Virus record (IMG/VR): IMGVR_UViG_3300043466_002653
Coordinates: 1 to 54,275 of that record
Source of the DNA: a virus
Length of the DNA: 54,275 nt
Strand: one strand, 5' to 3'
Under the pieces are notes generated by a model, which worked only from the letters and a program-made list of their open reading frames with translations, made no database searches and was not told the origin of the DNA. This document shows positions 1-54,275 of this stretch, one piece after another (position 1 is the first letter of the stretch; each line of letters opens with the position of its first letter). Made by a program: the position numbers and the translations under genes.

Positions 1-25
1 AAGGTTTGGAAAACTTTCAGAAAGT

Positions 26-53
26 CAGGGAAAAATTTAGAGTGGTTCGTAAT
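26..53. repeat. Imperfect direct repeat, left copy
   Basis: A GGGAAA...TTTTAG block followed by GGTTCGTAAT (44-53). The same arrangement recurs at 427-452, with the small membrane-protein gene between the copies. Confidence 0.5.
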
Positions 54-89
54 GTATTCTATATGGGGGTTTGGGTATTCTTATTTATC

Positions 90-108
90 CCCCGCCAAAA
101 AAGCGGGG
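90..108. other. GC-rich hairpin
   Basis: Perfect 6-bp stem CCCCGC/GCGGGG around a seven-base A-rich loop. It lies downstream of the leftward gene 157-339 and may end that transcript, although no clear T-run follows on the minus strand. Confidence 0.4.
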
Positions 109-156
109 ACTTCGTAATGTCTGATAGTATTATTTTATGCGCTAGTCCGACGGGAT

Positions 157-339
157 CTAGGCAAGAGAACTAAGTAGTGCTATAACCCCTAGTATAACAA
201 ACAAACAACCTAGAGTCAAACCATAAAAGAACTTCTGATTCTGTTTATCTTTTTCAATAGAAGGTTTGTTAGCATGATTAGAAAAACCATCATTAATAAA
301 GTATGGTCCACCGTGCTTTGAGAAATAGTTTCTACCCAT
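157..339 (-). CDS. Small membrane protein, leaderless
   Basis: A 60-residue protein of unknown function. The N-terminal half is polar (Lys/Asn/Asp-rich). The last ~22 residues form one hydrophobic helix (FFYGLTLGCLFVILG...) that should span the membrane and leave almost no tail. I chose the ATG at 339 over an upstream in-frame TTG because TATAAT ends exactly six bases before it, the spacing of the other leaderless starts in this window. It stands alone between two repeat-rich non-coding stretches. Confidence 0.6.
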   Translation of the reverse strand: MGRNYFSKHGGPYFINDGFSNHANKPSIEKDKQNQKFFYGLTLGCLFVILGVIALLSSLA

Positions 340-345
340 ATAAAT

Positions 346-351
346 ATTATA
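346..351 (-). promoter_or_regulatory. -10 box of leaderless promoter
   Basis: TATAAT on the minus strand, six bases before the ATG at 339. A TTTGTCA word lies just upstream, resembling the TGTCA element of the other leftward promoters. Confidence 0.55.
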
Positions 352-426
352 ACCCCTATTTGACAAACAAGGTTTGATATGGTATAAGTTCTGGGACTTT
401 TTTTCAAACCATCGTAATAAGATTCT

Positions 427-452
427 GGGAAATTTTTAGTTAGGTTCGTAAT
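427..452. repeat. Imperfect direct repeat, right copy
   Basis: Partner of the block at 26-53: GGGAAATTTTTAG followed by GGTTCGTAAT (443-452). Confidence 0.5.
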
Positions 453-470
453 ACATCGCTAGGATGCTAT

Positions 471-496
471 AAGGTTTGAAAGGTTTGAAGGTTTGA
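471..496. repeat. Tandem AAGGTTTGA repeat
   Basis: Three nearly contiguous copies of AAGGTTTGA with 8-9 base period. Single copies also occur at 1, 261 and 369. Iterated words of this kind often bind a protein, but none is identified here. Confidence 0.55.
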
Positions 497-531
497 TCCC
501 CTAGGGCGCACCCCGAAGGGTGCAGCCAGGT

Positions 532-828
532 TTACTCTTTTTCTCTTTCGCTTTTCTTTTGCTCTACGATTGCGAGCAGGTCATCAAGATTATCAACATC
601 AATGACATCTTCTTCTGTAACTTCCATAGCGTCAAGGAACATAGCAAATGTTTCGTTTACATATTCCTCTGCCATTGGTAGCGGTGTTACTACTCCCGTT
701 GCAATAAACCAAGCAAGGGGCAAGCCCACATCGTTGTATCCAATGAATGGCTTCAGGTCTTCATCATCTCTGAATTCATACCAAAACTGTCCTAAAATAC
801 CACATCTATCTGAAAATTCTACTTCCAT
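532..828 (-). CDS. Acidic phage protein, unknown function
   Basis: A 98-residue acidic protein, last gene of a leftward operon. It has an aromatic N-terminal half (GILGQFWYEF, GLPLAWFIATG) and a Glu/Asp-rich C-terminal half ending in a charged tail. No catalytic motif or membrane segment is visible. Its start overlaps the end of the upstream gene by 10 bases, so translation is probably coupled. Confidence 0.75.
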   Translation of the reverse strand: MEVEFSDRCGILGQFWYEFRDDEDLKPFIGYNDVGLPLAWFIATGVVTPLPMAEEYVNETFAMFLDAMEVTEEDVIDVDNLDDLLAIVEQKKSEREKE

Positions 829-1061
829 AATTCTGTGTAATCCTCTCCTAAGTATCCTGTCATAAGTTTATCATACTCTTCCCCTGCGGTCAAGGCAACT
901 ACTTCAAGTCTTCGTGCTACGATAACTGGGTGGTTTCGTACCAAGTGAAAACCAAGTGCTTCCAAGTTCAATCCCATATCCTCAGTTAGCAGTTTAGCCA
1001 TTCGGTTAGAGTATTGTATTTCTTTAGTGCTTTCGGGTTTCCTACGAACGCTGTAAGCCAT
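819..1061 (-). CDS. Small basic/acidic phage protein
   Basis: An 80-residue hypothetical protein with a basic N-terminus (SVRRKPESTKE) and a mixed-charge remainder (LVRNHPVIVARRLEVVALTAGEEYDKL). The start is supported by an AGAGAGG Shine-Dalgarno-like sequence and by a promoter at 1081-1109. It overlaps the next gene by 10 bases. No family recognised. Confidence 0.75.
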   Translation of the reverse strand: MAYSVRRKPESTKEIQYSNRMAKLLTEDMGLNLEALGFHLVRNHPVIVARRLEVVALTAGEEYDKLMTGYLGEDYTELWK

Positions 1062-1080
1062 TGTCTACCTCTCTCAATCC

Positions 1081-1109
1081 ATTATACCGTAAAGGACAGG
1101 GAGGCGCAA
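1081..1109 (-). promoter_or_regulatory. Leftward promoter
   Basis: Minus strand TTGCGC, 17-base spacer, TATAAT, upstream of the gene starting at 1061. The -35 lies inside the hairpin at 1098-1132. Confidence 0.5.
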
Positions 1110-1132
1110 CCCCCACAGACTGCGCCATCCCT
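1098..1132 (-). terminator. Strong hairpin between leftward genes
   Basis: Eleven-base-pair stem with one bulge, AGGGAGGCGCA pairing with TGCGCCATCCCT, 12-base loop. It lies after the stop of the gene ending at 1185 and overlaps the next promoter. A second weaker hairpin (GTCAG...CTGAC) is at about 1147-1173. Only a short T-run follows, so termination is likely but unproven. Confidence 0.5.
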
Positions 1133-1184
1133 ATCTTTATTTAGTTAGTCAGCGGGGACCCATCCGCACTGACATTATTAGGCG

Positions 1185-1538
1185 CTAAGCGCTAATAGTT
1201 TGTGGAGCATATGCATTAATAAATGCTTGCCAATCGACTGACTGGTTATCAGTAACAGTCCTGTCTGTGAAATTAATAACTACGGTTTGTTCTCCAAGGT
1301 CCATAGAGCCATGATTATTAATAGCATAAATACCAAACCCTGTCTCATCCAGAATGAAATGCTGAATAAGATGACTAATGATCATCCGTGTTCCATATGA
1401 AGAATCATCCCATCGTGGTTTGGCATGCTGCAGGGCAGCAGCAATGTCCATCTCCCATGAGTCCTGGCCCCAGTGTGAGTAGAGTACTGTAGATGAATCG
1501 GTACCGTCCATAAATACGAAATTAATACGTGCTCCCAT
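1185..1538 (-). CDS. Phage protein, unknown function
   Basis: A 117-residue globular protein with strands such as INFVFMDGTDSSTVLYSHW and TVVINFTDRTV. It lacks a signal peptide or recognisable active-site motif. The start is firm: GGAGGAGAAC precedes a TAATG overlap with the upstream DUF4241-like gene. It is followed by the hairpin at 1098-1132, so it probably ends this part of the operon. Confidence 0.75.
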   Translation of the reverse strand: MGARINFVFMDGTDSSTVLYSHWGQDSWEMDIAAALQHAKPRWDDSSYGTRMIISHLIQHFILDETGFGIYAINNHGSMDLGEQTVVINFTDRTVTDNQSVDWQAFINAYAPQTISA

Positions 1539-1879
1539 TAGTTCTCCTCCACATTGTATTCGCCTGTAAAGTCGATAACAATCATACCAACTCGTCCGTC
1601 CTCTGTTATGTCTGCATATACAGGGTAGATTCCGTCACCATATCCCGTGGAAAATGCTACAGCACTCATTCCACCCAATTGGCCAAAGCCTTTACCGCTT
1701 GTTGCATTGCAGGCACCAAGATATCCGTACTCTCCAACTTTTTGTTCGTTACTCTCGTAACTATCTACATCTCTATCCCAGTTTTTCCATTCATCTAAAT
1801 AGCACGGGTCACCAATAATTGCCTGTCCGCTATCTACTGAGAACTCTCCAATAAGTGTTAGGTTATTTGCTTGTATCAT
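1538..1879 (-). CDS. DUF4241-like protein
   Basis: A 113-residue protein with features I associate with DUF4241 proteins: an N-terminal SGQAIIGDPCYLD segment, a central Gly-rich part, and a C-terminal GDGIYPVYADITEDGRV...IVIDF pattern. The family occurs in phages and bacteria and its function is unknown. It lies two bases from the upstream gene and is coupled by TAATG to the downstream one. The family call rests on motif memory only. Confidence 0.6.
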   Translation of the reverse strand: MIQANNLTLIGEFSVDSGQAIIGDPCYLDEWKNWDRDVDSYESNEQKVGEYGYLGACNATSGKGFGQLGGMSAVAFSTGYGDGIYPVYADITEDGRVGMIVIDFTGEYNVEEN

Positions 1880-1880
1880 T

Positions 1881-2312
1881 TTACTTCTCCAATCCTACGA
1901 GGGTCATTTCTTCAAGTGTAGCACATTGCGTACATTTTTGCAAATCGTGTTCGTCGAAGGCATCTCTAATAGTATTATCAGGGTCCTCAAACTCTGCTTG
2001 GCAGTTCTCACAATAGAACCAATTAAAACTAACTCTGATTTGAATGTCAGTATTTTCGGGGAATGGAATCTCAGTGATAAAGTATCCCAATCTATTTACA
2101 AATCCCCAGCCGCTCCAGATAAAGGAACCACCATCATCGCCATCCCCATACATCCATATATGATTAGGGTCAGTCTTCTTTACAAAGGCAACTTCATCCC
2201 CATAGGTTTCAAACATCATTCCATCGAAGGAAGCATTCTTATCTATATTATTAGGGATAGGTTTATAAGTGGCTACCCACTCGTCATAGTCAAGTTCAAT
2301 AAAGTTATTCAT
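1881..2312 (-). CDS. Zinc-ribbon-like phage protein
   Basis: A 143-residue protein with an aromatic, acidic N-terminal domain and a C-terminal four-cysteine cluster (CENC at about residues 102-105 and CTQC at about 129-132), typical of a structural zinc ribbon. The last ~25 residues are shared in style with the 62-residue protein at 8139-8327 (CxxC...LEEM). Partner unknown. Confidence 0.75.
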   Translation of the reverse strand: MNNFIELDYDEWVATYKPIPNNIDKNASFDGMMFETYGDEVAFVKKTDPNHIWMYGDGDDGGSFIWSGWGFVNRLGYFITEIPFPENTDIQIRVSFNWFYCENCQAEFEDPDNTIRDAFDEHDLQKCTQCATLEEMTLVGLEK

Positions 2313-2335
2313 TGGGTCCTCTCTTTATACTAAGT

Positions 2336-2611
2336 TTACTCTGTTGACTGTAGGTCTGTCAACTTCATACGGATAATGTCATATGCGTCGATAGCACCAC
2401 ATGCATAGTCATCTGTAGCGGTGTCGCCATCTTCTTCACAGGACTTGCGTACTAAGGTTAGTGCAGATATGCGTTCTTCTACAAAATGAAGAAGGCTTTC
2501 TACAACATCAATGGAGGCACACTCTCCGCAGTATGCTTCATAGTCTTCTTTGTCAGTGTAGGGGATAGACTTACCACATGAGTTACACCATGACTCATCA
2601 TACATTCCCAT
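2336..2611 (-). CDS. Small four-cysteine protein
   Basis: A 91-residue protein with an N-terminal zinc-ribbon signature (CNSC, then CGEC) followed by a helical region with an internal CEEDGD segment. I placed the start at the ATG at 2611 (MGMYDES), which has AGGAGA upstream, rather than at an upstream in-frame alternative codon. It overlaps the preceding gene by 14 bases. Confidence 0.7.
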   Translation of the reverse strand: MGMYDESWCNSCGKSIPYTDKEDYEAYCGECASIDVVESLLHFVEERISALTLVRKSCEEDGDTATDDYACGAIDAYDIIRMKLTDLQSTE

Positions 2612-2879
2612 TTTTTCTCCTATCGTCAATTGCAAATGCCAGTTGATATGTTAGGCCATACACTTCTACAAGTGCGTCAAGCCTTCCCTCTGCTCGTGTG
2701 CGGTCCATAGACAGCATAGCGTCTGAGTATCCACCGTCTTCTTCCTCAGTAGCAATTTCACTATATTCTTGCTCTGCAAGGAGTATCAGGTTTTTTAGTT
2801 CTCCATGTAGGATATCAGTACCTGATTCCCCCATGTCGATTAGTTTCTGTAGTCTTGGTTCCAGTTGTGTTGTTTCCAT
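2598..2879 (-). CDS. Helical small protein
   Basis: A 93-residue, mostly helical, acidic protein (ESGTDILHGELKNLILLAEQEYSEIATEEE...). No motif recognised. Its ATG at 2879 shares a base with the stop of the upstream 54-residue gene (TAATG), supporting both frames. Confidence 0.75.
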   Translation of the reverse strand: METTQLEPRLQKLIDMGESGTDILHGELKNLILLAEQEYSEIATEEEDGGYSDAMLSMDRTRAEGRLDALVEVYGLTYQLAFAIDDRRKNGNV

Positions 2880-3043
2880 TACTCTATCATACCCTCTGCC
2901 ACTGACAAAAGGTGGCGGGTAGCCAAGACCTGACCGTTTAAATGAATAACAGAATCCCTATCCCCGTCAGGTAGGAGATCATAGTCCTGTTCAAGACTAA
3001 GTAGATGAATCTTTATATATTCTTTGAGTGTGTTTATGTCCAT
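2879..3043 (-). CDS. 54-residue microprotein
   Basis: A small gene (MDINTLKEYIKIHLLSLEQD...SVAEGMIE) in perfect operon register: its start lies one base after the stop of the upstream gene and its stop overlaps the next ATG. It is helical with alternating charge, and its function is unknown. Confidence 0.7.
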   Translation of the reverse strand: MDINTLKEYIKIHLLSLEQDYDLLPDGDRDSVIHLNGQVLATRHLLSVAEGMIE

Positions 3044-3044
3044 A

Positions 3045-3323
3045 CTATAAAGTATACGGGTTCGTGTTGATTTTTACAACTTCACGGGGTGTGACCTTGC
3101 TCACATCTAAAGAGTCTATGGCTATACCTGTCTGACTCTTAAACTCATCTAACATTTCTATAGTGTCAATGGTTGGAGATACCGTGGCATCTTCCCAAGA
3201 GATTAATGTCACATGGGATGAGGCCTGGCAAATGCAGGCGGGATCAATCTCAGGACTAACACACGCAGTAACCTCTATAAGAGCATCACAGGTATTACAT
3301 ACATAGATATACTTAGTCCACAT
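3045..3323 (-). CDS. Small zinc-ribbon-like protein
   Basis: A 92-residue protein with CNTC near residue 9 and a later CVS...CIC cluster, consistent with a split zinc ribbon. The N-terminus (YVCNTCDALIEV) resembles the 41-residue microprotein at 10797-10922. The TAATG overlap at 3323 fixes the start. Confidence 0.75.
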   Translation of the reverse strand: MWTKYIYVCNTCDALIEVTACVSPEIDPACICQASSHVTLISWEDATVSPTIDTIEMLDEFKSQTGIAIDSLDVSKVTPREVVKINTNPYTL

Positions 3324-3481
3324 TAGTCAAAGTACCCTTCTGCCCATAGTCCATCAAGGAATTCTGTTGCCTTATATAGGTGGTCGTGTAGCCAGGGATC
3401 ATTATTAAAATCAACGGTAGTTATAACAGAATGAATAGCCATGGACATATTATCTAAATCTTCTTTAGTATAGCCTAACAT
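3323..3481 (-). CDS. 52-residue microprotein
   Basis: I start it at the ATG at 3481 (MLGYTKEDLDNMSMAI...), overlapping the stop of the upstream microgene as TAATG. A longer reading from an upstream TTG would overlap that gene by 57 bases. Small, acidic, aromatic C-terminus (LDGLWAEGYFD); function unknown. Confidence 0.7.
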   Translation of the reverse strand: MLGYTKEDLDNMSMAIHSVITTVDFNNDPWLHDHLYKATEFLDGLWAEGYFD

Positions 3482-3645
3482 TACTCTCCCCAATATTGTT
3501 GGATAAGCCACATGCATTGATGAAGAGTGCAATCGCAATCTCCACCGTTCATGTTTTCCATAAATTCAAAGTGCGATAGGTTGTCCTCATAAATTTCCAT
3601 TACGAGTTCTGATATTGTGTATGGTTTGTATGTTGTTTGGGTCAT
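3481..3645 (-). CDS. 54-residue Cys-containing microprotein, leaderless
   Basis: First gene of the left operon (MTQTTYKPYTISELVMEIYED...), with a C-terminal GGDCDCTLHQC cluster. The start codon lies six bases after TATGAT of a consensus promoter (3652-3680), so the mRNA is probably leaderless. Function unknown. Confidence 0.7.
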   Translation of the reverse strand: MTQTTYKPYTISELVMEIYEDNLSHFEFMENMNGGDCDCTLHQCMWLIQQYWGE

Positions 3646-3651
3646 GTATTA

Positions 3652-3680
3652 ATCATAGCATTTTAGGGGATAAATGTCAA
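3652..3680 (-). promoter_or_regulatory. Consensus leftward promoter
   Basis: TTGACA, 17-base spacer ending TGC, TATGAT, six bases before the ATG at 3645. It is the best sigma70-type match in the arm and drives the operon 3645 to 532. Confidence 0.75.
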
Positions 3681-3718
3681 CTATCGTAATCAAAAAATGT
3701 GGGAAATGTTATTTGATC

Positions 3719-3747
3719 ATCTTAATAGATATTATCAAAAATGTCAA
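3719..3747 (-). promoter_or_regulatory. Possible second upstream promoter
   Basis: TTGACA, 17 bases, TAAGAT on the minus strand, about 67 bases upstream of the first promoter. It would put a 5' leader on the same operon. Confidence 0.35.
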
Positions 3748-3754
3748 ATGGTAC

Positions 3755-3765
3755 AAAACGGACAT
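3755..3765. repeat. AAAACGGACAT motif
   Basis: Eleven-base word also found at 12633-12643, 13668-13678 and 15919-15929, next to promoters or CRP-like sites. A nearby CCCCTAGG (about 3766) is the CTAG motif of the intergenic cassettes. Confidence 0.5.
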
Positions 3766-3781
3766 GCCCCTAGGCGATTTG

Positions 3782-3855
3782 CGAAGTGTACGGGACTTGA
3801 ACCCGTGATCTCTACCGTGACAGGGTAGCGCATTCACCAACTATGCTAACACTCC
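3782..3855 (-). tRNA. tRNA-Asp (anticodon GUC)
   Basis: A full cloverleaf can be drawn on the minus strand. The acceptor stem is GGAGTGT/ACACTTC with one G-T pair, the D arm is GCAT...ATGC, the anticodon stem is CTACC/GGTAG with loop CTGTCAC (anticodon GTC), and the T arm is ACGGG-TTCAAGT-CCCGT. The discriminator base is G and CCA is not encoded. The GAGCA...TGCTC element at 3860-3883 lies five bases before its 5' end. Confidence 0.93.
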
Positions 3856-3859
3856 ATGC

Positions 3860-3883
3860 GAGCAGTTTTCAATCATGCTCAGG
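3860..3883. repeat. GAGCAGTTT...CATGCTCAGG element, copy 1
   Basis: GAGCA and TGCTC can pair around a loop. In the leftward transcript it separates the DUF932-like gene from the tRNA. Four other copies occur at leftward operon ends. Confidence 0.6.
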
Positions 3884-3892
3884 ATTTTTTTG

Positions 3893-4909
3893 TTATGCTA
3901 AAGACATAACATTTTGCACAACTTTTAGCAAACGATTTTTTTCTGCATTGATAGCAGGGTCAAAACCACTTGCAGATGCAAGGATTGACTCGTTAGAACC
4001 ACCACGAGCAGAACGGTACCAGTCAAGGCGTTCTGTAAGTGCATTGAAAGCACCCCACGCATTACCAGCAATCATACCATTGAACTCGCCTGTGTAAATA
4101 TCATTTACCATGTCGATTTTATTTTCCCATTTCTTGAAAGCACCCTTAGAGTCTTTTTCAGGCTTAGGATATGAGGCGAGCAAAATGTCATTGAATGACT
4201 TAGCACTTACCTCTTTTTCAATCATAGCCTTTGCCATGATGTCGAATTCGTCCATGTACTTATTAGCCATGCCAAGAGTTTCACGAGCAATCGCAACTTT
4301 ACCAGATGCGGTCTGAGTGTGACGAATCTTGAATGATTGCTTGATGCCATTCTTTTTCTTGATTGAACCAAGAGCAAGATTGAGAGTGTTAGCGCATACA
4401 ACACGAACAGGTGTAATGCTTGCTTGAATTGCAATCGAACCGTCATGTGATGTGTTGATGAGCAAATAAGTTTTGACCTTATCTGCAACACCTGAAGGGT
4501 CAAGAATTGTTTCACGCTCTAATGCAAGAGCACCGAATACAACACGACCACCCTTGATAGAGCCAGCGGTTTCCCAACGACCACCACCGTCAAGGATATT
4601 ATCACCGAATGAGAATAAATCTTCATTCTGCATTACATGGTAACGCTCACCCACGACACCAAGAATGTCGGTCTGAGAATTATCTGTAGGGTTAGTGCGA
4701 AGAACATACTGATAGTTCTTGTCGCTTGTGAGATGTGTAGGGGTTTCCAAATCTTCCAGACGAACATTCCAACCATTGAGGCTTGCTGCCTCTAACATTT
4801 CTGAGGTTGATTTTTCTTCTGTAAATACGGTACCCAATCCATGCCAAGCGGGTTCACGGAAAGATGCGAATGATGCCTTGCCGTTTTGTGTTTCGATGTC
4901 ATGTGCCAT
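3893..4909 (-). CDS. DUF932 (TIGR03299-like) phage/plasmid protein
   Basis: A 338-residue protein whose start (SFASFREPAWHGLGTVF) and overall pattern (LGVVGERYHVMQNEDLFSF, AGSIKGGRVVFGALALE, TYLLINTSHDGSIAIQASITPVRVVCANTLNLAL) fit the DUF932 family, also annotated as phage/plasmid-like protein TIGR03299. These proteins are common in phages and plasmids and their biochemical role is unknown. The length is normal for the family. It has its own promoter (4942-4970) behind a CRP-like site and DnaA box, and is followed by the tRNA. Confidence 0.85.
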   Translation of the reverse strand: MAHDIETQNGKASFASFREPAWHGLGTVFTEEKSTSEMLEAASLNGWNVRLEDLETPTHLTSDKNYQYVLRTNPTDNSQTDILGVVGERYHVMQNEDLFSFGDNILDGGGRWETAGSIKGGRVVFGALALERETILDPSGVADKVKTYLLINTSHDGSIAIQASITPVRVVCANTLNLALGSIKKKNGIKQSFKIRHTQTASGKVAIARETLGMANKYMDEFDIMAKAMIEKEVSAKSFNDILLASYPKPEKDSKGAFKKWENKIDMVNDIYTGEFNGMIAGNAWGAFNALTERLDWYRSARGGSNESILASASGFDPAINAEKNRLLKVVQNVMSLA

Positions 4910-4941
4910 GAGTTATTTTCCTTTTCTGTTGTTGAATTCTA

Positions 4942-4970
4942 AGTATAGCAGGACGGACTGACATATGCAA
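4942..4970 (-). promoter_or_regulatory. Leftward promoter, TGTCAG class
   Basis: TTGCAT, 17-base spacer beginning A-TGTCAG and ending TGC (extended -10), TATACT. Upstream of the DUF932-like gene. Confidence 0.65.
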
Positions 4971-5010
4971 ATCAAGATAGTTAGGCATAGACAAATTGGA
5001 CAATTTCCAG

Positions 5011-5026
5011 CGTGATCTTAATCACA
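5011..5026. promoter_or_regulatory. CRP/GlxR-like palindrome
   Basis: CGTGATCTTAATCACA matches TGTGA-N6-TCACA with one mismatch. It is centred about 83 bases upstream of the predicted transcription start of the DUF932-like gene. Confidence 0.6.
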
Positions 5027-5039
5027 CATCTTAAATGGG

Positions 5040-5056
5040 CGTGTCGGCTTGACAAA
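5040..5056. promoter_or_regulatory. GTGTCG-CTTGACA motif
   Basis: CGTGTCGGCTTGACAAA, one of four full copies of an intergenic motif (others at 7287, 12724, 13811). Its complement contains TGTCAAG, a core also present in stoperators of cluster A mycobacteriophages. Function here is unproven. Confidence 0.5.
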
Positions 5057-5057
5057 G

Positions 5058-5066
5058 TTATCCACA
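5058..5066 (+). promoter_or_regulatory. DnaA box
   Basis: Perfect TTATCCACA directly after the GTGTCG-CTTGACA motif, followed by CCCCCTAGG. Confidence 0.6.
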
Positions 5067-5094
5067 GGCCCCCTAGGAAATTTCAATAAAGAAT

Positions 5095-5120
5095 GAGCAG
5101 TTTACGTGGCCATGCTCAGG
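5095..5120. repeat. GAGCAGTTT...CATGCTCAGG element, copy 2
   Basis: Located about 50 bases after the stop of the leftward gene ending at 5170. Confidence 0.6.
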
Positions 5121-5169
5121 GCCCTTACCCAGTTTAGAGACTTTTGGTATGTCTATTAGTAGCCCCCTA

Positions 5170-5598
5170 CTAAAAATCAATTCTATCAACTGTAGCGCTA
5201 AGCCAAGTGATGTTGTCAGAATTATATGACACTGATTCAAAATCAATATCATTTATAATTGATTCTGTATCTTCGTCGTGAGGTACCTGCAGTGTTAGGT
5301 TGTAAGTTACAGTAACTTCAACTTCAACTTCTTGTATTAGTTCAAATCCGCAGATATTAGAAATTGCTTCGGCTTGTGATTCTGTTATATCTCCGTCGCG
5401 CAATTCGGAAAGAGTCCACTCTTGCATGTCGTTACGCATTTTGTTTATCTCTCCAGCGGTTGCATAGTCACGCTGTGTGATACGCTGAATGTGCTCATCT
5501 TTACTTTTGACTATTTCTTCAAGATTAGTAATTTGTCCTTGAAGAAATTCTGTTGTTGCAGTTATTACTGTTGGATATGATGTTTCCATGCGGTCCAT
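5170..5598 (-). CDS. Phage protein, coiled-coil N-half
   Basis: A 142-residue protein. Residues ~12-60 are helical and heptad-like (TEFLQGQITNLEEIVKSKDEHIQRI...). The C-terminal half is rich in strands (VEVEVTVTYNLTLQVP...). No family recognised. AGAGG lies at a suitable distance from the ATG at 5598. A promoter of the TGTCAG class (5630-5658) overlaps the end of the upstream gene. Confidence 0.75.
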   Translation of the reverse strand: MDRMETSYPTVITATTEFLQGQITNLEEIVKSKDEHIQRITQRDYATAGEINKMRNDMQEWTLSELRDGDITESQAEAISNICGFELIQEVEVEVTVTYNLTLQVPHDEDTESIINDIDFESVSYNSDNITWLSATVDRIDF

Positions 5599-5629
5599 AG
5601 GGGCCTCTTTCTATTTGTTGGTTAGTATA

Positions 5630-5658
5630 ATTATATCGCGGGGTACTGACAAATGCCA
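5630..5658 (-). promoter_or_regulatory. Leftward promoter, TGTCAG class
   Basis: TGGCAT, 17-base spacer containing TGTCAG (5646-5651), TATAAT. Confidence 0.6.
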
Positions 5659-5659
5659 G

Positions 5660-6157
5660 TTACCAAGATGATGAATAGTAGAATGATAGATTATCTACTT
5701 CAGGTAAAGCAAAGATACGCTTCAACTGAGTAACGGTACTTTCTAAATCTCTCCAATACCATTCATCAATATCTGTGCCACCAAAGAAAAATCCTGCTTG
5801 TGGTGGTAGTAGTGTTGGGTCCTTGGATTCAAGTGCGTGTTCACAGATAACCATTAGTTCTGTTAGTTTATCTTGTGGAACATAGTACTCACCGCAGTTG
5901 TCCTCACCCTTTTGAATATTAGTAACAAACCAGTTATGTATCTGATTAGCCTTGCGCCAATAGGCACAGGTAACCTCTACGGTTGCTCCATAAATATCTG
6001 TAGCAACATCCGTGAGTTGAGTCAACTCTAATAGGTCATTGAATTTTGGATAGACGGCTTCGGGTGAGTTGTAAGATAACTCATCATTGGACTGTAGCGC
6101 TTTCCAGTTTATTTTTTCTAAGTGCTTTCGTGCGTTGAGATACATATCTAATCCCAT
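5660..6157 (-). CDS. Conserved phage protein beginning MGLDMYL
   Basis: A 165-residue protein beginning MGLDMYLNARKH, an opening found in a widespread phage and bacterial protein group of unknown function, with a central CAYWRKANQIHNWFV segment rich in aromatic and His residues. An AGGAGCCCC sequence precedes the start. It has its own promoter at 6185-6213. I cannot assign a reaction. Confidence 0.75.
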   Translation of the reverse strand: MGLDMYLNARKHLEKINWKALQSNDELSYNSPEAVYPKFNDLLELTQLTDVATDIYGATVEVTCAYWRKANQIHNWFVTNIQKGEDNCGEYYVPQDKLTELMVICEHALESKDPTLLPPQAGFFFGGTDIDEWYWRDLESTVTQLKRIFALPEVDNLSFYYSSSW

Positions 6158-6184
6158 TGGGGCTCCTTCTTGTTGTTTATACTA

Positions 6185-6213
6185 AGTATAACAGGGGGGT
6201 CTGACAAATGCAA
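6185..6213 (-). promoter_or_regulatory. Leftward promoter, TGTCAG class
   Basis: TTGCAT, 17-base spacer T-TGTCAG-ACCCCCCTGT, TATACT. The poly-C spacer is shared with the promoters at 12588 and 13623. Confidence 0.65.
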
Positions 6214-6376
6214 TTCCCTTGCGGGGAGCCTTTTTGGATCATACTCAGGATCATCATCTCAGGCATACCCACGCATCATGGCCTGGGGCTTAGCAGAGAT
6301 GAAACTTAGTAAGCAGTTTAGCGACATACTCAGGTCGTTTATTCCCGTGTACCTCAATTAGAGGTGTATAGGAAAG
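6214..6376. other. Gap with CTCAGG words, no leftward gene
   Basis: No gene fits the leftward operon here. CATACTCAGG/CATCTCAGG words occur three times (about 6239, 6252, 6325), matching the right half of the GAGCA element. A weak plus-strand reading frame crosses it, but I do not consider it coding. Confidence 0.4.
6312..6334. repeat. Degenerate GAGCAGTTT...CATACTCAGG element
   Basis: AGCAGTTT then CATACTCAGG, like the other copies, but the two arms no longer pair. The sequence, not only the hairpin, seems conserved. Confidence 0.45.
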
Positions 6377-6799
6377 TTATAGGTAACGGGCTACCGCTTG
6401 ATAAGTTGATGTGGAAACTGTTTCCTCATCTGTCATCTTTAGGATACGAATTGCGTTGCCAATTTCCTCTTTTTGGTTATTGTATTCGTGCTTGTGGATT
6501 GTATCAAAATCCTTCTCAGGCTCAGCAGGGAAATTAGAATCACTACCGACAATATCAAAATCAACATTGAGAGTCTTGTTCCATGAACGATAGTTCGTTC
6601 TGATGTTCTCAGCCTTTGAGAAATGGGCAATAGCATAGTTTGCTAATTCTGTCTGCCATGCCTTGTATGCTTCTTGATACTTTGCTTCTTTTGCTTCTTG
6701 TGATACAAAGTCAAGTTCTAACTTATTTAGTGATTGTGTGAGTGCGTCAATTACACGCTGAGTAGGTATTTTTACTGAGATTGCTTTTCCTCTTGCCAT
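6377..6799 (-). CDS. Phage protein, unknown function
   Basis: A 140-residue, Lys/Glu-rich, mostly helical protein (MARGKAISVKIPTQRVIDALTQSLNKLE..., then EAKEAKYQEAYKAWQTEL). The end (STSTYQAVARYL) is short and ordered. A basic N-terminus might bind nucleic acid, but this is only a guess. AGAGAA lies upstream of the start. The GAGCA element (6847-6870) separates it from the upstream gene. Confidence 0.75.
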   Translation of the reverse strand: MARGKAISVKIPTQRVIDALTQSLNKLELDFVSQEAKEAKYQEAYKAWQTELANYAIAHFSKAENIRTNYRSWNKTLNVDFDIVGSDSNFPAEPEKDFDTIHKHEYNNQKEEIGNAIRILKMTDEETVSTSTYQAVARYL

Positions 6800-6846
6800 C
6801 TGTTTTTCTCTTTTCTGTTGTGGGATATTTGTTAGGGGGTTGTGTT

Positions 6847-6870
6847 GAGCAGTTTTGTATCATGCTCAGG
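6847..6870. repeat. GAGCAGTTT...CATGCTCAGG element, copy 3
   Basis: Between the stop at 6898 and the start at 6799 of two leftward genes. GAGCA/TGCTC can pair. Confidence 0.6.
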
Positions 6871-6897
6871 ATAGTTGCTTTAGCGTTATTGCTAAAC

Positions 6898-7062
6898 TTA
6901 CTTTGCCGTCCAAGTTGTGTAACGGGCTGAACCATTTACATCTAACTTGACTCGTACATTACCATTAGCCTGTGGTGTGATTTCTTGGATTGTTCCAGTT
7001 ACCTTTGACTTCTGAGTTGTGTAGAGGTCGCCGACCTTGTATGTTGCTGTTGCTACTGACAT
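6898..7062 (-). CDS. 54-residue SH3-like beta protein
   Basis: A small gene (MSVATATYKVGDLYTTQKSK...) whose sequence reads as a string of short strands with a YKVGD turn, GTIQEITP and VRVKLDVNG, typical of small SH3-like barrels. AAAGAGAA is upstream and two promoters follow. Function unknown. Confidence 0.65.
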   Translation of the reverse strand: MSVATATYKVGDLYTTQKSKVTGTIQEITPQANGNVRVKLDVNGSARYTTWTAK

Positions 7063-7105
7063 TATTTTCTCTTTTCTGTTTAGTGGTTATTTTTTCTTAT
7101 ACCTA

Positions 7106-7135
7106 AGTATAACATTTTGTAGATAAAAATGTCAA
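7106..7135 (-). promoter_or_regulatory. Leftward promoter P1
   Basis: TTGACA, 18-base spacer ending TGT, TATACT; upstream of the gene starting at 7062. Confidence 0.6.
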
Positions 7136-7212
7136 ATTGGAATCTGACATTTCTCACATACTGAGATTACTTTGGGGTCTTGATTTATGTTACGCTATTT
7201 AGTTATAGTATA

Positions 7213-7241
7213 ATTTTAGCAGAAAAATGTCATAAATGCAA
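7213..7241 (-). promoter_or_regulatory. Leftward promoter P2
   Basis: TTGCAT, 17-base spacer containing ATGACA and ending TGC, TAAAAT; a TATACT six bases further down is an alternative -10. It lies about 100 bases upstream of P1. Confidence 0.5.
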
Positions 7242-7261
7242 ATCCTGGGGGGGTTCTGGGG

Positions 7262-7277
7262 TGTGACCTTAATTACA
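7262..7277. promoter_or_regulatory. CRP/GlxR-like palindrome
   Basis: TGTGACCTTAATTACA, one mismatch from TGTGA-N6-TCACA. The surrounding ~45 bases resemble those around the site at 5011. Confidence 0.5.
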
Positions 7278-7286
7278 TCTTAAAGG

Positions 7287-7305
7287 CGTGTCTAAACTTG
7301 ACAAA
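7287..7305. promoter_or_regulatory. GTGTC-CTTGACA motif
   Basis: CGTGTCTAAACTTGACAAA, a variant copy with two extra bases, followed by a GCCCTAGGGC palindrome near 7318. Confidence 0.45.
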
Positions 7306-7333
7306 TCAACATTTTTGCCCTAGGGCCCCTTAG

Positions 7334-7402
7334 TTACAAGGGACTTGCAAAAATAGAATATAAAAATATTGCAGTTAGAAATAAAATAATTACATCACCC
7401 AT
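7334..7402 (-). CDS. Possible 22-residue membrane peptide
   Basis: A tiny frame (MGDVIILFLTAIFLYSIFAS...) directly after the GP88-like gene. It is almost wholly hydrophobic and could be one transmembrane helix. No clear ribosome-binding site is present, so it may be chance. Confidence 0.25.
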   Translation of the reverse strand: MGDVIILFLTAIFLYSIFASPL

Positions 7403-7408
7403 TACATC

Positions 7409-8149
7409 TCATTTCTTAGTCGCAGAAAAAACTATGTCTGCTTTAGAGTATACACACAATGAGCAAGAAACGCAAGCCGAGCCATTAGTTGAGATAAGTG
7501 GAATTTGCTTATTGTTTTCAGGACACTTAGCGCCAGGTCTTCCCGTTAGTGCTTTCATGTCTGCCTGGCCTATTTCAAAATTCTTGGCAAGGTATGCTAA
7601 CTTTATGCCGTGATCCATTTTGAGTTCAATACCCTCATCCTTATTCTCGCTATCAGTAGAATAGTATAGTGAGAGATTAGGTTGGTCTTTTAGCATAAGT
7701 GCTGCAGACTTTACACGAGTGTATACCCAGAATTGAACATCACGGTAATCCATGATTACTTGCTTCCATGCATAGGCATATGTATCATTGAAGAAGTCAC
7801 CGTCCCAGTGAATACGGAATAGCATAGGTGCGTCTTTCTTTGCACAATCTTTGATAAAATCTACTATCATTTCTTTTAGTAGTGCGACCATAGTTTCATA
7901 GTCTGCGTCTTTTAGCAAGGCCCAGTTATGGAGCAGATTAGTTTTTACTCCTGGGAATATCTTTTCCAATTTGCCTGCGTAGCAAACAGTTTCGCAGATA
8001 GACGTTGCACCAGGACATGAATAGGCCTTTCCTGCAGGTAGTCCGAAGGTATTGGCAATTGCGGCTTGCTTTCCATTTTTTGTGACAAGGTTAGCCACCT
8101 TTCTATCGTTGGAGCGTTTTAGTTTTAGAGTAATTGTATTAGTAGTCAA
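7409..8149 (-). CDS. GP88-like Cys-rich phage protein
   Basis: A 246-residue protein with an N-terminal CPGAT-x2-C-x3-CYAGK cluster (about residues 45-57) and a C-terminal CPENN...CVSCSLC cluster. It also has LFRIHWDGDFF and FWVYTRV segments. This pattern matches the 'gene product 88' family of actinobacteriophages as I remember it. The cysteines could hold a metal or Fe-S cluster; activity unknown. The start is TTG at 8149, overlapping the stop of the upstream gene by 11 bases; no ATG is available nearby. Confidence 0.75.
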   Translation of the reverse strand: MTTNTITLKLKRSNDRKVANLVTKNGKQAAIANTFGLPAGKAYSCPGATSICETVCYAGKLEKIFPGVKTNLLHNWALLKDADYETMVALLKEMIVDFIKDCAKKDAPMLFRIHWDGDFFNDTYAYAWKQVIMDYRDVQFWVYTRVKSAALMLKDQPNLSLYYSTDSENKDEGIELKMDHGIKLAYLAKNFEIGQADMKALTGRPGAKCPENNKQIPLISTNGSACVSCSLCVYSKADIVFSATKK

Positions 8150-8327
8150 GTCCGAGGCTCATTTCTAATGCGATATCTTCATTATAGGTTGCAGACATTT
8201 CTTCAAGTACGCAATGGGTGCATTTTTCTTCATACTCATCTACTGAGTTTTCTTTACATTCAGGGCAGGTTGTTGCATAGTATTCGTCATAGTTTTCGTC
8301 ATAGAATTCATCTGCGATATTTCCCAT
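8139..8327 (-). CDS. Small acidic zinc-ribbon protein
   Basis: A 62-residue protein with CPEC and CTHC (about residues 21-24 and 36-39) within a very acidic sequence, and an LEEM tail like the protein at 1881-2312. GGAGAA lies upstream of the start. It overlaps the GP88-like gene. Confidence 0.75.
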   Translation of the reverse strand: MGNIADEFYDENYDEYYATTCPECKENSVDEYEEKCTHCVLEEMSATYNEDIALEMSLGLDY

Positions 8328-8331
8328 GGGG

Positions 8332-8478
8332 CTATTCTCCTTTTTGTTGATATTTCAATTGTAGCATTTGGGTCTGACATTTCTTACGGTTGTAAGTTTT
8401 TTTAGAGGGCACAGAAGATGCAGCGTTGCTACGGCGTAATTCCATAAGCCTACGTAATTCCTCTGGATTTTTCTTCAT
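8332..8478 (-). CDS. 48-residue basic microprotein, leaderless
   Basis: MKKNPEELRRLMELRRSN... then SKKTYNRKKC..., strongly basic and helical, so nucleic-acid binding is plausible. The ATG lies six bases after TAAGAT of the promoter at 8485-8514, and the Shine-Dalgarno of the next gene sits at its 3' end. A TGTCAG promoter-like string at 8358-8379 falls inside it. Confidence 0.6.
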   Translation of the reverse strand: MKKNPEELRRLMELRRSNAASSVPSKKTYNRKKCQTQMLQLKYQQKGE

Positions 8479-8484
8479 AGAATA

Positions 8485-8514
8485 ATCTTAGCATACATGG
8501 ATAAAAAATGTCAA
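8485..8514 (-). promoter_or_regulatory. Leftward promoter
   Basis: TTGACA, 18-base spacer ending TGC, TAAGAT, six bases before the ATG at 8478. Confidence 0.6.
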
Positions 8515-8523
8515 ATCTTAAAA

Positions 8524-8539
8524 TGTGATAAATCTCACA
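8524..8539. promoter_or_regulatory. CRP/GlxR-like palindrome
   Basis: TGTGATAAATCTCACA, a perfect TGTGA-N6-TCACA, centred about 53 bases upstream of the predicted start at 8478. CGACACGC (8541-8548) and TGCCTAGGCA (about 8557) follow. Confidence 0.65.
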
Positions 8540-8603
8540 CCGACACGCTAGGTAAATTGCCTAGGCATTTTTGTGCGGGGAAGCACACAAAAAATACTTT
8601 TAT

Positions 8604-8849
8604 TTATTCTTCTTCATGTTCTACGAATACATATAACTTGAATACATGTTCGTAGTTACATTCAAATACATCTTCCTCACCATATTCATTACGATAAGTA
8701 ATTGTATAATTATCTCCAGTAGAATCATCTACAATTGATATTACATCAACAATAGAGCCTTCAATCTCTACGAGATCATCTTCCATTAGTTGTGCTGGCG
8801 TGAGTAAATCTGCATATACCAATTCCATAAGGTTTATTGTATCAGACAT
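8604..8849 (-). CDS. Acidic beta-rich phage protein
   Basis: An 81-residue protein with strands (EIEGSIVDVISIVDD, NYTITYRNEYG, HVFKLYVFVEHEEE) and a net negative charge. No family recognised. It ends the operon that begins upstream of 10166, and its ATG follows the stop of the previous gene directly. Confidence 0.75.
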   Translation of the reverse strand: MSDTINLMELVYADLLTPAQLMEDDLVEIEGSIVDVISIVDDSTGDNYTITYRNEYGEEDVFECNYEHVFKLYVFVEHEEE

Positions 8850-8993
8850 TTAGATCCCTTCATTGTCAAAATCAAGTAAGACTTCATTACAGTTTTCGCA
8901 TTCAATTGCGATATTTTGCTGGTCACCATAGATAGCAACATCTAAGGAATGTCCGTAGTGATCTGCTAATTCGTTATAGGTTTGTACGCTCAT
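8850..8993 (-). CDS. 47-residue microprotein with CxxC
   Basis: MSVQTYNELADHYGHSLDVA... with CENC near residue 32 and an acidic end. The stop abuts the next ATG (TAA-ATG) and the start shares bases with the stop of the upstream gene, so the operon register is exact. Function unknown. Confidence 0.7.
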   Translation of the reverse strand: MSVQTYNELADHYGHSLDVAIYGDQQNIAIECENCNEVLLDFDNEGI

Positions 8994-9277
8994 TAGTCCT
9001 CCCATTCAGGAAGCCAAAATTCCAAGTGGTGTTGTTCAATAATAGCCCTTGCAGGTGCTTGCGTACTTCCACGATATAGAATCTGAAAGTCACCAACCTT
9101 TGGCATGTCAATCATGCGGTCATAGTCCTCATCATAGTATGCGTCAATTGCTTCAATGCAAGGGGCTACCATTTCTGCGGGTACGGGAGGATAGTGATTA
9201 CCCTTCAAGTGATATAGAATCTGAGTTTCTAAGTCCAATACTGTATCCTGTATTCCTAACGCTGTTACACTTCCCAT
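8993..9277 (-). CDS. Phage protein, unknown function
   Basis: A 94-residue protein (MGSVTALGIQDTVLDLETQ...) with a helical N-half, an acidic centre (YYDEDYDRMIDMPKVGDFQ) and an aromatic end. The ATG at 9277 has GGAGAACG upstream and a TAATG overlap. An in-frame longer start exists but would run into the upstream gene. Confidence 0.7.
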   Translation of the reverse strand: MGSVTALGIQDTVLDLETQILYHLKGNHYPPVPAEMVAPCIEAIDAYYDEDYDRMIDMPKVGDFQILYRGSTQAPARAIIEQHHLEFWLPEWED

Positions 9278-9435
9278 TATTCGTTCTCCTCTGATTCGTC
9301 TACCCATTCTACATATTCGTCATTATCTATTTCCATTAGGTTGGTATAGATTATTAGTTGTCCATAGTTATCCTGTTGTATATCATAGTCTGGCGCTATC
9401 TTTGCAAGTGCCGTTCTGAATTCATATCCGTTCAT
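9277..9435 (-). CDS. 52-residue acidic microprotein
   Basis: MNGYEFRTALAKIAPDYDIQ... ending in a run of Asp/Glu (VEWVDESEENE). It is coupled at both ends (ATGA with the upstream gene, TAATG with the downstream one). Function unknown. Confidence 0.7.
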   Translation of the reverse strand: MNGYEFRTALAKIAPDYDIQQDNYGQLIIYTNLMEIDNDEYVEWVDESEENE

Positions 9436-9647
9436 ACTTTTACTACAACCCTTCCGTCACGATAAAATAATTTAGTATACATTTTGCCTGTTGGCGTTGA
9501 GATATTGACTGTTCGATATTCGTTAGCCATTCCCCAGTCGGTGAATCGGAAAAAACTTTCCCATGCACCAAACTCATTTTCATAGCGTTGTGTCCAATGA
9601 GGAGCGTGTCCGTCATATGCACTTGTTACTGCGTATTCGTATTCCAT
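9432..9647 (-). CDS. Aromatic-rich small protein
   Basis: A 71-residue protein rich in Tyr, Trp and Phe (HAPHWTQRYENEFGAWESFFRF), predicted beta at the end (TKLFYRDGRVVVKV). Start and stop overlap the neighbouring genes. No family recognised. Confidence 0.75.
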   Translation of the reverse strand: MEYEYAVTSAYDGHAPHWTQRYENEFGAWESFFRFTDWGMANEYRTVNISTPTGKMYTKLFYRDGRVVVKV

Positions 9648-9790
9648 TAGTTAGCCTCTTTCGTTGTAAATAATGCGCCTTCATTTAGTAAGCCCAATTC
9701 AATATTGAATAATTCATCGGGTGTTGCAGACTCTAAGTCTACCCACCCTGCACCGTCTTTGTCAATTCTAAATATCTCTATATATCCCAT
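9647..9790 (-). CDS. 47-residue microprotein
   Basis: MGYIEIFRIDKDGAGWVDLE..., a strand-turn-helix pattern. TAATG overlaps on both sides. Function unknown. Confidence 0.7.
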   Translation of the reverse strand: MGYIEIFRIDKDGAGWVDLESATPDELFNIELGLLNEGALFTTKEAN

Positions 9791-9951
9791 TATTGTTCCT
9801 CACAATTCTTTGTATAATCAAACTCACAATAGTAACAACCCATGAATTCTAAGTGTTCTTCACAATAGTACTTGAATTGACTTTCATCGCAACAAAAAAA
9901 CTGTTCATCTGATACTTCATAGAATTCTGTTTTATCAATTATATTCAACAT
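9790..9951 (-). CDS. 53-residue Cys-rich microprotein
   Basis: MLNIIDKTEFYEVSDEQFFC... with six to seven cysteines (CC, C, CYYC, C) and a His, fitting a compact zinc-binding fold. TAATG overlaps on both sides. Function unknown. Confidence 0.7.
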   Translation of the reverse strand: MLNIIDKTEFYEVSDEQFFCCDESQFKYYCEEHLEFMGCYYCEFDYTKNCEEQ

Positions 9952-10166
9952 TATTCACTTACCTTTACTGCTACTGTGCGATAGGTTCTGCGACCAAAAT
10001 TATTGTATCCGCTATTAGGTGCAACCTCTACAAGATAAGTTTCGCAACCTTGATACCATATACCCTTTGGGTGTTTTTCTGCTGAGGTTATCTCACCTTG
10101 CAGAGTGCGTGAGTTGTAATTTGTTCCTATGAGTAGGTCTTGTATTGTATATACATTTGCTGACAT
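9951..10166 (-). CDS. Small beta-rich protein, first of operon
   Basis: A 71-residue protein with strands TYLVEVAPNSG and RTYRTVAVKVSE. It opens the operon running to 8604, with AGAGG upstream and a promoter at 10200-10228. No family recognised. Confidence 0.75.
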   Translation of the reverse strand: MSANVYTIQDLLIGTNYNSRTLQGEITSAEKHPKGIWYQGCETYLVEVAPNSGYNNFGRRTYRTVAVKVSE

Positions 10167-10199
10167 TTGCCAACCTCTTTCTTTTTGTTTATATAAATA

Positions 10200-10228
10200 A
10201 TCTTAGCATATGCGACTGACATTTTCAC
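10200..10228 (-). promoter_or_regulatory. Leftward promoter, TGTCAG class
   Basis: TAAGAT with extended TGC, and TGTCAG at the standard 10-base distance (10216-10221). The -35 (GTGAAA) is weak. Confidence 0.5.
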
Positions 10229-10269
10229 ATTACTTGCCAGTAATTCCACATAGTAAGACGCTCAAACTC

Positions 10270-10285
10270 TGTGAGAAAAATCACA
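10270..10285. promoter_or_regulatory. CRP/GlxR-like palindrome
   Basis: TGTGAGAAAAATCACA, perfect half-sites, about 84 bases upstream of the predicted start for the operon beginning at 10166. Confidence 0.65.
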
Positions 10286-10297
10286 TTCAACGTAAGG

Positions 10298-10306
10298 TTA
10301 TCCACA
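10298..10306 (+). promoter_or_regulatory. DnaA box
   Basis: Perfect TTATCCACA, followed by CCTGTGGA, so TCCACA/TGTGGA form an inverted repeat. CGACACGC (10316-10323) and CGCCTAGCG follow. Confidence 0.6.
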
Positions 10307-10347
10307 GCCTGTGGACGACACGCTAGATGATCGCCTAGCGAAAATTT

Positions 10348-10371
10348 GAGCAGTTTGAAATCTTGCTCAGG
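10348..10371. repeat. GAGCAGTTT...CTTGCTCAGG element, copy 4
   Basis: Just after the stop of the leftward gene at 10387; GAGCA/TGCTC can pair. Confidence 0.6.
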
Positions 10372-10386
10372 ATTTATTTTTATTTT

Positions 10387-10572
10387 TTATTTTTCTGCAA
10401 GTTCTTGTATATAACATGCATTTTTGAAAGTCATTGGATTGAATCTTGGATTGTCAGATAAAAACATATCTGAAAAATCATAGACCAAATCCTCAAAAGC
10501 AAATTTTTCAATTAGACTTGAATAATTGCTTAGAATTTCAGCAGTTGCGACATAGTCTTTTCGTGTCATCAT
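10387..10572 (-). CDS. 61-residue phage protein
   Basis: MMTRKDYVATAEILSNYSSL..., a helical protein with alternating acidic and aromatic residues (FAFEDLVYDFSDMFLSDNPRF). This layout is common among small early actinophage proteins, but I know no function for it. It lies one base after the upstream gene. Confidence 0.7.
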   Translation of the reverse strand: MMTRKDYVATAEILSNYSSLIEKFAFEDLVYDFSDMFLSDNPRFNPMTFKNACYIQELAEK

Positions 10573-10573
10573 T

Positions 10574-10780
10574 TTATTTTGCCACCTTTAGAATTGCGTA
10601 TGAGCCATTTTTATTTATTTCATCTATAGCAGGCTGAATCATTGGTGCAAGCAATTCTTTTAGCATACCTTCAAGCAATTCAATACGCATTGACTCTGAG
10701 ATAGCCATAAGTTGTTTCCCTACTGGGTGAGTTTCGTCTACTTCTGTGATGAACTTTAGATTGTGTTCTACTTTTACCAT
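10574..10780 (-). CDS. 68-residue helical protein
   Basis: I start it at MVKVEHNLKF (ATG at 10780), preceded by AAAGGACAG, not at an upstream in-frame codon. Residues ~25-60 are amphipathic helix (SESMRIELLEGMLKELLAPM...). No family recognised. Confidence 0.7.
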   Translation of the reverse strand: MVKVEHNLKFITEVDETHPVGKQLMAISESMRIELLEGMLKELLAPMIQPAIDEINKNGSYAILKVAK

Positions 10781-10796
10781 TTTTATCTGTCCTTTG

Positions 10797-10922
10797 TTAG
10801 TTGTTTGTTTTTGAAAGTTGCACACATTGGCATTGTGTTATATTTATTGTATCAGTACCGACTGACACGATAGCAAGGGTATCGCAATTATCGCATATCC
10901 ACATTCCCGCAATCTGTTGCAT
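10797..10922 (-). CDS. 41-residue zinc-ribbon microprotein
   Basis: MQQIAGMWICDNCDTLAIVS... with CDNC and CQC clusters, a minimal zinc ribbon. TAATG overlap with the upstream gene supports translation. A promoter-like TGTCAG...TACAAT string (about 10846-10867) falls inside the frame. Confidence 0.65.
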   Translation of the reverse strand: MQQIAGMWICDNCDTLAIVSVGTDTINITQCQCVQLSKTNN

Positions 10923-11107
10923 TATAGAGTTGCCTTTCCTCTAAGTGTTCCACGAACGCCGAGAGCGTCGCAAGATACTTTTACCGCAACGCCTACAGGG
11001 AGTTGAGTTGGATAAGTTGAGATGAATTGAGCAACCGCACCTTTTGAGGGCATGTCAATCTTTTTTGTTGAACCTGAAAAGGTTTCAAGGATTATAGTGT
11101 AAGTCAT
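10922..11107 (-). CDS. VSCDALG-family small protein, copy A
   Basis: A 61-residue protein (MTYTIILETFSGSTKKIDMP...) with a conserved FxGSTK start and a VSCDALGVRGTLRG end. It is a paralogue of the 58-residue protein at 11808-11984. No known family. It has its own promoter at 11144-11172. Confidence 0.75.
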   Translation of the reverse strand: MTYTIILETFSGSTKKIDMPSKGAVAQFISTYPTQLPVGVAVKVSCDALGVRGTLRGKATL

Positions 11108-11143
11108 TTAGTGACTTCCTTTCGTAGTTTGTTTATATTATCT

Positions 11144-11172
11144 ATTATAGCATTTTGGACTGACAATATCAA
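11144..11172 (-). promoter_or_regulatory. Leftward promoter, TGTCAG class
   Basis: TTGATA, 17-base spacer T-TGTCAG...TGC, TATAAT. Confidence 0.65.
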
Positions 11173-11203
11173 ATCCAAATTCGGACATTTAGGACATTAG
11201 GAA

Positions 11204-11219
11204 TGTGACGTTGGTCACT
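11204..11219. promoter_or_regulatory. CRP/GlxR-like palindrome
   Basis: TGTGACGTTGGTCACT, one mismatch. It touches the stop codon of the gene 11218-11397. CGGACAT lies about 15 bases away on the promoter side. Confidence 0.55.
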
Positions 11220-11397
11220 ATCGAGAGATAGTCCATTTTGACCACATATCCATACGGTCACCGTCAAATTCTAACCAAAATCTTTCGATATTAGTTTCGC
11301 ATACCTCACAAAAGGTATATTGCTCATCTCTTACATTTGAGATAGCAGGGATATGAGGTGTATGTTCTTGACATACTGTAGTTTTTAGTGAATTCAT
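11218..11397 (-). CDS. MNSL-family Cys protein, copy A
   Basis: A 59-residue protein (MNSLKTTVCQEHTPHIPAIS...) with C9, H12 and a CEVC pair, so probably zinc-binding. It ends in a Trp-rich WSKW segment. It is a paralogue of the 61-residue protein at 13162-13347, sharing MNSL, EHTP/ETHTP, AISN, QxTFC, NIER and WSKW. AGGAATTC precedes the start, as in the paralogue. Confidence 0.75.
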   Translation of the reverse strand: MNSLKTTVCQEHTPHIPAISNVRDEQYTFCEVCETNIERFWLEFDGDRMDMWSKWTISR

Positions 11398-11448
11398 TTT
11401 GAATTCCTTTCTTTATTGATAACCTTTATCAATTTTCTTTATACGAGA

Positions 11449-11477
11449 AGTATAGCATAAAAATGTCAAAAAGTCAA
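11449..11477 (-). promoter_or_regulatory. Leftward promoter
   Basis: TTGACT, 17-base spacer containing TTGACA and ending TGC, TATACT. Confidence 0.65.
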
Positions 11478-11508
11478 ATCGACACGCCGTAAATCAGGGG
11501 AATAATCG

Positions 11509-11524
11509 TGTGATTCGTATCACA
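11509..11524. promoter_or_regulatory. CRP/GlxR-like palindrome (perfect)
   Basis: TGTGATTCGTATCACA, perfect TGTGA-N6-TCACA, centred about 74 bases upstream of the predicted start. CGACACGC (11480-11487) lies on the promoter side. Confidence 0.7.
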
Positions 11525-11528
11525 TTAG

Positions 11529-11537
11529 TTATGCACA
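11529..11537 (+). promoter_or_regulatory. DnaA box, variant
   Basis: TTATGCACA fits TTATNCACA. It faces the perfect box at 11544-11552. Confidence 0.45.
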
Positions 11538-11543
11538 TCACCC

Positions 11544-11552
11544 TGTGGATAA
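11544..11552 (-). promoter_or_regulatory. DnaA box
   Basis: TGTGGATAA (TTATCCACA on the minus strand), followed by GCCTAGCG. Confidence 0.6.
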
Positions 11553-11569
11553 CTTTTGCCTAGCGTTTT

Positions 11570-11662
11570 TCATTCGCCTTTCACGAATAAAAAAGATCCA
11601 CTTAGTAAGCAAATCATAGAGAACCAAAACAATGCGCTACCGCTTGAAAAAAAGTTATTCAT
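11570..11662 (-). CDS. 30-residue membrane peptide
   Basis: MNNFFSSGSALFWFSMICLL... with one hydrophobic helix and a short Lys/Glu tail. Its ATG overlaps the stop of the upstream small membrane protein as TAATG, so it is probably the last gene of that operon. Confidence 0.5.
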   Translation of the reverse strand: MNNFFSSGSALFWFSMICLLSGSFLFVKGE

Positions 11663-11808
11663 TAAATATCAAATCCTAAAAAATAAAATAAAAAATTAAA
11701 TAACATTATTAGTGAAAGAATATTATTTTCAATCACCGCTGGATCTGTTGCACTATCTAACCAAGTTAAATATTCGTTAATGCTTTCGATTAGTCCGTGT
11801 ATGTTCAT
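11662..11808 (-). CDS. 48-residue small membrane protein
   Basis: MNIHGLIESINEYLTWLDSA... has a soluble N-half and a hydrophobic C-terminal helix (LIMLFNFLFYFLGF). I start it at the ATG overlapping the upstream stop (TAATG). It is followed by another single-helix peptide; the pair might act together at the membrane. Function unknown. Confidence 0.65.
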   Translation of the reverse strand: MNIHGLIESINEYLTWLDSATDPAVIENNILSLIMLFNFLFYFLGFDI

Positions 11809-11984
11809 TATTTGTTTCCTTTCAAGTGACCTGATATTCCAAGGGCATCGCAAGATACCTGCAACACTACTGATTTAGGTAGTGCATTACTGAGTGCGCT
11901 CATGTACATAGCGACATCTAACGGGGTATTGAAAGGCATAGCCTTAGTGCTACCATTGAAGGTAGTTAGTTTTAGTGTTATCAT
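11808..11984 (-). CDS. VSCDALG-family small protein, copy B
   Basis: A 58-residue protein (MITLKLTTFNGSTKAMPFNT...) sharing the FxGSTK start, central LP..V and VSCDALGISGHLKG end with the protein at 10922-11107. TAATG overlaps on both sides. Function unknown. Confidence 0.72.
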   Translation of the reverse strand: MITLKLTTFNGSTKAMPFNTPLDVAMYMSALSNALPKSVVLQVSCDALGISGHLKGNK

Positions 11985-12130
11985 TATTTAGACTCCTCTA
12001 CATGAAACGCATTGAATTTAGCGATTTCGTTTTCGCTAAGTGGGTATAGTGATTTGTTTAGAGCGAATACCGCTCTCATCTCATCTTCTGCCTCTACGAC
12101 ATAAGATATAAGCACATTATATTTATTCAT
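11984..12130 (-). CDS. 48-residue microprotein
   Basis: MNKYNVLISYVVEAEDEMRA..., a strand followed by helices. It is coupled by TAATG to both neighbours. Function unknown. Confidence 0.7.
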   Translation of the reverse strand: MNKYNVLISYVVEAEDEMRAVFALNKSLYPLSENEIAKFNAFHVEESK

Positions 12131-12294
12131 TATTTTACTCCTTTATATAAAAAGTCCCAAGCCTTACGGCAAATTAGTATGCTTTCGCAATTATCACAAC
12201 AGATAGAGCCGTGAGGGTTTAGGTTTATATCATATGCATCTACATATGCTATTGTGTTTCCGCAAACGGAATCAAGTGGATAGAGTGTGCTCAT
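12130..12294 (-). CDS. CGxT-family zinc-ribbon protein, copy A
   Basis: A 54-residue protein (MSTLYPLDSVCGNTIAYVDA...) with VCG, then CCDNC...CR, ending RKAWDFLYKGVK. It is a close paralogue of the protein at 12998-13162. Probably zinc-binding, role unknown. TAATG overlaps fix both ends. Confidence 0.72.
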   Translation of the reverse strand: MSTLYPLDSVCGNTIAYVDAYDINLNPHGSICCDNCESILICRKAWDFLYKGVK

Positions 12295-12533
12295 TAGTTA
12301 GCACCTTTCTTTAGTACGGACATGATAGCGACATATCGCTGAGCGATTATTACCGCTTTAGGATTCAGGGTAGAGTTGAATCTACCTTGTGAATAGTCGC
12401 TTGGGTATTTGTTAGCAATACGCTGAGCGATACGAGTAGGGAGAACATTGGTAGGGCGTGGAGAGTATCCACCTGCCTCTAAACCAAATTCGAGGGCAAT
12501 ATCCTTGCGGATACTTTCGTTATAGTGAGTCAT
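12294..12533 (-). CDS. 79-residue basic protein
   Basis: MTHYNESIRKDIALEFGLEA... with a Pro/Arg-rich centre (YSPRPTNVLPTRIAQRIANKYP) and net positive charge. It could bind DNA as a small helical protein, but I recognise no family. AAAGGAGTC precedes the start. It opens the operon running to 11570. Confidence 0.75.
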   Translation of the reverse strand: MTHYNESIRKDIALEFGLEAGGYSPRPTNVLPTRIAQRIANKYPSDYSQGRFNSTLNPKAVIIAQRYVAIMSVLKKGAN

Positions 12534-12550
12534 ATTTGACTCCTTTCTTT

Positions 12551-12569
12551 AGCGGAATTCTTTACCGCT
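12551..12569 (-). other. 5' leader hairpin
   Basis: AGCGG/CCGCT stem in the untranslated leader, between the -10 (12588) and the Shine-Dalgarno of the gene starting at 12533. Confidence 0.4.
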
Positions 12570-12587
12570 TGTTTTCTTTATATATAC

Positions 12588-12616
12588 ATTATAGCAGGGG
12601 GGTCTGACATATTGAG
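12588..12616 (-). promoter_or_regulatory. Leftward promoter, TGTCAG class
   Basis: TATAAT with extended TGC, and TGTCAGACCCCCC upstream (12604-12609). The -35 hexamer (CTCAAT) is weak. Confidence 0.55.
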
Positions 12617-12643
12617 GGGTACAAATTATACTAAAACGGACAT

Positions 12644-12659
12644 TGTGAGATTAGTCACA
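12644..12659. promoter_or_regulatory. CRP/GlxR-like palindrome (perfect)
   Basis: TGTGAGATTAGTCACA, directly after AAAACGGACAT (12633-12643) and followed by a second GTCACA half-site, about 70 bases upstream of the predicted start. Confidence 0.65.
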
Positions 12660-12723
12660 TGAGATGTAGGTCACATTTTCCAGGGGAATTATAACATTTA
12701 CATAACAATATTAAAACTATCGG

Positions 12724-12738
12724 TGTGTCGACTTGACA
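12724..12738. promoter_or_regulatory. GTGTCGACTTGACA motif
   Basis: TGTGTCGACTTGACA, followed by CCCTAG and ACCTAGC words. Confidence 0.5.
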
Positions 12739-12800
12739 CGAGCCCTAGTAGATCACCTAGCAAATTTTGCATAGTGTTTAGTTATGCAAAACTTTTTTAT

Positions 12801-12998
12801 TTATCTTTTTATCATTTCTTTTGCATTTTCTAAAATAGATAATTGTTCACGAAACGATTTTGCAATTTCGTTTTGTTGTTCTTCTGTAAGTGTTGTCCAC
12901 ACATAACCAAGAAGATAGTGTGTGCCACTATCAGCATTGCCATAGCGAATTTCTGTAGACATTTTGCGAATGTCTGCAAGTAGTTGCATATCTTTCAT
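12801..12998 (-). CDS. 65-residue helical protein
   Basis: MKDMQLLADIRKMSTEIRYG..., helix-rich with a YLLGYVWTTLTEEQQNEI core. I start it at the ATG overlapping the upstream stop as TAATG. Function unknown. Confidence 0.72.
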   Translation of the reverse strand: MKDMQLLADIRKMSTEIRYGNADSGTHYLLGYVWTTLTEEQQNEIAKSFREQLSILENAKEMIKR

Positions 12999-13162
12999 TA
13001 TTTTACTCCTTTGTATAAAAAATCCCATGCCTTACGGCAGATTAAAATTGAGCGACAGTTATCGCAACAGATAGACCCGTTAGGGTTGAGGTTGAAGTCA
13101 TATGAATCAACGAATGTATGTGTCTTTCCACATACTGAATCAAGACGAATTAGTGTAGTCAT
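12998..13162 (-). CDS. CGxT-family zinc-ribbon protein, copy B
   Basis: A 54-residue paralogue of 12130-12294 (MTTLIRLDSVCGKTHTFVDS...). It keeps VCG, CCDNC, ICRKAWDFLYKGVK and the same length. I start it at the internal Met overlapping the upstream stop. Confidence 0.73.
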   Translation of the reverse strand: MTTLIRLDSVCGKTHTFVDSYDFNLNPNGSICCDNCRSILICRKAWDFLYKGVK

Positions 13163-13347
13163 TATTCTGATACCTTCCATTTAGACCATGGAGCATATGG
13201 GTTTGACGAATCAGCCCAACGCTCGATATTTTGTTCACACTCTGTGCAGAATGTGAATTGCTCATCGAAACACATATTGTATGTGTTAGAGATAGCGGAC
13301 ATTTGAGGTGTATGCGTTTCGCATACTATTGTATTTAGTGAATTCAT
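13162..13347 (-). CDS. MNSL-family Cys protein, copy B
   Basis: A 61-residue paralogue of 11218-11397 (MNSLNTIVCETHTPQMSAIS...) with CTEC and a WSKWKVSE end. AAGGAATTC lies upstream of the ATG at 13347. A longer in-frame reading would overlap the upstream gene by 100 bases and is rejected. Confidence 0.73.
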   Translation of the reverse strand: MNSLNTIVCETHTPQMSAISNTYNMCFDEQFTFCTECEQNIERWADSSNPYAPWSKWKVSE

Positions 13348-13363
13348 GTTGAATTCCTTTCTA

Positions 13364-13567
13364 TTAGTTAAAGTGATAGTTGCAGATATTAGTTTCTGCA
13401 TTGTTGATAAGGACAAGGTGAGATGAAACAGGAGATGTGCAATCTGCAATCTCACACTTTCCACCTAAATATGAATCGTGGATATCGCAACCATATCCAT
13501 CGCAATATGAATCTTCACACTCAATAGACCAATCGGCTTGAGGTGTTATGTCAATTAGTGAAGTCAT
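13364..13567 (-). CDS. 67-residue Cys-rich protein
   Basis: MTSLIDITPQADWSIECEDS... with seven cysteines and several His/Asp residues (YCDGYGCDIHDSYLGGKCEIADC), a likely zinc-binding module. It is the first gene of the rightmost leftward mini-operon, with AAAGGAAGTC upstream. Confidence 0.72.
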   Translation of the reverse strand: MTSLIDITPQADWSIECEDSYCDGYGCDIHDSYLGGKCEIADCTSPVSSHLVLINNAETNICNYHFN

Positions 13568-13622
13568 TTTGACTTCCTTTCTTTAGTTAGGTTTACTTCT
13601 TTTTCAACCTTCTATATATAGA

Positions 13623-13651
13623 AGTATAGCAGGGGGGTCTGACATCTACTG
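13623..13651 (-). promoter_or_regulatory. Leftward promoter, TGTCAG class
   Basis: TATACT with extended TGC and TGTCAGACCCCCC (13639-13644). The -35 (CAGTAG) is weak. Confidence 0.55.
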
Positions 13652-13660
13652 AGCGGTAAC

Positions 13661-13678
13661 TATGACAAAACGGACATT
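13661..13678. repeat. TATGACAAAACGGACATT repeat, copy 1
   Basis: An 18-base word repeated exactly at 15912-15929. Confidence 0.6.
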
Positions 13679-13684
13679 TTGATT

Positions 13685-13700
13685 TGTGATGTACGCCACA
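13685..13700. promoter_or_regulatory. CRP/GlxR-like site
   Basis: TGTGATGTACGCCACA. The identical 16-mer occurs again at 13746-13761. One mismatch from the palindrome; the central TA fits the actinobacterial GlxR form. Confidence 0.55.
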
Positions 13701-13745
13701 AATTATGACAAGGCTCTGACCTGCACTTATAGGGCGGGGGTCGAA

Positions 13746-13761
13746 TGTGATGTACGCCACA
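13746..13761. promoter_or_regulatory. CRP/GlxR-like site, second copy
   Basis: TGTGATGTACGCCACA, 61 bases after the first copy, in the divergent region between the leftward arm and the first rightward gene. Confidence 0.55.
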
Positions 13762-13776
13762 GGGTGGGCTGTAGTG

Positions 13777-13796
13777 TATAACAATTTGATAACTTT
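13777..13796. repeat. TATAACAATTTGATAACTTT repeat, copy 1
   Basis: A 20-base word repeated exactly at 15936-15955. Confidence 0.6.
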
Positions 13797-13810
13797 TATG
13801 CGGGTACTGG

Positions 13811-13827
13811 CGTGTCGACTTGACAAA
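13811..13827. promoter_or_regulatory. GTGTCGACTTGACA motif
   Basis: CGTGTCGACTTGACAAA followed by TCGCTAGG. Confidence 0.5.
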
Positions 13828-13890
13828 ATCGCTAGGAGATATGTGCTCACTATATTTTTTAGGTTTTATATACATAAACACGTATCATAC

Positions 13891-13911
13891 ATCTGAACAA
13901 ATTATTCAGAT
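13891..13911 (+). other. ATCTGAA/TTCAGAT hairpin
   Basis: Seven-base-pair stem, seven-base loop, then TTT; a weak terminator or protein site upstream of the first rightward gene. Confidence 0.35.
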
Positions 13912-13962
13912 TTTAGGCTATTTGGGTTTTACAAAATTTTTCAGATTTTCCACGGGATAGGG

Positions 13963-13968
13963 TATAAT
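13963..13968 (+). promoter_or_regulatory. -10 box of leaderless rightward promoter
   Basis: GGGTATAAT, six bases before the ATG at 13975. Confidence 0.6.
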
Positions 13969-13974
13969 AGATCT

Positions 13975-14181
13975 ATGGGAATATTAGAAAACTTCGAAAA
14001 CGCCTGGGATATAGAATTACAAGAGAAACCAGAGTATGAATCAAAACCTATGCCAGTTACTGACAATATGGGTAGAGAAGTATTTTGGGAAGATATGGGA
14101 AGACCAGAAGGTGGATGGACAAAAGGTATTGCCTCCTATGATGCTTCGACTGTAGATTTATTTTTAAAGGCTCAAGAATGA
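13975..14181 (+). CDS. Small acidic phage protein, leaderless
   Basis: A 68-residue protein (MGILENFENAWDIELQEKPE...) with a Trp/Gly-rich middle (REVFWEDMGRPEGGWTKG). No family recognised. It is the first rightward gene, and its ATG lies six bases after TATAAT. It overlaps the next gene as ATGA. Confidence 0.7.
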   Translation: MGILENFENAWDIELQEKPEYESKPMPVTDNMGREVFWEDMGRPEGGWTKGIASYDASTVDLFLKAQE

Positions 14182-14345
14182 ATAAAGAAGAGATTTTAAC
14201 TCCAGAGCAAGCACAAGCGGTTTATTTATTTCAGATTGAACAAAAACTAAGGTTTGTTATTGCAAAGCAAATTGAAGAAAAATTCCACGGTAAATATCAT
14301 AACGAATCACATGAAATAGCACAATTCATTCGTTATACATCTTAA
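14178..14345 (+). CDS. 55-residue microprotein
   Basis: MNKEEILTPEQAQAVYLFQI..., helical with a basic C-terminal part. ATGA overlap with the upstream gene. Its stop overlaps the end of the convergent leftward gene at 14342. Function unknown. Confidence 0.65.
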   Translation: MNKEEILTPEQAQAVYLFQIEQKLRFVIAKQIEEKFHGKYHNESHEIAQFIRYTS

Positions 14346-14527
14346 ACAATGACTCCACTATCTTGCAACTTATCATATATATTTGACATCATAAAACTAA
14401 GGCTTGGCTGACTCTGATCAATACTATTTTTTAACTGCTCTTCATCCATTCCAGCCTGAAGACCTAATGCAATGTTATCTGCATTGATGCTTTCTAACAT
14501 AATTGCTACTGCTTCTTCTTTTGTCAT
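14342..14527 (-). CDS. 61-residue helical protein
   Basis: MTKEEAVAIMLESINADNIA..., helical, acidic, Gln-rich. Last gene of a three-gene leftward operon (15496 to 14342), four bases after the zinc-ribbon gene. Function unknown. Confidence 0.7.
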   Translation of the reverse strand: MTKEEAVAIMLESINADNIALGLQAGMDEEQLKNSIDQSQPSLSFMMSNIYDKLQDSGVIV

Positions 14528-14531
14528 TTGA

Positions 14532-14735
14532 TCACCATTTCTCTATTGGACATTTTGCTTCTAATAATGTGGTTTTTAATTTCATAAAACATCCACACTT
14601 CCTACATTTCTGAAGTGATTTTTTAAACCACTCACATTCATTACAAATTTTTAGGCGGGACTCAATGAGTTCACGATTTGATCTTGGTTGATTAGGATCA
14701 AACAAATCACCAAAGGAAACATCACTCAATTCCAC
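14532..14735 (-). CDS. Zinc-ribbon protein, copy A
   Basis: A 67-residue protein with C-x2-C...C-x2-C-x-C...C (ICNECEWFKKS, CRKCGCFMKLKT, AKCPIEKW). The same ribbon ends the 86-residue protein at 23341-23601 (ICKAC..., CKQCGCFMKVKT, AICPIGKW). Such modules occur in many phage genomes and may be accessory subunits; the role is unknown. It starts with GTG at 14735, overlapping the end of the upstream gene. Confidence 0.75.
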   Translation of the reverse strand: MELSDVSFGDLFDPNQPRSNRELIESRLKICNECEWFKKSLQKCRKCGCFMKLKTTLLEAKCPIEKW

Positions 14736-15496
14736 TCCACCTCTTGATCATATGTAACCGAATACTCTCCTCCGAATATCTCAGCATATGACACTATATC
14801 TCTATTATACCTGATAACGGTGTTGATACCTACTTTATCGCACATGTACTTCATACCCTGGACTAATGGCTCAAAACTCATCTCCTGGTCTTCTAAGGCC
14901 TTATTTAGGGTATTCAGGTAACGTTCCTTGCCGTATCTTTTAGATGTAAATGATTGATCAATATAATCAAACCTTGCTTGTACATCATTTGCTTTTGCAA
15001 TGTCCGAATTGTCTGTTATATACTTTACTGCCAAATGCTCCATCCGTTTAGACCAATTTCGCATGTTGTCGCTGTACTTCTCCATATTCTTTAGAGTTGA
15101 ATCAGCAAAAGCCATGCGTATAAGGTCTTGTTCGGAGGTTTGAACCTCTGTTGCGAAACTTATCAAAAAGGCGGTTGCGTATGGGAACTTGTCAGTATAT
15201 GTCGTCACGCCGAAGTGCACATTTGGATTAAACGACTCGATTGACATATTATCATCAAGTAAGCGCATATGATTTCCGAGAGATACATACTCTTCTCGAT
15301 TCATATCACAGTCAACGAATAGACAATCTTCTGCATTGATCCCGTCGGCCAAACATAAAATATTTTTATCGTATGAACCTACTATTTTCGAACCGTTAAA
15401 ACGCTCTAATAATTTTGCGGTCATAAAACCATCCATGTCGGGGGATATAATTAAATTTTTGGAATGCTCAAGTGTTTCGAGTATGGCTGTTTTCAT
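14726..15496 (-). CDS. DHH-superfamily-like phosphoesterase (tentative)
   Basis: A 256-residue protein. The N-terminal LIISPDMDGFMTAKLLERF resembles motif I of DHH phosphoesterases (RecJ/NrnA group), and LFVDCDMNREE resembles the second Asp motif. HMRLLDD could give further metal ligands. Canonical DHH is not present, so either it is a divergent hydrolase or the metal site is altered. Its promoter (TATATT six bases before the ATG) is divergent from that of the holin-like gene, with only 32 bases between starts. Confidence 0.5.
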   Translation of the reverse strand: MKTAILETLEHSKNLIISPDMDGFMTAKLLERFNGSKIVGSYDKNILCLADGINAEDCLFVDCDMNREEYVSLGNHMRLLDDNMSIESFNPNVHFGVTTYTDKFPYATAFLISFATEVQTSEQDLIRMAFADSTLKNMEKYSDNMRNWSKRMEHLAVKYITDNSDIAKANDVQARFDYIDQSFTSKRYGKERYLNTLNKALEDQEMSFEPLVQGMKYMCDKVGINTVIRYNRDIVSYAEIFGGEYSVTYDQEVEWN

Positions 15497-15502
15497 TTTT
15501 CG

Positions 15503-15508
15503 AATATA
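15503..15508 (-). promoter_or_regulatory. -10 box of leaderless promoter
   Basis: GGTATATT on the minus strand, six bases before the ATG at 15496, overlapping the divergent rightward promoter (TATAAT at 15514-15519). Confidence 0.5.
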
Positions 15509-15513
15509 CCCCT

Positions 15514-15519
15514 TATAAT
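15514..15519 (+). promoter_or_regulatory. -10 box of rightward promoter
   Basis: TATAAT, nine bases before the ATG at 15529. Confidence 0.5.
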
Positions 15520-15528
15520 AATCTTATT

Positions 15529-15801
15529 ATGACAGTACAAGATTGGGCTTCCCTTATAGTAGCCATCTTAACAATTGTATCATCAATCGCCTTTGGAATC
15601 AAATGGCTTGTCAAACATTATTTAAGCGAACTTAAAGCCAATGGTGGCTCAAGTGTCAAAGATCAAATTAATAGACTAGAACTTCGCATTAATGAAGCAG
15701 ATATTAGTCGAAATCAGATGAAAGAAGATCACAAAGTTATGAAGGCTAAACTTGATCACATGTACGATATATTAATTGAATTTATTTCTAGATCTAAATA
15801 A
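15529..15801 (+). CDS. Holin-like small membrane protein
   Basis: A 90-residue protein with one N-terminal transmembrane helix (about residues 7-27, WASLIVAILTIVSSIAFGI), then a charged amphipathic coiled-coil segment (RLELRINEADISRNQMKEDHKVMKAKLDHMYD). This layout is usual for class III-like holins or XhlA-type hemolysin-associated proteins. The lysozyme gene is 12 kb away, so the lysis role is inferred from topology only. An in-frame upstream start would overlap the divergent gene. Confidence 0.55.
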   Translation: MTVQDWASLIVAILTIVSSIAFGIKWLVKHYLSELKANGGSSVKDQINRLELRINEADISRNQMKEDHKVMKAKLDHMYDILIEFISRSK

Positions 15802-15911
15802 CTCTATATACTATATATAAGATATCTTGTAAATACAAACCTTAAAGATAGTTCTTTTTTCTTATATATTTTAAGTATACACTATCCGACATCCTGACTA
15901 TTAAGACTTAT

Positions 15912-15929
15912 TATGACAAAACGGACATT
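15912..15929. repeat. TATGACAAAACGGACATT repeat, copy 2
   Basis: Exact copy of 13661-13678. Here it lies six bases before the second shared word. Confidence 0.6.
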
Positions 15930-15935
15930 ATCTAT

Positions 15936-15955
15936 TATAACAATTTGATAACTTT
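15936..15955. repeat. TATAACAATTTGATAACTTT repeat, copy 2
   Basis: Exact copy of 13777-13796, about 45 bases upstream of the terminated-RNA module. Confidence 0.6.
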
Positions 15956-15986
15956 AAATATAACTGTCCAAATTGTACCTATATGA

Positions 15987-15992
15987 TATACT
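15987..15992 (+). promoter_or_regulatory. Extended -10 promoter ahead of terminator
   Basis: TGATATACT. Transcription would start at about 16000, at the first base of the terminator stem. Confidence 0.45.
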
Positions 15993-15999
15993 TTAAGTT

Positions 16000-16055
16000 G
16001 ACTAGTACTCTGGTTTGTCTTTCATACCCACCAGCCTGAGTACTAGTCTTTTTTT
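16000..16055 (+). terminator. Strong intrinsic terminator/attenuator
   Basis: Perfect 11-bp stem GACTAGTACTC/GAGTACTAGTC, with an inner TGGT/ACCA stem, followed by seven T residues (16049-16055). It lies between a promoter (15987) and the promoter of the virion operon (16060). Confidence 0.8.
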
Positions 16056-16059
16056 ATGG

Positions 16060-16065
16060 TATAAT
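16060..16065 (+). promoter_or_regulatory. Extended -10 promoter of virion genes
   Basis: TGGTATAAT, nine bases before the ATG at 16075, five bases after the terminator T-run. Confidence 0.55.
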
Positions 16066-16074
16066 CTAAGTATT

Positions 16075-16455
16075 ATGAATCCGTGTTCACCTGAAATATT
16101 TGGAGCAGACCCAGCCAGAATCAAATGGCAAATTGTTAGAGGAGATACCTCTCCGCTTCGCATTGAATTTTTAGAAGATGACGAAGAAACATATTTTGAT
16201 ACCTCTGATTGGACCTTTGAGGCTACTACTTATGATCCTCAGTCTGATTTTCTTGATTCCCTGGAAGTTACGGCAGGAGAAGGATATGTAGATATTATGG
16301 CTCCAGCATCTATTACTGAATTTTGGGGTACTGGATTTAAGTCAGTTGTAACAGAATTAACATTTGACCTTCAAGTAACTATTGATGGAGAAACAATCTG
16401 GACACCTTTGATTGGAACCATTTCTGTACTTGGAGATGTTACAGGTAGCCTATAA
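16075..16455 (+). CDS. Small virion protein, BppU-N-like, copy A
   Basis: A 126-residue beta-rich protein (MNPCSPEIFGADPARIKWQI...) with the pattern WQIVRGDTSPLRIEFL, a central WTFEATTYDP, and LIGTISVLGDVT at the end. The protein at 28971-29381 has the same plan (WTVVRGDTSGFKVYV..., GSMKILEDVT), as does the N-terminal half of 19187-20050. This resembles the N-terminal domain of baseplate-upper proteins of siphophages. I start at the ATG behind TGGTATAAT rather than at an upstream codon inside the terminator. Confidence 0.65.
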   Translation: MNPCSPEIFGADPARIKWQIVRGDTSPLRIEFLEDDEETYFDTSDWTFEATTYDPQSDFLDSLEVTAGEGYVDIMAPASITEFWGTGFKSVVTELTFDLQVTIDGETIWTPLIGTISVLGDVTGSL

Positions 16456-16541
16456 TGGCAGTAGTAAAAGTTACAACTCCAAGACCTGAGTTGCCACCAG
16501 TAATTAGAATCAAGAATAAAATATTTAAAATAAATAAGTGA
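16455..16541 (+). CDS. 28-residue peptide
   Basis: MAVVKVTTPRPELPPVIRIK..., Pro/Lys-rich, overlapping the upstream stop as TAATG. The gene in the same position after the paralogous virion gene (29381-29605) encodes a 74-residue protein, so this may be a shortened relative. Confidence 0.4.
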   Translation: MAVVKVTTPRPELPPVIRIKNKIFKINK

Positions 16542-16547
16542 TACAAT
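16542..16547 (+). promoter_or_regulatory. -10 box of leaderless promoter
   Basis: TGATACAAT, six bases before the ATG at 16554; it overlaps the stop of the preceding peptide. Confidence 0.5.
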
Positions 16548-16553
16548 TTAGGA

Positions 16554-16829
16554 ATGACTTTACACGCCCACACAACCCTGAGCAATACAACTGCTACTCG
16601 CCTAAGTCCAAACGGACTTCACTCTGGAATGGATATTACCATTCAAAATATACACGAATCTGCTTACGTATACGTTGGTGGAGAAGGAGTCACTGCATCT
16701 GATTATGGATATCGCATTGCTCCAGGTGCAGCATTTTCTATTGAACTACCTGGACAAGATGCACTTTATGCAATCTCAACTGTTAATAGTTCAAAGGTTG
16801 CAATTCTACAAACAGGGCTTGAAGGATAA
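16554..16829 (+). CDS. Small beta-rich virion protein
   Basis: A 91-residue protein (MTLHAHTTLSNTTATRLSPN...) with features of small head/tail decoration proteins: alternating strands, YVYVGGEGVTASDYGYRI and LYAISTVNSSKVAILQTGLEG. I know this only as a hypothetical protein near fibre genes in phages. Its stop overlaps the next ATG. Confidence 0.7.
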   Translation: MTLHAHTTLSNTTATRLSPNGLHSGMDITIQNIHESAYVYVGGEGVTASDYGYRIAPGAAFSIELPGQDALYAISTVNSSKVAILQTGLEG

Positions 16830-18427
16830 TGGCACGGTTTACTACAACAGGTGGTAGCGGAGACGGAACACCAGGAGCACCAGGTGCCGATGGCGCTGAC
16901 GGAGCAGATGCTCTTTGGAATTATACTGGAGAGTATAGCGGTGGAGCATCATATGCCGTTGGAGATCTTGCAACTTATGACGGACAACTTTGGTATCGTG
17001 TTGGTGCAAATGGCGGAAATGTTGGAGATACTCCTTCACCAGGATTTTGGAATTTACTTGCAGCAAAGGGTACAGATGGAACAAACGGTTCTAGCGGACT
17101 TGTATACTTAGGAAACTATGTCTCAGGCAATGGATACATTACAGATCTTGCAGTTGTAAGAGGAAGCGACAATAACTTATACATTGCAAAAGCAAATGGT
17201 GGTTTAGCAGATCCAGTTGGTAATACTGCAGAGTGGGATATCTTCTCTACTAACACAGGTGGCGGAACTGCAAACATTGCTGACTTTGTATTTACAAATG
17301 TTGACGAAACAAATAGTTCAATTACTGTCACTGGCAACAAAGAATTAACAATTCAATCAGGGTCTTCTGAAGACTTGAATGTTCATGCAGGAGACGACTT
17401 GTGGCTTACTGCGGACGATAACATACTTGTCCAAGCAAACGACGAGTTAAATCTCAGGTCTCATGACTCTACGACCATAATCACAAACTATGTCGACCAA
17501 GGTAACGCACAGTACGAGTGGCAATTTGGCTTACAGGGATACTTAACACTTCCTGGTGGCGGGGAAATTATTAATTCGCCAGATTCTTCGGGAGATGGTA
17601 GTGGATATTCAACGCTACAACTAGATCCAGATAATACTCTTCAGACTGATCAATACATAATCATTGACCCTACCGCTCCAGATCACATTCATGTTCGTGC
17701 TGGCGGAACCCCAGATAACTCTTATGCAGACCTATTTCTTGGGGCGGAATTAAATAACGTTCAAGTATCTGATCAAAGCAGAGAAGTTACAGTTCATACA
17801 AGAGGGGAAGACACTACCTATTCTGCACTTAACGTAAATTATGCAAGTGGTGAATCTTTTGTTTTAAGTATGGCCACAGAAATTGTTGAAGGAGATTCTG
17901 TAATTGTTAATGATATCTCTTATCCGATTGCGAATTTAGTTTTAAATAGCCCAACTGAAGGCTTGCAAACTTTAACAGTAACTGGAGTAACCTTTACTTC
18001 AAATCAAACCTATAACTTTGTCCGTATTTCAACTAACTCTAATTCCTGGCATTTTAGATCAGATGGAACTCTTGTTGGACCAGAAATGGGTCTCACAGTT
18101 TTTGGTCTATTAAATTCAGACAATGATGATCTTGGTCTATATGCTAACGATGCAGATATAATTTTACAAGCCGCTTCTGGAAAAGTAGATATTATTGCAC
18201 CTGAAGTTAACATTGTCTCAAGTGTAGTGCCATCATCATTCAACATTAATACTTATCTTGGTGCTACAGTTAATAGCAATAGGACTTCAACTTATGCCGC
18301 CGAGGACAAGGTTGTTGCAACCCTTGGAGATTTACCAACGGGAGCAACAGGAACATTTGAAACTCCAGACAGTAAATTAGTTACAGTTACTAATGGAATC
18401 ATTACTGCTATAGATCCACTGACTTAA
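16829..18427 (+). CDS. Tail-fibre-like protein with CBM5/12-like modules
   Basis: A 532-residue protein. Residues ~8-28 are a short Gly-X-Y run (GTPGAPGADGADGAD). Residues ~29-80 and ~90-140 are two repeats with W/Y...GDLATYDGQLWYR...GNVGDTPSPGFWNLLA, like chitin/carbohydrate-binding CBM5/12 modules. The rest (~150-532) is low-complexity beta, Asn/Asp/Thr-rich, as in beta-helix or triple-stranded fibres. A receptor-binding or fibre role is likely. It overlaps the preceding gene by one base. Confidence 0.75.
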   Translation: MARFTTTGGSGDGTPGAPGADGADGADALWNYTGEYSGGASYAVGDLATYDGQLWYRVGANGGNVGDTPSPGFWNLLAAKGTDGTNGSSGLVYLGNYVSGNGYITDLAVVRGSDNNLYIAKANGGLADPVGNTAEWDIFSTNTGGGTANIADFVFTNVDETNSSITVTGNKELTIQSGSSEDLNVHAGDDLWLTADDNILVQANDELNLRSHDSTTIITNYVDQGNAQYEWQFGLQGYLTLPGGGEIINSPDSSGDGSGYSTLQLDPDNTLQTDQYIIIDPTAPDHIHVRAGGTPDNSYADLFLGAELNNVQVSDQSREVTVHTRGEDTTYSALNVNYASGESFVLSMATEIVEGDSVIVNDISYPIANLVLNSPTEGLQTLTVTGVTFTSNQTYNFVRISTNSNSWHFRSDGTLVGPEMGLTVFGLLNSDNDDLGLYANDADIILQAASGKVDIIAPEVNIVSSVVPSSFNINTYLGATVNSNRTSTYAAEDKVVATLGDLPTGATGTFETPDSKLVTVTNGIITAIDPLT

Positions 18428-18435
18428 TACCGTGA

Positions 18436-18441
18436 GATAAT
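18436..18441 (+). promoter_or_regulatory. -10 box of leaderless promoter
   Basis: GATAAT, six bases before the ATG at 18448. Confidence 0.45.
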
Positions 18442-18447
18442 GGCATT

Positions 18448-19179
18448 ATGGCTACTTCTAAGTCTATGGACTTCCCCAATGCAAAAAAATCAAGTTATGC
18501 TGCACAAGTAGAACAAAGTCAAGCATCTGGTAACTCAGATAGTAGTCTTTCATTTATTCCACTACCTGGTCCAGCAGGTCCACAAGGGCCAACAGGTAAA
18601 GATGGGAAAGATGGTAAAACAGGACCACAAGGACCAGAAGGAAAACAAGGACTAAGAGGAGAAAGAGGTTTTCCAGGTAAAGATGGAGAAAGTTCTTTAT
18701 CCTCTTCAGGCCAGCAGTCAGGTTGGGCTTCATATAAAAATATGCCTACCAAACCAACAAAACTTGGAATATCACAAGGAGATGATGGCTGGGTAACTCT
18801 TGTTTTAGACACAAAAGAACAAACTCAAAATGAAAAATATCTTCCTAAAGGCTGTAGCAGTCTTTGGAATAGCCATCAAAGAGCCCTAAACTTCCACGGT
18901 ATTAAAGAAGGCTCACAGGTATTCATAACATACAATATTGACCTAACCACATACAATTCAAACACTGAGGTTTGGTTAAGAACATATTTTGCAAGTAATG
19001 ATCAAGAATTTGTACAGTTTGTAGGCTCTTTTAAATATCAAAACACTTATAGCCTTTCAGTTACCCAAAACATATTTATAGAGAACACGTCTATGTGGGG
19101 CAATGGGGCAGTTCCTCAAATTAGAACAGACTTTGACTCATCTGTAATTTTCAATTCTGTATATGTCAGCGTGGTATAA
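18448..19179 (+). CDS. Collagen-like fibre protein
   Basis: A 243-residue protein. A polar N-terminus (~40 residues) is followed by about 13 Gly-X-Y triplets ([19 protein letters not shown]...[10 protein letters not shown], residues ~41-80), then a C-terminal globular beta domain of ~155 residues that could trimerise the collagen helix as C1q/TNF-like heads do. Most prolines are in the X position; only one (GFP) is in the Y position used by collagen prolyl hydroxylases. Probably a trimeric fibre or decoration protein. Confidence 0.8.
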
Positions 19180-19180
19180 T
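19175..19180 (+). promoter_or_regulatory. -10 box of leaderless promoter
   Basis: TGGTATAAT, six bases before the ATG at 19187, overlapping the stop of the collagen-like gene. Confidence 0.55.
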
Positions 19181-19186
19181 AAAACT

Positions 19187-20050
19187 ATGGCATTTCCAGG
19201 CGAATTAAATATAAATTATTATAAGGGCGACACCCATGAGTTTAAGGTATACCCTCAAAAAACAGACGGATCTATTTTTCAATTAGATGGCTATAGCAAT
19301 GCCACATTTAAAATTGCCGAGATTAGAGGTGCAGCAGGTGTTGCAGATCAAATTACTGGAAGCGCAATAATCTCAACAGATGGAACATATATAACTTGTG
19401 CTATTACTCCAGAAAATGGTGCTGTTATGGATTCAGATACAACCTATGTTTATGACGTTCAGATTTATAGGCAGGGCTCAAACACCTATGATTATGTGTT
19501 TACGCTATTGACTGGATCTATTTCAGTAACAGATGATGTAACCCAAGACATAGGAGATCTTAATAGAGCAATTCCAACATATAGGGTTATTTATCATAAT
19601 ACTAATGCAACAGATGGCGTTATTCCAGTAGATATAAATAAGTACCTTCCAAACCAAAATGTTGTTGTTGCAAACAATGGGACACTTACAAGGGTAGGAT
19701 ACACTTTTGGCGGATGGACAAAGTTTGCAGATAATTCAGGAACTGTTTACCTTGCAGGAGATATTATTCCAGTTAGTGCAGACATAAAACTTTATCCTAA
19801 GTGGCTACCACCAACAGTTACTTACAATAATCAAAGTGCAACAACAAGCCAAATTGGAGGATCAACATCATATATTCCTCAATCAGCAATTTTATCAATT
19901 CCAACAACAGCACCAATTAGAACAGGTTATGTATTTGGTGGATGGTTTACTGGACCAGCAGGTTCTGGAGTACAGGTTACAAATAATTCTTATACTCCTT
20001 TATCTCCATATGATCCAGTTACACTTTATGCTAAGTGGACGGTAGAATGA
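19187..20050 (+). CDS. Virion protein with two InlB/Flg_new repeats
   Basis: A 287-residue protein. Residues 1-~125 resemble the BppU-N-like small virion proteins (YYKGDTHEFKVYP..., LLTGSISVTDDVTQ). Two ~70-residue repeats follow, each ending GYTFGGWTKF...LYPKW and GYVFGGWFTG...LYAKW. This is the hallmark of the Listeria-Bacteroides (InlB B-repeat) beta-grasp module, which occurs in surface proteins and some phage fibres. The start is the ATG behind TGGTATAAT; an upstream start would overlap the previous gene. Confidence 0.78.
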   Translation: MAFPGELNINYYKGDTHEFKVYPQKTDGSIFQLDGYSNATFKIAEIRGAAGVADQITGSAIISTDGTYITCAITPENGAVMDSDTTYVYDVQIYRQGSNTYDYVFTLLTGSISVTDDVTQDIGDLNRAIPTYRVIYHNTNATDGVIPVDINKYLPNQNVVVANNGTLTRVGYTFGGWTKFADNSGTVYLAGDIIPVSADIKLYPKWLPPTVTYNNQSATTSQIGGSTSYIPQSAILSIPTTAPIRTGYVFGGWFTGPAGSGVQVTNNSYTPLSPYDPVTLYAKWTVE

Positions 20051-20634
20051 CAAATATATTTGTATCATCTGATGACGTTAAAGTAATTGGTGGTACAGCC
20101 AATGTTAATGTTGAAGTAGATTTTGGTCCACAAGGAGATAGAGGAAACCTTTTTCTTGTAGGATATGGAAACCCAAACACAGTATCACATTCTGTTACAT
20201 TACAACTTCTTGACTTATATATTAATGTTCAAGCAACTGACGAAGATTACTTAGTTATGTATCAGTACCAAAGTGTTGCTGGTGTTAATACTTGGGTAGA
20301 GACAGCAACATTGATGACAGATAAGTTTAGTGTTATCCGAGAGGTTGCTTTTACAAATGGAACAACAACAAATGAAGTTGATTTCAAGATATCTAATATT
20401 GCTCCATTAAGTCTTATAGGTGGTCTAACAGCAGAAAACTTTAACATCCAATGCACCTTTTCTGATCCAGAAAATCCTATTGCACACTCTATTACAGTTA
20501 AGCCTTTAGCATTTCAAGTAGGAACTGGTGACCAGATTCTTCCAGTTGATATAAATGCCGTTGAATTTTCAGAAGGAAGTTGGGTTGGTCTGAATAGGAC
20601 AGTATATATTCATTTCCTAATTACGGTGGTATAA
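20047..20634 (+). CDS. Virion protein, unknown fold
   Basis: A 195-residue protein (MTNIFVSSDDVKVIGGTANV...) containing VDFGPQGDRGNLFLVGYGNP near the N-terminus, a segment I associate with fibre or baseplate proteins of actinophages, followed by beta-rich sequence. The ATG overlaps the upstream stop (ATGA). No enzyme motif. Confidence 0.7.
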   Translation: MTNIFVSSDDVKVIGGTANVNVEVDFGPQGDRGNLFLVGYGNPNTVSHSVTLQLLDLYINVQATDEDYLVMYQYQSVAGVNTWVETATLMTDKFSVIREVAFTNGTTTNEVDFKISNIAPLSLIGGLTAENFNIQCTFSDPENPIAHSITVKPLAFQVGTGDQILPVDINAVEFSEGSWVGLNRTVYIHFLITVV

Positions 20635-20635
20635 T
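20630..20635 (+). promoter_or_regulatory. Extended -10 promoter with possible leader ORF
   Basis: TGGTATAAT. The nearest ATG (20641, five bases away) opens a 7-codon frame that ends inside the next gene; the main start is at 20654. Confidence 0.4.
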
Positions 20636-20653
20636 TTAAAATGGTGATATCTA

Positions 20654-21439
20654 ATGGCTGCTGAATTTATTGATGATACGGAAACTGGTTCTGGTTTATA
20701 CCCAACCAAGATTCCTGGCTATGCCGATGCAGCAGATATTCAAGAGGCATTAAGACTCTATCACTATGGATCAACCACTATTCCAACTACAAGTGATTTA
20801 AATGGAACAGCAACAAGCATAAATACAAAATCCGTTGCAGGACATCTTAAAAGTTTAGCCAATGCAGACTCTACACATGCTGCACTAACACTAAATGTCC
20901 ACGGTATTGCAAACACAGCAAGTTTAGCAACAGAAACATATGTAACTGATGCTATTAATAATATCACTGATGGATATTCAGTACTTGCTGGAGACGGTAT
21001 TGATTGGAATGCAGACACTGACCAATTTGATATTGCAGATTCTATTTTGTTGGTATCCCCTAAAGAAAAAATAAACATATCAGCAACTGCTGCAACTGGA
21101 ACACTAAATATTGATACAATTACATCATCTTTTAATGTAATAACATCTAATGCCACTGGGAACTACACTATAAATGTTAGAGGTGACTCAACAAATACCC
21201 TGAATTCTTTAATGCAAATTGGAGATTCTATTACAGTTGTTTTTGAATCACCAAACGGTTCAACGGCATATTACGCTACTGGATATACTATTGACGGTAA
21301 CTCAGTTACTCCTAAATGGCTGGGTGGAACAGCCCCTAGCGCAGGAAATATTAATGCGACAGATGTATACATGTTGCAAATTAGAAAAATTTCCAATGCC
21401 ACGTTTACATGTCTAGCATCTCAGTCTAAGTTTGCTTAG
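20654..21439 (+). CDS. Tail-fibre-like protein
   Basis: A 261-residue protein. The N-terminus (residues ~1-60) has [17 protein letters not shown]. The middle has [19 protein letters not shown] and [23 protein letters not shown], which recur almost unchanged in the fibre at 33937-35214. Low-complexity Thr/Asn/Ala sequence and beta strands fit a trimeric fibre. Confidence 0.75.
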
Positions 21440-21456
21440 TTTATAAAGGGAAACCC

Positions 21457-22875
21457 ATGAGTCCTTTATTCCGTAACTATAGCGTAATAGGAATATTTCT
21501 TTCAAGCGATATACCAACACCAACACCAACACCAACACCAACACCAACGCCTACTCCAACTCCAACACCGACCCCAACTCCCACACCAACACCTACTCCA
21601 ACACCAACCCCTACACCTACTCCTACACCAACACCAACACCTACACCAACACCGACCCCTACACCAACACCAGCGTATGATGGTGGAATATGTTCTGCTT
21701 CAGATGTAACAAGTGGAGTTTCTGGATGTAATGTTATAGGAGATTGTTCTGCAATAGGAAGCCAGGGAGGATGTTTCCTTGTTCCATCAGGTGGTTCTGT
21801 TTCTTTGACTGGAAATACTTTAGAAGGAAGTACAATAACAGCAACTACGCTTGGTTGGAGTTCTATACCAACCTCTTATAATGTATTTATTACTGTTACT
21901 AGAAATGGTACTGTGCCAACAGCATTAAGCGAAGTTGTTGCTTCTTCAGCAGGATCTAACTCTGTTACAGCAACTATAGAAACAATTGTTGGACAAGCAC
22001 CTAAATACAGAGCATTTGCTACTGCTACTAACTCTACAGGAACATCTACTCCTGCTGTTATATCACCAGAAATAATTACAGCAACAGCAACCCCTACCCC
22101 AACACCAACTCCAACACCGACCCCTACACCAACACCAACACCTACTCCAACACCTACTCCAACACCAACACCTACACCAACACCGACCCCTACACCAACA
22201 CCAGCGTATGATGGTGGAATATGTTCTGCTTCAGATGTTTCTAACGGAGTTTCTGGATGTACTCAGTCTGGAGTTTCTTGTTCTGTACAAGGAAGCCAAG
22301 CAGGTTGCTTTGTTCCTCCTCCTGCTCCATCAGGCGGATCTGTTTCTTTGACTGGAGATAGCGTAGTAGGAAGTACTATCACAGCAAGTACATCTGGTTG
22401 GGCAAACACACCAACGTCTTACAACGTATTTATTACAGTTTCTAGAACTGGAAGTGCCCCTGGTCCAACAAGCGAACTTGTTGCTTCTTCAGCAGGATCT
22501 GCTTCTGTTACAGCAACCATAGAAGCAATTGTTGGACAAGCCCCTATATACAGAGCCTTTGCTACTGCAACAAATAGTACAGGAACATCTAGCCAAGTTT
22601 CTTCTGGTACAATTACAGCAACGGCACCTCCTCCGTTCTTCCCTCCGTTCTTCCCACCTTTCTTCCCACCATACTTTGCCCCAGCACCTACACCAACGCC
22701 TACCCCAACACCTACACCAACGCCTACCCCAACACCTACACCAACGCCTACCCCGACACCAACGCCAGTTGCACCTACAACATATCAATGCTCTGGCGCT
22801 GATGTTTCAATGGGAGTTCCTGGGTGTAGTTTTATAAACGCTTGTTCTGCTTTTGGAAGCAAGGGACCATGTTAA
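21457..22875 (+). CDS. Thr-Pro repeat protein with Cys and Fn3-like modules
   Basis: A 472-residue protein with a short N-terminus and three (Pro-Thr)n tracts: residues ~20-72 (the longest, about 26 pairs), ~212-249 and ~411-437. Each is followed by a Cys module ([16 protein letters not shown]..., about 35 residues, five to six Cys). Two ~85-residue Fn3/Ig-like modules lie between ([20 protein letters not shown]...). [13 protein letters not shown] stretch precedes the third tract. Probably a virion surface or fibre protein with rigid extended linkers, and the leading candidate substrate for prolyl hydroxylation or glycosylation. AAAGGGA precedes the start. Confidence 0.7.
21514..21673 (+). 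repeat. CCAACA-type repeat, tract 1
   Basis: DNA encoding the first (PT)n tract; degenerate CCA/CCT/CCG-ACA/ACT/ACC hexamers. It shares an exact 80-bp block with tract 2. Confidence 0.8.
21628..21707 (+). repeat. 80-bp exact direct repeat, copy 1
   Basis: Identical to 22159-22238. The offset is 531 bases (177 codons), so recombination between copies would stay in frame. Confidence 0.8.
22090..22203 (+). repeat. CCAACA-type repeat, tract 2
   Basis: DNA encoding the second (PT)n tract. Confidence 0.8.
22159..22238 (+). repeat. 80-bp exact direct repeat, copy 2
   Basis: Partner of 21628-21707. Confidence 0.8.
22688..22767 (+). repeat. CCAACG-type repeat, tract 3
   Basis: DNA encoding the third (PT)n tract, here with an 18-base CCTACACCAACGCCTACC period. 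Confidence 0.75.
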
Positions 22876-22931
22876 TTAAAAAAGTAGAAAGTTTTGCCAA
22901 ATCATGATAGAATATATACAGAGGAGATAAA

Positions 22932-23384
22932 ATGATTACAGATATAGAAATAACTTTTAACCCAGGTACTAGTGAGCCAGGTGGCGCACCCTTAGCCTTT
23001 GTAATTGAAGAAGATGTATTATATACAATTCCTGCGAGCAAACTTGGAGCAGATCTATTTTTAGATTTTACCGATGCCACAGACATATCTGATAATTTTC
23101 CAGAAAATGACGGTATAACAATTAAGTTTATGAATAATGAAGTAGAACTTGAAACCTTGCATACATCAGAGTATTTTGGTTCAATAATATTAAGCAATCC
23201 CAAAGTTATAAACCTAGTAAATCATAAAAGAGGATATGCTACTGGCGAGCCTGCTAAATTTATAGATAATGAATTTTATGTACTAGATGGAAGAAGTAAT
23301 GATAGTCTATCGGACTGGACCAGTTACAATATGAAAGAAGATGGTTACCAGTGCGAAGGAACCCGTTGTGGTTGCAAAAAGTAG
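22932..23384 (+). CDS. Protein of unknown function with C-terminal Cys motif
   Basis: A 150-residue acidic protein (MITDIEITFNPGTSEPGGAP...), beta-rich, ending CEGTRCGCKK, which could bind a metal. GAGGAGAT lies ahead of the start, so it is translated from a leader, unlike most virion genes here. It begins the modification cassette that runs to 27752. No family recognised. Confidence 0.7.
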   Translation: MITDIEITFNPGTSEPGGAPLAFVIEEDVLYTIPASKLGADLFLDFTDATDISDNFPENDGITIKFMNNEVELETLHTSEYFGSIILSNPKVINLVNHKRGYATGEPAKFIDNEFYVLDGRSNDSLSDWTSYNMKEDGYQCEGTRCGCKK

Positions 23385-23601
23385 ATGGGAATTATATAAA
23401 GAAAAAAATGGAGTAACTCCATTAGATATGTTAAACCCCAATACAAAACGTGTGTCTGATGAAGATGCAAAAACAAGGTTTGACATTTGCAAGGCTTGCC
23501 CAGAATTAATAAAATTAACTTCACAATGTAAACAATGTGGGTGCTTTATGAAGGTTAAGACACAACTTGAAAAAGCAATATGCCCCATTGGAAAATGGTA
23601 G
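23341..23601 (+). CDS. Zinc-ribbon protein, copy B
   Basis: An 86-residue protein. Its C-terminal ~45 residues (ICKACPELIKL, CKQCGCFMKVKT, AICPIGKW) match the zinc ribbon of 14532-14735. The N-terminal ~40 residues are an added helical segment. The ATG at 23341 overlaps the upstream gene by 44 bases; a later GTG could be the true start. It directly precedes a 2OG oxygenase gene. Confidence 0.65.
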   Translation: MVTSAKEPVVVAKSRWELYKEKNGVTPLDMLNPNTKRVSDEDAKTRFDICKACPELIKLTSQCKQCGCFMKVKTQLEKAICPIGKW

Positions 23602-23604
23602 ACA

Positions 23605-24207
23605 ATGATAAAAGAAGAAATAGCGCCAGGAATAGTTGTATATAGTAATGTAATTCCTGACAGTGAAACACTATATGCTGATATTGAAGAAGGTGCTTTT
23701 TCAGCAAAAATTAGTTGGGCAGCAGCAGGAGTCAAAGAATATTCTGATGCAAAAGTAAATACTAAAACAAGAGATACAAGTACAATAGGTGTTAATTATT
23801 TAGGTAATGTTAAAGATGTCTCACTAGTTAATAATGTTAAAGAATTATTTTTTACTAATTTAAATAATATGTTTTTTGAAAATTTTGATCCAATAGAAAA
23901 AGACTACATGGCAACATATGGAATATTTTCAGAGTGGCATGATTCTTATGGTATTTTAAAGTATGGAGAAGGTCAGCAATTTACTAACCATATAGATGAT
24001 CACCCTTCATATCATAGAAGAGTTTCTACTGTATATTATTTAAATGATAATTATACTGGTGGAGAAATTAACTTTCCCCGCTTTAATATTACCTTTAAGC
24101 CAAAGGCTAATCAAATGATAATATTTCCTTCAACATATGTTTATAATCATTCTGTGTCTCCAGTTATTGAAGGCGAAAGGTACGCTGTAGTCAGTTGGTT
24201 AAAATGA
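23605..24207 (+). CDS. 2OG-Fe(II) oxygenase (prolyl 4-hydroxylase type) #1
   Basis: A 200-residue double-stranded beta-helix dioxygenase. Fe(II) ligands are H129-x-D131 and H182; R192 (GERYAVV) should bind 2-oxoglutarate. The core pattern STVYYLNDNYTGGEINFP...FKPKANQMIIFPS...NHSV is that of P4H-like (2OG-FeII_Oxy_3/4) enzymes, which hydroxylate side chains, classically proline, using O2 and 2OG. It follows the Thr-Pro repeat protein region and starts the enzyme cassette. Substrate inferred only. Confidence 0.88.
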   Translation: MIKEEIAPGIVVYSNVIPDSETLYADIEEGAFSAKISWAAAGVKEYSDAKVNTKTRDTSTIGVNYLGNVKDVSLVNNVKELFFTNLNNMFFENFDPIEKDYMATYGIFSEWHDSYGILKYGEGQQFTNHIDDHPSYHRRVSTVYYLNDNYTGGEINFPRFNITFKPKANQMIIFPSTYVYNHSVSPVIEGERYAVVSWLK

Positions 24208-24770
24208 AAGATCCATTATTGGTTGATAATGTTTTAAATACAAAAGACTATGAAAGTTTTATTAATGCTGTTTTAAATCCAAAAAATTTTGAATATCAAG
24301 AAGGATTTTCAAGATATGTGGTGTCAGACAACAACCTTCCAATATTACAAGAAATAGCAGAAAAACTTATACCTGTTGCAAGAGAGGCATTTGGAAGTCA
24401 CACACTACTTCCTACGTATACATTATTTGCACATTATGAAGGAAAAGATCCTGCTCCAAGTCTTTACAAGCACAAAGACGACAATGCTTGCACCTATACA
24501 CTTGACATGTGTGTTTATCAGACTGAGCCGTGGGATTTATGGGTAGAAAATAAAAAGTATACACTTTATCCAAATCAAGCACTGGCCTACTATGGAAATG
24601 ATCAATTACATTGGCGTGAAAAATTTCCTAATCCAGGATTACAACATGTTGCTATGACATTCTTTCATTTTGCAGAGCCAGATCATTGGTATTTTACTAA
24701 AGGACCAAACTATTTGCAAGTCATTAGAAAAGAAATAACAGAAGATCAATGGGAGGATAATATAAAATGA
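24204..24770 (+). CDS. Divergent 2OG-Fe(II) oxygenase-like protein #2
   Basis: A 188-residue protein overlapping the previous gene by four bases. H90-x-D92 (KHKDD) and H136 (LHWRE) would form the iron triad, with R138 close by. The hallmark LNDDYxGGE is absent, but the strands TYTLDMCVYQ and LYPNQALAYYGNDQLHW fit the fold. Probably a different substrate subtype; inactive relatives cannot be excluded. Confidence 0.62.
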   Translation: MKDPLLVDNVLNTKDYESFINAVLNPKNFEYQEGFSRYVVSDNNLPILQEIAEKLIPVAREAFGSHTLLPTYTLFAHYEGKDPAPSLYKHKDDNACTYTLDMCVYQTEPWDLWVENKKYTLYPNQALAYYGNDQLHWREKFPNPGLQHVAMTFFHFAEPDHWYFTKGPNYLQVIRKEITEDQWEDNIK

Positions 24771-25786
24771 AGCCTATATTCTTTCAACTTTGGAATGCTG
24801 GATTGTTTAATCAAGTTTTAAGTTTAGAACTAGCAGTAGGTATTGCTCACGAAACCAAGCAACCAACAATTGTTCATTTTTTTTGTCATGACCCAAACAG
24901 AAATATATATATCTCTACTCCAAGCATACACTTTAATGATCAAAGAAATAATTTTACAGATCGTTCTTTTAAAAACAACCCTCATCTTTTAGACTTGTTT
25001 GATATTGATACAGACCTAGTCATTGTTAATGAAAAAATAAACTCATTTAAACAAGAAGAGTTTGTTATAGATGAGTTAGCAACAAAGTATTATTATAGTA
25101 AAGAGTTAGAAGTAACAGATGATGAATTATTGTTTGCAGAAGGCAGAGAAAGGCTTACTTTTGACAAAAGCATACATTTAAAAGGCACCCTAGGAGTTTA
25201 CTCAAGATTTTTTTATAACAGAAGTCCTGAGTTAAACAAAGCAATATCTTCAGTTAGGCCTAAGAAAGTTTATAGAGACTTGGCTAAAAAAATATCAGCA
25301 TCTCTTGGTAGTTTTCAAGGAATGCATTTAAGATTATCAGATCATGCTGTAAGTGTAGATTATCACAAAGAGGAAATAGTAAATGACTGGATAACTAAAT
25401 ATGAAAGCAATGGCCTTCCTATTGTTTTGTCTACAGACGAACCAAGTCACCCATTGGTAAATAAAAATAAGCATAGATTCATTTTATTAGATGAATATAT
25501 AGTTAATAATTTTAGAGATGACTTTATGTCTCTACCGTTTCAAGATGAAGTAGTCTTTGGTCTTATTTGTAACTTGGTCTTGCATGACTCAGTAAATTTT
25601 GTAGGAAAATCTGGTACCACCTATACATCATACATTCACAGAAACAGGAATCAAAAAGGTATTGAAACCTGGGATTTTTTTGATAGCCCACAGCAAGCAA
25701 AAGGACAACCATACTCTTGGAATGATTATCCCAGACCAAATGATCAAAAAATGTGGTGGAGAGAGTGGCCAGAATCAAAATGTTAA
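24767..25786 (+). CDS. O-fucosyltransferase-like glycosyltransferase
   Basis: A 339-residue protein. Features resembling the GT-B protein O-fucosyltransferase group (GT65/GT68/GT23-like): an N-terminal LWNAGLFNQVLSLELAVGIA (cf. GG(L/F)xNQ), a central GMHLRLSDH (cf. HLRxxD), VLSTDEP, and a late FVGKSGTTYTSYIHRNR (cf. G...S.F). These enzymes use GDP-L-fucose or related GDP-sugars. ATGA overlap with the oxygenase upstream. Acceptor unknown; the neighbouring proline/threonine-rich virion proteins are candidates. Confidence 0.6.
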   Translation: MKPIFFQLWNAGLFNQVLSLELAVGIAHETKQPTIVHFFCHDPNRNIYISTPSIHFNDQRNNFTDRSFKNNPHLLDLFDIDTDLVIVNEKINSFKQEEFVIDELATKYYYSKELEVTDDELLFAEGRERLTFDKSIHLKGTLGVYSRFFYNRSPELNKAISSVRPKKVYRDLAKKISASLGSFQGMHLRLSDHAVSVDYHKEEIVNDWITKYESNGLPIVLSTDEPSHPLVNKNKHRFILLDEYIVNNFRDDFMSLPFQDEVVFGLICNLVLHDSVNFVGKSGTTYTSYIHRNRNQKGIETWDFFDSPQQAKGQPYSWNDYPRPNDQKMWWREWPESKC

Positions 25787-26724
25787 AAAACAAAGTAATT
25801 ATAAATGCTTGGACAGGCCGATTTGGAAATAGAATGCACGAGTATGCATTTGCTAAAACATATGCACATAAAAACAATATGGATGTTGAACTTTTATCAA
25901 AATGGGAAGGCTCTGTAATGTTTAAAAATGCAACGGAACCTTTAATAGAGTTTGCAGAGTTACGAGAATATTTAAAAGATGGCTGGAGACCAAGACAGGA
26001 AAGAGAGAATGAAACATTAAAATATTATCCAGGATCTATATATTGGAATGGGAATTGGCAACCAGCAGACCCATACAAAAACAATAACTGTACAATAATA
26101 ACAAATGACACTAATGCATATCAAGAATCTATATTTGATCAAATGGAACTATCATACATAAAACATATTTTTGAATTAAGTGATTTAGTAAAAGAGTCTA
26201 ATACTTATAAGTATTGGGAATCAAAAGCAGGAACTTATGATGTTGCTCATCTTCGTAGAGGAGACATTGCGGACGCTAACTACAATTTAAATAATGATCA
26301 AGGATATTCCGTAGTCTCAAAAGATTCTTATTTTTCTGCTTTTGAAAAATTTGGTTATGACAAAAATAATATTGAATGGATATCGGATGATCACACAAAA
26401 AAATGGCATCCAGATAGACCAGATATGGTTTTTCTACCATGGTCTTATCCAGAAGGTGCTCAGTTTGACAAAAATATAATCTTTGATTTTCTTGATGATT
26501 GGTTAAAAATGTATTTTGCCAGAACAATATTTAGAGGAAATAGTAGTTTTTCTTTTTGGGCAGGATTGCTATCTCCAACAGCCAATGTTTATTCTCCAAT
26601 AATTGATAAACAACTAATATATGGTCGTAATGGACTTACAGAAGAAATTAATTTAGAATTTACAGAAGGTAATGAAAACCATTGGATGTATTCCGATACA
26701 CCAAGAAAGATAAGGATACGATGA
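25780..26724 (+). CDS. Fucosyltransferase-like glycosyltransferase (GT11-like)
   Basis: A 314-residue protein. WTGRFGNRMHEYAFAKTYA at the N-terminus (cf. GGLGNQMFQYA), VAHLRRGDIAD with the HxRRGD motif that binds the GDP moiety, and FRGNSSFSFWAGLLSP near the end are typical of alpha-1,2/1,6-fucosyltransferase folds (GT11 and relatives). I start at the ATG overlapping the upstream stop codon rather than at an earlier in-frame codon. It lies between a second transferase and the epimerase that makes a GDP-L-sugar. Confidence 0.72.
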   Translation: MLKNKVIINAWTGRFGNRMHEYAFAKTYAHKNNMDVELLSKWEGSVMFKNATEPLIEFAELREYLKDGWRPRQERENETLKYYPGSIYWNGNWQPADPYKNNNCTIITNDTNAYQESIFDQMELSYIKHIFELSDLVKESNTYKYWESKAGTYDVAHLRRGDIADANYNLNNDQGYSVVSKDSYFSAFEKFGYDKNNIEWISDDHTKKWHPDRPDMVFLPWSYPEGAQFDKNIIFDFLDDWLKMYFARTIFRGNSSFSFWAGLLSPTANVYSPIIDKQLIYGRNGLTEEINLEFTEGNENHWMYSDTPRKIRIR

Positions 26725-27752
26725 AAACAGCATTAGTTTTAGGAGCAGGTGGTTTTATAGGAAGCCATATGGTAAAGCGTTTAAAGTCAGAAGGATACTG
26801 GGTCAGAGGCGTTGATTTAAAACATCCAGATTTTTCTGAAACTCAGGCAGATGAGTTTATTGAAAGAGATCTATCTGTCTATGAAAATGTTGAAAAAGCA
26901 ATTCAGTTTAAGGGGCATTTTGGTAATTTTTATTCAGAAATACCATACAAATTAATAACAACATTTGATGAAATATATCAGTTTGCAGCAGACATGGGTG
27001 GTGCTGGATATATTTTTACTGGAGAAAATGATTCTCAGATTATGGAAAACTCTGCACTTATAAACCTTAATTTACTTAGGGCTCAATCAAGACTAAACGC
27101 AAAATATGATATTAACAAAACCAAGATATTCTATTCAAGTTCTGCTTGTATGTATCCTGATTACAAGCAGTTAGATGTTAGTAATCCTGGACTTAAGGAG
27201 TCTGATGCATACCCTGCAGATCCTGACAGCGAGTATGGCTGGGAAAAACTATTTAGTGAAAGAATGTTTTTAGCGTTTAATAGAAACAACAAGATCCCAG
27301 TAGCCATTGCCAGATATCATAATATTTATGGACCAGAAGGAACTTGGGATGGTGGAAAAGAAAAGGCTCCTGCTGCAATGTGTCGAAAAGTTATACAAGC
27401 AGATGGCTTTATAGAAATTTGGGGGGATGGAGAACAAACCCGATCATTCCTATATATAGATGAATGCATAGAGGCAACAAGAAGGCTTATGAAATCCGAC
27501 TTTTCTGGACCTGTTAATATTGGGTCTGAGGAAATGGTTACTATTAATCAGTTAGTAGACATTGCTTGCAGTATTGAGGGCAAGGTTTTAAGCAAGATGC
27601 ACATTCCTGGACCTTTAGGAGTTAGAGGCAGAAATTCTAATAACGACCTGGTCAGAGAAAAGTTAGGATGGGATTATTCTATGTCTCTTAAAGATGGAAT
27701 TAAAAAAACTTATAACTGGATACTTCAGGAAACAAAAAAGAACCCCTCCTAA
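26721..27752 (+). CDS. GDP-mannose 3,5-epimerase
   Basis: A 343-residue extended SDR. GAGGFIGSH binds NAD; FYSSSACMYP carries the Ser/Cys catalytic segment; DSEYGWEK gives Tyr and Lys of YxxxK. Further close matches to plant GME are RYHNIYGPEGTWDGGKEKAPAAMCRK, IWGDGEQTRSFLYIDECIE, NIGSEEMVTINQ and IPGPLGVRGRNSNN. The enzyme converts GDP-D-mannose to GDP-L-galactose (and GDP-L-gulose). ATGA overlap with the transferase gene makes a tight cassette. Its stop codon lies in the loop of the terminator at 27742-27759. Confidence 0.92.
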   Translation: MKTALVLGAGGFIGSHMVKRLKSEGYWVRGVDLKHPDFSETQADEFIERDLSVYENVEKAIQFKGHFGNFYSEIPYKLITTFDEIYQFAADMGGAGYIFTGENDSQIMENSALINLNLLRAQSRLNAKYDINKTKIFYSSSACMYPDYKQLDVSNPGLKESDAYPADPDSEYGWEKLFSERMFLAFNRNNKIPVAIARYHNIYGPEGTWDGGKEKAPAAMCRKVIQADGFIEIWGDGEQTRSFLYIDECIEATRRLMKSDFSGPVNIGSEEMVTINQLVDIACSIEGKVLSKMHIPGPLGVRGRNSNNDLVREKLGWDYSMSLKDGIKKTYNWILQETKKNPS

Positions 27753-27759
27753 GAGGGGT
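27742..27759. terminator. Bidirectional terminator
   Basis: ACCCCTC/GAGGGGT stem, CTAA loop, between convergent genes. On the minus strand it is followed by TTCTTTTTTG, a good intrinsic terminator for the lysozyme gene. Confidence 0.8.
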
Positions 27760-27773
27760 CCTAATTTTATATA

Positions 27774-28337
27774 TTATTTAGGAAATTTAGCCATCCAAGT
27801 TTTAGTCCTTGGAGTGATGCCCTTCCATGAAGACCAGTCGTCTCCACCGTTACTCATATAGTATGCAATCTCTGCATTCTTGACGGGATTGAAAAGGTCA
27901 GCGTTAGAGTCAAGATCAAATTTTGTTCTACGATCAGGACCAAGGGAATCAATCATATTAATTTGGAACATTCCATAAGACGAGTCACCAGTCTTATGAT
28001 TACCATTAAAAGCCAGTGGTCGCCCATTAGACTCCTTTTTAGCAACTGCCCAAGCGACTACAAGGTCTTTACCCTTGAAGCCTACTAAGGACAGAAGTTC
28101 CTTTAGTTCTAAATCAGTCAGAGAAACTTTATTTTCAAAACTCTCCAACTTTTTAGCCTTAGAAACCAAAAAAACCTCTTTCGAGGCGATTTCTACTGTT
28201 TGAGCCTGTTTCAGGCTAAGGTTATTTTTCGTACTTATTTCTGGAGCAGCATTAGCAGCATTAGAAAATACACTGATAAGTGCCACGATACTGAGTGTGC
28301 TAATGATCTCTTTGTTTCTTTCGATAAATTTAATCAT
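27774..28337 (-). CDS. Secreted lysozyme / lytic transglycosylase-like endolysin
   Basis: A 187-residue protein. It has an N-terminal signal peptide (MIKFIERNKEIISTLSIVAL... ending near ANAA-PEI, ~33 residues), a linker, then an SLT/goose-lysozyme-type domain: AWAVAKKESNGRPLAFNGN with the catalytic Glu, GDSSYGMFQIN, and a C-terminal YYMSNGGDDWSSWKGITPR. It should cleave peptidoglycan glycan strands outside the membrane. It is the only reverse-strand gene in the virion block, with its own promoter, an AAGGAGG Shine-Dalgarno and a terminator, so it is regulated separately. Confidence 0.82.
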   Translation of the reverse strand: MIKFIERNKEIISTLSIVALISVFSNAANAAPEISTKNNLSLKQAQTVEIASKEVFLVSKAKKLESFENKVSLTDLELKELLSLVGFKGKDLVVAWAVAKKESNGRPLAFNGNHKTGDSSYGMFQINMIDSLGPDRRTKFDLDSNADLFNPVKNAEIAYYMSNGGDDWSSWKGITPRTKTWMAKFPK

Positions 28338-28340
28338 AGT

Positions 28341-28349
28341 TTCCTCCTT
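28341..28349 (-). promoter_or_regulatory. Strong Shine-Dalgarno of lysozyme gene
   Basis: AAGGAGGAA, three bases before the ATG at 28337. It decides this start over an upstream in-frame codon. Confidence 0.7.
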
Positions 28350-28360
28350 AGAAAACAATA

Positions 28361-28376
28361 ACACCCTGATAGGTGT
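28361..28376 (-). other. Leader hairpin of lysozyme mRNA
   Basis: ACACC/GGTGT stem in the 5' leader, 12 bases upstream of the Shine-Dalgarno. Confidence 0.35.
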
Positions 28377-28385
28377 CTACTGACA

Positions 28386-28415
28386 AGTATAACATGATTT
28401 TCGGCTAAAAGTCAA
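28386..28415 (-). promoter_or_regulatory. Lysozyme promoter
   Basis: TTGACT, 18-base spacer ending TGT, TATACT. Confidence 0.65.
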
Positions 28416-28424
28416 ATTTGGGTG

Positions 28425-28430
28425 TATAAT
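28425..28430 (+). promoter_or_regulatory. Extended -10 promoter
   Basis: TGTATAAT nine bases before the ATG at 28440, divergent from the lysozyme promoter. Confidence 0.5.
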
Positions 28431-28439
28431 TATTTTATT

Positions 28440-28958
28440 ATGACTACATATGACTTTTCTGCAACGGGAGTTAAATATCCCCTGGAAACATCACCAGTAA
28501 ATGTACACGGAGATTTCAAGAAATTAGCAGAATCTCTTGATGCAATTCTACCAGCATATGGCGTATCATATTTTCAGATTAATGTAAAAAATAATAGCGG
28601 GGCTTCAATAAGTGCTGGAGTGCCAGTATATGCAACAGGCTATTCAGCAAAAACCACAATAGCAAAAGCCCTTCCATCTACATCGTCTCCAATATTAGGA
28701 TTATTAAAAAACACTACAGCAAACGGATTTGATGGAGTAGTAGTTGTTGCTGGAGTTATGGAAGGTTTAAATACTTCAAGTTTTGTTGCAGGACAGGTTT
28801 TGTATGTTGGAGAATCTGGAGGTTTAACAAATGTTAGACCAAGCACAGGATCAGCAGCAGTCGGAATTTGTGCATATGCAAATAATACAAATGGAATTGT
28901 AATAGTAGAAGCAAAAGGAAACGGTACCTGGGGAGCACTCAGAGACGGTTTGTCGTGA
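28440..28958 (+). CDS. Virion decoration/fibre protein
   Basis: A 172-residue protein. Residues ~45-172 alternate Gly-rich turns and strands (VKNNSGASISAGVPVYATGY, GVVVVAGVMEGLNTSSFVAG, VLYVGESGGLTNVRPSTGSA, GIVIVEAKGNGTWGAL). This pattern is common in phage fibre and capsid-decoration proteins with a 'value-added' beta fold (DUF2190-like style). I start at the ATG behind the promoter. Exact role unknown. Confidence 0.65.
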   Translation: MTTYDFSATGVKYPLETSPVNVHGDFKKLAESLDAILPAYGVSYFQINVKNNSGASISAGVPVYATGYSAKTTIAKALPSTSSPILGLLKNTTANGFDGVVVVAGVMEGLNTSSFVAGQVLYVGESGGLTNVRPSTGSAAVGICAYANNTNGIVIVEAKGNGTWGALRDGLS

Positions 28959-28964
28959 TATAAT
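28959..28964 (+). promoter_or_regulatory. -10 box of leaderless promoter
   Basis: TGATATAAT, six bases before the ATG at 28971. Confidence 0.55.
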
Positions 28965-28970
28965 AATATT

Positions 28971-29381
28971 ATGGCAACTCTTAGAGGATCTCAAACATCA
29001 TATGATATAGGCAATAAACCTCCTACAGTTATTTGGACTGTAGTTCGTGGAGATACTTCTGGATTTAAGGTTTATGTAACAGACGATGCCAAGCAGCCTT
29101 TGATTCTAAAAGGTGCGGGATCTGACTGGGATATTGCCATGAAGATTAAAAGACCTACCTCAACCCCTGGAATTATTACAGACAACGCAACAACAATCAT
29201 GGCACTTTACCCAGTTGCAGATGAGGATGACCTGGTTGGAGAATTTACAGTTTGGCTTACAGCAGAAGAATCTAATGTTTTGCAGACAGGAGACATCTTT
29301 GATATTCAAGTTAGCGATCCTACAAGAGTCTGGACAGTTGCTCAGGGTAGCATGAAGATCCTTGAAGATGTAACAGATTAA
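28971..29381 (+). CDS. Small virion protein, BppU-N-like, copy B
   Basis: A 136-residue paralogue of 16075-16455 in plan: VIWTVVRGDTSGFKVYVTDD..., a central DWDIAMKIKRP, and VWTVAQGSMKILEDVT at the end. Likely the N-terminal type domain of a baseplate-upper protein, as a separate small subunit. It overlaps the next gene by one base, as copy A does. Confidence 0.65.
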   Translation: MATLRGSQTSYDIGNKPPTVIWTVVRGDTSGFKVYVTDDAKQPLILKGAGSDWDIAMKIKRPTSTPGIITDNATTIMALYPVADEDDLVGEFTVWLTAEESNVLQTGDIFDIQVSDPTRVWTVAQGSMKILEDVTD

Positions 29382-29605
29382 TGGCAACAGCAGTAATCCT
29401 TGACAATCTAAAAAATAAAACAGAGAGAATCTTTCCAATAGATTATCCAGAAGTTCAAATAGAAGACTTTACAAGAAAAACAGTTATAACAGAGGTTTTA
29501 CCGTTTAGGGTTAAGTTTAGTGCAATACAAATACAGGCTATTGGTTTGGGAAATACCCCAGCAATTCCGCTTCAAGTAATTGGCTATAGCAACTATATTC
29601 TCTAA
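29381..29605 (+). CDS. Small virion-region protein
   Basis: A 74-residue protein (MATAVILDNLKNKTERIFPI...), partly beta-rich. TAATG overlap with the BppU-N-like gene. Same position as the 28-residue peptide after copy A. Function unknown. Confidence 0.65.
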   Translation: MATAVILDNLKNKTERIFPIDYPEVQIEDFTRKTVITEVLPFRVKFSAIQIQAIGLGNTPAIPLQVIGYSNYIL

Positions 29606-29626
29606 TAAGATTATTAAAAGGGGTGT

Positions 29627-29632
29627 TATAAT
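29627..29632 (+). promoter_or_regulatory. -10 box of leaderless promoter
   Basis: TGTTATAAT, six bases before the ATG at 29639. Confidence 0.55.
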
Positions 29633-29638
29633 TACAGC

Positions 29639-30085
29639 ATGGCTAAGATATCAATCGCAAATGTAAAGAATCTGTTTCAAACAGGTGACAGACCTACTCA
29701 AGCAGACTATGTTGATTTAATTGATACTGCAACTGCTCAAGCAACAGATCTGGGTTCAGCAGGTAACAATGAAACTACAATCAATGGTCTTGAGACCGCA
29801 ACTGTTATTGATGACTTTGATGCAACAGTTTGGCGTATGGTGAAGTATATTATTTCAATAGCAAAAACTTCAGCAGGGGACAACAAGTTCTACGCAACTG
29901 AATTAACAATTCTCGTTGACGGTACAGATGTATCTGTTAGCGAATATGGAACAATCGACACGAATGGGAATATTGGCACCATTAATGTCTCTCGCACTGG
30001 AAATACCGTGGCTATTACAGTCACTCCAGATCCTGCGATAAGGCCAGTCACTGTACGTTACGCACGTATAGGACTTAAGGCATAA
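29639..30085 (+). CDS. Fibre-associated protein with shared C-terminal domain
   Basis: A 148-residue protein. Residues ~1-30 (MAKISIANVKNLFQTGDRPTQADYVDLID) form an adaptor seen before fibre domains. Residues ~60-148 (WRMVKYIISIAKTS...NKFYATELTILVDGTDVSVSEYGTI...) match the last ~85 residues of the long fibre at 30102-33401 (AAKYFVQMKKDND...MLVAVDGNNNVYVTEYGNV...). Possibly an alternative or chaperone-like fibre tip. Confidence 0.65.
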   Translation: MAKISIANVKNLFQTGDRPTQADYVDLIDTATAQATDLGSAGNNETTINGLETATVIDDFDATVWRMVKYIISIAKTSAGDNKFYATELTILVDGTDVSVSEYGTIDTNGNIGTINVSRTGNTVAITVTPDPAIRPVTVRYARIGLKA

Positions 30086-30101
30086 CTAAGGAGATATAAA
30101 A

Positions 30102-33100
30102 ATGGCAACAGTAAATAAAGATTTTAAGATTAAGCAAGGACTGATTGTTGAAGGATCAACAGCAACAGTAGCAGGCAATGACATTCTTACGAAGAATGAA
30201 GCATCAGATAACTACATCATTGATCTTATTGGTGGAGAAACACTAATCACATCTGTTGAATCAACACAGATGGAAGTTGTTTCTGGCGAACTAAATATTA
30301 AATCAGGTGTATTTGATGCATCAGGTGCAGCAGCATCAGCCCAGTCTGCAGCAGAATCAACTGCTTCAGGATATGTAACAACACACGCAAACCTTACAGA
30401 AGCCCATGGCGCAACAGGTGCGGTAGTTGGAACAACCAACACACAAACACTAACTAACAAGACTTTAACTTCTCCAGTAATTAATACACCTACTGGAATT
30501 ACAAAGTCAGATGTAGGACTTGCAAATGTTGATAATACTTCAGATGCCAATAAGCCAGTTTCAACCGCTACACAGACAGCATTAGACCTTAAGGCGAATC
30601 TTAATTCACCAACATTTACAGGAACAGTAACACTGCCTGCAAACACAATTTCACAATCAATGATGGCCGATGACTCAGTTGGAACTAATGAAATTGGTGG
30701 TCTTGCAGTAACAACTGCAAAGATTGCTGATGCAGCAGTTACATCAGGTAAACTTGCTACATCTCTTGACTTGGCTGGAACACCTACTGCTCCTACAGCA
30801 ACTGCAGGAACAAACAGCACTCAGATTGCAACAACTGCATACGCAGACGCAGCAGTAGCAGCACTTGTAGGTGGAGCACCCGATCTTCTAAATACTCTTA
30901 ATGAGTTGGCAGCAGCACTTGATGATAATCCAGATGTTATTGGTGATCTTCAAGATATTGCAGCAGGAAAGCAAGATACATTAACTGCAGGCGATAACAT
31001 TGACATTACAGGAGCAACAATTTCTGTAACTGGTCTTGTAGCAGCAGATATCTCTGATTTTGGTTCAGCATCACAAACAGCAAATATCGGATACTACGAT
31101 CCAGCAGGCTCAGCAGAGACAGCACAAGAAAATGCTGAAAACTATGCAGATGGGCTTGCAGTTAACTATGATGCAGCAGGTTCTGCTTCAACAGCACAGA
31201 CTAATGCTGAATCTTTTGCTACAAATGCAATTAATGCTCTTGACACAGACGACATTGAAGAAGGAGCGGCACAATACTTTACAGATGTTCGTGCTAAGTC
31301 TTCAGCAGCAGATCTTTTGACTGGTGCAAATCTTACAAACATTACAATTACAGGAACAGGATCAGGACTTACTATCACTGCAGAAAACGGTGTAGCAGGT
31401 TCTACAACAACTGACCTTTCAGAAGGTACAAACCTTTACTTTACAGACGAAAGAGCACAAGATGCCATTGGAAACAATGTTGGAACTGGTCTTTCCTATA
31501 ATAATACAACAGGTGCAGTATCTGTAACAGAAAATACTTATGATGCATATGGTTCAGCATCAACTGTAGCAGGAAATCTTTCAAATCATACAAGCGCAAC
31601 AGAAGCACACGGTGCAACTGGAGCGGTAGTAGGAACAACAAATACTCAAACACTTACAAATAAGACATTGACAAGCCCAACTCTTACAACTCCAGATCTT
31701 GGCGTTGCTACTGCTACATCTATTAACAGTACAACGATTCCATCATCAAAGACTCTTGTTGTAACAACAGATAAGTTAAACGTACTTGCAGCAACAAGTT
31801 CATCAGAACTTGCTGGTATCATCTCTGATGAAACTGGTACTGGAGCACTTGTTTTTGCTGATACCCCAACACTTGTAACACCAATTATTGGTGCTGCAAC
31901 TGGTACATCCCTTGAACTTTCATCAAACGATCTTGATGTTGGTTCTCAGTCTGCTGGATTAAGAATATCAGACGGCTACGTAAACCCAATGGCCGTATTC
32001 TCTATGGATGCAGATGATGATTACGCACAAGTAGTAATTAAGAACACTGGCAATGGCGTAAATTCTTCTTCTGATATCCAAGCATACTCAGATAATGGTA
32101 ATGATACCACTGGTGGTTGGATTGACATGGGTATTACTTCAAGCAACTTTGCTGATGCAAGTTTTACAATCACTGGCAAAAATGATGGTTATATCTTTAT
32201 GGAAGCCCCTGAAAGTACAACTGGTAATGGAGATCTTGTTCTTGCTACTGGTGCCAACGGTGCACAAAACAGAATTGTTTTTGCTGCTGGAGGACTTTCT
32301 TCAGATAATACACAAATGACAATTACACCAGATGAGTCTGTAAGAATTGTTATTGATACCGCTTCAACATCACCATCAACTGGTGCTCTTGTTGTAGATG
32401 GTGGCGTTGGTATTCAAGGTGACGTTAATATTCAAGGTAACATCACATTTGGTGGTGCAGGAACAAGCCTTACAACTGAAAACTTAGCAGTTACAGATCC
32501 ACTCATCTTTGTTGGTGATGGAAATGCATCAGATGCTGTCGATATGGGTCTTATTGCAGAATACAAAGAGTCCTCTACTACAAAATACGCAGGTATTGTT
32601 CGTGATGCCAGTGATGGAGTATTTAAACTTTTTGAAGATGCAACAACAAAACCTACTTCAACTGTAAACTTTTCTGAGGCTGGTTTAGGATATGGAGATC
32701 TACGGGTAGATGAAATTACCGCAGCATCTGCAGTTATAACTAATATAACAATTGGAACAGTTGATCAAACTGAGATTGCTCACCTAAATGGCGTAACTTC
32801 AGCAATTCAAACTCAATTAGATGATAAGTCAACTGCCTCAAAAACAGAAACACTTACAAATAAAACAATTGATGGTGCAAATAACACTATTACAAATGTT
32901 GCTATAAGCACAGGAGTATCAGGTCTTGGAACTGGCGTAGCAACATTCCTTGCAACACCATCTTCTGCAAATCTTGCATCAGCAGTAACTGATGAGACAG
33001 GAACAGGCGCATTAGTATTTGCTAATACACCAACTCTTGTAACTCCAGAACTTGGAGCCGCAACTGGAACAAGCATTGCTTTCCCAGATGCTTTAGTTGG

Positions 33101-33401
33101 ATCTGCAACTGGAACAGCAGGAACATCAGCAACAACAATTGATACATGGTCAGCAACTACATACTCTGCTGCTAAATATTTTGTCCAAATGAAAAAGGAC
33201 AATGATATTGAAGTAATTGAAATGCTTGTTGCAGTAGATGGAAACAACAACGTTTATGTTACAGAATATGGTAATGTTGTAAGCAACGTAGAACTTGGAA
33301 CAACAAATGCCGTTTATAGCGGTGGAAATGTTCTTCTTCAAGTAACTGCTGCTGCAGCAGGAACAAGCGTTAAGGTTTCAAAAACATATATTGAAGCATA
33401 A
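30102..33401 (+). CDS. Long tail fibre protein
   Basis: A 1099-residue, Thr/Ala/Asn-rich fibre. Two EAHGATGAVVGTTNTQTLTN segments lie near residues ~100 and ~505, with several NLYFTDERAQDAIG-type and GTGALVFADTPTLVTP repeats. A region near 770-870 (GALVVDGGVGIQGDVNIQGN..., VDMGLIAEYKES) is typical of T4-like and cyanophage fibres. The ~85-residue C-terminal domain is shared with the previous gene. AAGGAGAT precedes the start. Almost certainly a host-recognition fibre. Confidence 0.85.
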   Translation: MATVNKDFKIKQGLIVEGSTATVAGNDILTKNEASDNYIIDLIGGETLITSVESTQMEVVSGELNIKSGVFDASGAAASAQSAAESTASGYVTTHANLTEAHGATGAVVGTTNTQTLTNKTLTSPVINTPTGITKSDVGLANVDNTSDANKPVSTATQTALDLKANLNSPTFTGTVTLPANTISQSMMADDSVGTNEIGGLAVTTAKIADAAVTSGKLATSLDLAGTPTAPTATAGTNSTQIATTAYADAAVAALVGGAPDLLNTLNELAAALDDNPDVIGDLQDIAAGKQDTLTAGDNIDITGATISVTGLVAADISDFGSASQTANIGYYDPAGSAETAQENAENYADGLAVNYDAAGSASTAQTNAESFATNAINALDTDDIEEGAAQYFTDVRAKSSAADLLTGANLTNITITGTGSGLTITAENGVAGSTTTDLSEGTNLYFTDERAQDAIGNNVGTGLSYNNTTGAVSVTENTYDAYGSASTVAGNLSNHTSATEAHGATGAVVGTTNTQTLTNKTLTSPTLTTPDLGVATATSINSTTIPSSKTLVVTTDKLNVLAATSSSELAGIISDETGTGALVFADTPTLVTPIIGAATGTSLELSSNDLDVGSQSAGLRISDGYVNPMAVFSMDADDDYAQVVIKNTGNGVNSSSDIQAYSDNGNDTTGGWIDMGITSSNFADASFTITGKNDGYIFMEAPESTTGNGDLVLATGANGAQNRIVFAAGGLSSDNTQMTITPDESVRIVIDTASTSPSTGALVVDGGVGIQGDVNIQGNITFGGAGTSLTTENLAVTDPLIFVGDGNASDAVDMGLIAEYKESSTTKYAGIVRDASDGVFKLFEDATTKPTSTVNFSEAGLGYGDLRVDEITAASAVITNITIGTVDQTEIAHLNGVTSAIQTQLDDKSTASKTETLTNKTIDGANNTITNVAISTGVSGLGTGVATFLATPSSANLASAVTDETGTGALVFANTPTLVTPELGAATGTSIAFPDALVGSATGTAGTSATTIDTWSATTYSAAKYFVQMKKDNDIEVIEMLVAVDGNNNVYVTEYGNVVSNVELGTTNAVYSGGNVLLQVTAAAAGTSVKVSKTYIEA

Positions 33402-33426
33402 AAAAATAAAAAGTAGGGGGTAAGAA

Positions 33427-33882
33427 ATGGCAACAGAGAACAGAGACTTTAAAGTCAAGAATGGACTAGTCGTAGCAAGTGGCGGTACATTCGGCGGGAC
33501 AGTGGTAGTAGGAACTCCTACAGAAAACTCTCACGCAGCAACTAAGGCATATGTAGATTCAGTAACTGGGTCTATGGCTGTAGGATCAACTGCCCCTGCT
33601 TCACCAACTAATGGAACACAGTGGTTGGATACTTCAACAAACAGAGTAAACTTTTATTATGATGGTTCTTGGTATACCCAAGCAACTATTGATGATGCAA
33701 GTAATCTTCCACAGCATATTCACGATACAGCAATTGATGGAACTGGTTTCATAGTATCTCAGTTCTACGATGGTGCAACATTCAATAGCCCACAGGGTGC
33801 AGGTTTAGATGCTGGAGGTCCAAGTACATCAACTTGGACAGTAGTATTTGATGGCGGAAGTGCAGTAGATAACTTCAATTAA
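33427..33882 (+). CDS. Short tail-fibre-related protein
   Basis: A 151-residue protein. Its start (MATENRDFKVKNGLVVASGG) parallels that of the long fibre (MATVNKDFKIKQGLIVEGST), followed by a HAATKAYVDSV pattern, PTNGTQWLDTSTNRVNFYYDGSWY (a module frequent in phage fibre tips) and a Gly/Ser-rich end. Probably a shorter fibre sharing the same attachment domain. Confidence 0.75.
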   Translation: MATENRDFKVKNGLVVASGGTFGGTVVVGTPTENSHAATKAYVDSVTGSMAVGSTAPASPTNGTQWLDTSTNRVNFYYDGSWYTQATIDDASNLPQHIHDTAIDGTGFIVSQFYDGATFNSPQGAGLDAGGPSTSTWTVVFDGGSAVDNFN

Positions 33883-33890
33883 AAAGGGGT

Positions 33891-33896
33891 TATAAT
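33891..33896 (+). promoter_or_regulatory. Rightward -10 box
   Basis: GGGGTTATAAT, 40 bases before the ATG at 33937; unlike most, this mRNA has a structured leader. Confidence 0.45.
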
Positions 33897-33906
33897 AAGA
33901 TAGTAA

Positions 33907-33921
33907 ATGGGCAGCACCCAT
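33907..33921 (+). other. 5' leader hairpin
   Basis: ATGGG/CCCAT stem near the expected 5' end, followed by AAGGAG and the ATG at 33937; could protect a highly expressed message. Confidence 0.4.
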
Positions 33922-33936
33922 AAGGAGAAATAAAAT

Positions 33937-35214
33937 ATGGCAACAAGAATGCAACAGCGTAGAGGTACTGCAGCACAATGGACTGCAGCAAACCCAACTT
34001 TAGCAGCAGGCGAAATCGGTTTTGAGACAGATACAAACAAGTTTAAAATGGGTAACGGTTCTTCAAACTGGGTTGCGCTAACATATTTTGCTAATAACTC
34101 AGCATTAACAGACCTCCTTACAGGATCCCCAGAGGCACTAAATACCTTGGATGAAATTGCAGCAGCAATTAATGATGATCCAGCATTTTTCACAACAATA
34201 GCAACAAACTTATCAACTCATGCATCTGATACAACATCTATTCATGGAATTACAGATACAGCGCTACTTGCAACACAGTCATATGTTGCAGATCAAATTG
34301 CTTCAGTAACAGGAGACTATTCAACTCTTGCTGGTGTAGGAATTGACTGGAATGCTGATACAGATGCGTTTGATATTGCTAATACTGTAGCAACTACAGC
34401 AAATATAACTGATCATAACGCCGATACAACAGCAGTTCACGGTATTGCAGATACTTCACTTCTTGCAACTACAGCAAATGTATCAACTGCTCAAACTGCA
34501 GCAGAGACTACAGCATCTGGATATGTAACAACACATAATTCAGCAACAACAAATGTTCACGGAATTGCAGATACTGCAGTATTAGTTACAACAACTGGAA
34601 CACAAACTTTAACAAATAAAACAATTACATCTCCTGTAGGAATTACAAAGACAGATGTAGGCCTTGGAAGTGTTGATAATACAGCAGATGCAGATAAGCC
34701 AGTTTCAACTGCACAGGCTACAGCAATTTCAACTGCTAAAACAGAGGCTATTGCAGATGCAACCGCTCAGGTAACTGCAGTTCTTGATAGTGCTCCAGCA
34801 GCACTAAATACTCTTAATGAACTTGCTGCAGCACTTGGCGACGACGCTGATTTTGCAGGAACAATAACAACAAGTCTTGGATTAAAGGTAGACTCACTAA
34901 CACCAATTAGTGCAAAGACAGCATCATATACACTTTCATCATTAACTGAAAGAGATGATTTAATTGAAATGTATTCAGCATCAGCAGGAATAACTCTTTC
35001 AATCCCAACAGATGCTACATTAGATTATCCAATTGGAACATCTATTGATATTCTTCAAACTGGAGCAGGACAGGTAACAATCGCAGCGGTTACACCTGGA
35101 ACTACAACAGTTAACTCAACACCTGGCTTAAAACTTCGTGCACAATGGTCATCTGCAACTCTCTTTAAGAGAGCAGCAAATACATGGGTTGTCTACGGCG
35201 ACTTGACAGCGTAA
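33937..35214 (+). CDS. Tail fibre with Mtd-N-like start
   Basis: A 425-residue protein. Residues 1-~45 (MATRMQQRRGTAAQWTAANP...GEIGFETDTNKFKMGNG) match the N-terminal domain of major-tropism-determinant/hyaluronidase-type fibres. The middle repeats HGIADTALLATQSYVADQIA and [16 protein letters not shown] (shared with 20654-21439) and TQTLTNKTITSP (shared with the long fibre). The C-terminal ~90 residues are a compact beta domain. AAGGAGAAA and a leader hairpin suggest strong expression. Confidence 0.82.
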   Translation: MATRMQQRRGTAAQWTAANPTLAAGEIGFETDTNKFKMGNGSSNWVALTYFANNSALTDLLTGSPEALNTLDEIAAAINDDPAFFTTIATNLSTHASDTTSIHGITDTALLATQSYVADQIASVTGDYSTLAGVGIDWNADTDAFDIANTVATTANITDHNADTTAVHGIADTSLLATTANVSTAQTAAETTASGYVTTHNSATTNVHGIADTAVLVTTTGTQTLTNKTITSPVGITKTDVGLGSVDNTADADKPVSTAQATAISTAKTEAIADATAQVTAVLDSAPAALNTLNELAAALGDDADFAGTITTSLGLKVDSLTPISAKTASYTLSSLTERDDLIEMYSASAGITLSIPTDATLDYPIGTSIDILQTGAGQVTIAAVTPGTTTVNSTPGLKLRAQWSSATLFKRAANTWVVYGDLTA

Positions 35215-35246
35215 TACAAAATTCAATAAGAAACTAGGAGAATAAC

Positions 35247-36545
35247 ATGGCAGCAGGAAAAAAAGCAGGTAGAAAGTCTCAAGCGTCTAACGACTTCTTA
35301 GAGCCTTTAGCACCAACAGGTGCTACAGCAACAAACGTAGGAACAGCAAGAGCCTTTAATAATGGTTCAGCAACCGTTTCTTTCTCTCTACCAGCACTTT
35401 CTCCAGCAGCCACATCCTTTACAGCCACATCTTCTCCTGGAGGATACACTGCAACTGGCGCTAGTTCACCACTTACAGTAACTGGTCTTCAATCTAATAC
35501 TGCATATACATTTACAGTAACAGCAACAAATGCTGCAGGAACATCCGCTGCTTCAGCAGCATCTGCTTCAATTACTGCAACAACAGTTCCAGCAACACCT
35601 TCAGCACCAACTGTAACTACACAGGTTAATCAGGATAACGTTTCTTGGTCTGCCCCAGCAACTGGTGGATCTGCAATTACTGGATATACTTGGGCATCTT
35701 CTGATGGCAAGGGTGCAACAGTAGGATCAGCAGTAATAACTGCTGCAGTTACACAAGAAGGCGGAACTGCTCAGACCTATACTGTTTATGCAACAAATGC
35801 TAATGGTAACTCTGCAGTATCTCCAGCATCTAACTCTGTTACCACTACCCCACCATTCTTCCCACCGTTCTTTCCACCGTTCTTTCCGTTCTTTCCACCA
35901 TTCTTCCCACCATTCTTTCCGTTCTTCCCATTCTTTCCACCATTTTTCCCACCATTCTTTCCACCTTTCTTTCCACCATTCTTCCCATTCTTCCCATTCT
36001 TCCCACCTTTCTTCCCACCATACTTCCCATTCTTTCCTAACTTTTATGGAAACCTTGGTTGTATTGAAGCAGAGACTGAGTTACTTACTCCAACTGGTTT
36101 AGTTAAGGCTAAAGATCTTCAAATTGGAGATACAGTCTACTCAATAGACCTAAATGAGATGGGTCCAGACGAAGAAGACACATACATGCTATGGAGTTCA
36201 AACTCCTTAACAGCAAAAACTGCAGGATACGTAGAGGCTACAATTACAAACATTAGTCTTTCTGTTAAAGACAAGGTAGTATTCTTTAATAATAATAGAT
36301 CAGCCTCGTACTCTCTTACACAGCCAATCTTTATTAAAGACGCAGAAGGTACGTTTGGAATGAAAATTTCTTACGACATATGTGTTGGAGATACGCTAAT
36401 CAAAATACTTGCTGATGGATCAATAACAGAAGAGTTGGTAATCCGTATAGGATACACAGAACTTCCAGAAATATCAACTTACGCTATCTCTGTTGAACCG
36501 TATGACTGGTTTATCGCTGGTGGATTCTTAGTTCACAATAAGTAA
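35247..36545 (+). CDS. Fn3 / Pro-Phe repeat protein with C-terminal Hint domain
   Basis: A 432-residue protein. A basic N-terminus (GKKAGRKSQ) precedes two Fn3-like modules (~20-115, ~118-200). A ~60-residue Pro-Phe tract built from PPFF units follows (~204-265). Then a Hint (hedgehog/intein) domain runs from C272 (GCIEAETELLTPTGLVKAKD) to the end (DWFIAGGFLVHNK, N431). The C-terminal HN is kept, but only one residue follows it, and the block-B TxxH histidine appears to be Gln (SLTQPIFI). It may self-cleave or have become a structural tip. AGGAG precedes the start. Confidence 0.8.
   Translation: MAAGKKAGRKSQASNDFLEPLAPTGATATNVGTARAFNNGSATVSFSLPALSPAATSFTATSSPGGYTATGASSPLTVTGLQSNTAYTFTVTATNAAGTSAASAASASITATTVPATPSAPTVTTQVNQDNVSWSAPATGGSAITGYTWASSDGKGATVGSAVITAAVTQEGGTAQTYTVYATNANGNSAVSPASNSVTTTPPFFPPFFPPFFPFFPPFFPPFFPFFPFFPPFFPPFFPPFFPPFFPFFPFFPPFFPPYFPFFPNFYGNLGCIEAETELLTPTGLVKAKDLQIGDTVYSIDLNEMGPDEEDTYMLWSSNSLTAKTAGYVEATITNISLSVKDKVVFFNNNRSASYSLTQPIFIKDAEGTFGMKISYDICVGDTLIKILADGSITEELVIRIGYTELPEISTYAISVEPYDWFIAGGFLVHNK
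35851..36041 (+). repeat. Pro-Phe coding repeat
   Basis: Degenerate CCACCNTTCTTY units encoding PPFF repeats; no exact long period. Confidence 0.75.
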
Positions 36546-36553
36546 TAAAAGAT

Positions 36554-36597
36554 AATACCCCCTTAAAGAAAAATCTAAAAGGGGGTATTTCTTTTTC
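36554..36597 (+). terminator. Intrinsic terminator
   Basis: Eleven-base-pair stem AATACCCCCTT/AAGGGGGTATT, 14-base loop, then TCTTTTTC. It closes the fibre block and separates it from the oxygenase block. Confidence 0.88.
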
Positions 36598-36608
36598 ATA
36601 AAATATGG

Positions 36609-36614
36609 TATCAT
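36609..36614 (+). promoter_or_regulatory. Promoter of oxygenase block
   Basis: TGGTATCAT directly after the terminator. The first gene (36640) has an AAAAGGG ribosome-binding site. Confidence 0.5.
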
Positions 36615-36639
36615 TAGTTATAGAGAAAAAAGGGACAAC

Positions 36640-37380
36640 ATGAATTATCATACTTTGCCAGAAGCAAATATTAACGATGAAAACTCTAACCACTGGTTTA
36701 CAAAAGATAGATCAGAAACAGCATCAAACAGAATTCCTAATAGACAACTAGATGAAAATATTGTTGTTGAAAATCTTGGACTAGGTTTGCATGTCTACCA
36801 TGATACATTTTCTTTAGATGATGCCAACAGATATATAGAAACTCTTGAGTCAAATTTAGGAAAAAATGGAAAATATAGTTGGTCAGAAGCACAAGTAACA
36901 AACTCTTCAACGCCAATTAAAAAGGCAAGAGACTGCGTAGACTTTAAATATAAACAAGAAAATTTAGGGCCTAAAAATGATACTAATTCAGAATTAATAG
37001 ATTTGCACGAAGAAATATATCAAAAACTTAAGTATTGCATTGATGATTATGCAAAGTACTGGGGTATCAATGTAGTATATTATGAGGCCTTTAACTTTGT
37101 TAAGTATGAAGGAGAAGGCACACACTTTAATATTCATGCAGACCATGGACCAGCCTACAACTGTACAGTGTCTGCTGTAATATATATCAACGATGATTAT
37201 AAAGGCGGGGATTTAAAATTCCCACGATTAGACAATCTTATTATTAAACCAAGAGTAGGAGATATAGCGGTATTTCCATCAAACTATATTTATGAACATG
37301 CCTCACTACCAATGGAGTCAGGAACAAAGTACTGTGTAGTTGTTATGACAGATATTAATGAGATAGGTCATAAGAAATGA
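36640..37380 (+). CDS. 2OG-Fe(II) oxygenase (P4H type) #3
   Basis: A 246-residue enzyme. An N-terminal extension of ~45 residues is followed by the beta-helix core with H166-x-D168 (HADH), INDDYKGGDLKFP, PRVGDIAVFPSNYIYEH (H220) and K230 (SGTKY) in place of the usual Arg. Lys at this position is typical of collagen-type prolyl 4-hydroxylases. First gene of the block behind the promoter at 36609; its stop overlaps the next ATG. Confidence 0.88.
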   Translation: MNYHTLPEANINDENSNHWFTKDRSETASNRIPNRQLDENIVVENLGLGLHVYHDTFSLDDANRYIETLESNLGKNGKYSWSEAQVTNSSTPIKKARDCVDFKYKQENLGPKNDTNSELIDLHEEIYQKLKYCIDDYAKYWGINVVYYEAFNFVKYEGEGTHFNIHADHGPAYNCTVSAVIYINDDYKGGDLKFPRLDNLIIKPRVGDIAVFPSNYIYEHASLPMESGTKYCVVVMTDINEIGHKK

Positions 37381-38153
37381 GCATAAAATCTAATCTTGTT
37401 ATTTTTAAATCATACAGACCATGGCTAAATAAAAAAAGTTTATCTATTCCAGAACCAACACAGAATGTAATTCCTGAGTGGTATAAAGATGCAGATAGAT
37501 TTGCAAAAATGCCAAATGGAGAATATTGGAAAGCAACAAAAGAAGTTTGTCCATTTCCAAAAGAAGGAACAACAGATGATTTTGGTAAAATTCCTACATG
37601 GAAAGCATGTCCAGCAATCCTGGATGCATTTACAACAGGATATATATTTAAAACCCCATGCGATTTAATATTTTTTAAAAACAGTCAGGGAGTTATTAAT
37701 GTTAAAATTGAAGATGAAAAATATAAAGATTTTTGTACTCAAAGGCCTCCAATGCCACAGTTTGAACATCCCAAAGGATATTATCAAAACCATTTTGCCT
37801 GGAATTCAATTTGGGGTTTAGAGTTACCAGAAGGCTATAGCACATTGCTTATGACCCCAATGAATAGGTTTGATCTTCCTTTTTTAAATACTACTGGTGT
37901 CGTTGATTCTGATAAAGTCCATCTACTTGGAAGTTTTCCATTTTTTATTGTAGATGGATGGGAAGGAACTATTCCAGCAGGAACACCATATATGCAAGCA
38001 CTTCCATTTAAAAGAGAAAACTGGGAACATCAAATAGACATCCTGGATCAGTCTAAAATTTATGATAAAGTTAATAATAACGTAAAGTTTTACCGTCAGC
38101 CTGACGGCGGGGTATATAAAAATAAAATTTGGTCAAGAAGAGAATATAGATAG
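37377..38153 (+). CDS. DUF6065-like protein (tentative) A
   Basis: A 258-residue protein (MSIKSNLVIFKSYRPWLNKK...) with IPEWYKD near residue 35, KACPAILDAFTTGYIFKTPCDL, NSIWGLELPEGYSTLLMTPMNR and GTPYMQALPFKRENW. This strand-rich pattern resembles a protein group found beside 2OG oxygenases in cyanophage-like genomes; I relate it loosely to DUF6065. No iron triad is visible. Coupled to the oxygenase genes on both sides, so it may assist or accept modification. Confidence 0.5.
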   Translation: MSIKSNLVIFKSYRPWLNKKSLSIPEPTQNVIPEWYKDADRFAKMPNGEYWKATKEVCPFPKEGTTDDFGKIPTWKACPAILDAFTTGYIFKTPCDLIFFKNSQGVINVKIEDEKYKDFCTQRPPMPQFEHPKGYYQNHFAWNSIWGLELPEGYSTLLMTPMNRFDLPFLNTTGVVDSDKVHLLGSFPFFIVDGWEGTIPAGTPYMQALPFKRENWEHQIDILDQSKIYDKVNNNVKFYRQPDGGVYKNKIWSRREYR

Positions 38154-38162
38154 GGATAAACT

Positions 38163-38819
38163 ATGCAAACATGGACAGAAAAACAAGACCTTGGCAATGG
38201 AATCTTTTGCTACAAGGGAGTAATTAAAAAAGAGATTGATGTTATAGGTAGGATTGAATCCAACCTCAAACCAGTAGGAGATACATCTGGATATGCATGG
38301 CAACCAGCGTATGTTGGTTATCAGCAATTAATGCCAGAATACCGTGACTGCAATGATTTTAAGTTTAAAAAAACAGATATAGAAAATGATAAAAGCAAGA
38401 TTAGTCTAAACCTTCAGTCTTTGTGGCAAGACTTGTATGATGTTAAACTGCCTGCGGTTGAAGACTACTCAAGAATGTATAATATTAATAATTTAAAGTA
38501 CTGGGAGGCGTTTAACTTTATTAAGTACGGCCCAGGACAACACTTTATGGAACATCATGATCACGGATTTTCATATAACTGTACTCTTTCTTTGGTTGCA
38601 TATCCGAATGATGACTACGAAGGAGGAGAACTTTTCTTTAGATTACAAAATCTAAAAGTTAAAGCAGATGCTGGAGATCTTTTTATTTTTCCATCAAACT
38701 TTATGTATCCTCATCAAGCAATGCCAGTGACTTCTGGAACCAAGTACTCTATTGTTACTATGTTAGATTATAGTAAAAAGTTCCACACTCAAGAAATGTA
38801 TAATGCAGAGGCCGACTAA
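38163..38819 (+). CDS. 2OG-Fe(II) oxygenase (P4H type) #4
   Basis: A 218-residue enzyme with H131-x-D133 (HHDH), YPNDDYEGGELFF, DAGDLFIFPSNFMYPH (H184) and K194 (SGTKY). It is closest in style to #3 (same SGTKY, FPSN and FNFxKY segments), suggesting an in-block duplication. Confidence 0.88.
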   Translation: MQTWTEKQDLGNGIFCYKGVIKKEIDVIGRIESNLKPVGDTSGYAWQPAYVGYQQLMPEYRDCNDFKFKKTDIENDKSKISLNLQSLWQDLYDVKLPAVEDYSRMYNINNLKYWEAFNFIKYGPGQHFMEHHDHGFSYNCTLSLVAYPNDDYEGGELFFRLQNLKVKADAGDLFIFPSNFMYPHQAMPVTSGTKYSIVTMLDYSKKFHTQEMYNAEAD

Positions 38820-39547
38820 TGTTTAAAATTTCAGTTGAAAAAACACAAGGATGTTCTTTTGTTGTTCAACCAATGTCAATAAAAAGAGATTGGATGGAAG
38901 AAACATCAGAAGGGCATGCATATAGATGTTTTCCAGTAACACAATCAAACGTTATTGGTTGGAGCCTTTCTTGTATTAATGATATAGAGTTTATCTGGGA
39001 CGGTATTAATGATCAAAGCCCAGACCACATTGATATAATAAAAGCACCTGAAGGATCTTACGAAGGAAGAGGTCAATCATCTATTAGTTTTCATACTGGT
39101 TTAATTTTTAGAACTGAAGAAGAAGTTAGTCTTTTTACCATAAACCCTGTAAACTATTTTAGTGATGATTTTGAAACAATGTCTAACCTAATCAGCACAT
39201 CATTCTACGACAATCCACTTCCACTAGCAATTAAGGCAAGAAAAGCAAATGAAAAAATAACAATAAAGGCTGGAACACCAATAGCAACAATAATTCCAAT
39301 ATCTTTGACTAACTTAAATAATAGTACAATAGAAATTGTTGATTATAAAGATCCAGATAGATCAAGAATTGAGTCAAATATTGCTTATGGAGAAGCAGCC
39401 CAAGTTGTTAATTCTTCTGGTCAGTGGACAGATTGGTATAGAGATGCAGTAAATGAAAAACAAGAGTCTTTGGGTAGCCATGAAGTAAAAGTTTTAAAAC
39501 TTAAAGTAGAAGATAATACTAAAAATAGATTGGGTGGTATAATTTAA
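38819..39547 (+). CDS. DUF6065-like protein B
   Basis: A 242-residue protein with KRDWMEET...HAYRCFPVTQSNVIGWSLSC...WDG, SFHTGLIFRTEEEVSLFTINPVNYF and a late KITIKAGTPIATIIPI. These segments match the DUF6065 family as I recall it (RxWMD...AYRCLPL...GW; RTP...GPPN; GEP). It is a beta-rich protein of unknown activity, often beside oxygenases. Its start overlaps the stop of #4 (TAATG). Confidence 0.6.
   Translation: MFKISVEKTQGCSFVVQPMSIKRDWMEETSEGHAYRCFPVTQSNVIGWSLSCINDIEFIWDGINDQSPDHIDIIKAPEGSYEGRGQSSISFHTGLIFRTEEEVSLFTINPVNYFSDDFETMSNLISTSFYDNPLPLAIKARKANEKITIKAGTPIATIIPISLTNLNNSTIEIVDYKDPDRSRIESNIAYGEAAQVVNSSGQWTDWYRDAVNEKQESLGSHEVKVLKLKVEDNTKNRLGGII
39538..39543 (+). promoter_or_regulatory. 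-10 box of leaderless promoter within oxygenase block
   Basis: TGGTATAAT, six bases before the ATG at 39550; the stop of the preceding gene lies inside the promoter. Confidence 0.55.
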
Positions 39548-39549
39548 AC

Positions 39550-40221
39550 ATGAACAACTTAGACAATGTAGTGGTTAGAAAACCTTCAATGACTCCTTCT
39601 GGATGGTTTGGAGATAGCAAAGACATGATCGTTGAGTTAGAAAACTTTATGACTCAAGAAGAGATGGACTTTTTAGAAAAGGCTGCAAAATCTTTAACTA
39701 TTTGGGACGTAACACAAAGCCATGTAAACGAAAATGGAACAGTTGTTTATGATTCAGATTATTGGAAAGACAGAGTTGCTACTCAACCAACATTAGATAA
39801 AAATGATCCCTCTATATCTCCAATAATCGCTGGATTATTTAAAAGACTAAAGCCAATAATTGAAGAATTTTATAAAGTAGAGGTCACCCCAACTGGAACA
39901 ACTATTGTCAAATGGCTTCCAGGACAATTTCAAAGACCTCACGCAGACAAAGAACTGCATGATGGACCAGATGCTGGATTACCAAACGACTTTCCAAACT
40001 ATGACCTATCAAGTTTATTTTATTTAAATGAAGACTATGAGGGTGGAGAACTATATTTTCCTCTACAGGGAGTACAGTTTAAACCTAAAAAGGGTGCTGC
40101 TTATTTTTTCCCAGGAGACAAAAACTATATTCACGGAGTAACAGAAATAAAAAGTGGATTAAGGTTTACATGCCCTTTCTTTTGGGAAATTACAAAGCAC
40201 ACTGGAGACAGGAAGCCATAA
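39550..40221 (+). CDS. 2OG-Fe(II) oxygenase (P4H type) #5
   Basis: A 223-residue enzyme with H131-x-D133 (RPHADKELH), a 20-residue acidic insert, FYLNEDYEGGELYFP, KPKKGAAYFFPGDKNYIH (H195) and an Arg in GLRFTC as 2OG ligand. It has its own leaderless promoter, so this half of the block can be expressed separately. Confidence 0.87.
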   Translation: MNNLDNVVVRKPSMTPSGWFGDSKDMIVELENFMTQEEMDFLEKAAKSLTIWDVTQSHVNENGTVVYDSDYWKDRVATQPTLDKNDPSISPIIAGLFKRLKPIIEEFYKVEVTPTGTTIVKWLPGQFQRPHADKELHDGPDAGLPNDFPNYDLSSLFYLNEDYEGGELYFPLQGVQFKPKKGAAYFFPGDKNYIHGVTEIKSGLRFTCPFFWEITKHTGDRKP

Positions 40222-40222
40222 A

Positions 40223-41095
40223 ATGACTAATAAAAATCTTGAAGCAGTAGAAATATATCCTAATATTATTGTATATAAGAATATGTTTAAAGATATTTCA
40301 AAGTCATACAAAGTTTTAACAGATTCTTTAATTGAGACAGAAGATAGGGTTTTTAGTCCTTGGACACAATGGTCTATTTTTGGAGACTACCTAAATCCAA
40401 TAGTTCCTATTTTTTCTATGTCAGAAAAGTTTGGAAATTTAAAAAATATAGAAACAACCACACAAGTTCAAGAAGATCAAAAAAACTTTGCTATTGAAAT
40501 GATGGAAAACTTTCATTTAGTTACAGAAGACTATATTAAAACCTACGGCATTGATGTAGACTTAAATGCAACATCTATTAATGAATTAGGTGAGACGGTT
40601 CCTACTTGGAGATGGACTGGTGGAACAATTGGAAAATACCATGTAAGTAATGAAACTGAAAAACATGGTATGAGATATCACTCAGATTATATGCCAGAAC
40701 AAGGACAAGCCCCAGGATACAAATTTATAATAACCTGTACAATTTACTTTAATGATGACTATGAGGGTGGAGAGGTTGACTTTGTTATGGGAGATAAACT
40801 TGTAAAGTACAAGCCAGAAGCAGGAGACCTTTTAGTTTTTCCATCAGGGCATCCAGAATATCTTACAGAAGAAGGAAAGCCTTACCTTCACGGAGTAATG
40901 CCCTCATATAATAAAAATAAATTTTTATCAAGAATGTATTGGCAAAAATACCAAAGTGGAACAGATGAGTGGTATAAAAAAGAAAAAGAATTTGGCAAAG
41001 AAACTTGGCTTGAAATGCAACCAGAACTAGAAAAAGAATTTAGAAAAAAGTACCCACAAAGATCTGAAATAGAAAATGGAGTAAGACTGTCATGA
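40223..41095 (+). CDS. 2OG-Fe(II) oxygenase (P4H type) #6, long
   Basis: A 290-residue enzyme, the longest of the set. H153-x-D155 (YHSDYMPEQG), IYFNDDYEGGEVDF, KPEAGDLLVFPSGHPEY, H223 (YLHGVMPS) and an Arg in FLSRMYW. The C-terminal ~55 residues are a charged helical extension (WYKKEKEFGKETWLEMQPEL...). Its length may mark a different substrate. Confidence 0.86.
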   Translation: MTNKNLEAVEIYPNIIVYKNMFKDISKSYKVLTDSLIETEDRVFSPWTQWSIFGDYLNPIVPIFSMSEKFGNLKNIETTTQVQEDQKNFAIEMMENFHLVTEDYIKTYGIDVDLNATSINELGETVPTWRWTGGTIGKYHVSNETEKHGMRYHSDYMPEQGQAPGYKFIITCTIYFNDDYEGGEVDFVMGDKLVKYKPEAGDLLVFPSGHPEYLTEEGKPYLHGVMPSYNKNKFLSRMYWQKYQSGTDEWYKKEKEFGKETWLEMQPELEKEFRKKYPQRSEIENGVRLS

Positions 41096-41847
41096 ATCTA
41101 AATAATAAAAAAAGATTAACAAAAGATATAGTAGTTTATGAAAACTTTATAAGCAAAGAAAATTGTGTAAAAATGATACAGGCTTTAGATGCTCAAGCAA
41201 ATAATGGTGGAATTACCTGGATGCCTATTTCATTCTATGAGTCATACTCTTCCATATTGCCACAAGATAATGATCAAGAATTAATCGATGCTGGATTATC
41301 TCCTACTATTTTTTCAGATATTGAAAAAATAATGCCAGAAGCAATTGCTTCAGTACACGATCTTGACCCAAAAACAATTTCTAAGATTGGATACCATACA
41401 CAAAAGTGGGAACCAGGAGCGTATGCAAGAGTGCACTCAGATAATACAGATGCTGAAGGAAAGTCTGGAGCATTTACAAGAAGTCGATACGCTGGATTTC
41501 TTTACTTAAATGATGACTTTGAAGGTGGTCTATTAAAGTTTCCAGATCAAAACATAGAGATTAAGCCACAAGTTGGAATGCTTGCTGTTTTTGACGGGGG
41601 ATTTAATAATATGCATGAAGTATCATTGATTGAAAGTGGAGTAAGATACACCATAGGATCTTTCTGGGATGACAGAGAAGAGTCTGATTATCCACAAGAA
41701 TTAAGAGATGCTTGGGCAGCAGAAATGAAAGAGACAAGAGCGCAACAAGAAATTGAAAGAGCAGAGTGGCAAGACCTGCTTAAGCAAGGCTGGAAATTAG
41801 ATGCAGATGGAAAAAAGTATAAGATAGAAGATGGTAAAAATGATTGA
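41092..41847 (+). CDS. 2OG-Fe(II) oxygenase (P4H type) #7
   Basis: A 251-residue enzyme with H115-x-D117 (RVHSDNTD), FLYLNDDFEGGLLKFP, KPQVGMLAVFDGGFNNMH (H175) and an Arg in GVRYTIGSFW. The C-terminal ~55 residues are helical and charged (ELRDAWAAEMKETRAQQEIE...). ATGA overlap with #6. Confidence 0.87.
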   Translation: MNLNNKKRLTKDIVVYENFISKENCVKMIQALDAQANNGGITWMPISFYESYSSILPQDNDQELIDAGLSPTIFSDIEKIMPEAIASVHDLDPKTISKIGYHTQKWEPGAYARVHSDNTDAEGKSGAFTRSRYAGFLYLNDDFEGGLLKFPDQNIEIKPQVGMLAVFDGGFNNMHEVSLIESGVRYTIGSFWDDREESDYPQELRDAWAAEMKETRAQQEIERAEWQDLLKQGWKLDADGKKYKIEDGKND

Positions 41848-42499
41848 ATCTTTTAAGAAGCAGTTGTTTGATAAAGGTTATTCTATTGAAGAAATTACTC
41901 CCCAATTAATATCTGTTGAAAACTTTTTATCAAAAGAGCAGTTAGAAGATTTTGCTAGTATTATAAATAATACTTCACAAGAAGATTGGGAAGTAGAATA
42001 TCATGCTAATTTAGCAAAATTTTGTATAGAAAAGTTTGGAAGAAGCGACGTAGATAATTTAGTTGCAGAAGGAAAATTTGAAATTACTCAAAACTGGAAA
42101 GATAAAAATTTTAATATAAGTAAACAACCTGTCATTAAACCACTCTATAAAGGTTTAAACTCAATGGTAGTAAGTTCAGATCCAGAACTTCATTTAAGTG
42201 GACTGGCAACAATTCAAAGAATGCAACATGGGGTAGAGTTAAAATCACATACGGACCAACACACAGACCCATCTATTAGATATGCTACAATTATTTATCT
42301 AAATGATGATTATGTAGATGGTGAACTGTTTTTTCCAAAGTTAGGTATAGAATTAAAACCTAAAGCAGGAACGCTAGTATTTTTTCCAGGCAATGAAGAA
42401 TACGAACATGGAGTTAAACATGTAGGAGAAGGACAGATTAGATATGTTCTTGTTGGCTTTATTAAAGAAAAAGATCACTACAAAAAGAATAAGTACTAG
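41840..42499 (+). CDS. 2OG-Fe(II) oxygenase (P4H type) #8
   Basis: A 219-residue enzyme with H137-x-D139 (SHTDQH), IIYLNDDYVDGELFFP (one Gly of the usual GG is Asp), KPKAGTLVFFPGNEEYEH (H190) and an Arg in QIRYVLVGF. The start is the ATG overlapping the stop of #7; a second in-frame ATG lies three codons upstream. Confidence 0.87.
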   Translation: MIESFKKQLFDKGYSIEEITPQLISVENFLSKEQLEDFASIINNTSQEDWEVEYHANLAKFCIEKFGRSDVDNLVAEGKFEITQNWKDKNFNISKQPVIKPLYKGLNSMVVSSDPELHLSGLATIQRMQHGVELKSHTDQHTDPSIRYATIIYLNDDYVDGELFFPKLGIELKPKAGTLVFFPGNEEYEHGVKHVGEGQIRYVLVGFIKEKDHYKKNKY

Positions 42500-42509
42500 G
42501 GGGAATAAA

Positions 42510-43244
42510 ATGAATAAAGAAATATTAGATCCAAAGGTTTACTATTACACAGATGCAATAGATAACTTTGATAAGTTTCAAAGCACCTTAAAAGAATTAG
42601 ATTCTCTTGAGTCAAGTAATGAGTTTGGTGTAAACATTTGGAATCCTTGGACATCTTCTAACGATAAAACTTTTATTTATGGTGAGACAAAAACATTTGA
42701 TATTAATTCAATAGGCAGAGTAAGTGGAGAAGTTGGAGAAAAAAGCAAATATATTTACGATGCAATAACAACTACTCTTTATAATGTTTGTAAAGATTAT
42801 GCCACATCACTTGGAGACTTTGATGAGCCAAGACTTTTTCCAACTTTTAATATAAAAAAATACAATACTGGAATGGGCATGGGCGCACACTTTGATCAAT
42901 TAGATGGAGATAAAACTTTAAGGTATTCTCTTGTAATGTATTTAAATGATGATTGCGAAGGCGGAGAAATATCTTTTCAATTAAAAGATTATGATGGTGG
43001 TTGGACAAGCGCAGATGGATTTTCTAAGGGAGTTGCACCAGCAGTAGATTTAGATTATGATGTATCTGTTGCAAATGGAGCAATTGATTTTGGACTAAAG
43101 CCAAAAGCAAATAGCGTTATTATATTTCCAGCATTTCCTCCATACTTTCATACAGCACATATTGTAAAGTCTGGTTTTAAATATATGGTACCTGGACATT
43201 GGATTCATAATGGAATGGATCTTAACAAATCTCAGGGTATGTAA
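42510..43244 (+). CDS. 2OG-Fe(II) oxygenase (P4H type) #9
   Basis: A 244-residue enzyme with H127-x-D129 (AHFDQLDGD), VMYLNDDCEGGEISFQ, a ~40-residue insert, KPKANSVIIFPAFPPYFH (H214, with H217 next) and a Lys in SGFKYMV. AGGGGGAA is a clear ribosome-binding site 5-10 bases before the ATG; an earlier in-frame start would overlap gene #8. Confidence 0.86.
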   Translation: MNKEILDPKVYYYTDAIDNFDKFQSTLKELDSLESSNEFGVNIWNPWTSSNDKTFIYGETKTFDINSIGRVSGEVGEKSKYIYDAITTTLYNVCKDYATSLGDFDEPRLFPTFNIKKYNTGMGMGAHFDQLDGDKTLRYSLVMYLNDDCEGGEISFQLKDYDGGWTSADGFSKGVAPAVDLDYDVSVANGAIDFGLKPKANSVIIFPAFPPYFHTAHIVKSGFKYMVPGHWIHNGMDLNKSQGM

Positions 43245-43913
43245 ATGAAAACAGCAATAGTCACAGGAGCCAGTAAAGGGGTTGGCTATGCAACAGTCAA
43301 ACTTTTATCTGAAAATGGATATAGGGTTATTGCTGTTTCAAGAGACCTGTCTAAAGTATCAAACCTGATTAGCGATAGTGTTGAAGTCTATCAAATGGAT
43401 ATAACCAATGCTAGTGAAATTAAACAATTCTATGATAAGTATAGTGATATAACTTTAGACCTGCTAGTAAATAACGCTGGTGGTGGTGCTGGTCCAACAT
43501 ACATTATAAATGAGACAATGGACAACTTTAGAAGAGCATATGATATAAACGTCACTGGCCCCATGTATCTTTCTCAATTGTTTGTGCCTTCCATGAAGAA
43601 GTCTGACTCTGCTACAATTATTTTTATAACATCTCTATGTGGCAAAATTCCATTTAGAGGTGGAGGAAACTATAGTAATGCAAAAAGAGGAGAGATGGCA
43701 TTGATAGATACTATGAGAATGGAGTTTCCAGAGTATGGGGTCAAAGTAACAGAAATTTGTCCAGGTACTATAGATACTCAAACTGAAAAGAAAGAAAATG
43801 CCCTAACTGCAGAAGATCTTGCAGAGTCCATTAGGTGGGTTGGATCTCTTCCAAAACATTTGAATATAAATCATTTAGAATTAAGTCATATAAATAATAG
43901 TAAGTTTAATTAG
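43245..43913 (+). CDS. Short-chain dehydrogenase/reductase (SDR)
   Basis: A 222-residue classical SDR. TGASKGVG binds NAD(P); NNAG is at about residue 77; the catalytic Ser is in IIFITSL and the catalytic pair is in YSNAKR (Y-x3-K); CPGTIDT follows. Short for the family (about 240-250), with a simple C-terminus. Substrate unknown. It sits between two oxygenase genes and could oxidise or reduce a hydroxylated or sugar product. Confidence 0.85.
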   Translation: MKTAIVTGASKGVGYATVKLLSENGYRVIAVSRDLSKVSNLISDSVEVYQMDITNASEIKQFYDKYSDITLDLLVNNAGGGAGPTYIINETMDNFRRAYDINVTGPMYLSQLFVPSMKKSDSATIIFITSLCGKIPFRGGGNYSNAKRGEMALIDTMRMEFPEYGVKVTEICPGTIDTQTEKKENALTAEDLAESIRWVGSLPKHLNINHLELSHINNSKFN

Positions 43914-43919
43914 GAAAAT

Positions 43920-44486
43920 ATGAAAATAAATAAACTCCACGAAGATGTGTATGAAGTAGAAGAGTTCTTAACAGAACAAGAACTTTTTGATGTTTATGCC
44001 ATAATTAACAATACTCCAGAAGAAGATTGGTTTGATAAATCAGCCAAAGACCAAAACAATACTCCAGATTTTTGGTATGGAAAAAACCTATACTTTACGT
44101 CGGCAAATGTTTTTGATTCTATAAATGATAAAATGAGAAATCTTTTTGAGTCATACTCTTATTATCCTGATAAAACACATCTTCAAAGATATAAAAAGGG
44201 GGATTTTATTAAACATCATGCAGATCAATGGATTCCAGATCTTCCATACTATATAGGCTATGGCTTTTGTTTATATTATAACAACGACTATTCTGGCGGT
44301 GAATTAGACTATCCAGATTTAAAAATTACAATTAAGCCAAAAGCAAATGCACTATATATTCATGGAGGACACATAGTTCATGGATCACTTCCAGTACTAG
44401 ATGATACAATAAGATACTTCTCAACTGTGTTTATACGCGGAACAGAAGAATCTCCAACCATACTAAAGAGAGAGTTGTTTAAATAA
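43920..44486 (+). CDS. 2OG-Fe(II) oxygenase (P4H type) #10
   Basis: A 188-residue enzyme, the smallest of the canonical set. H100-x-D102 (HHADQW), FCLYYNNDYSGGELDYP, KPKANALYIHGGHIVH (H154) and an Arg in TIRYFSTVF. Its N-terminus (EVEEFLTEQELFDVYAIINNTPEEDW) resembles that of #8, suggesting these two share recent ancestry. Stop overlaps the next ATG. Confidence 0.87.
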   Translation: MKINKLHEDVYEVEEFLTEQELFDVYAIINNTPEEDWFDKSAKDQNNTPDFWYGKNLYFTSANVFDSINDKMRNLFESYSYYPDKTHLQRYKKGDFIKHHADQWIPDLPYYIGYGFCLYYNNDYSGGELDYPDLKITIKPKANALYIHGGHIVHGSLPVLDDTIRYFSTVFIRGTEESPTILKRELFK

Positions 44487-45064
44487 TGCATAACAAAACA
44501 CATCAAGAGCAGTTTATAATTGATATCTTAGGTAAAAAGAAAAATGGATATTATGTAGAATTAGGTGCAGCACACTATAGCAATGGTAATAATACTTTTT
44601 TGTTAGAGCAAGAGTATGATTGGACTGGAGTATCATTTGAAATAGTTGATTCAATGAGAGATGAGTTTAACGCTAATAGAAAAAATCCTTGCATGGGTGA
44701 TGCACTTTCTTTTAACTATGTCGACTATTTTGAAAAAAATAACTTTCCAAAGCAGATTGATTTTTTACAATTAGACATAGATGCTGGGTATGACAATTAT
44801 GGAAGACCAGTTGGAAATAGCCATTGGACACTTCAAGGATTAATAGCAATACCACTAAACACTTATAGATTTACTTTAATTACTTTTGAGCATGATGCAA
44901 ATATGTATTGGAGAAATGATTCAATTAGAGATGCACAAAGAGAAATTTTAGATTCTTTTGGATATTCATTAGTTCATAGATCTTTTCATGAAGATTGGTG
45001 GGTTGATTCAAGAGTTATTGGCCACGGGGAATATAGAGACTATCTACACTGGCAAACTTTGTAA
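44486..45064 (+). CDS. FkbM-like methyltransferase
   Basis: A 192-residue protein. GYYVELGAAHYSNGNNT (SAM-binding loop), TGVSFEIVDSMRDEF, DFLQLDIDAGYDNYG and a late HRSFHEDWWVDSRV fit the FkbM family of SAM-dependent O-methyltransferases. The usual motif VDVGAxxG is changed to VELGAAHY, so cofactor binding should be checked. TAATG overlap with oxygenase #10; probable last gene of the modification block. Confidence 0.65.
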   Translation: MHNKTHQEQFIIDILGKKKNGYYVELGAAHYSNGNNTFLLEQEYDWTGVSFEIVDSMRDEFNANRKNPCMGDALSFNYVDYFEKNNFPKQIDFLQLDIDAGYDNYGRPVGNSHWTLQGLIAIPLNTYRFTLITFEHDANMYWRNDSIRDAQREILDSFGYSLVHRSFHEDWWVDSRVIGHGEYRDYLHWQTL

Positions 45065-45088
45065 AGATTAAATCTATACATTATGTGG

Positions 45089-45113
45089 AGAGTTTTGCTT
45101 TTTATAAAACTCT
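45089..45113 (+). terminator. Hairpin at end of oxygenase block
   Basis: AGAGTTTT/AAAACTCT stem with GCTTTTTAT loop, directly before the TGCTATACT of the RNR promoter; the T-rich part is in the loop, so it may be a weak terminator or attenuator. Confidence 0.45.
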
Positions 45114-45115
45114 GC

Positions 45116-45121
45116 TATACT
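45116..45121 (+). promoter_or_regulatory. RNR promoter
   Basis: TGCTATACT extended -10, 34 bases before the ATG at 45156, which has GAAAGGAC as ribosome-binding site. Confidence 0.5.
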
Positions 45122-45155
45122 TAAGACTTATTCCGTTTTTGAAAGGACGAAACAC

Positions 45156-47186
45156 ATGTCAGATTTTTTTAGTTTTAAACTCCCAGAGGACTTTGTAGAA
45201 AAGTATAAATCTCAGGAAAGCCCATTTGGTTTTAAAGATGCAGCAGAAAACTCACTTGGAGAGATTACTTTTATTCGTACATATTCTCGTATGAAAGAGG
45301 ATGGAACTAAAGAGCGTTGGCACGAAGTTTGTCGTCGAGTAATTGAGGGTATGTATTCAGTTCAAAAGAATCATGCTAAAGAAAACCGTTTACCATGGAA
45401 TGACTATAAGGCTCAGAAGTCAGCACAAGAAGCATTCCAAAGAATGTTTGAATTGAAATGGACTCCACCAGGTCGCGGTATGTGGGCATTTGGAACTCCT
45501 ATGACTATGGAGAAGAAGAACTCAGCAGCACTACAAAACTGTGCAATGGTATCAACTAAGGACCTTGACAAGAACGATCCAGGAGCCCTATTTGCTTGGG
45601 TTATGGATGCATTAATGCTTGGCATTGGTGTAGGGTTTGACACAGTAGGACAGGATAAGAATTTCTCAATTTATACTCCAACAGAACCAGAACAGGTCTT
45701 TGAAATCCCAGACACTCGTGAAGGATGGGTTGAGTCAGTGAGAGTTTTGATTAATTCATATCTCAGGCCAAACCAGAGTATTCAGAAGTTTAACTATGAT
45801 TTGATCAGACCTCTTGGAGCCCCCATTAAGGGCTTTGGAGGCGTTGCATCAGGACCCGCACCTCTTATCAAGTTGCACGACCAGATAGACCGTGTAATCG
45901 GCTCCAGAGGCGGAGAAACACTAGATTCTCGTGCCATTGTAGACCTTGTAAACCTAATTGGTACCTGCGTGGTATCAGGTAACGTAAGACGCTCAGCAAC
46001 ACTTGCTTTGGGAACTGCTGGGGATGAAACATTCATGAATCTTAAGAACTCAGAGATGTTCCCAGAAAGAAACTCATTTGATCCAGAAAACCCAGGTTGG
46101 GCATGGATGTCTAACAATTCTATTTCAGCAGAAGTAGGAACAAAGTATGAAGATTATGTAGATTTAATTACAGAAAATGGAGAACCAGGTTTTATCTGGC
46201 TTGATGTTGCTCGTAATTATGGAAGACTAAAGGATGCGCCAGACGGTAAAGATTATCGTGTGATGGGATTTAATCCATGTGCAGAGCAGCCATTGGAGTC
46301 ATACGAACTATGTACACTTGTAGAAGTGCACTTAAATCGTCATGATTCTAAGGAAGACTTTCTGCGTACCCTGAAGTTTGCATACCTTTATGGAAAGACT
46401 GTAACACTTGTTCCAACACACTGGCCACAAACAAACGGTATCATGCAACGTAATCGTCGTATTGGTACATCACTTACTGGCATTGCATCATTTGCAGATC
46501 AAAAAGGATTGCCAATTGTTCGTGAGTGGATGGACGAGGGCTACAATAAGATCCGTCACTATGATCACCAATATTCAGAATGGCTTTGTGTTCGTGAATC
46601 AATTCGTGTAACAACTGTTAAGCCATCAGGATCAGTTTCAATTCTTTCTGGTGCAACTCCTGGAGTTCACTGGGGACCTGGAGGAAACTTCTTTCTTCGT
46701 GCCGTTCGATTTGGAACTACAGATCCAATGCTTCATCTTTTCAAAGCAGCGGGGTATACAATTGAAGATGACGTAGTATCAGCAAATACATCAGTAGTTT
46801 ACTTCCCAATCAAGTCAGGTCATCCAAGATCTGAAAAAGATGTAACACTATTTGAAAAGATTGCTCTTGCTGCAACTGCTCAAAAGTATTGGTCCGACAA
46901 TGGTGTTTCTGTAACACTTTCATTTGACAAAGAAACAGAGTCAAAGCATGTTGTTCCAGCACTGCACATGTACGAGGGACAACTAAAAGCAGTGTCTTTC
47001 CTACCAATGGGAAATCACACATATCCACAACAGCCATATACTCAAATTACTGAGGAACAGTATGAATCCTATATTGGAAAGTTGAAGCATATTGATTTTG
47101 CTGCTATTTATGATGGAGCAGAAAACCTTGAGGCTCAAGGGGAAATGTACTGCACAACAGATTATTGTGAGATAAAAATCAAGTAG
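45156..47186 (+). CDS. nrdJ: Class II (adenosylcobalamin) ribonucleoside-triphosphate reductase
   Basis: A 676-residue monomeric RNR. The active-site loop is NPCAEQPLESYELC with C375, E377 and C386; the 11-residue C-to-C spacing equals that of the Lactobacillus enzyme. C129 (LQNCAMVS) is the partner redox Cys. The C-terminus has C666 and C671 for re-reduction. KPSGSVSILSGATPG is the phosphate/base loop. It makes dNTPs for phage DNA using vitamin B12, without oxygen dependence. It lies among virion genes with its own promoter. Confidence 0.95.
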   Translation: MSDFFSFKLPEDFVEKYKSQESPFGFKDAAENSLGEITFIRTYSRMKEDGTKERWHEVCRRVIEGMYSVQKNHAKENRLPWNDYKAQKSAQEAFQRMFELKWTPPGRGMWAFGTPMTMEKKNSAALQNCAMVSTKDLDKNDPGALFAWVMDALMLGIGVGFDTVGQDKNFSIYTPTEPEQVFEIPDTREGWVESVRVLINSYLRPNQSIQKFNYDLIRPLGAPIKGFGGVASGPAPLIKLHDQIDRVIGSRGGETLDSRAIVDLVNLIGTCVVSGNVRRSATLALGTAGDETFMNLKNSEMFPERNSFDPENPGWAWMSNNSISAEVGTKYEDYVDLITENGEPGFIWLDVARNYGRLKDAPDGKDYRVMGFNPCAEQPLESYELCTLVEVHLNRHDSKEDFLRTLKFAYLYGKTVTLVPTHWPQTNGIMQRNRRIGTSLTGIASFADQKGLPIVREWMDEGYNKIRHYDHQYSEWLCVRESIRVTTVKPSGSVSILSGATPGVHWGPGGNFFLRAVRFGTTDPMLHLFKAAGYTIEDDVVSANTSVVYFPIKSGHPRSEKDVTLFEKIALAATAQKYWSDNGVSVTLSFDKETESKHVVPALHMYEGQLKAVSFLPMGNHTYPQQPYTQITEEQYESYIGKLKHIDFAAIYDGAENLEAQGEMYCTTDYCEIKIK

Positions 47187-47194
47187 TCGTGTGG

Positions 47195-47200
47195 TAAAAT
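47195..47200 (+). promoter_or_regulatory. Extended -10 promoter
   Basis: TGGTAAAAT nine bases before the ATG at 47210. Confidence 0.5.
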
Positions 47201-47209
47201 AGACTTATA

Positions 47210-50200
47210 ATGTCTAATCCATCAAACCTATATGCAGAAAAAATATATGCAGAGCACCCAATTGCTTTATGGTCTCTGGACGATAAGGCTGACTATATAA
47301 GTTTGATAGATGAGTCTGATCGTAATATTAACTTGTGGACTATAACAAATGGAACCTCAAGTACGTATACAACATCTGACGAGCCATTCCCCGATAGCCA
47401 AACAACAAAAATCACAGGGGCTTTAACAGATAATGACTTTGGTCAGATAGTCTGCATAAGTAATGACATTGCAAACTTTTCAAATTTAAATCAAGATTTA
47501 TCGACATTTTCTATAGGTGGATTTTTTAATTCAATAAGTGTCTATACATCTAGTTTTGAAATAGGCTATGAGTATTATGACACAACATCTGGAAGCACAA
47601 TACAAAGACTAAAAACTTACACAACATCTGTTCAAAATAGATGGTTTTTTATATCAGAAACTTTTGATATTCCAGAAGATAACACACAGTTTAGAATTGT
47701 TATAAAAATTAACTATATTGGCGGAGCATCTAACGTAGAAGACTATGAGTTTTTAGTAAATGGTATTACTGTTGGACAATGGTGTGAAGAGTTTAATTCA
47801 TCTTCTCTTGGTGTTCAAAAGATTTCACTTCCTTCAACTATTGCGCTACCTGAATCTTTTGCAATTCAAGCAGATGCATATGGTCTTCAAGAAAACAAAG
47901 GTTACTATCTAGTTAATGATGATAGTCTTATGGCAAAGAACACAGGAATTCCACTTGTATATGGTGCATCAAATTTAACAAAACTTTTGCCAAATGGAAC
48001 AATGCCATCTGTTATTATTCCAGGTCTTGGATTTTTATCTGAGGCTGGTCAGTATAAAGAATATACTTTAGAAGCATGGATGAGAATTAACTCAGACTCA
48101 ATTACAAAGAAAAGAATTGTTGGTCCAATTGCATCTACAGATGGTTTGTATGTTGAAGGACCATTCCTTGTTTTAAAAATTGGTAATAATTCTGGTGCCT
48201 ATTATATTGGTGAATGGACCAGACCAATGCTTATTCATATTCGTTTTTCAGAAAACAACTCTTCATTACTTATTAATGGAGAAGAAGTTATATCTTTAAA
48301 CTATATTGGATCTACTTTAGAATTTCCATCAAAGTTAAACTCATCTGCTAAAGACCAAGACTGGATAGGATTTTATGCATACGAAGATGTTTCTCCAATA
48401 GAGATTGACTGTGTTGCAATATACACATATCAAGTTCCAACTATTCTTGCTAAAAAAAGATTTGTATATGGTCAAGGGGTTGAATTTCCAGAGGGTATAA
48501 ATCAAGCCTATAGTGGCTCATCAATATATATAGACTACCCTTTTGCAGACTACACTAATAATTATTCATACCCGAACATAGGAAAATGGAGTCAGGCAGT
48601 TGTTGACAACCTAAGTGTTGAAAATAATCTTTTATGCACTCCAGACTACAAACTGCCAGAAATAGTTTTAGGATCTTCAAACATTAATCAGTTATATTCT
48701 GATCTTGGAGAGATTCAAGACGAGCCAGACAAGTTCTTTTCCTTTGACTCTGTTACAAGCGGATACATGTATTTTGATAATCTAAACTTTTTAAATCAGA
48801 GGATTAGATCTTTTTATGGTTCTTTTAAATTTTTAGAAGAGCCAACGCAAACACAGATTTTGTTTAGAGTAGAGTCAGAAAATTCTTCAGACTACTTTGA
48901 AATATCAACAATTGATAGTGACATTATTTACTCATTAAAGTATGGATCAGAACCCTCACAAACTCTTGCAACATTTTCTTGGTCTGGAACAGATCCATTT
49001 ACTGGCATAGCATTAGAAGAAATTTTTTCTGTTGGATTAGATATTGATAAAGCATCTAAATATTTTGGTGGAAACGTTGCATCATTTTTTGGTAATATAA
49101 ATACACTAAAGTTTTACATAGGCGGAAAGTCAAATCTAACACAAACCTTTACTGGCAAAATTTATAAGGTTGGTTTTTGCACAGAAAGAAATCATAAAAA
49201 GATTGAATCATTATTTAATGAACGAGGAATTCCTGTAAATGATGAAAACGTTTTTGAATTATATTCAAATACTATAGATGTAGCCTATAATTCTACAGAC
49301 GATTATTTTGGAAATAATAATGCAGAGTGGGATCAATTAATTGATTCAGGAGCAGTAGATTCTTATCCTGTTGATGGGTTCCAAGTTCATACTGCAAGTT
49401 ACACATTATCTCCAGCATCCTATTTTGACAGTTACACTCTTGATATAGACATCCAGGGATATTGGGAAGACTACATTCCACTAACATATTTTTCTCAATT
49501 TGTTAAAGATGAAAAAAACAATTCCTACTACGACTTTGACTTGATTCAATTTAATATTAACTATCCAGCACCATCAAACTTTGTTGAAGAGGAGCAGACA
49601 GGTAATTGGACATATAGAGAATTATTAGATCAGTATAATCTCCCAGTACAAAGAACTTATGAGTCTTTAGATAATCAACTATTTACGGGGTACTTAGATT
49701 ATAATGATTTAAAAAATAAAGCGTACAAAAACTATAAGTACGATACTTCAAACTCTTTAGTCAAGTCTTATGTAACATTTCAATATGTTCAAAATGGGGC
49801 AAACCTTTTAGAGTCAAACTTTATTAATATAGAAAAACCATCTAACGATTCTATTGTTGTTCCAGGAGATAACTGGATGAATACGAAATATGAAGTTGTA
49901 AACAATATGATCCTTTATCCTCCAAAAGATGTCGGAATACAAGACCTTGCTCTTGTTACACATTTAGACTTTAATGTAAAAGGAATTATAAATAACAAGG
50001 TTAAAATTAGAAACCTTGAGTATGCTTCTCAAGCATTTAACTCAACATCACCAAATCCAATTGGCACAAGATTTGGAAATGAAATCTATCCATACAAAAA
50101 GTCTGGATTCTATTATGACTATAAAGAAAGAAATCCTTTTTCAATTTATAAGGGAAGTTCTCCATACCTATATTTAACAAGATATACTGGAATAGAATTA

Positions 50201-50920
50201 AAGGGTACATACGATTCATCAGTTAACCGTGGACTGGCTATTCCAATTAATAAAGAGATGTCTAGTAACTATAAAGTTATGGCTATGCAGATAGCAATAA
50301 GATATGATCAGGATGCATTTCCATACGCACCAACAGAAATATTTGAGATTCAATCAAGGAATAATCATATAAAGTTTTATATGGTAGCCATTCACCCAAG
50401 TGGAGAACGAGCAAAGATTTATGCTATAAATGTAAAAACTGGTAAATTAGAAGATGGTATAGGATTTTACTGGAATGGAAAAGTTGTTAAAGAGCCAGTC
50501 ATAACTATAAAAGAGTGGGGATTCTTAGGAATATCCTTTCCAAACTTATTAGATTTTAGTTCTAGAGTTGGATCAATTAATCTAAATGGACCGATAACGT
50601 TTAATGCAATATCCTACTATCAATCAACAAACTTGCAAGAGGTTCAAAAGGTAGACTTTAGACCGTGGTTTGGAGTTAAGTACTCTCTCCCAGTTACCCT
50701 TGAATGGGATTACTGGAAAACATCTCCATTTGTGTGGGATGGGGTTTTGATTTTGTCTTCAACAAGTTATTATGGAGTAGACCCTTCAACAATCTACAAG
50801 AGTTATACAGGAACCAATAAGATTATTATTGATACTGATAAGGTATTTACGGTTAATGGGTATGAATATACTGTCTATAAAGGTATTACTTCGAAACAAA
50901 TAACGGCTAATGCTGTCTAA
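47210..50920 (+). CDS. Large virion protein with LamG/concanavalin-like domains
   Basis: A 1236-residue, Asn/Ser/Tyr-rich beta protein. Its N-terminus (YAEKIYAEHPIALWSLDD) is a common opening of LamG/concanavalin-fold proteins in phages. A LamG-like unit lies at about residues 285-405 (YTLEAWMRINSDS..., HIRFSENNSSLLINGEEV), a related unit at about 525-670 (FYGSFKFLEEPTQTQILFRV..., KTFYIGGKS-like), and further strand-rich sequence follows. It is likely a baseplate, tail or capsid-surface protein, possibly sugar-binding. Just upstream of the head genes. Confidence 0.7.
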   Translation: MSNPSNLYAEKIYAEHPIALWSLDDKADYISLIDESDRNINLWTITNGTSSTYTTSDEPFPDSQTTKITGALTDNDFGQIVCISNDIANFSNLNQDLSTFSIGGFFNSISVYTSSFEIGYEYYDTTSGSTIQRLKTYTTSVQNRWFFISETFDIPEDNTQFRIVIKINYIGGASNVEDYEFLVNGITVGQWCEEFNSSSLGVQKISLPSTIALPESFAIQADAYGLQENKGYYLVNDDSLMAKNTGIPLVYGASNLTKLLPNGTMPSVIIPGLGFLSEAGQYKEYTLEAWMRINSDSITKKRIVGPIASTDGLYVEGPFLVLKIGNNSGAYYIGEWTRPMLIHIRFSENNSSLLINGEEVISLNYIGSTLEFPSKLNSSAKDQDWIGFYAYEDVSPIEIDCVAIYTYQVPTILAKKRFVYGQGVEFPEGINQAYSGSSIYIDYPFADYTNNYSYPNIGKWSQAVVDNLSVENNLLCTPDYKLPEIVLGSSNINQLYSDLGEIQDEPDKFFSFDSVTSGYMYFDNLNFLNQRIRSFYGSFKFLEEPTQTQILFRVESENSSDYFEISTIDSDIIYSLKYGSEPSQTLATFSWSGTDPFTGIALEEIFSVGLDIDKASKYFGGNVASFFGNINTLKFYIGGKSNLTQTFTGKIYKVGFCTERNHKKIESLFNERGIPVNDENVFELYSNTIDVAYNSTDDYFGNNNAEWDQLIDSGAVDSYPVDGFQVHTASYTLSPASYFDSYTLDIDIQGYWEDYIPLTYFSQFVKDEKNNSYYDFDLIQFNINYPAPSNFVEEEQTGNWTYRELLDQYNLPVQRTYESLDNQLFTGYLDYNDLKNKAYKNYKYDTSNSLVKSYVTFQYVQNGANLLESNFINIEKPSNDSIVVPGDNWMNTKYEVVNNMILYPPKDVGIQDLALVTHLDFNVKGIINNKVKIRNLEYASQAFNSTSPNPIGTRFGNEIYPYKKSGFYYDYKERNPFSIYKGSSPYLYLTRYTGIELKGTYDSSVNRGLAIPINKEMSSNYKVMAMQIAIRYDQDAFPYAPTEIFEIQSRNNHIKFYMVAIHPSGERAKIYAINVKTGKLEDGIGFYWNGKVVKEPVITIKEWGFLGISFPNLLDFSSRVGSINLNGPITFNAISYYQSTNLQEVQKVDFRPWFGVKYSLPVTLEWDYWKTSPFVWDGVLILSSTSYYGVDPSTIYKSYTGTNKIIIDTDKVFTVNGYEYTVYKGITSKQITANAV

Positions 50921-50925
50921 TGTGG

Positions 50926-50931
50926 TATACT
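50926..50931 (+). promoter_or_regulatory. Extended -10 promoter
   Basis: TGGTATACT seven bases before the ATG at 50939; probable promoter of the head-gene operon. Confidence 0.5.
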
Positions 50932-50938
50932 TGTTGAT

Positions 50939-51343
50939 ATGAATCCTAAAGATCCAACTAAAAAGAAGAAGCAATTGCCCAGAATGAAAGGGCAAGTGGG
51001 TGAGTCCCGTGCAAGAATTATTGAAAAGCACTATGACTGGGGCCTATATGTATACAAAAAGGCTAACGGTAAATGGTTTACAGATGGAACTGGTTCTATT
51101 TTAAACATTGAATCAATGAAAGGCGACATCTTTCAGATATCTAAACTTAAAGAAGCAGCAAAATATTACGGGGATGAAGGAGATGGAGAATGCATCTTCG
51201 TACCAGGTCTAACAAGAATCTCAGAAGAAGAGTACTCTGAGCAAAAGCAAAGATTAGCAGAGGGATTGATTCCTTCAATGAACGACCTTGGAGCAGTACA
51301 AGCAGCCAAGGACACTATTGCAAAGTATGGAAGTGATGACTAA
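50939..51343 (+). CDS. Head-region protein of unknown function
   Basis: A 134-residue protein (MNPKDPTKKKKQLPRMKGQV...) with a basic N-terminus, a compact middle (YDWGLYVYKKANGKWFTDGTG) and an acidic helical end. It precedes the portal gene by TAATG overlap; small proteins in this position are common in actinophages. Function unknown. Confidence 0.7.
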   Translation: MNPKDPTKKKKQLPRMKGQVGESRARIIEKHYDWGLYVYKKANGKWFTDGTGSILNIESMKGDIFQISKLKEAAKYYGDEGDGECIFVPGLTRISEEEYSEQKQRLAEGLIPSMNDLGAVQAAKDTIAKYGSDD

Positions 51344-52950
51344 TGAGTGAAGAAAAAGAATTTTTTATTAGAGCAAAGACAGATACGCCATTGCCAGAAG
51401 ATGATACATTTACAAAACAAGATCCATTCAACCAGACATGGGATGTAATTAAAGAACTTCAGGGCTTAGATGCTAACTTTAAAAGAAGAACATCTCGCAT
51501 TGTAAAGGGAGAAGCCACACCAGCATACATTGACAGTTCAAGAGCAGAAAGCACAGGACGTGACGGAGCAAAGTCTAAAGAGATTAACTCAGGAACAGTT
51601 TTTAGAAATGCTTACGGTTTATTTGATGTTATCACACCACCGTGGAATTTATACGAACTCGCAGGTTTCTATGACACATCATTTGCTAACCATGCAGCGA
51701 TTGATGCAAAAGTTGAAAATATTGTAGGCCTTGGATATGAATTTAAGGTTTCTAAAAGAACTATGCTCAAGTTAGAAGCATCAGAACCAAAGACAGCAGA
51801 GAATGCACGTAAAAGAATTGAAAGAGCCAAAATTGAACTAAGTGATTGGCTAGAGTCATTAAATACAGAAGACTCTTTTACTACAACTATGGAAAAAGTT
51901 TTTACTGATTTACAGGCAACAGGAAATGGCTATCTTGAAGTAGGAAGAACAGTTCGTGGAGACATTGGATATGTTGGTCATATTCCATCTACAACAATGC
52001 GTGTACGTCGTCTTCGTGATGGGTTTGTCCAAGTAATTGCAAACAAAGTAGTTTACTTCCGTAACTTTGGAGCAACTAATCCAAATCCACTTGGAACAGA
52101 TGCACGTCCAAATGAGATTATTCATTTTAAAGAATACTCACCACTAAATACTTTTTATGGAGTACCAGATATTATGTCTGCAATTGGATCACTTCATGGA
52201 GATCAACTTGCATCACAATATAATATTGACTACTTCCAGAATAAGGCAACACCAAGGTATGTTGTAACGCTTAAGGGTGCAAAGTTATCTGCTGAGGCAG
52301 AAGATAAAATGTTTAGGTTCTTGCAGACTGGTCTAAAAGGACAAAACCACAGAACCCTTTATATACCACTTCCTGGAGATTCAGATACCAACAAGGTAGA
52401 GTTCAAGATGGATCCTGTAGAGAATGGAATTCAAGAGGCATCATTTAAAGAGTATCGTAAACAAAACAGAGATGATATTCTTGTTGCTCATCAGGTTCCT
52501 TTATCTAAGATTGGTGGAGGCGATGCTTCTGCAATCGCTGCTGCTCTTGCACAAGACAGAACGTTTAAAGAGCAGGTTGCAAGGCCAGCCCAAAGAAATC
52601 TTGAAAAAATGATCAACAAGATTGTAAAAGAAAAAACAGATATTTTAGATTTTAAGTTTAATGAACTTACACTTACAGATGAAATTTCTCAATCACAGAT
52701 CATTGAAAGACTTGTCAAGACACAGGTTATGATGCCAAATGAAGGTAGAGAACTTCTTGGTCTTCCACAGATTGAAGGAGGAAACGAACCCTTTGACCCA
52801 AAGCCAGAACAAGCAGCAAATGACAATGCAAGTAGGGCACGGGACACAGAAAGAACTAATAACCAATCTGATGGATCAGCCACAGTAAGTGGAAGAAATC
52901 CAAAGGGCGAAGGAAGAAAATTTGATGACCTGTCCGATTTGTCCATATAG
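51343..52950 (+). CDS. Phage portal protein
   Basis: A 535-residue portal of the HK97/PBSX-like group. LATGNGYLEVGR-type sequence (LQATGNGYLEVGRTVRG) and the crown-to-stem region (NPLGTDARPNEIIHFKEYSP, YGVPDIMSAIGSLHGDQLAS) are followed by the clip/stem helix region ending FKFNELTLTDEISQSQIIERLVKTQVM, where MPNEGRELLGLPQI is typical of the C-terminal domain. The Ala/Asn-rich tail is disordered. It forms the dodecameric DNA gate of the capsid. Confidence 0.9.
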   Translation: MSEEKEFFIRAKTDTPLPEDDTFTKQDPFNQTWDVIKELQGLDANFKRRTSRIVKGEATPAYIDSSRAESTGRDGAKSKEINSGTVFRNAYGLFDVITPPWNLYELAGFYDTSFANHAAIDAKVENIVGLGYEFKVSKRTMLKLEASEPKTAENARKRIERAKIELSDWLESLNTEDSFTTTMEKVFTDLQATGNGYLEVGRTVRGDIGYVGHIPSTTMRVRRLRDGFVQVIANKVVYFRNFGATNPNPLGTDARPNEIIHFKEYSPLNTFYGVPDIMSAIGSLHGDQLASQYNIDYFQNKATPRYVVTLKGAKLSAEAEDKMFRFLQTGLKGQNHRTLYIPLPGDSDTNKVEFKMDPVENGIQEASFKEYRKQNRDDILVAHQVPLSKIGGGDASAIAAALAQDRTFKEQVARPAQRNLEKMINKIVKEKTDILDFKFNELTLTDEISQSQIIERLVKTQVMMPNEGRELLGLPQIEGGNEPFDPKPEQAANDNASRARDTERTNNQSDGSATVSGRNPKGEGRKFDDLSDLSI

Positions 52951-52973
52951 TGATACTTTAATAAAAAAGGGTA

Positions 52974-52984
52974 TATAATATAAT
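52974..52984 (+). promoter_or_regulatory. Tandem TATAAT boxes before protease gene
   Basis: Two overlapping TATAAT words (52974-52979, 52979-52984), nine and four bases before the ATG at 52989. Confidence 0.4.
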
Positions 52985-52988
52985 AACC

Positions 52989-54275
52989 ATGATTATCTCA
53001 AAAGCAAATTGGAATACGGATGGCGATAACTTACGCCTATCTATGCCTTTCAGTAAGGTAGATAAAGAGCGACGAATCGTCTCAGGTTTTGCATCACTTG
53101 ACAACATTGACAAGCAAGATGATATTGTAACAGCAGAAGCATCTCTGGCAGCCTTTGCAAAGTTTCGTGGGAACATTAGAGAAATGCACCAACCAGTAGC
53201 AGTTGGTAAGATGGTTAACTTTAAAGAAGATAAGTATTTCGATCCAGAATCAAAAAAGTTTTATAAAGGTGTTTTTGTATCTGCATATGTTTCAAAGGGT
53301 GCACAAGATACTTGGGAAAAAGTTTTAGACGGTACGTTGACTGGTTTTTCAATCGGCGGAAGAATGAATAAGTGGGATGACGCATACGATGAAAAGTCAG
53401 ATACACAAATTAGAGTTATTAAAGAATATGATTTAGTTGAGTTGAGTCTTGTAGATTCCCCAGCAAATCAGTTTGCAAATATTGTATCTGTTGAAAAAGT
53501 AGATGGAGTAGATGTATTTAAAGGTGACTCAACAGTCCTAGAAAATGTTTTTTACGATAAAGCAAATGGAATAGTTTTAGCATCTGAAAATGATTCAGAA
53601 CTTAGCCCAGTAACTGGTGAACAGATGGAAAATATAGGTTTCGTTGAAAAGACAGATAACGAAAAAGTAACAATGATAAAATTCTTAGTTGATAGTGCTA
53701 AAGGCATTAATACTTCTAAGATTAACAAGGAGGTAAGTCCTATGACAGAAAATACAAACGCAGTTGCAGAAGTTATTGAAACAGAAGCATCGGTAGAAGT
53801 AACAAAGTCAGAGGTCGCTCCAGAGGTTGATGCAGTAGTTGAAACAACTACAGAAGATGTTGTTAAGGCTGATGAAGCCCCAGCATCTGAAGAGATTGCA
53901 AAGTCTGAAGAGACCCCTGCAGTTGACGTAGTTGAAGAAGTTATAGAAGTATCTAAATCAGATGAAGCAGTTGTTGACTCAGATGCTGAAATCAAGAACA
54001 CTCTAGAATCAGCCTTTAGCGATCTAGTTTCAAAGGTCAACTCTTTGCAGGCAGAAGTAGAAATGCTTAAGTCTTCAAAGGTAGATATTGAAACAGCAAA
54101 AAGTTCATTTGAAGCAGTTGCAAAAGATATTGCAACAGTATCAAGTGAATTCAATGAATTTGGTAAGCGTGTGGAACTTGTAGAGCAAGACACTGCTTTC
54201 CGAAAGTCTGGCGATCTCGGCGAGATAGTACAGAATCAACCTGAAACGGTTGAAAAATCCCTATGGGGCGGTAGT
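52989..54275 (+). CDS. Prohead protease fused to scaffold (partial)
   Basis: At least 429 residues, continuing beyond the window. Residues ~1-180 are an HK97-type prohead protease (DUF/U35-like): IVSGFASLDNIDKQDDIV, the catalytic His in REMHQPVAVGKM, the Ser in TGFSIGG, and LVELSLVDSPANQFA. A linker follows, then from residue 252 an acidic Glu/Val/Ala-rich scaffold with a coiled coil (ESAFSDLVSKVNSLQAEVEM). The protease cleaves scaffold and capsid N-termini during maturation. Confidence 0.88.
   Translation, partial: MIISKANWNTDGDNLRLSMPFSKVDKERRIVSGFASLDNIDKQDDIVTAEASLAAFAKFRGNIREMHQPVAVGKMVNFKEDKYFDPESKKFYKGVFVSAYVSKGAQDTWEKVLDGTLTGFSIGGRMNKWDDAYDEKSDTQIRVIKEYDLVELSLVDSPANQFANIVSVEKVDGVDVFKGDSTVLENVFYDKANGIVLASENDSELSPVTGEQMENIGFVEKTDNEKVTMIKFLVDSAKGINTSKINKEVSPMTENTNAVAEVIETEASVEVTKSEVAPEVDAVVETTTEDVVKADEAPASEEIAKSEETPAVDVVEEVIEVSKSDEAVVDSDAEIKNTLESAFSDLVSKVNSLQAEVEMLKSSKVDIETAKSSFEAVAKDIATVSSEFNEFGKRVELVEQDTAFRKSGDLGEIVQNQPETVEKSLWGGS
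53727..53734 (+). promoter_or_regulatory. Internal Shine-Dalgarno for nested scaffold
   Basis: AAGGAGGT, an almost complete anti-SD match, eight bases before an in-frame ATG at 53742. Confidence 0.7.
53742..54275 (+). CDS. Nested scaffold protein (in-frame internal start, partial)
   Basis: Same reading frame as the protease gene, starting MTENTNAVAEVIETEASVEV..., an acidic helical coiled-coil protein without protease residues. The strong internal ribosome-binding site is like the C/Nu3 arrangement of phage lambda, where a separate scaffold is made from the 3' part of the protease gene. At least 178 residues, continuing beyond the window. Confidence 0.6.
   Translation, partial: MTENTNAVAEVIETEASVEVTKSEVAPEVDAVVETTTEDVVKADEAPASEEIAKSEETPAVDVVEEVIEVSKSDEAVVDSDAEIKNTLESAFSDLVSKVNSLQAEVEMLKSSKVDIETAKSSFEAVAKDIATVSSEFNEFGKRVELVEQDTAFRKSGDLGEIVQNQPETVEKSLWGGS

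What the first reader, a model, noticed from the sequence alone, without database searches (positions are those of the whole stretch)
5011..13761. CRP/GlxR-like palindromes in front of early leftward operons
Nine sites fit TGTGA-N6-TCACA with zero or one mismatch: 5011, 7262, 8524, 10270, 11204, 11509, 12644, 13685, 13746. Four are perfect in both half-sites. They lie about 50-85 bases upstream of predicted starts, the range in which class I CRP activation works. The actinobacterial homologue GlxR uses the same consensus. This would couple early phage expression to host cAMP or carbon state.
Basis: partly seen in the sequence, partly recalled or inferred. Interest (0 to 1): 0.8.

Follow-up and report, generated by a model that had tools for sequence, protein, structure and literature searches.

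The report
CRP-type activator sites at phage promoters
A widespread group of freshwater phages that infect actinobacteria puts a near-perfect copy of the binding site of a bacterial master regulator (CRP/GlxR) at a fixed rotational position in front of most of its early promoters, so the phage very probably uses the host's own regulator to switch on its first genes.

Summary
The window, an IMG/VR phage contig, has 5 perfect and 12 ≤1-mismatch TGTGA-N6-TCACA sites. All lie in the first 14 kb (0.03 and 0.8 expected) and none in the 40 kb late region. Eleven of 12 lie in gaps between genes. The nine listed sites are correct; 3090, 7143 and 12660 were missed.

All 14 relatives of 98-118 kb examined have 3-9 perfect sites (reversed pattern: 0). 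Between orthologues the half-sites differ 5%, the six-base spacer 40% and the flanks 20-23%. The -10 hexamer starts 49, 60, 70 or 80 bp from the site: a 10.5-bp period (non-redundant p~1e-7; window alone p~0.003; control palindromes none). The spacer profile fits GlxR's TGTGANNTANNTCACA.

The phages carry WhiB, which points to actinobacterial hosts. No CRP-family protein was found in 15 phage records, and no tyrosine integrase. I conclude that a host CRP/GlxR-type protein activates these promoters in a class-I-like way.

The claim of coupling to cAMP or carbon state is not supported. The only candidate host family (one binned contig) encodes CRP, but no class III adenylate cyclase was found in 61 genomes, and its chromosomes lack perfect sites. 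The host is not proven and no binding was tested.

The parts
3090..3105 (-). CRP/GlxR-type site, perfect (TGTGAGCAAGGTCACA on the - strand); serves the promoter of leaderless gene 2879-3043; overlaps ORF 3045-3323
   Evidence: identical 16-mer in G001, G006, G010, G011, G012
5011..5026 (-). CRP/GlxR-type site, 1 mismatch, upstream of the DUF932 gene 3893-4909
7143..7158 (-).
7262..7277 (-). CRP/GlxR-type site, 1 mismatch; -10 offset 59
8524..8539 (-). CRP/GlxR-type site, perfect; upstream of the operon with GP88 (7409-8149); -10 offset 49
10270..10285 (-). CRP/GlxR-type site, perfect; -10 offset 80
11204..11219 (-). CRP/GlxR-type site, 1 mismatch; -10 offset 70
11509..11524 (-). CRP/GlxR-type site, perfect; -10 offset 70
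12644..12659 (-). CRP/GlxR-type site, perfect; promoter-proximal member of an abutting pair, out of phase (-10 offset 66)
   Evidence: 16-bp pairs recur
12660..12675 (-). CRP/GlxR-type site, 1 mismatch; promoter-distal member of the pair, in phase (-10 offset 82)
13685..13700 (-). CRP/GlxR-type site, 1 mismatch; -10 offset 72
13746..13761 (-). CRP/GlxR-type site, 1 mismatch, same 16-mer as 13685; -10 offset 133
3051..3056 (-). -10 hexamer TATACT, start codon 13 nt downstream (leaderless)
4942..4947 (-). extended -10 (TGC-TATACT)
7106..7111 (-). extended -10 (TGT-TATACT) with -35 TTGACA at 7130-7135
7213..7218 (-). extended -10 (TGC-TAAAAT)
8485..8490 (-). extended -10 (TGC-TAAGAT), leaderless start at 8478
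10200..10205 (-). extended -10 (TGC-TAAGAT)
11144..11149 (-). extended -10 (TGC-TATAAT)
11449..11454 (-). extended -10 (TGC-TATACT)
12588..12593 (-). extended -10 (TGC-TATAAT)
13623..13628 (-). extended -10 (TGC-TATACT)
5058..5066 (+). perfect DnaA box TTATCCACA next to the 5011 site
10298..10306 (+). perfect DnaA box TTATCCACA next to the 10270 site
11544..11552 (-). perfect DnaA box TTATCCACA next to the 11509 site

Best explanation
The dyads are operators for the CRP/GlxR-type regulator of an actinobacterial host. A dimer bound there recruits host RNA polymerase from upstream, from one face of the helix, in a class-I-like way. It does so at most early leftward promoters of this phage clade, which have an extended -10 (TGN-TANNNT) and usually a weak or absent -35. 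Shown here: the sites, their enrichment, conservation, fixed position and helical phase, and the absence of any detected CRP-family gene in the phage. Inferred: which protein binds, that binding activates, and the order of transcription. Not shown: that cAMP or carbon state tunes it.
For: Enrichment in the window. In 160 related loci: 806 perfect sites at spacer 6 against 0-15 at other spacers from 2 to 11. All 14 relatives of 98-118 kb have 3-9 perfect sites, reversed control 0. Footprint across 6,843 orthologous pairs: half-sites 5% changed, N6 40%, flanks 20-23%. Helical phase: non-redundant sense -10s peak at 49, 59-60, 70 and 79-81, R=0.373, best period 10.45, p=1.3e-7; 746 of 1,053 sites have a sense -10 at 40-110 bp against 211 antisense; control palindromes show no phase. 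Window alone R=0.69, p about 0.002-0.003. Starts are anchored by leaderless ORFs: ATG at 12-13 nt from the -10 in 111 of 138 class-49 promoters. Spacer profile (A after TGTGA only 2%, central T/A) fits GlxR TGTGANNTANNTCACA (PMC4254451). The motif exceeds its control across 120 Actinomycetota genomes. No CRP-family protein in the phages. Upstream CRP sites activate in M. tuberculosis (PMC4117774).
Against: No binding or expression data. Host family not proven: the only lead is one phage contig binned in a MAG. In that family the chromosome has no perfect sites and 1-mismatch sites equal the control, although its CRP carries the SRETVNK recognition helix. The register is about 3 bp off the E. 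coli class I positions (-61.5, -71.5 and so on). The proximal members of the abutting pairs are out of phase (offset 65-66). A Streptomyces relative, Mandalore, is not enriched.
Confidence: 0.72

Rival explanations
1. A phage-encoded activator of another fold (for example Mor-like, which binds 5-bp inverted repeats in a 16-bp element, or a ribbon-helix-helix protein) binds the dyads and activates middle promoters.
For: Position and phase fit any upstream activator. Many small phage proteins are uncharacterised; one gives a marginal Omega_Repress match (E=0.0099) and another weak HTH/sigma region 4 matches (E about 0.001-0.002). Mu Mor binds a comparable 16-bp element near -43.5 (PMC4390567 abstract).
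Against: Consensus, spacer length and spacer preference are those of CRP/GlxR (PMC4254451). No Mor domain turned up in the Pfam scans of most G011 proteins. The phased series of distances is typical of flexible alpha-CTD contact by CRP.
Confidence: 0.14
2. The sites are repressor or silencer operators: host CRP, or a phage repressor, keeps early genes off, as CRP represses T1 promoters.
For: CRP represses T1 pir, dam and recE (PMC6737242). Abutting 16-bp pairs (48 distinct cases) with an out-of-phase member could carry a negative input, as in the tandem activating and inhibitory whiB1 sites cited in PMC4117774.
Against: The dyads lie upstream of the promoter core, not over it, and are phased to it. 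Upstream CRP sites activate in M. tuberculosis, sites near the start repress (PMC4117774). No tyrosine integrase in 15 records, so no sign of lysogeny.
Confidence: 0.07
3. The sites are decoys that titrate host CRP/GlxR away from host genes.
For: Near-perfect and numerous, while the candidate host family has no perfect chromosomal site.
Against: Helical phase to -10 elements and one-promoter-one-site layout. Only about 12 sites per genome copy.
Confidence: 0.04
4. Chance, low-complexity or RNA-hairpin palindromes.
For: 5-bp stems with 6-nt loops could form hairpins.
Against: Enrichment, conservation restricted to half-sites, freely changing loop, phase to promoters and location upstream of transcription starts.
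Confidence: 0.01

Closest known systems
E. coli class I CRP-dependent promoters (lac type)
   Same: TGTGA-N6-TCACA dyad upstream of the promoter core; distances in steps of about 10.5 bp
   Different: Centres near -53.5, -64, -74.5, -85 rather than -61.5, -71.5, -82.5, -92.5; in a phage; extended -10; candidate host family without class III cyclase
GlxR regulon of Corynebacterium glutamicum and CRP(Mt)/Rv3676 regulon of Mycobacterium tuberculosis
   Same: Same consensus including central T/A preference; SRETVNK recognition helix in the candidate host family; upstream site means activation; tandem sites occur
   Different: Chromosomal regulons of about 200 sites, whereas here the targets are phage early promoters and the candidate host chromosome is not enriched
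Phage T1 control by host CRP
   Same: Host CRP acts directly on phage promoters
   Different: Represses pir, dam and recE in a temperate state of a coliphage; here inferred activation of most early promoters in a clade without detected integrase
Mor/MotA-type phage middle promoters
   Same: Dyad or box upstream of a sigma-70 (extended -10) promoter
   Different: Regulator is phage-encoded there; distance fixed rather than helically variable; no Mor domain found here

Membership tests
Class I CRP-dependent promoter | CRP consensus dyad TGTGA-N6-TCACA | tested here: met
Class I CRP-dependent promoter | Site upstream of the core promoter at helically phased distances | tested here: met
   R=0.373, period 10.45, p about 1e-7, controls negative; window alone p about 0.003
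Class I CRP-dependent promoter | E. coli register (-61.5, -71.5, -82.5, -92.5) | tested here: not met
   centres near -53.5, -64, -74.5, -85, anchored by leaderless ATGs; shift about 3 bp. An E. coli-specific value; actinobacterial sites also differ (PMC4117774)
Class I CRP-dependent promoter | Regulator binds and contacts RNAP alpha-CTD | not testable with these tools
   needs EMSA, in vitro transcription, alpha-CTD mutants
GlxR/CRP regulon of Actinomycetota | GlxR consensus TGTGANNTANNTCACA | tested here: met
   against PMC4254451
GlxR/CRP regulon of Actinomycetota | Host carries the regulator | tested here: inconclusive
   phylum supported by WhiB; CRP in 47 of 61 genomes of the candidate family but the family is not proven
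GlxR/CRP regulon of Actinomycetota | cAMP as effector | tested here: inconclusive
   PF00211 in 0 of 61 genomes of the candidate family; other cyclase classes or other hosts not excluded
Phage-encoded CRP-like regulator | CRP-family protein in the phage genome | tested here: not met
   no HTH_Crp_2 in 15 records; no hit of a host CRP HMM in 19,509 phage ORFs, 20 of 20 positive controls
Mor-type phage activator | Mor domain protein | tested here: not met
   not among Pfam families of the G011 proteins scanned; ORFs at chunk borders and some very large ORFs not scanned, and one family was not listed

The most novel reading that the evidence does not exclude
The host belongs to a streamlined actinobacterial lineage that keeps a CRP-type protein but has lost cAMP synthesis and all strong chromosomal sites. 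The phage then has the best CRP sites in the cell and uses the regulator as its own cAMP-independent early activator, together with DnaA boxes set beside the sites.
Probability: 0.15. Interest if true: 0.8.

Novelty: new variant of a known kind. Interest (0 to 1): 0.62.

Why it matters
Host CRP is known to touch a few phage promoters, mostly in lysis-lysogeny decisions of enteric phages. Here a whole clade of common freshwater phages, without a detected integrase, appears to build most of its early promoters around the host's global regulator. That gives a ready set of promoters to test how actinobacterial CRP/GlxR activates transcription (phase, distance, effector), and whether the physiological state of abundant freshwater actinobacteria gates phage infection.

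Tried and rejected
The two-mismatch count gives no signal. Megablast of the early region against known phages: no match. Single-linkage clustering of site contexts collapsed into one cluster because the modules are related; replaced by greedy de-duplication, where a very strict threshold (0.42) leaves p=0.016. Phage-encoded CRP: not found. The first hit for a regulator in the candidate host MAG, L166, was a GntR-like protein, not CRP. Enrichment in Streptomyces phage Mandalore: none. IMG/VR-wide scan for the site plus extended -10: about half the matches are this clade, the others show no positional clustering, so the device is clade-typical, not general. Perfect 16-mers elsewhere in Actinomycetota often have A after TGTGA, which the phage sites avoid, so part of the chromosomal count may belong to another regulator. 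Ortholog spacing at the DUF932 promoter is mostly 78-81; 97-99 also occurs, partly where a second site is present.
Full report
WHAT WAS CHECKED. The window is a 54,275-base IMG/VR virus record, GC 37%. The leftward block (about 1-15.5 kb) holds many small genes, a DUF932 gene and a GP88 gene. The rest is mainly rightward, with tail fibre, ribonucleotide reductase and portal genes. By portal (46-48%) and GP88 (about 53%) it is a distant relative of Streptomyces phages such as Wakanda and Mandalore (Stanwilliamsviridae). Close relatives are very common in viral metagenomes: the two scans gave 411 and 593 confirmed places, of which 80 loci each were kept, on contigs up to about 118 kb.

THE OBSERVATION. 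The full set is 12 sites with <=1 mismatch (5 perfect), all before position 14,000. Models of the same composition give 0.03-0.04 perfect and 0.7-0.9 <=1-mismatch sites, and changing the spacer length removes the signal. Eleven of the 12 lie outside ORFs of at least 60 aa although these cover 64% of the region. The exception, 3090, overlaps ORF 3045-3323 but also sits 49 bp from the -10 of the next gene, and the same 16-mer is kept in five other phages.

CONSERVATION. In 160 related loci (2.68 Mb; some share a contig) there are 806 perfect and 1,543 <=1-mismatch sites at spacer 6, against 0-15 and 26-306 at other spacers from 2 to 11, and far fewer for control palindromes. All 14 longer relatives (98-118 kb) have 3-9 perfect sites, with none for the reversed pattern. 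In the three genomes read in full, most sites lie in one early block. Aligning each perfect site with orthologous DNA of 60-85% flank identity (6,843 pairs), half-sites differ at 5% of positions, the six spacer bases at 40%, flanks at 20-23%. The pairs are not independent and the query site is perfect by choice, but neutral half-sites would drift like the flanks.

POSITION AND PHASE. In the window the -10 hexamer begins 49, 79, 47, 59, 49, 80, 70, 70, 66, 82, 72 and 133 bp from the site start. With the B-DNA period of 10.5 bp fixed in advance this gives R=0.69, p about 0.002-0.003. In relatives, after removing similar promoters, sense-strand -10 elements peak at 49, 59-60, 70 and 79-81, with R=0.373, best period 10.45 and p=1.3e-7. 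Antisense -10s and three control palindromes are not significantly phased. 746 of 1,053 sites have a sense -10 at 40-110 bp against 211 antisense. Homology between promoters is not fully removed: with a very strict threshold p rises to 0.016. In the 49-bp class the start codon lies 12-13 nt from the first base of the -10 in 111 of 138 cases, so these mRNAs are probably leaderless. That fixes the start, and the dyad centres fall near -53.5, -64, -74.5 and -85. The 49-bp class usually has a -35; the 70 and 80 classes usually lack one and carry TGTCAG ending about 10 nt before the extended -10.

WHO BINDS. No CRP-family protein was found in 15 phage records or in 19,509 phage ORFs, and Pfam scans of most proteins of relative G011 show no Mor domain and only marginal DNA-binding hits. 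The spacer profile (A after TGTGA 2%, central T/A) fits GlxR's TGTGANNTANNTCACA (PMC4254451). WhiB, found only in C. glutamicum among the 14 control genomes, is in 14 of 14 near-complete relatives, so the host is very probably an actinobacterium. Across 120 Actinomycetota genomes the motif exceeds its control. In M. tuberculosis upstream CRP sites go with activation (PMC4117774). A host CRP/GlxR-type activator is therefore the best candidate.

The only host lead is one contig (80% identical DUF932) binned in an Actinomycetota MAG; this may be mis-binning. In its family CRP is present in 47 of 61 genomes with the SRETVNK helix and cAMP-pocket residues like GlxR. Yet no class III adenylate cyclase is found in any of 61, and in the genomes tested the chromosome has no perfect site and no excess of 1-mismatch sites. 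Either the host lies elsewhere, or its CRP works with few weak sites and perhaps without cAMP. Coupling to carbon state is therefore unproven.

EXTRA COMPONENTS. 311 of 575 distinct DnaA boxes (TTATCCACA) lie within 150 bp of a CRP-type site, although such stretches are 15% of the sequence; 264 of these are upstream, mostly 10-40 bp from the site start. Abutting pairs of CRP-type sites 16 bp apart recur (48 distinct cases); in the cases looked at, the distal member is in phase and the proximal out of phase. Both could be further inputs; neither is explained.

COMPARISON AND VERDICT. It works like a class I CRP promoter. Membership is held back by the shifted register and by untested binding. 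T1 shows that host CRP can act on phage promoters, as a repressor (PMC6737242). Searches of the open-access library found no report of a phage clade with CRP-type sites at most early promoters; that library lacks most subscription journals.

Noticed in passing
5058-5066, 10298-10306, 11544-11552: Perfect DnaA boxes TTATCCACA sit next to the CRP-type sites; clade-wide 311 of 575 distinct boxes lie within 150 bp of such a site, mostly just upstream.
   Followed up: partly
12644-12675: Two abutting CRP-type dyads 16 bp apart; the arrangement recurs 48 times in relatives. Two dimers could hardly bind at once.
   Followed up: partly
8478-8490, 3043-3056: Early genes with the start codon 12-13 nt from the -10: probably leaderless mRNAs.
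   Followed up: partly
4958-4963 and similar at 10216-10221, 11160-11165, 12604-12609, 13639-13644: TGTCAG at a fixed 16 nt before the first base of extended -10 elements that lack a -35; role unknown, compare the position of the T4 MotA box.
   Followed up: partly
3860-3891, 6226-6257, 6847-6878, 10348-10379: Repeated GAGCA-N11-TGCTC inverted repeats followed by CAGGAT, often 60-120 bp upstream of the CRP-type module.
   Followed up: no
5041-5056, 7287-7305, 10314-10340, 12722-12760, 13809-13840: Recurrent GTGTCGACTTGACA / GACACG elements with nearby CTAG palindromes in the same intergenic spacers.
   Followed up: no
family of G015 (L165, L167-L186): An actinobacterial family with a GlxR-like CRP in 47 of 61 genomes but no class III adenylate cyclase in any and no perfect CRP site in the chromosomes tested.
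   Followed up: partly

Follow-up and report, generated by a model that had tools for sequence, protein, structure and literature searches.

A swappable gene cassette in the tail region of a lake phage, with a predicted GDP-mannose 3,5-epimerase and fucosyltransferase-fold enzymes, as a candidate modifier of a neighbouring repeat protein

The window, which is the whole stretch of 54,275 nucleotides analysed (IMG/VR record IMGVR_UViG_3300043466_002653, positions 1-54,275), belongs to a lake virus of bacteria. Its tail-gene region contains a cassette of five overlapping genes (23605-27752), reminiscent of plant and amoeba enzymes, for two Fe/2-oxoglutarate (2OG) oxygenases, OxyA and OxyB, two fucosyltransferase-fold enzymes, GT1 and GT2, and one GDP-mannose 3,5-epimerase (GME). 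The successive overlaps of 4, 4, 7 and 4 nt agree with an earlier note on this DNA, in which these genes were described as one unit. That note also had the cassette begin at 22932; its gene content holds, but position 22932 opens a separate 150-aa ORF and the oxygenases begin at 23605. Nor does the cassette follow the Thr-Pro protein directly, as had been stated, since two small genes lie between them. The search for the same gene order in other phages that the note had proposed was successful: the gene set is kept in dozens of contigs and, therefore, it is not a product of chance. The features discussed are the following:

18448-19179, collagen-like tail protein (PF01391 match)
21457..22875, + strand, Thr-Pro repeat protein, 472 aa, the proposed acceptor
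22932..23384, + strand, 150-aa ORF, function not assigned
23341..23601, + strand, DUF6171 zinc-ribbon-like protein, 86 aa (PF19668, E 1.6e-6)
23605..24207, + strand, OxyA, Fe(II)/2OG oxygenase, prolyl-4-hydroxylase-like (PF13640, E 1.1e-18; HxD...H, Arg)
24204..24770, + strand, OxyB, second oxygenase-like protein, 188 aa (phrog_2954, E 1.6e-14)
24767..25786, + strand, GT1, O-FucT-like glycosyltransferase (GxHxRxxD motif; family PF10250 and fold matches)
25780..26724, + strand, GT2, GT11/NodZ-like glycosyltransferase (HxRR[GD]D motif; family PF01531 and fold matches)
26721..27752, + strand, GME, GDP-mannose 3,5-epimerase, 343 aa
27774..28364, - strand, SLT-family lysozyme-like protein (PF18896, E 1.5e-16; synteny), the swap slot's conserved right-hand boundary

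The resemblance of the epimerase to plant GME was borne out, as its best PDB matches are those of Arabidopsis GME (2c59, E 5.2e-92). The SDR core is intact, with GxxGxxG (G8/G11/G14), S141 and Y172xxxK176, and its residues are invariant in 71 homologues except at the Ser/Thr position (55/16). In addition, C143, K215 and R304 (C145, K217 and R306 in Arabidopsis) are present in 71/71 homologues. The assignment as GDP-mannose 3,5-epimerase with every catalytic residue intact is thus confirmed at the level of sequence. The protein has all the catalytic motifs of the plant and bacterial enzymes (AtGME and Methylacidiphilum GM35E) and strong sequence similarity to them, and differs from them in being of phage origin and known by sequence.

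Single-sequence searches with GT1 and GT2 gave no strong match to anything, including no meaningful PDB match for GT2. At the family level, 19 of 25 GT1 members matched O-FucT (PF10250) at E<=1 (best 9.4e-5), the window protein itself being unmatched, and 5 of 22 GT2 members weakly matched GT11 (Glyco_transf_11, PF01531; best E 1e-3), the window protein again not among them. With an AlphaFold model of GT2 (pLDDT 84), all 50 PDB matches listed in the fold search were NodZ, FUT8, AtFUT1 or POFUT1 (best E 1.7e-5). For GT1, the top 26 were FUT8, NodZ or POFUT1, obtained with a low-confidence model (pLDDT 54). Residues H187, R189 and D192 of GT1 are invariant in 54/54 homologues, and H157, R159, R160 and D162 of GT2 in 21/21. 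The modelled folds place both proteins in the fucosyltransferase superfamily (GT11/GT23/GT37/GT65-type GT-B fold), in agreement with the fucosyltransferase features noticed earlier. By tblastn no homologues of GT1 or GT2 were found in isolated phages, and GT1 and the tail marker had none in the bacterial genomes searched for host or origin.

The Thr-Pro protein has 60 TP pairs, with a longest run of 26, three (TP)n tracts and one [15 protein letters not shown] segment. In related loci, T+S+P makes up on average 41% of the ORFs at the homologous position and 20% of the remaining forward ORFs. Nearly all relatives have a Thr/Pro/Ser-rich ORF next to the slot, whether GME is there or not; the idea that a Thr-Pro protein beside GME is special in itself is therefore rejected, and the informative signal is which repeat pairs with which enzyme. 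The Thr/Pro fibre had been put forward as acceptor partly because of its position, an argument that is now weaker, but the proposal gains from the covariation of cassette type and repeat type across loci. This was studied in a sample of about 200 related IMG/VR loci, from a total of >590, in which the slot can also hold Skp1-type (hydroxyproline/threonine) GlcNAc-transferases (PF11397 in 10/10 tested, E 1e-20 to 1e-49), GT61 transferases, or nothing. The neighbour's repeat type predicted cassette type in 62% of cases versus 17% by chance, and still in 53% among backbones <=65% identical and 48% when nothing but the repeats was similar; prediction from the tail backbone alone succeeded in 26%. 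Since the repeat type predicts the cassette and the backbone hardly does, this strong comparative support speaks for the repeat protein as acceptor. Block inheritance of adjacent genes would by itself give some covariation, an account partly weakened by the prediction obtained without outside similarity. VTP repeats accompany GT61/cupin loci in 15/15 cases versus 1/82 of the others. Moreover, GT1 and GT2 loci differ in their [AVS]P repeats (p 3e-7), and Thr is lower with GT1 than with GT2 in 9/9 backbone-matched pairs, a contrast that is in-sample because there were no GT2-only loci among the out-of-sample ones. In hundreds of related viruses, another set of sugar-adding genes appears to take the place of the cassette and to bring with it the repeat that fits. 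The earlier note had overlooked this interchangeability, with the cassette as one of several alternatives.

We think, with somewhat better than even confidence, that the cassette is a swappable hydroxylation/glycosylation module for the phage's own tail-region repeat protein, here with an L-sugar. GME would convert host GDP-D-mannose into GDP-L-galactose and some GDP-L-gulose, while OxyA, perhaps with OxyB, would hydroxylate prolines in the adjacent repeat protein. GT1 and GT2 would then move the L-sugar onto this protein, with X-Pro (hydroxyproline) repeats as the probable target of GT1 and Thr-rich or TPTP repeats as that of GT2; both enzymes might act directly, or one might extend the product of the other. 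A stiff stalk or fibre coated with sugar would result, and relatives would exchange in Skp1-type GlcNAc-transferases or GT61 enzymes along with the fitting repeat.

As to the proposed part of the oxygenases, the closest solved relatives of OxyA are prolyl hydroxylases. Its best PDB match is the bacterial prolyl 4-hydroxylase 3itq (E 1.6e-6), followed by PKHD and EGLN1, and its iron triad and 2OG-binding Arg (R192) are conserved, with H129/D131 in 53/53 distinct homologues and H182 in 51/53. OxyA is a putative prolyl hydroxylase. The triad of OxyB (H90-x-D92 ... H136) is conserved in 63/63 sequences; there was no Pfam match, and a single-sequence search gave no clear PDB match. The Pfam and PHROG matches given above agree with the oxygenases previously noticed in the cassette. 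It could be argued that the targets are separate: the oxygenases would modify metabolites or the collagen-like tail protein, and the transferases would glycosylate Ser/Thr directly, with no hydroxylation. The collagen-repeat protein is indeed nearby, but it also occurs in loci L167, L194 and L154, all without OxyA/OxyB, and is not favoured as sole oxygenase target. The oxygenases correlate only modestly with proline, the p value being 0.005 in-sample, 0.10 in the out-of-sample loci and 0.09 when GlcNAc-type loci are taken alone, and some loci with GT2 and GME (L016, L037) have neither OxyA nor OxyB; on the other hand, both oxygenases belong to one overlapping gene run with the transferases, and the locus L061, with PVAPAPVAPAP repeats nearly free of Ser/Thr, has OxyA, OxyB, GT1 and GME. 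Separate targets are, in our opinion, rather doubtful.

Regarding the sugar donor, each of the 84 intact intervals carrying GT1 or GT2 also included GME, and the GME matches in 2/29 in-sample intervals without them were no more than 27-28% identical. In new loci, with the prediction set in advance, GME was present in 2/2 with GT1/GT2 versus 0/47 without, and in whole contigs of ~100 kb in 8/8 versus 0/7 with other cassettes. GDP-mannose dehydratase (gmd) was not found over the cut-off in 19 contigs, nor GDP-mannose pyrophosphorylase (GMP_PMI) in 14 contigs, and phage-made GDP-fucose is not supported. Because GME is tied one-to-one to GT1/GT2, GDP-L-galactose is favoured over GDP-fucose, and the lack of gmd and GMP_PMI in these contigs makes GDP-L-galactose from host GDP-mannose the likely donor. 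The sugar proposed earlier, L-galactose or fucose, is thereby narrowed towards the former as the probable one, with L-gulose and L-fucose as less likely choices. That a virion protein receives L-fucose from host GDP-L-fucose, or L-gulose from a GME side product, would suit the superfamily of GT1/GT2 and the known formation of GDP-L-gulose by GME (PMC6678494); we find it unlikely, since GME is there whenever GT1/GT2 are and no gmd passed the cut-off in the 19 contigs, which makes a GME product the parsimonious donor. Enzymes of the fucosyltransferase superfamily can accept GDP-L-galactose, as in the examples of FUT8 and AtFUT1 that PMC8787198 cites.

It is also improbable that the enzymes alter the host surface (cell-wall or lipid glycans), blocking superinfection or changing receptors, with the repeat protein there by positional coincidence: close cyanophage GMEs (60-70% identity, same clade) do sit among polysaccharide-type rather than fibre genes, the authors of PMC9602691 class the GME and fucosyltransferases of cyanophage S-SCSM1 under cell-wall modification, and PMC10202952 treats those glycosyltransferases that acI phage isolates encode in like manner, but the window cassette lies within late tail genes, with two hydroxylase-like proteins and without polysaccharide-assembly genes, its type follows the repeat and not the tail backbone, and the portal, nearest to Streptomyces phages, suggests a Gram-positive host without LPS.

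For modification of the repeat protein, several known systems offer comparison. Characterised GT60 members glycosylate Skp1 hydroxyproline following prolyl hydroxylation, and also a T. cruzi polypeptide (PMC6939170). The window cassette may work like the Skp1 pathway of Dictyostelium and Toxoplasma (PhyA, Gnt1 (GT60), PgtA), in which a 2OG prolyl hydroxylase is also followed by glycosyltransferases, although membership is not claimed. In relatives of the window phage, the corresponding slot includes enzymes of the Gnt1 family (PF11397) next to OxyA/OxyB, whereas Pfam finds none in the window cassette. The Skp1 pathway is eukaryotic and modifies a single site on a cytosolic protein, with UDP-GlcNAc first, while in the window the transferases have the fucosyltransferase fold and come with GME, and the candidate acceptor is rich in repeats. 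Plant hydroxyproline-rich glycoproteins (extensins, arabinogalactan proteins) also combine prolyl hydroxylation with glycosylation and share AP/SP/TP/VP repeat tracts with the phage loci, but they have other sugars and other transferases, and the phage case is known from genomes alone. The enzyme set has a partial precedent in S-SCSM1, which encodes GME, O-FucT, alpha-1,2-FucT, a NodZ-like protein and many 2OG oxygenases; this phage differs in also encoding GMD and Fcl and in having GME in a polysaccharide-type region, not beside a repeat fibre, and the accessible part of the source describes no matched-repeat system (PMC9602691). In mycobacteriophages Che8 and Rita, phage glycosyltransferases put glycans on virion proteins (Freeman et al. 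2023, cited in PMC11256854), but the acceptor as cited is the capsid, and no hydroxylase or GME is described there.

We tentatively suggest, with slightly less than even confidence, that a large freshwater, probably actinobacterial, phage group makes fibres of glycoprotein with hydroxyproline- and threonine-linked sugars, for which the hydroxylase-glycosyltransferase cassettes are interchangeable and each is paired with one repeat motif; the window version would be an L-galactosylation system. Protein glycosylation that depends on hydroxylation is usually seen as a eukaryotic trait and, to our knowledge, L-galactose is seldom found beyond plants and algae. The suggestion, if true, would give viruses of prokaryotes their own counterpart of extensin/mucin/Skp1-type glycosylation and an enzyme-repeat code, and the pairing would explain the swapping of repeat proteins in abundant lake phages. 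We know of no established substrate for phage-encoded 2OG oxygenases, of which one cyanophage reportedly has 24, and the window locus offers a concrete candidate. It might also serve as a source of enzymes with defined repeat specificity.

As for the two small genes upstream of OxyA, the 150-aa ORF has no match in Pfam or PHROG, and distant copies (32-40% identical) are found at the same place in some related loci. DUF6171 is fused to a PF11397 glycosyltransferase in L126, L127, L125 and L167, which ties the small zinc-ribbon gene to glycosylation; loci with such fusions also break an otherwise perfect split of the GlcNAc-type loci by oxygenase presence.

The genes compared here form an interval, or slot, that runs from the repeat ORF to a lysozyme-like gene.

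21457-22875, + strand, Thr-Pro repeat protein (repeat ORF), candidate acceptor
23605-24207, + strand, OxyA, Fe/2OG oxygenase
24204-24770, + strand, OxyB, Fe/2OG oxygenase-like protein
24767-25786, + strand, GT1, O-FucT-like transferase
25780-26724, + strand, GT2, GT11/NodZ-like transferase
26721-27752, + strand, GME, GDP-mannose 3,5-epimerase (GM35E)
27774-28364, - strand, lysozyme-like gene

The five genes from OxyA to GME had been taken as one overlapping unit, and this holds: they were confirmed as real genes, with mutual overlaps of 4 to 7 nt. The proposed likeness of the epimerase to plant GME is also borne out, by a full-length match to Arabidopsis GME and by the presence of all GM35E-defining residues. 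These are listed in PMC6678494 as GxxGxxG, Ser, YxxxK, a catalytic Cys and Lys, and a conserved Arg; the window GME has the complete set (GxxGxxG, Ser, YxxxK, C143, K215, R304), and C143, K215 and R304 are unchanged across 71 phage homologues. OxyA is a PF13640 oxygenase whose closest solved structures are prolyl hydroxylases, while OxyB has no match in Pfam and keeps its HxD...H triad in 63/63 homologues. As single sequences GT1 and GT2 look like orphans; family-level searches match some of their homologues to O-FucT and GT11, respectively, and among the top PDB matches of their predicted models there are only fucosyltransferases, the GT1 model being weak (pLDDT 54) and the GT2 model good (84).

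Among the loci compared, most of which were gathered by similarity to the window, GME is found in 84/84 intact intervals with GT1 or GT2; intervals lacking both give an epimerase match in 2/29, at 27-28% identity. Predictions were recorded in advance, and new loci were then scanned with a cassette-independent marker. The 49 new intervals have GME in 2/2 with GT1/GT2 versus 0/47 without. Among 15 long contigs, GME (51-93% identity) is present in 8/8 with GT1/GT2, and in the 7 without them the sole epimerase match is one 26%-identical SDR. From this pattern of occurrence, we think that GME serves the GT1/GT2 transferases. No gmd above the cut-off was found in 19 contigs and no GMP_PMI in 14, which makes GDP-mannose from the host the likely substrate of GME. 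According to PMC8787198, fucosyltransferases of the same superfamily as GT1/GT2 accept GDP-L-galactose.

The earlier note had also relied on the Thr-Pro protein lying beside the cassette. Adjacency alone is uninformative, because repeat ORFs are rich in T+S+P (mean 41% versus 20% in other ORFs) with GME present or absent; it is the type of repeat that carries information. VTP repeats occur in 15/15 GT61/cupin loci versus 1/82 others, and cassettes with GT61 and/or a cupin domain go strictly with VTP repeats (L130, L142, L146, L224, L205, L275). In the original loci, to which the GT1-versus-GT2 repeat contrast applies, repeats that go with GT1 are rich in AP/VP/SP, with a median of 0.25 versus 0.04 with GT2 (p 3e-7), and Thr is lower with GT1 than with GT2 in 9/9 backbone-matched pairs. 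Loci with FTP-type repeats have no recognised cassette enzyme. Neighbouring genes that are inherited together can give the same picture as such a pairing. Nearest-neighbour prediction of the cassette from the repeat succeeds in 62% versus a null of 17%, and still in 53% where the tail backbones are <=65% identical and in 48% of pairs without similarity outside the repeats; the backbone as predictor gives only 26%. We therefore favour the reading that the repeat of the candidate acceptor protein matches the cassette, as judged by sequence comparison.

Regarding the sites of modification, the related locus L061 has PVAPAPVAPAP repeats in which Ser/Thr is nearly absent, together with OxyA, OxyB, GT1 and GME; because of loci like this one, it can be argued that GT1 action on proline-derived sites is possible. 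The association of oxygenases with proline is significant in-sample only (p 0.005), with p 0.10 out of sample and p 0.09 within GlcNAc-type loci. A collagen-repeat tail protein (18448-19179) is conserved widely across the phage group, and is a possible alternative substrate for prolyl hydroxylation.

The enzyme content between the repeat ORF and the minus-strand lysozyme-like gene differs among relatives.

Slot content in relatives
PF11397 transferases (10/10 tested positive)
GT61, with or without cupin domain
HtrL/YibB-type protein
GT2-type transferases or radical SAM enzymes
Empty (no cassette enzyme)

PF11397 is the family to which the Skp1 GlcNAc-transferase type belongs. A DUF6171-PF11397 glycosyltransferase fusion occurs in four loci (L125, L126, L127, L167), Pfam-confirmed in L126:6153-7352 and L167:7397-8602; it connects glycosylation with the small zinc-ribbon gene that lies at 23341-23601 in the window, and is a hint at DUF6171 function. 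GT60 members glycosylate the hydroxyproline of Skp1 once prolyl hydroxylation is done, and also a T. cruzi polypeptide (PMC6939170). A gene that we read as SGNH-hydrolase-like recurs in GT1 cassettes (L023:3810-4766 and relatives); it has no match in Pfam, and its product may add or remove glycan acyl groups.

Parts of this system have precedents. According to PMC9602691, cyanophage S-SCSM1 already combines GME, O-FucT, a NodZ-like enzyme and 24 2OG oxygenases; cyanophage GMEs show 60-70% identity and are located in polysaccharide-type regions. Glycosylated capsids of mycobacteriophages are cited in PMC11256854. In the literature searched, no description was found of phage hydroxylase-glycosyltransferase cassettes paired with repeat proteins. 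We consider this pairing, with its dedicated L-sugar epimerase, to be the new part.

In IMG/VR, from which the 54-kb record of the window comes, homologues of GT1/GT2 occur in about 100 contigs; INPHARED has none. The tail marker at 29639-30085 has at least 592 relatives in IMG/VR and none in INPHARED. The portal protein is 46-48% identical to those of Streptomyces phages, so an actinobacterial host is likely.

A second, similar arrangement is present in the window (35247-36545 and 36640-44486). Its first protein combines a fibronectin-III domain with long PPFF repeats and, in our reading, a C-terminus that is Hint-like. Next come eight PF13640 oxygenases, together with an SDR and a gene that resembles methyltransferases. 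In the tail region, the protein encoded at 19163-20050 carries Listeria-Bacteroides (InlB-type) repeat domains.
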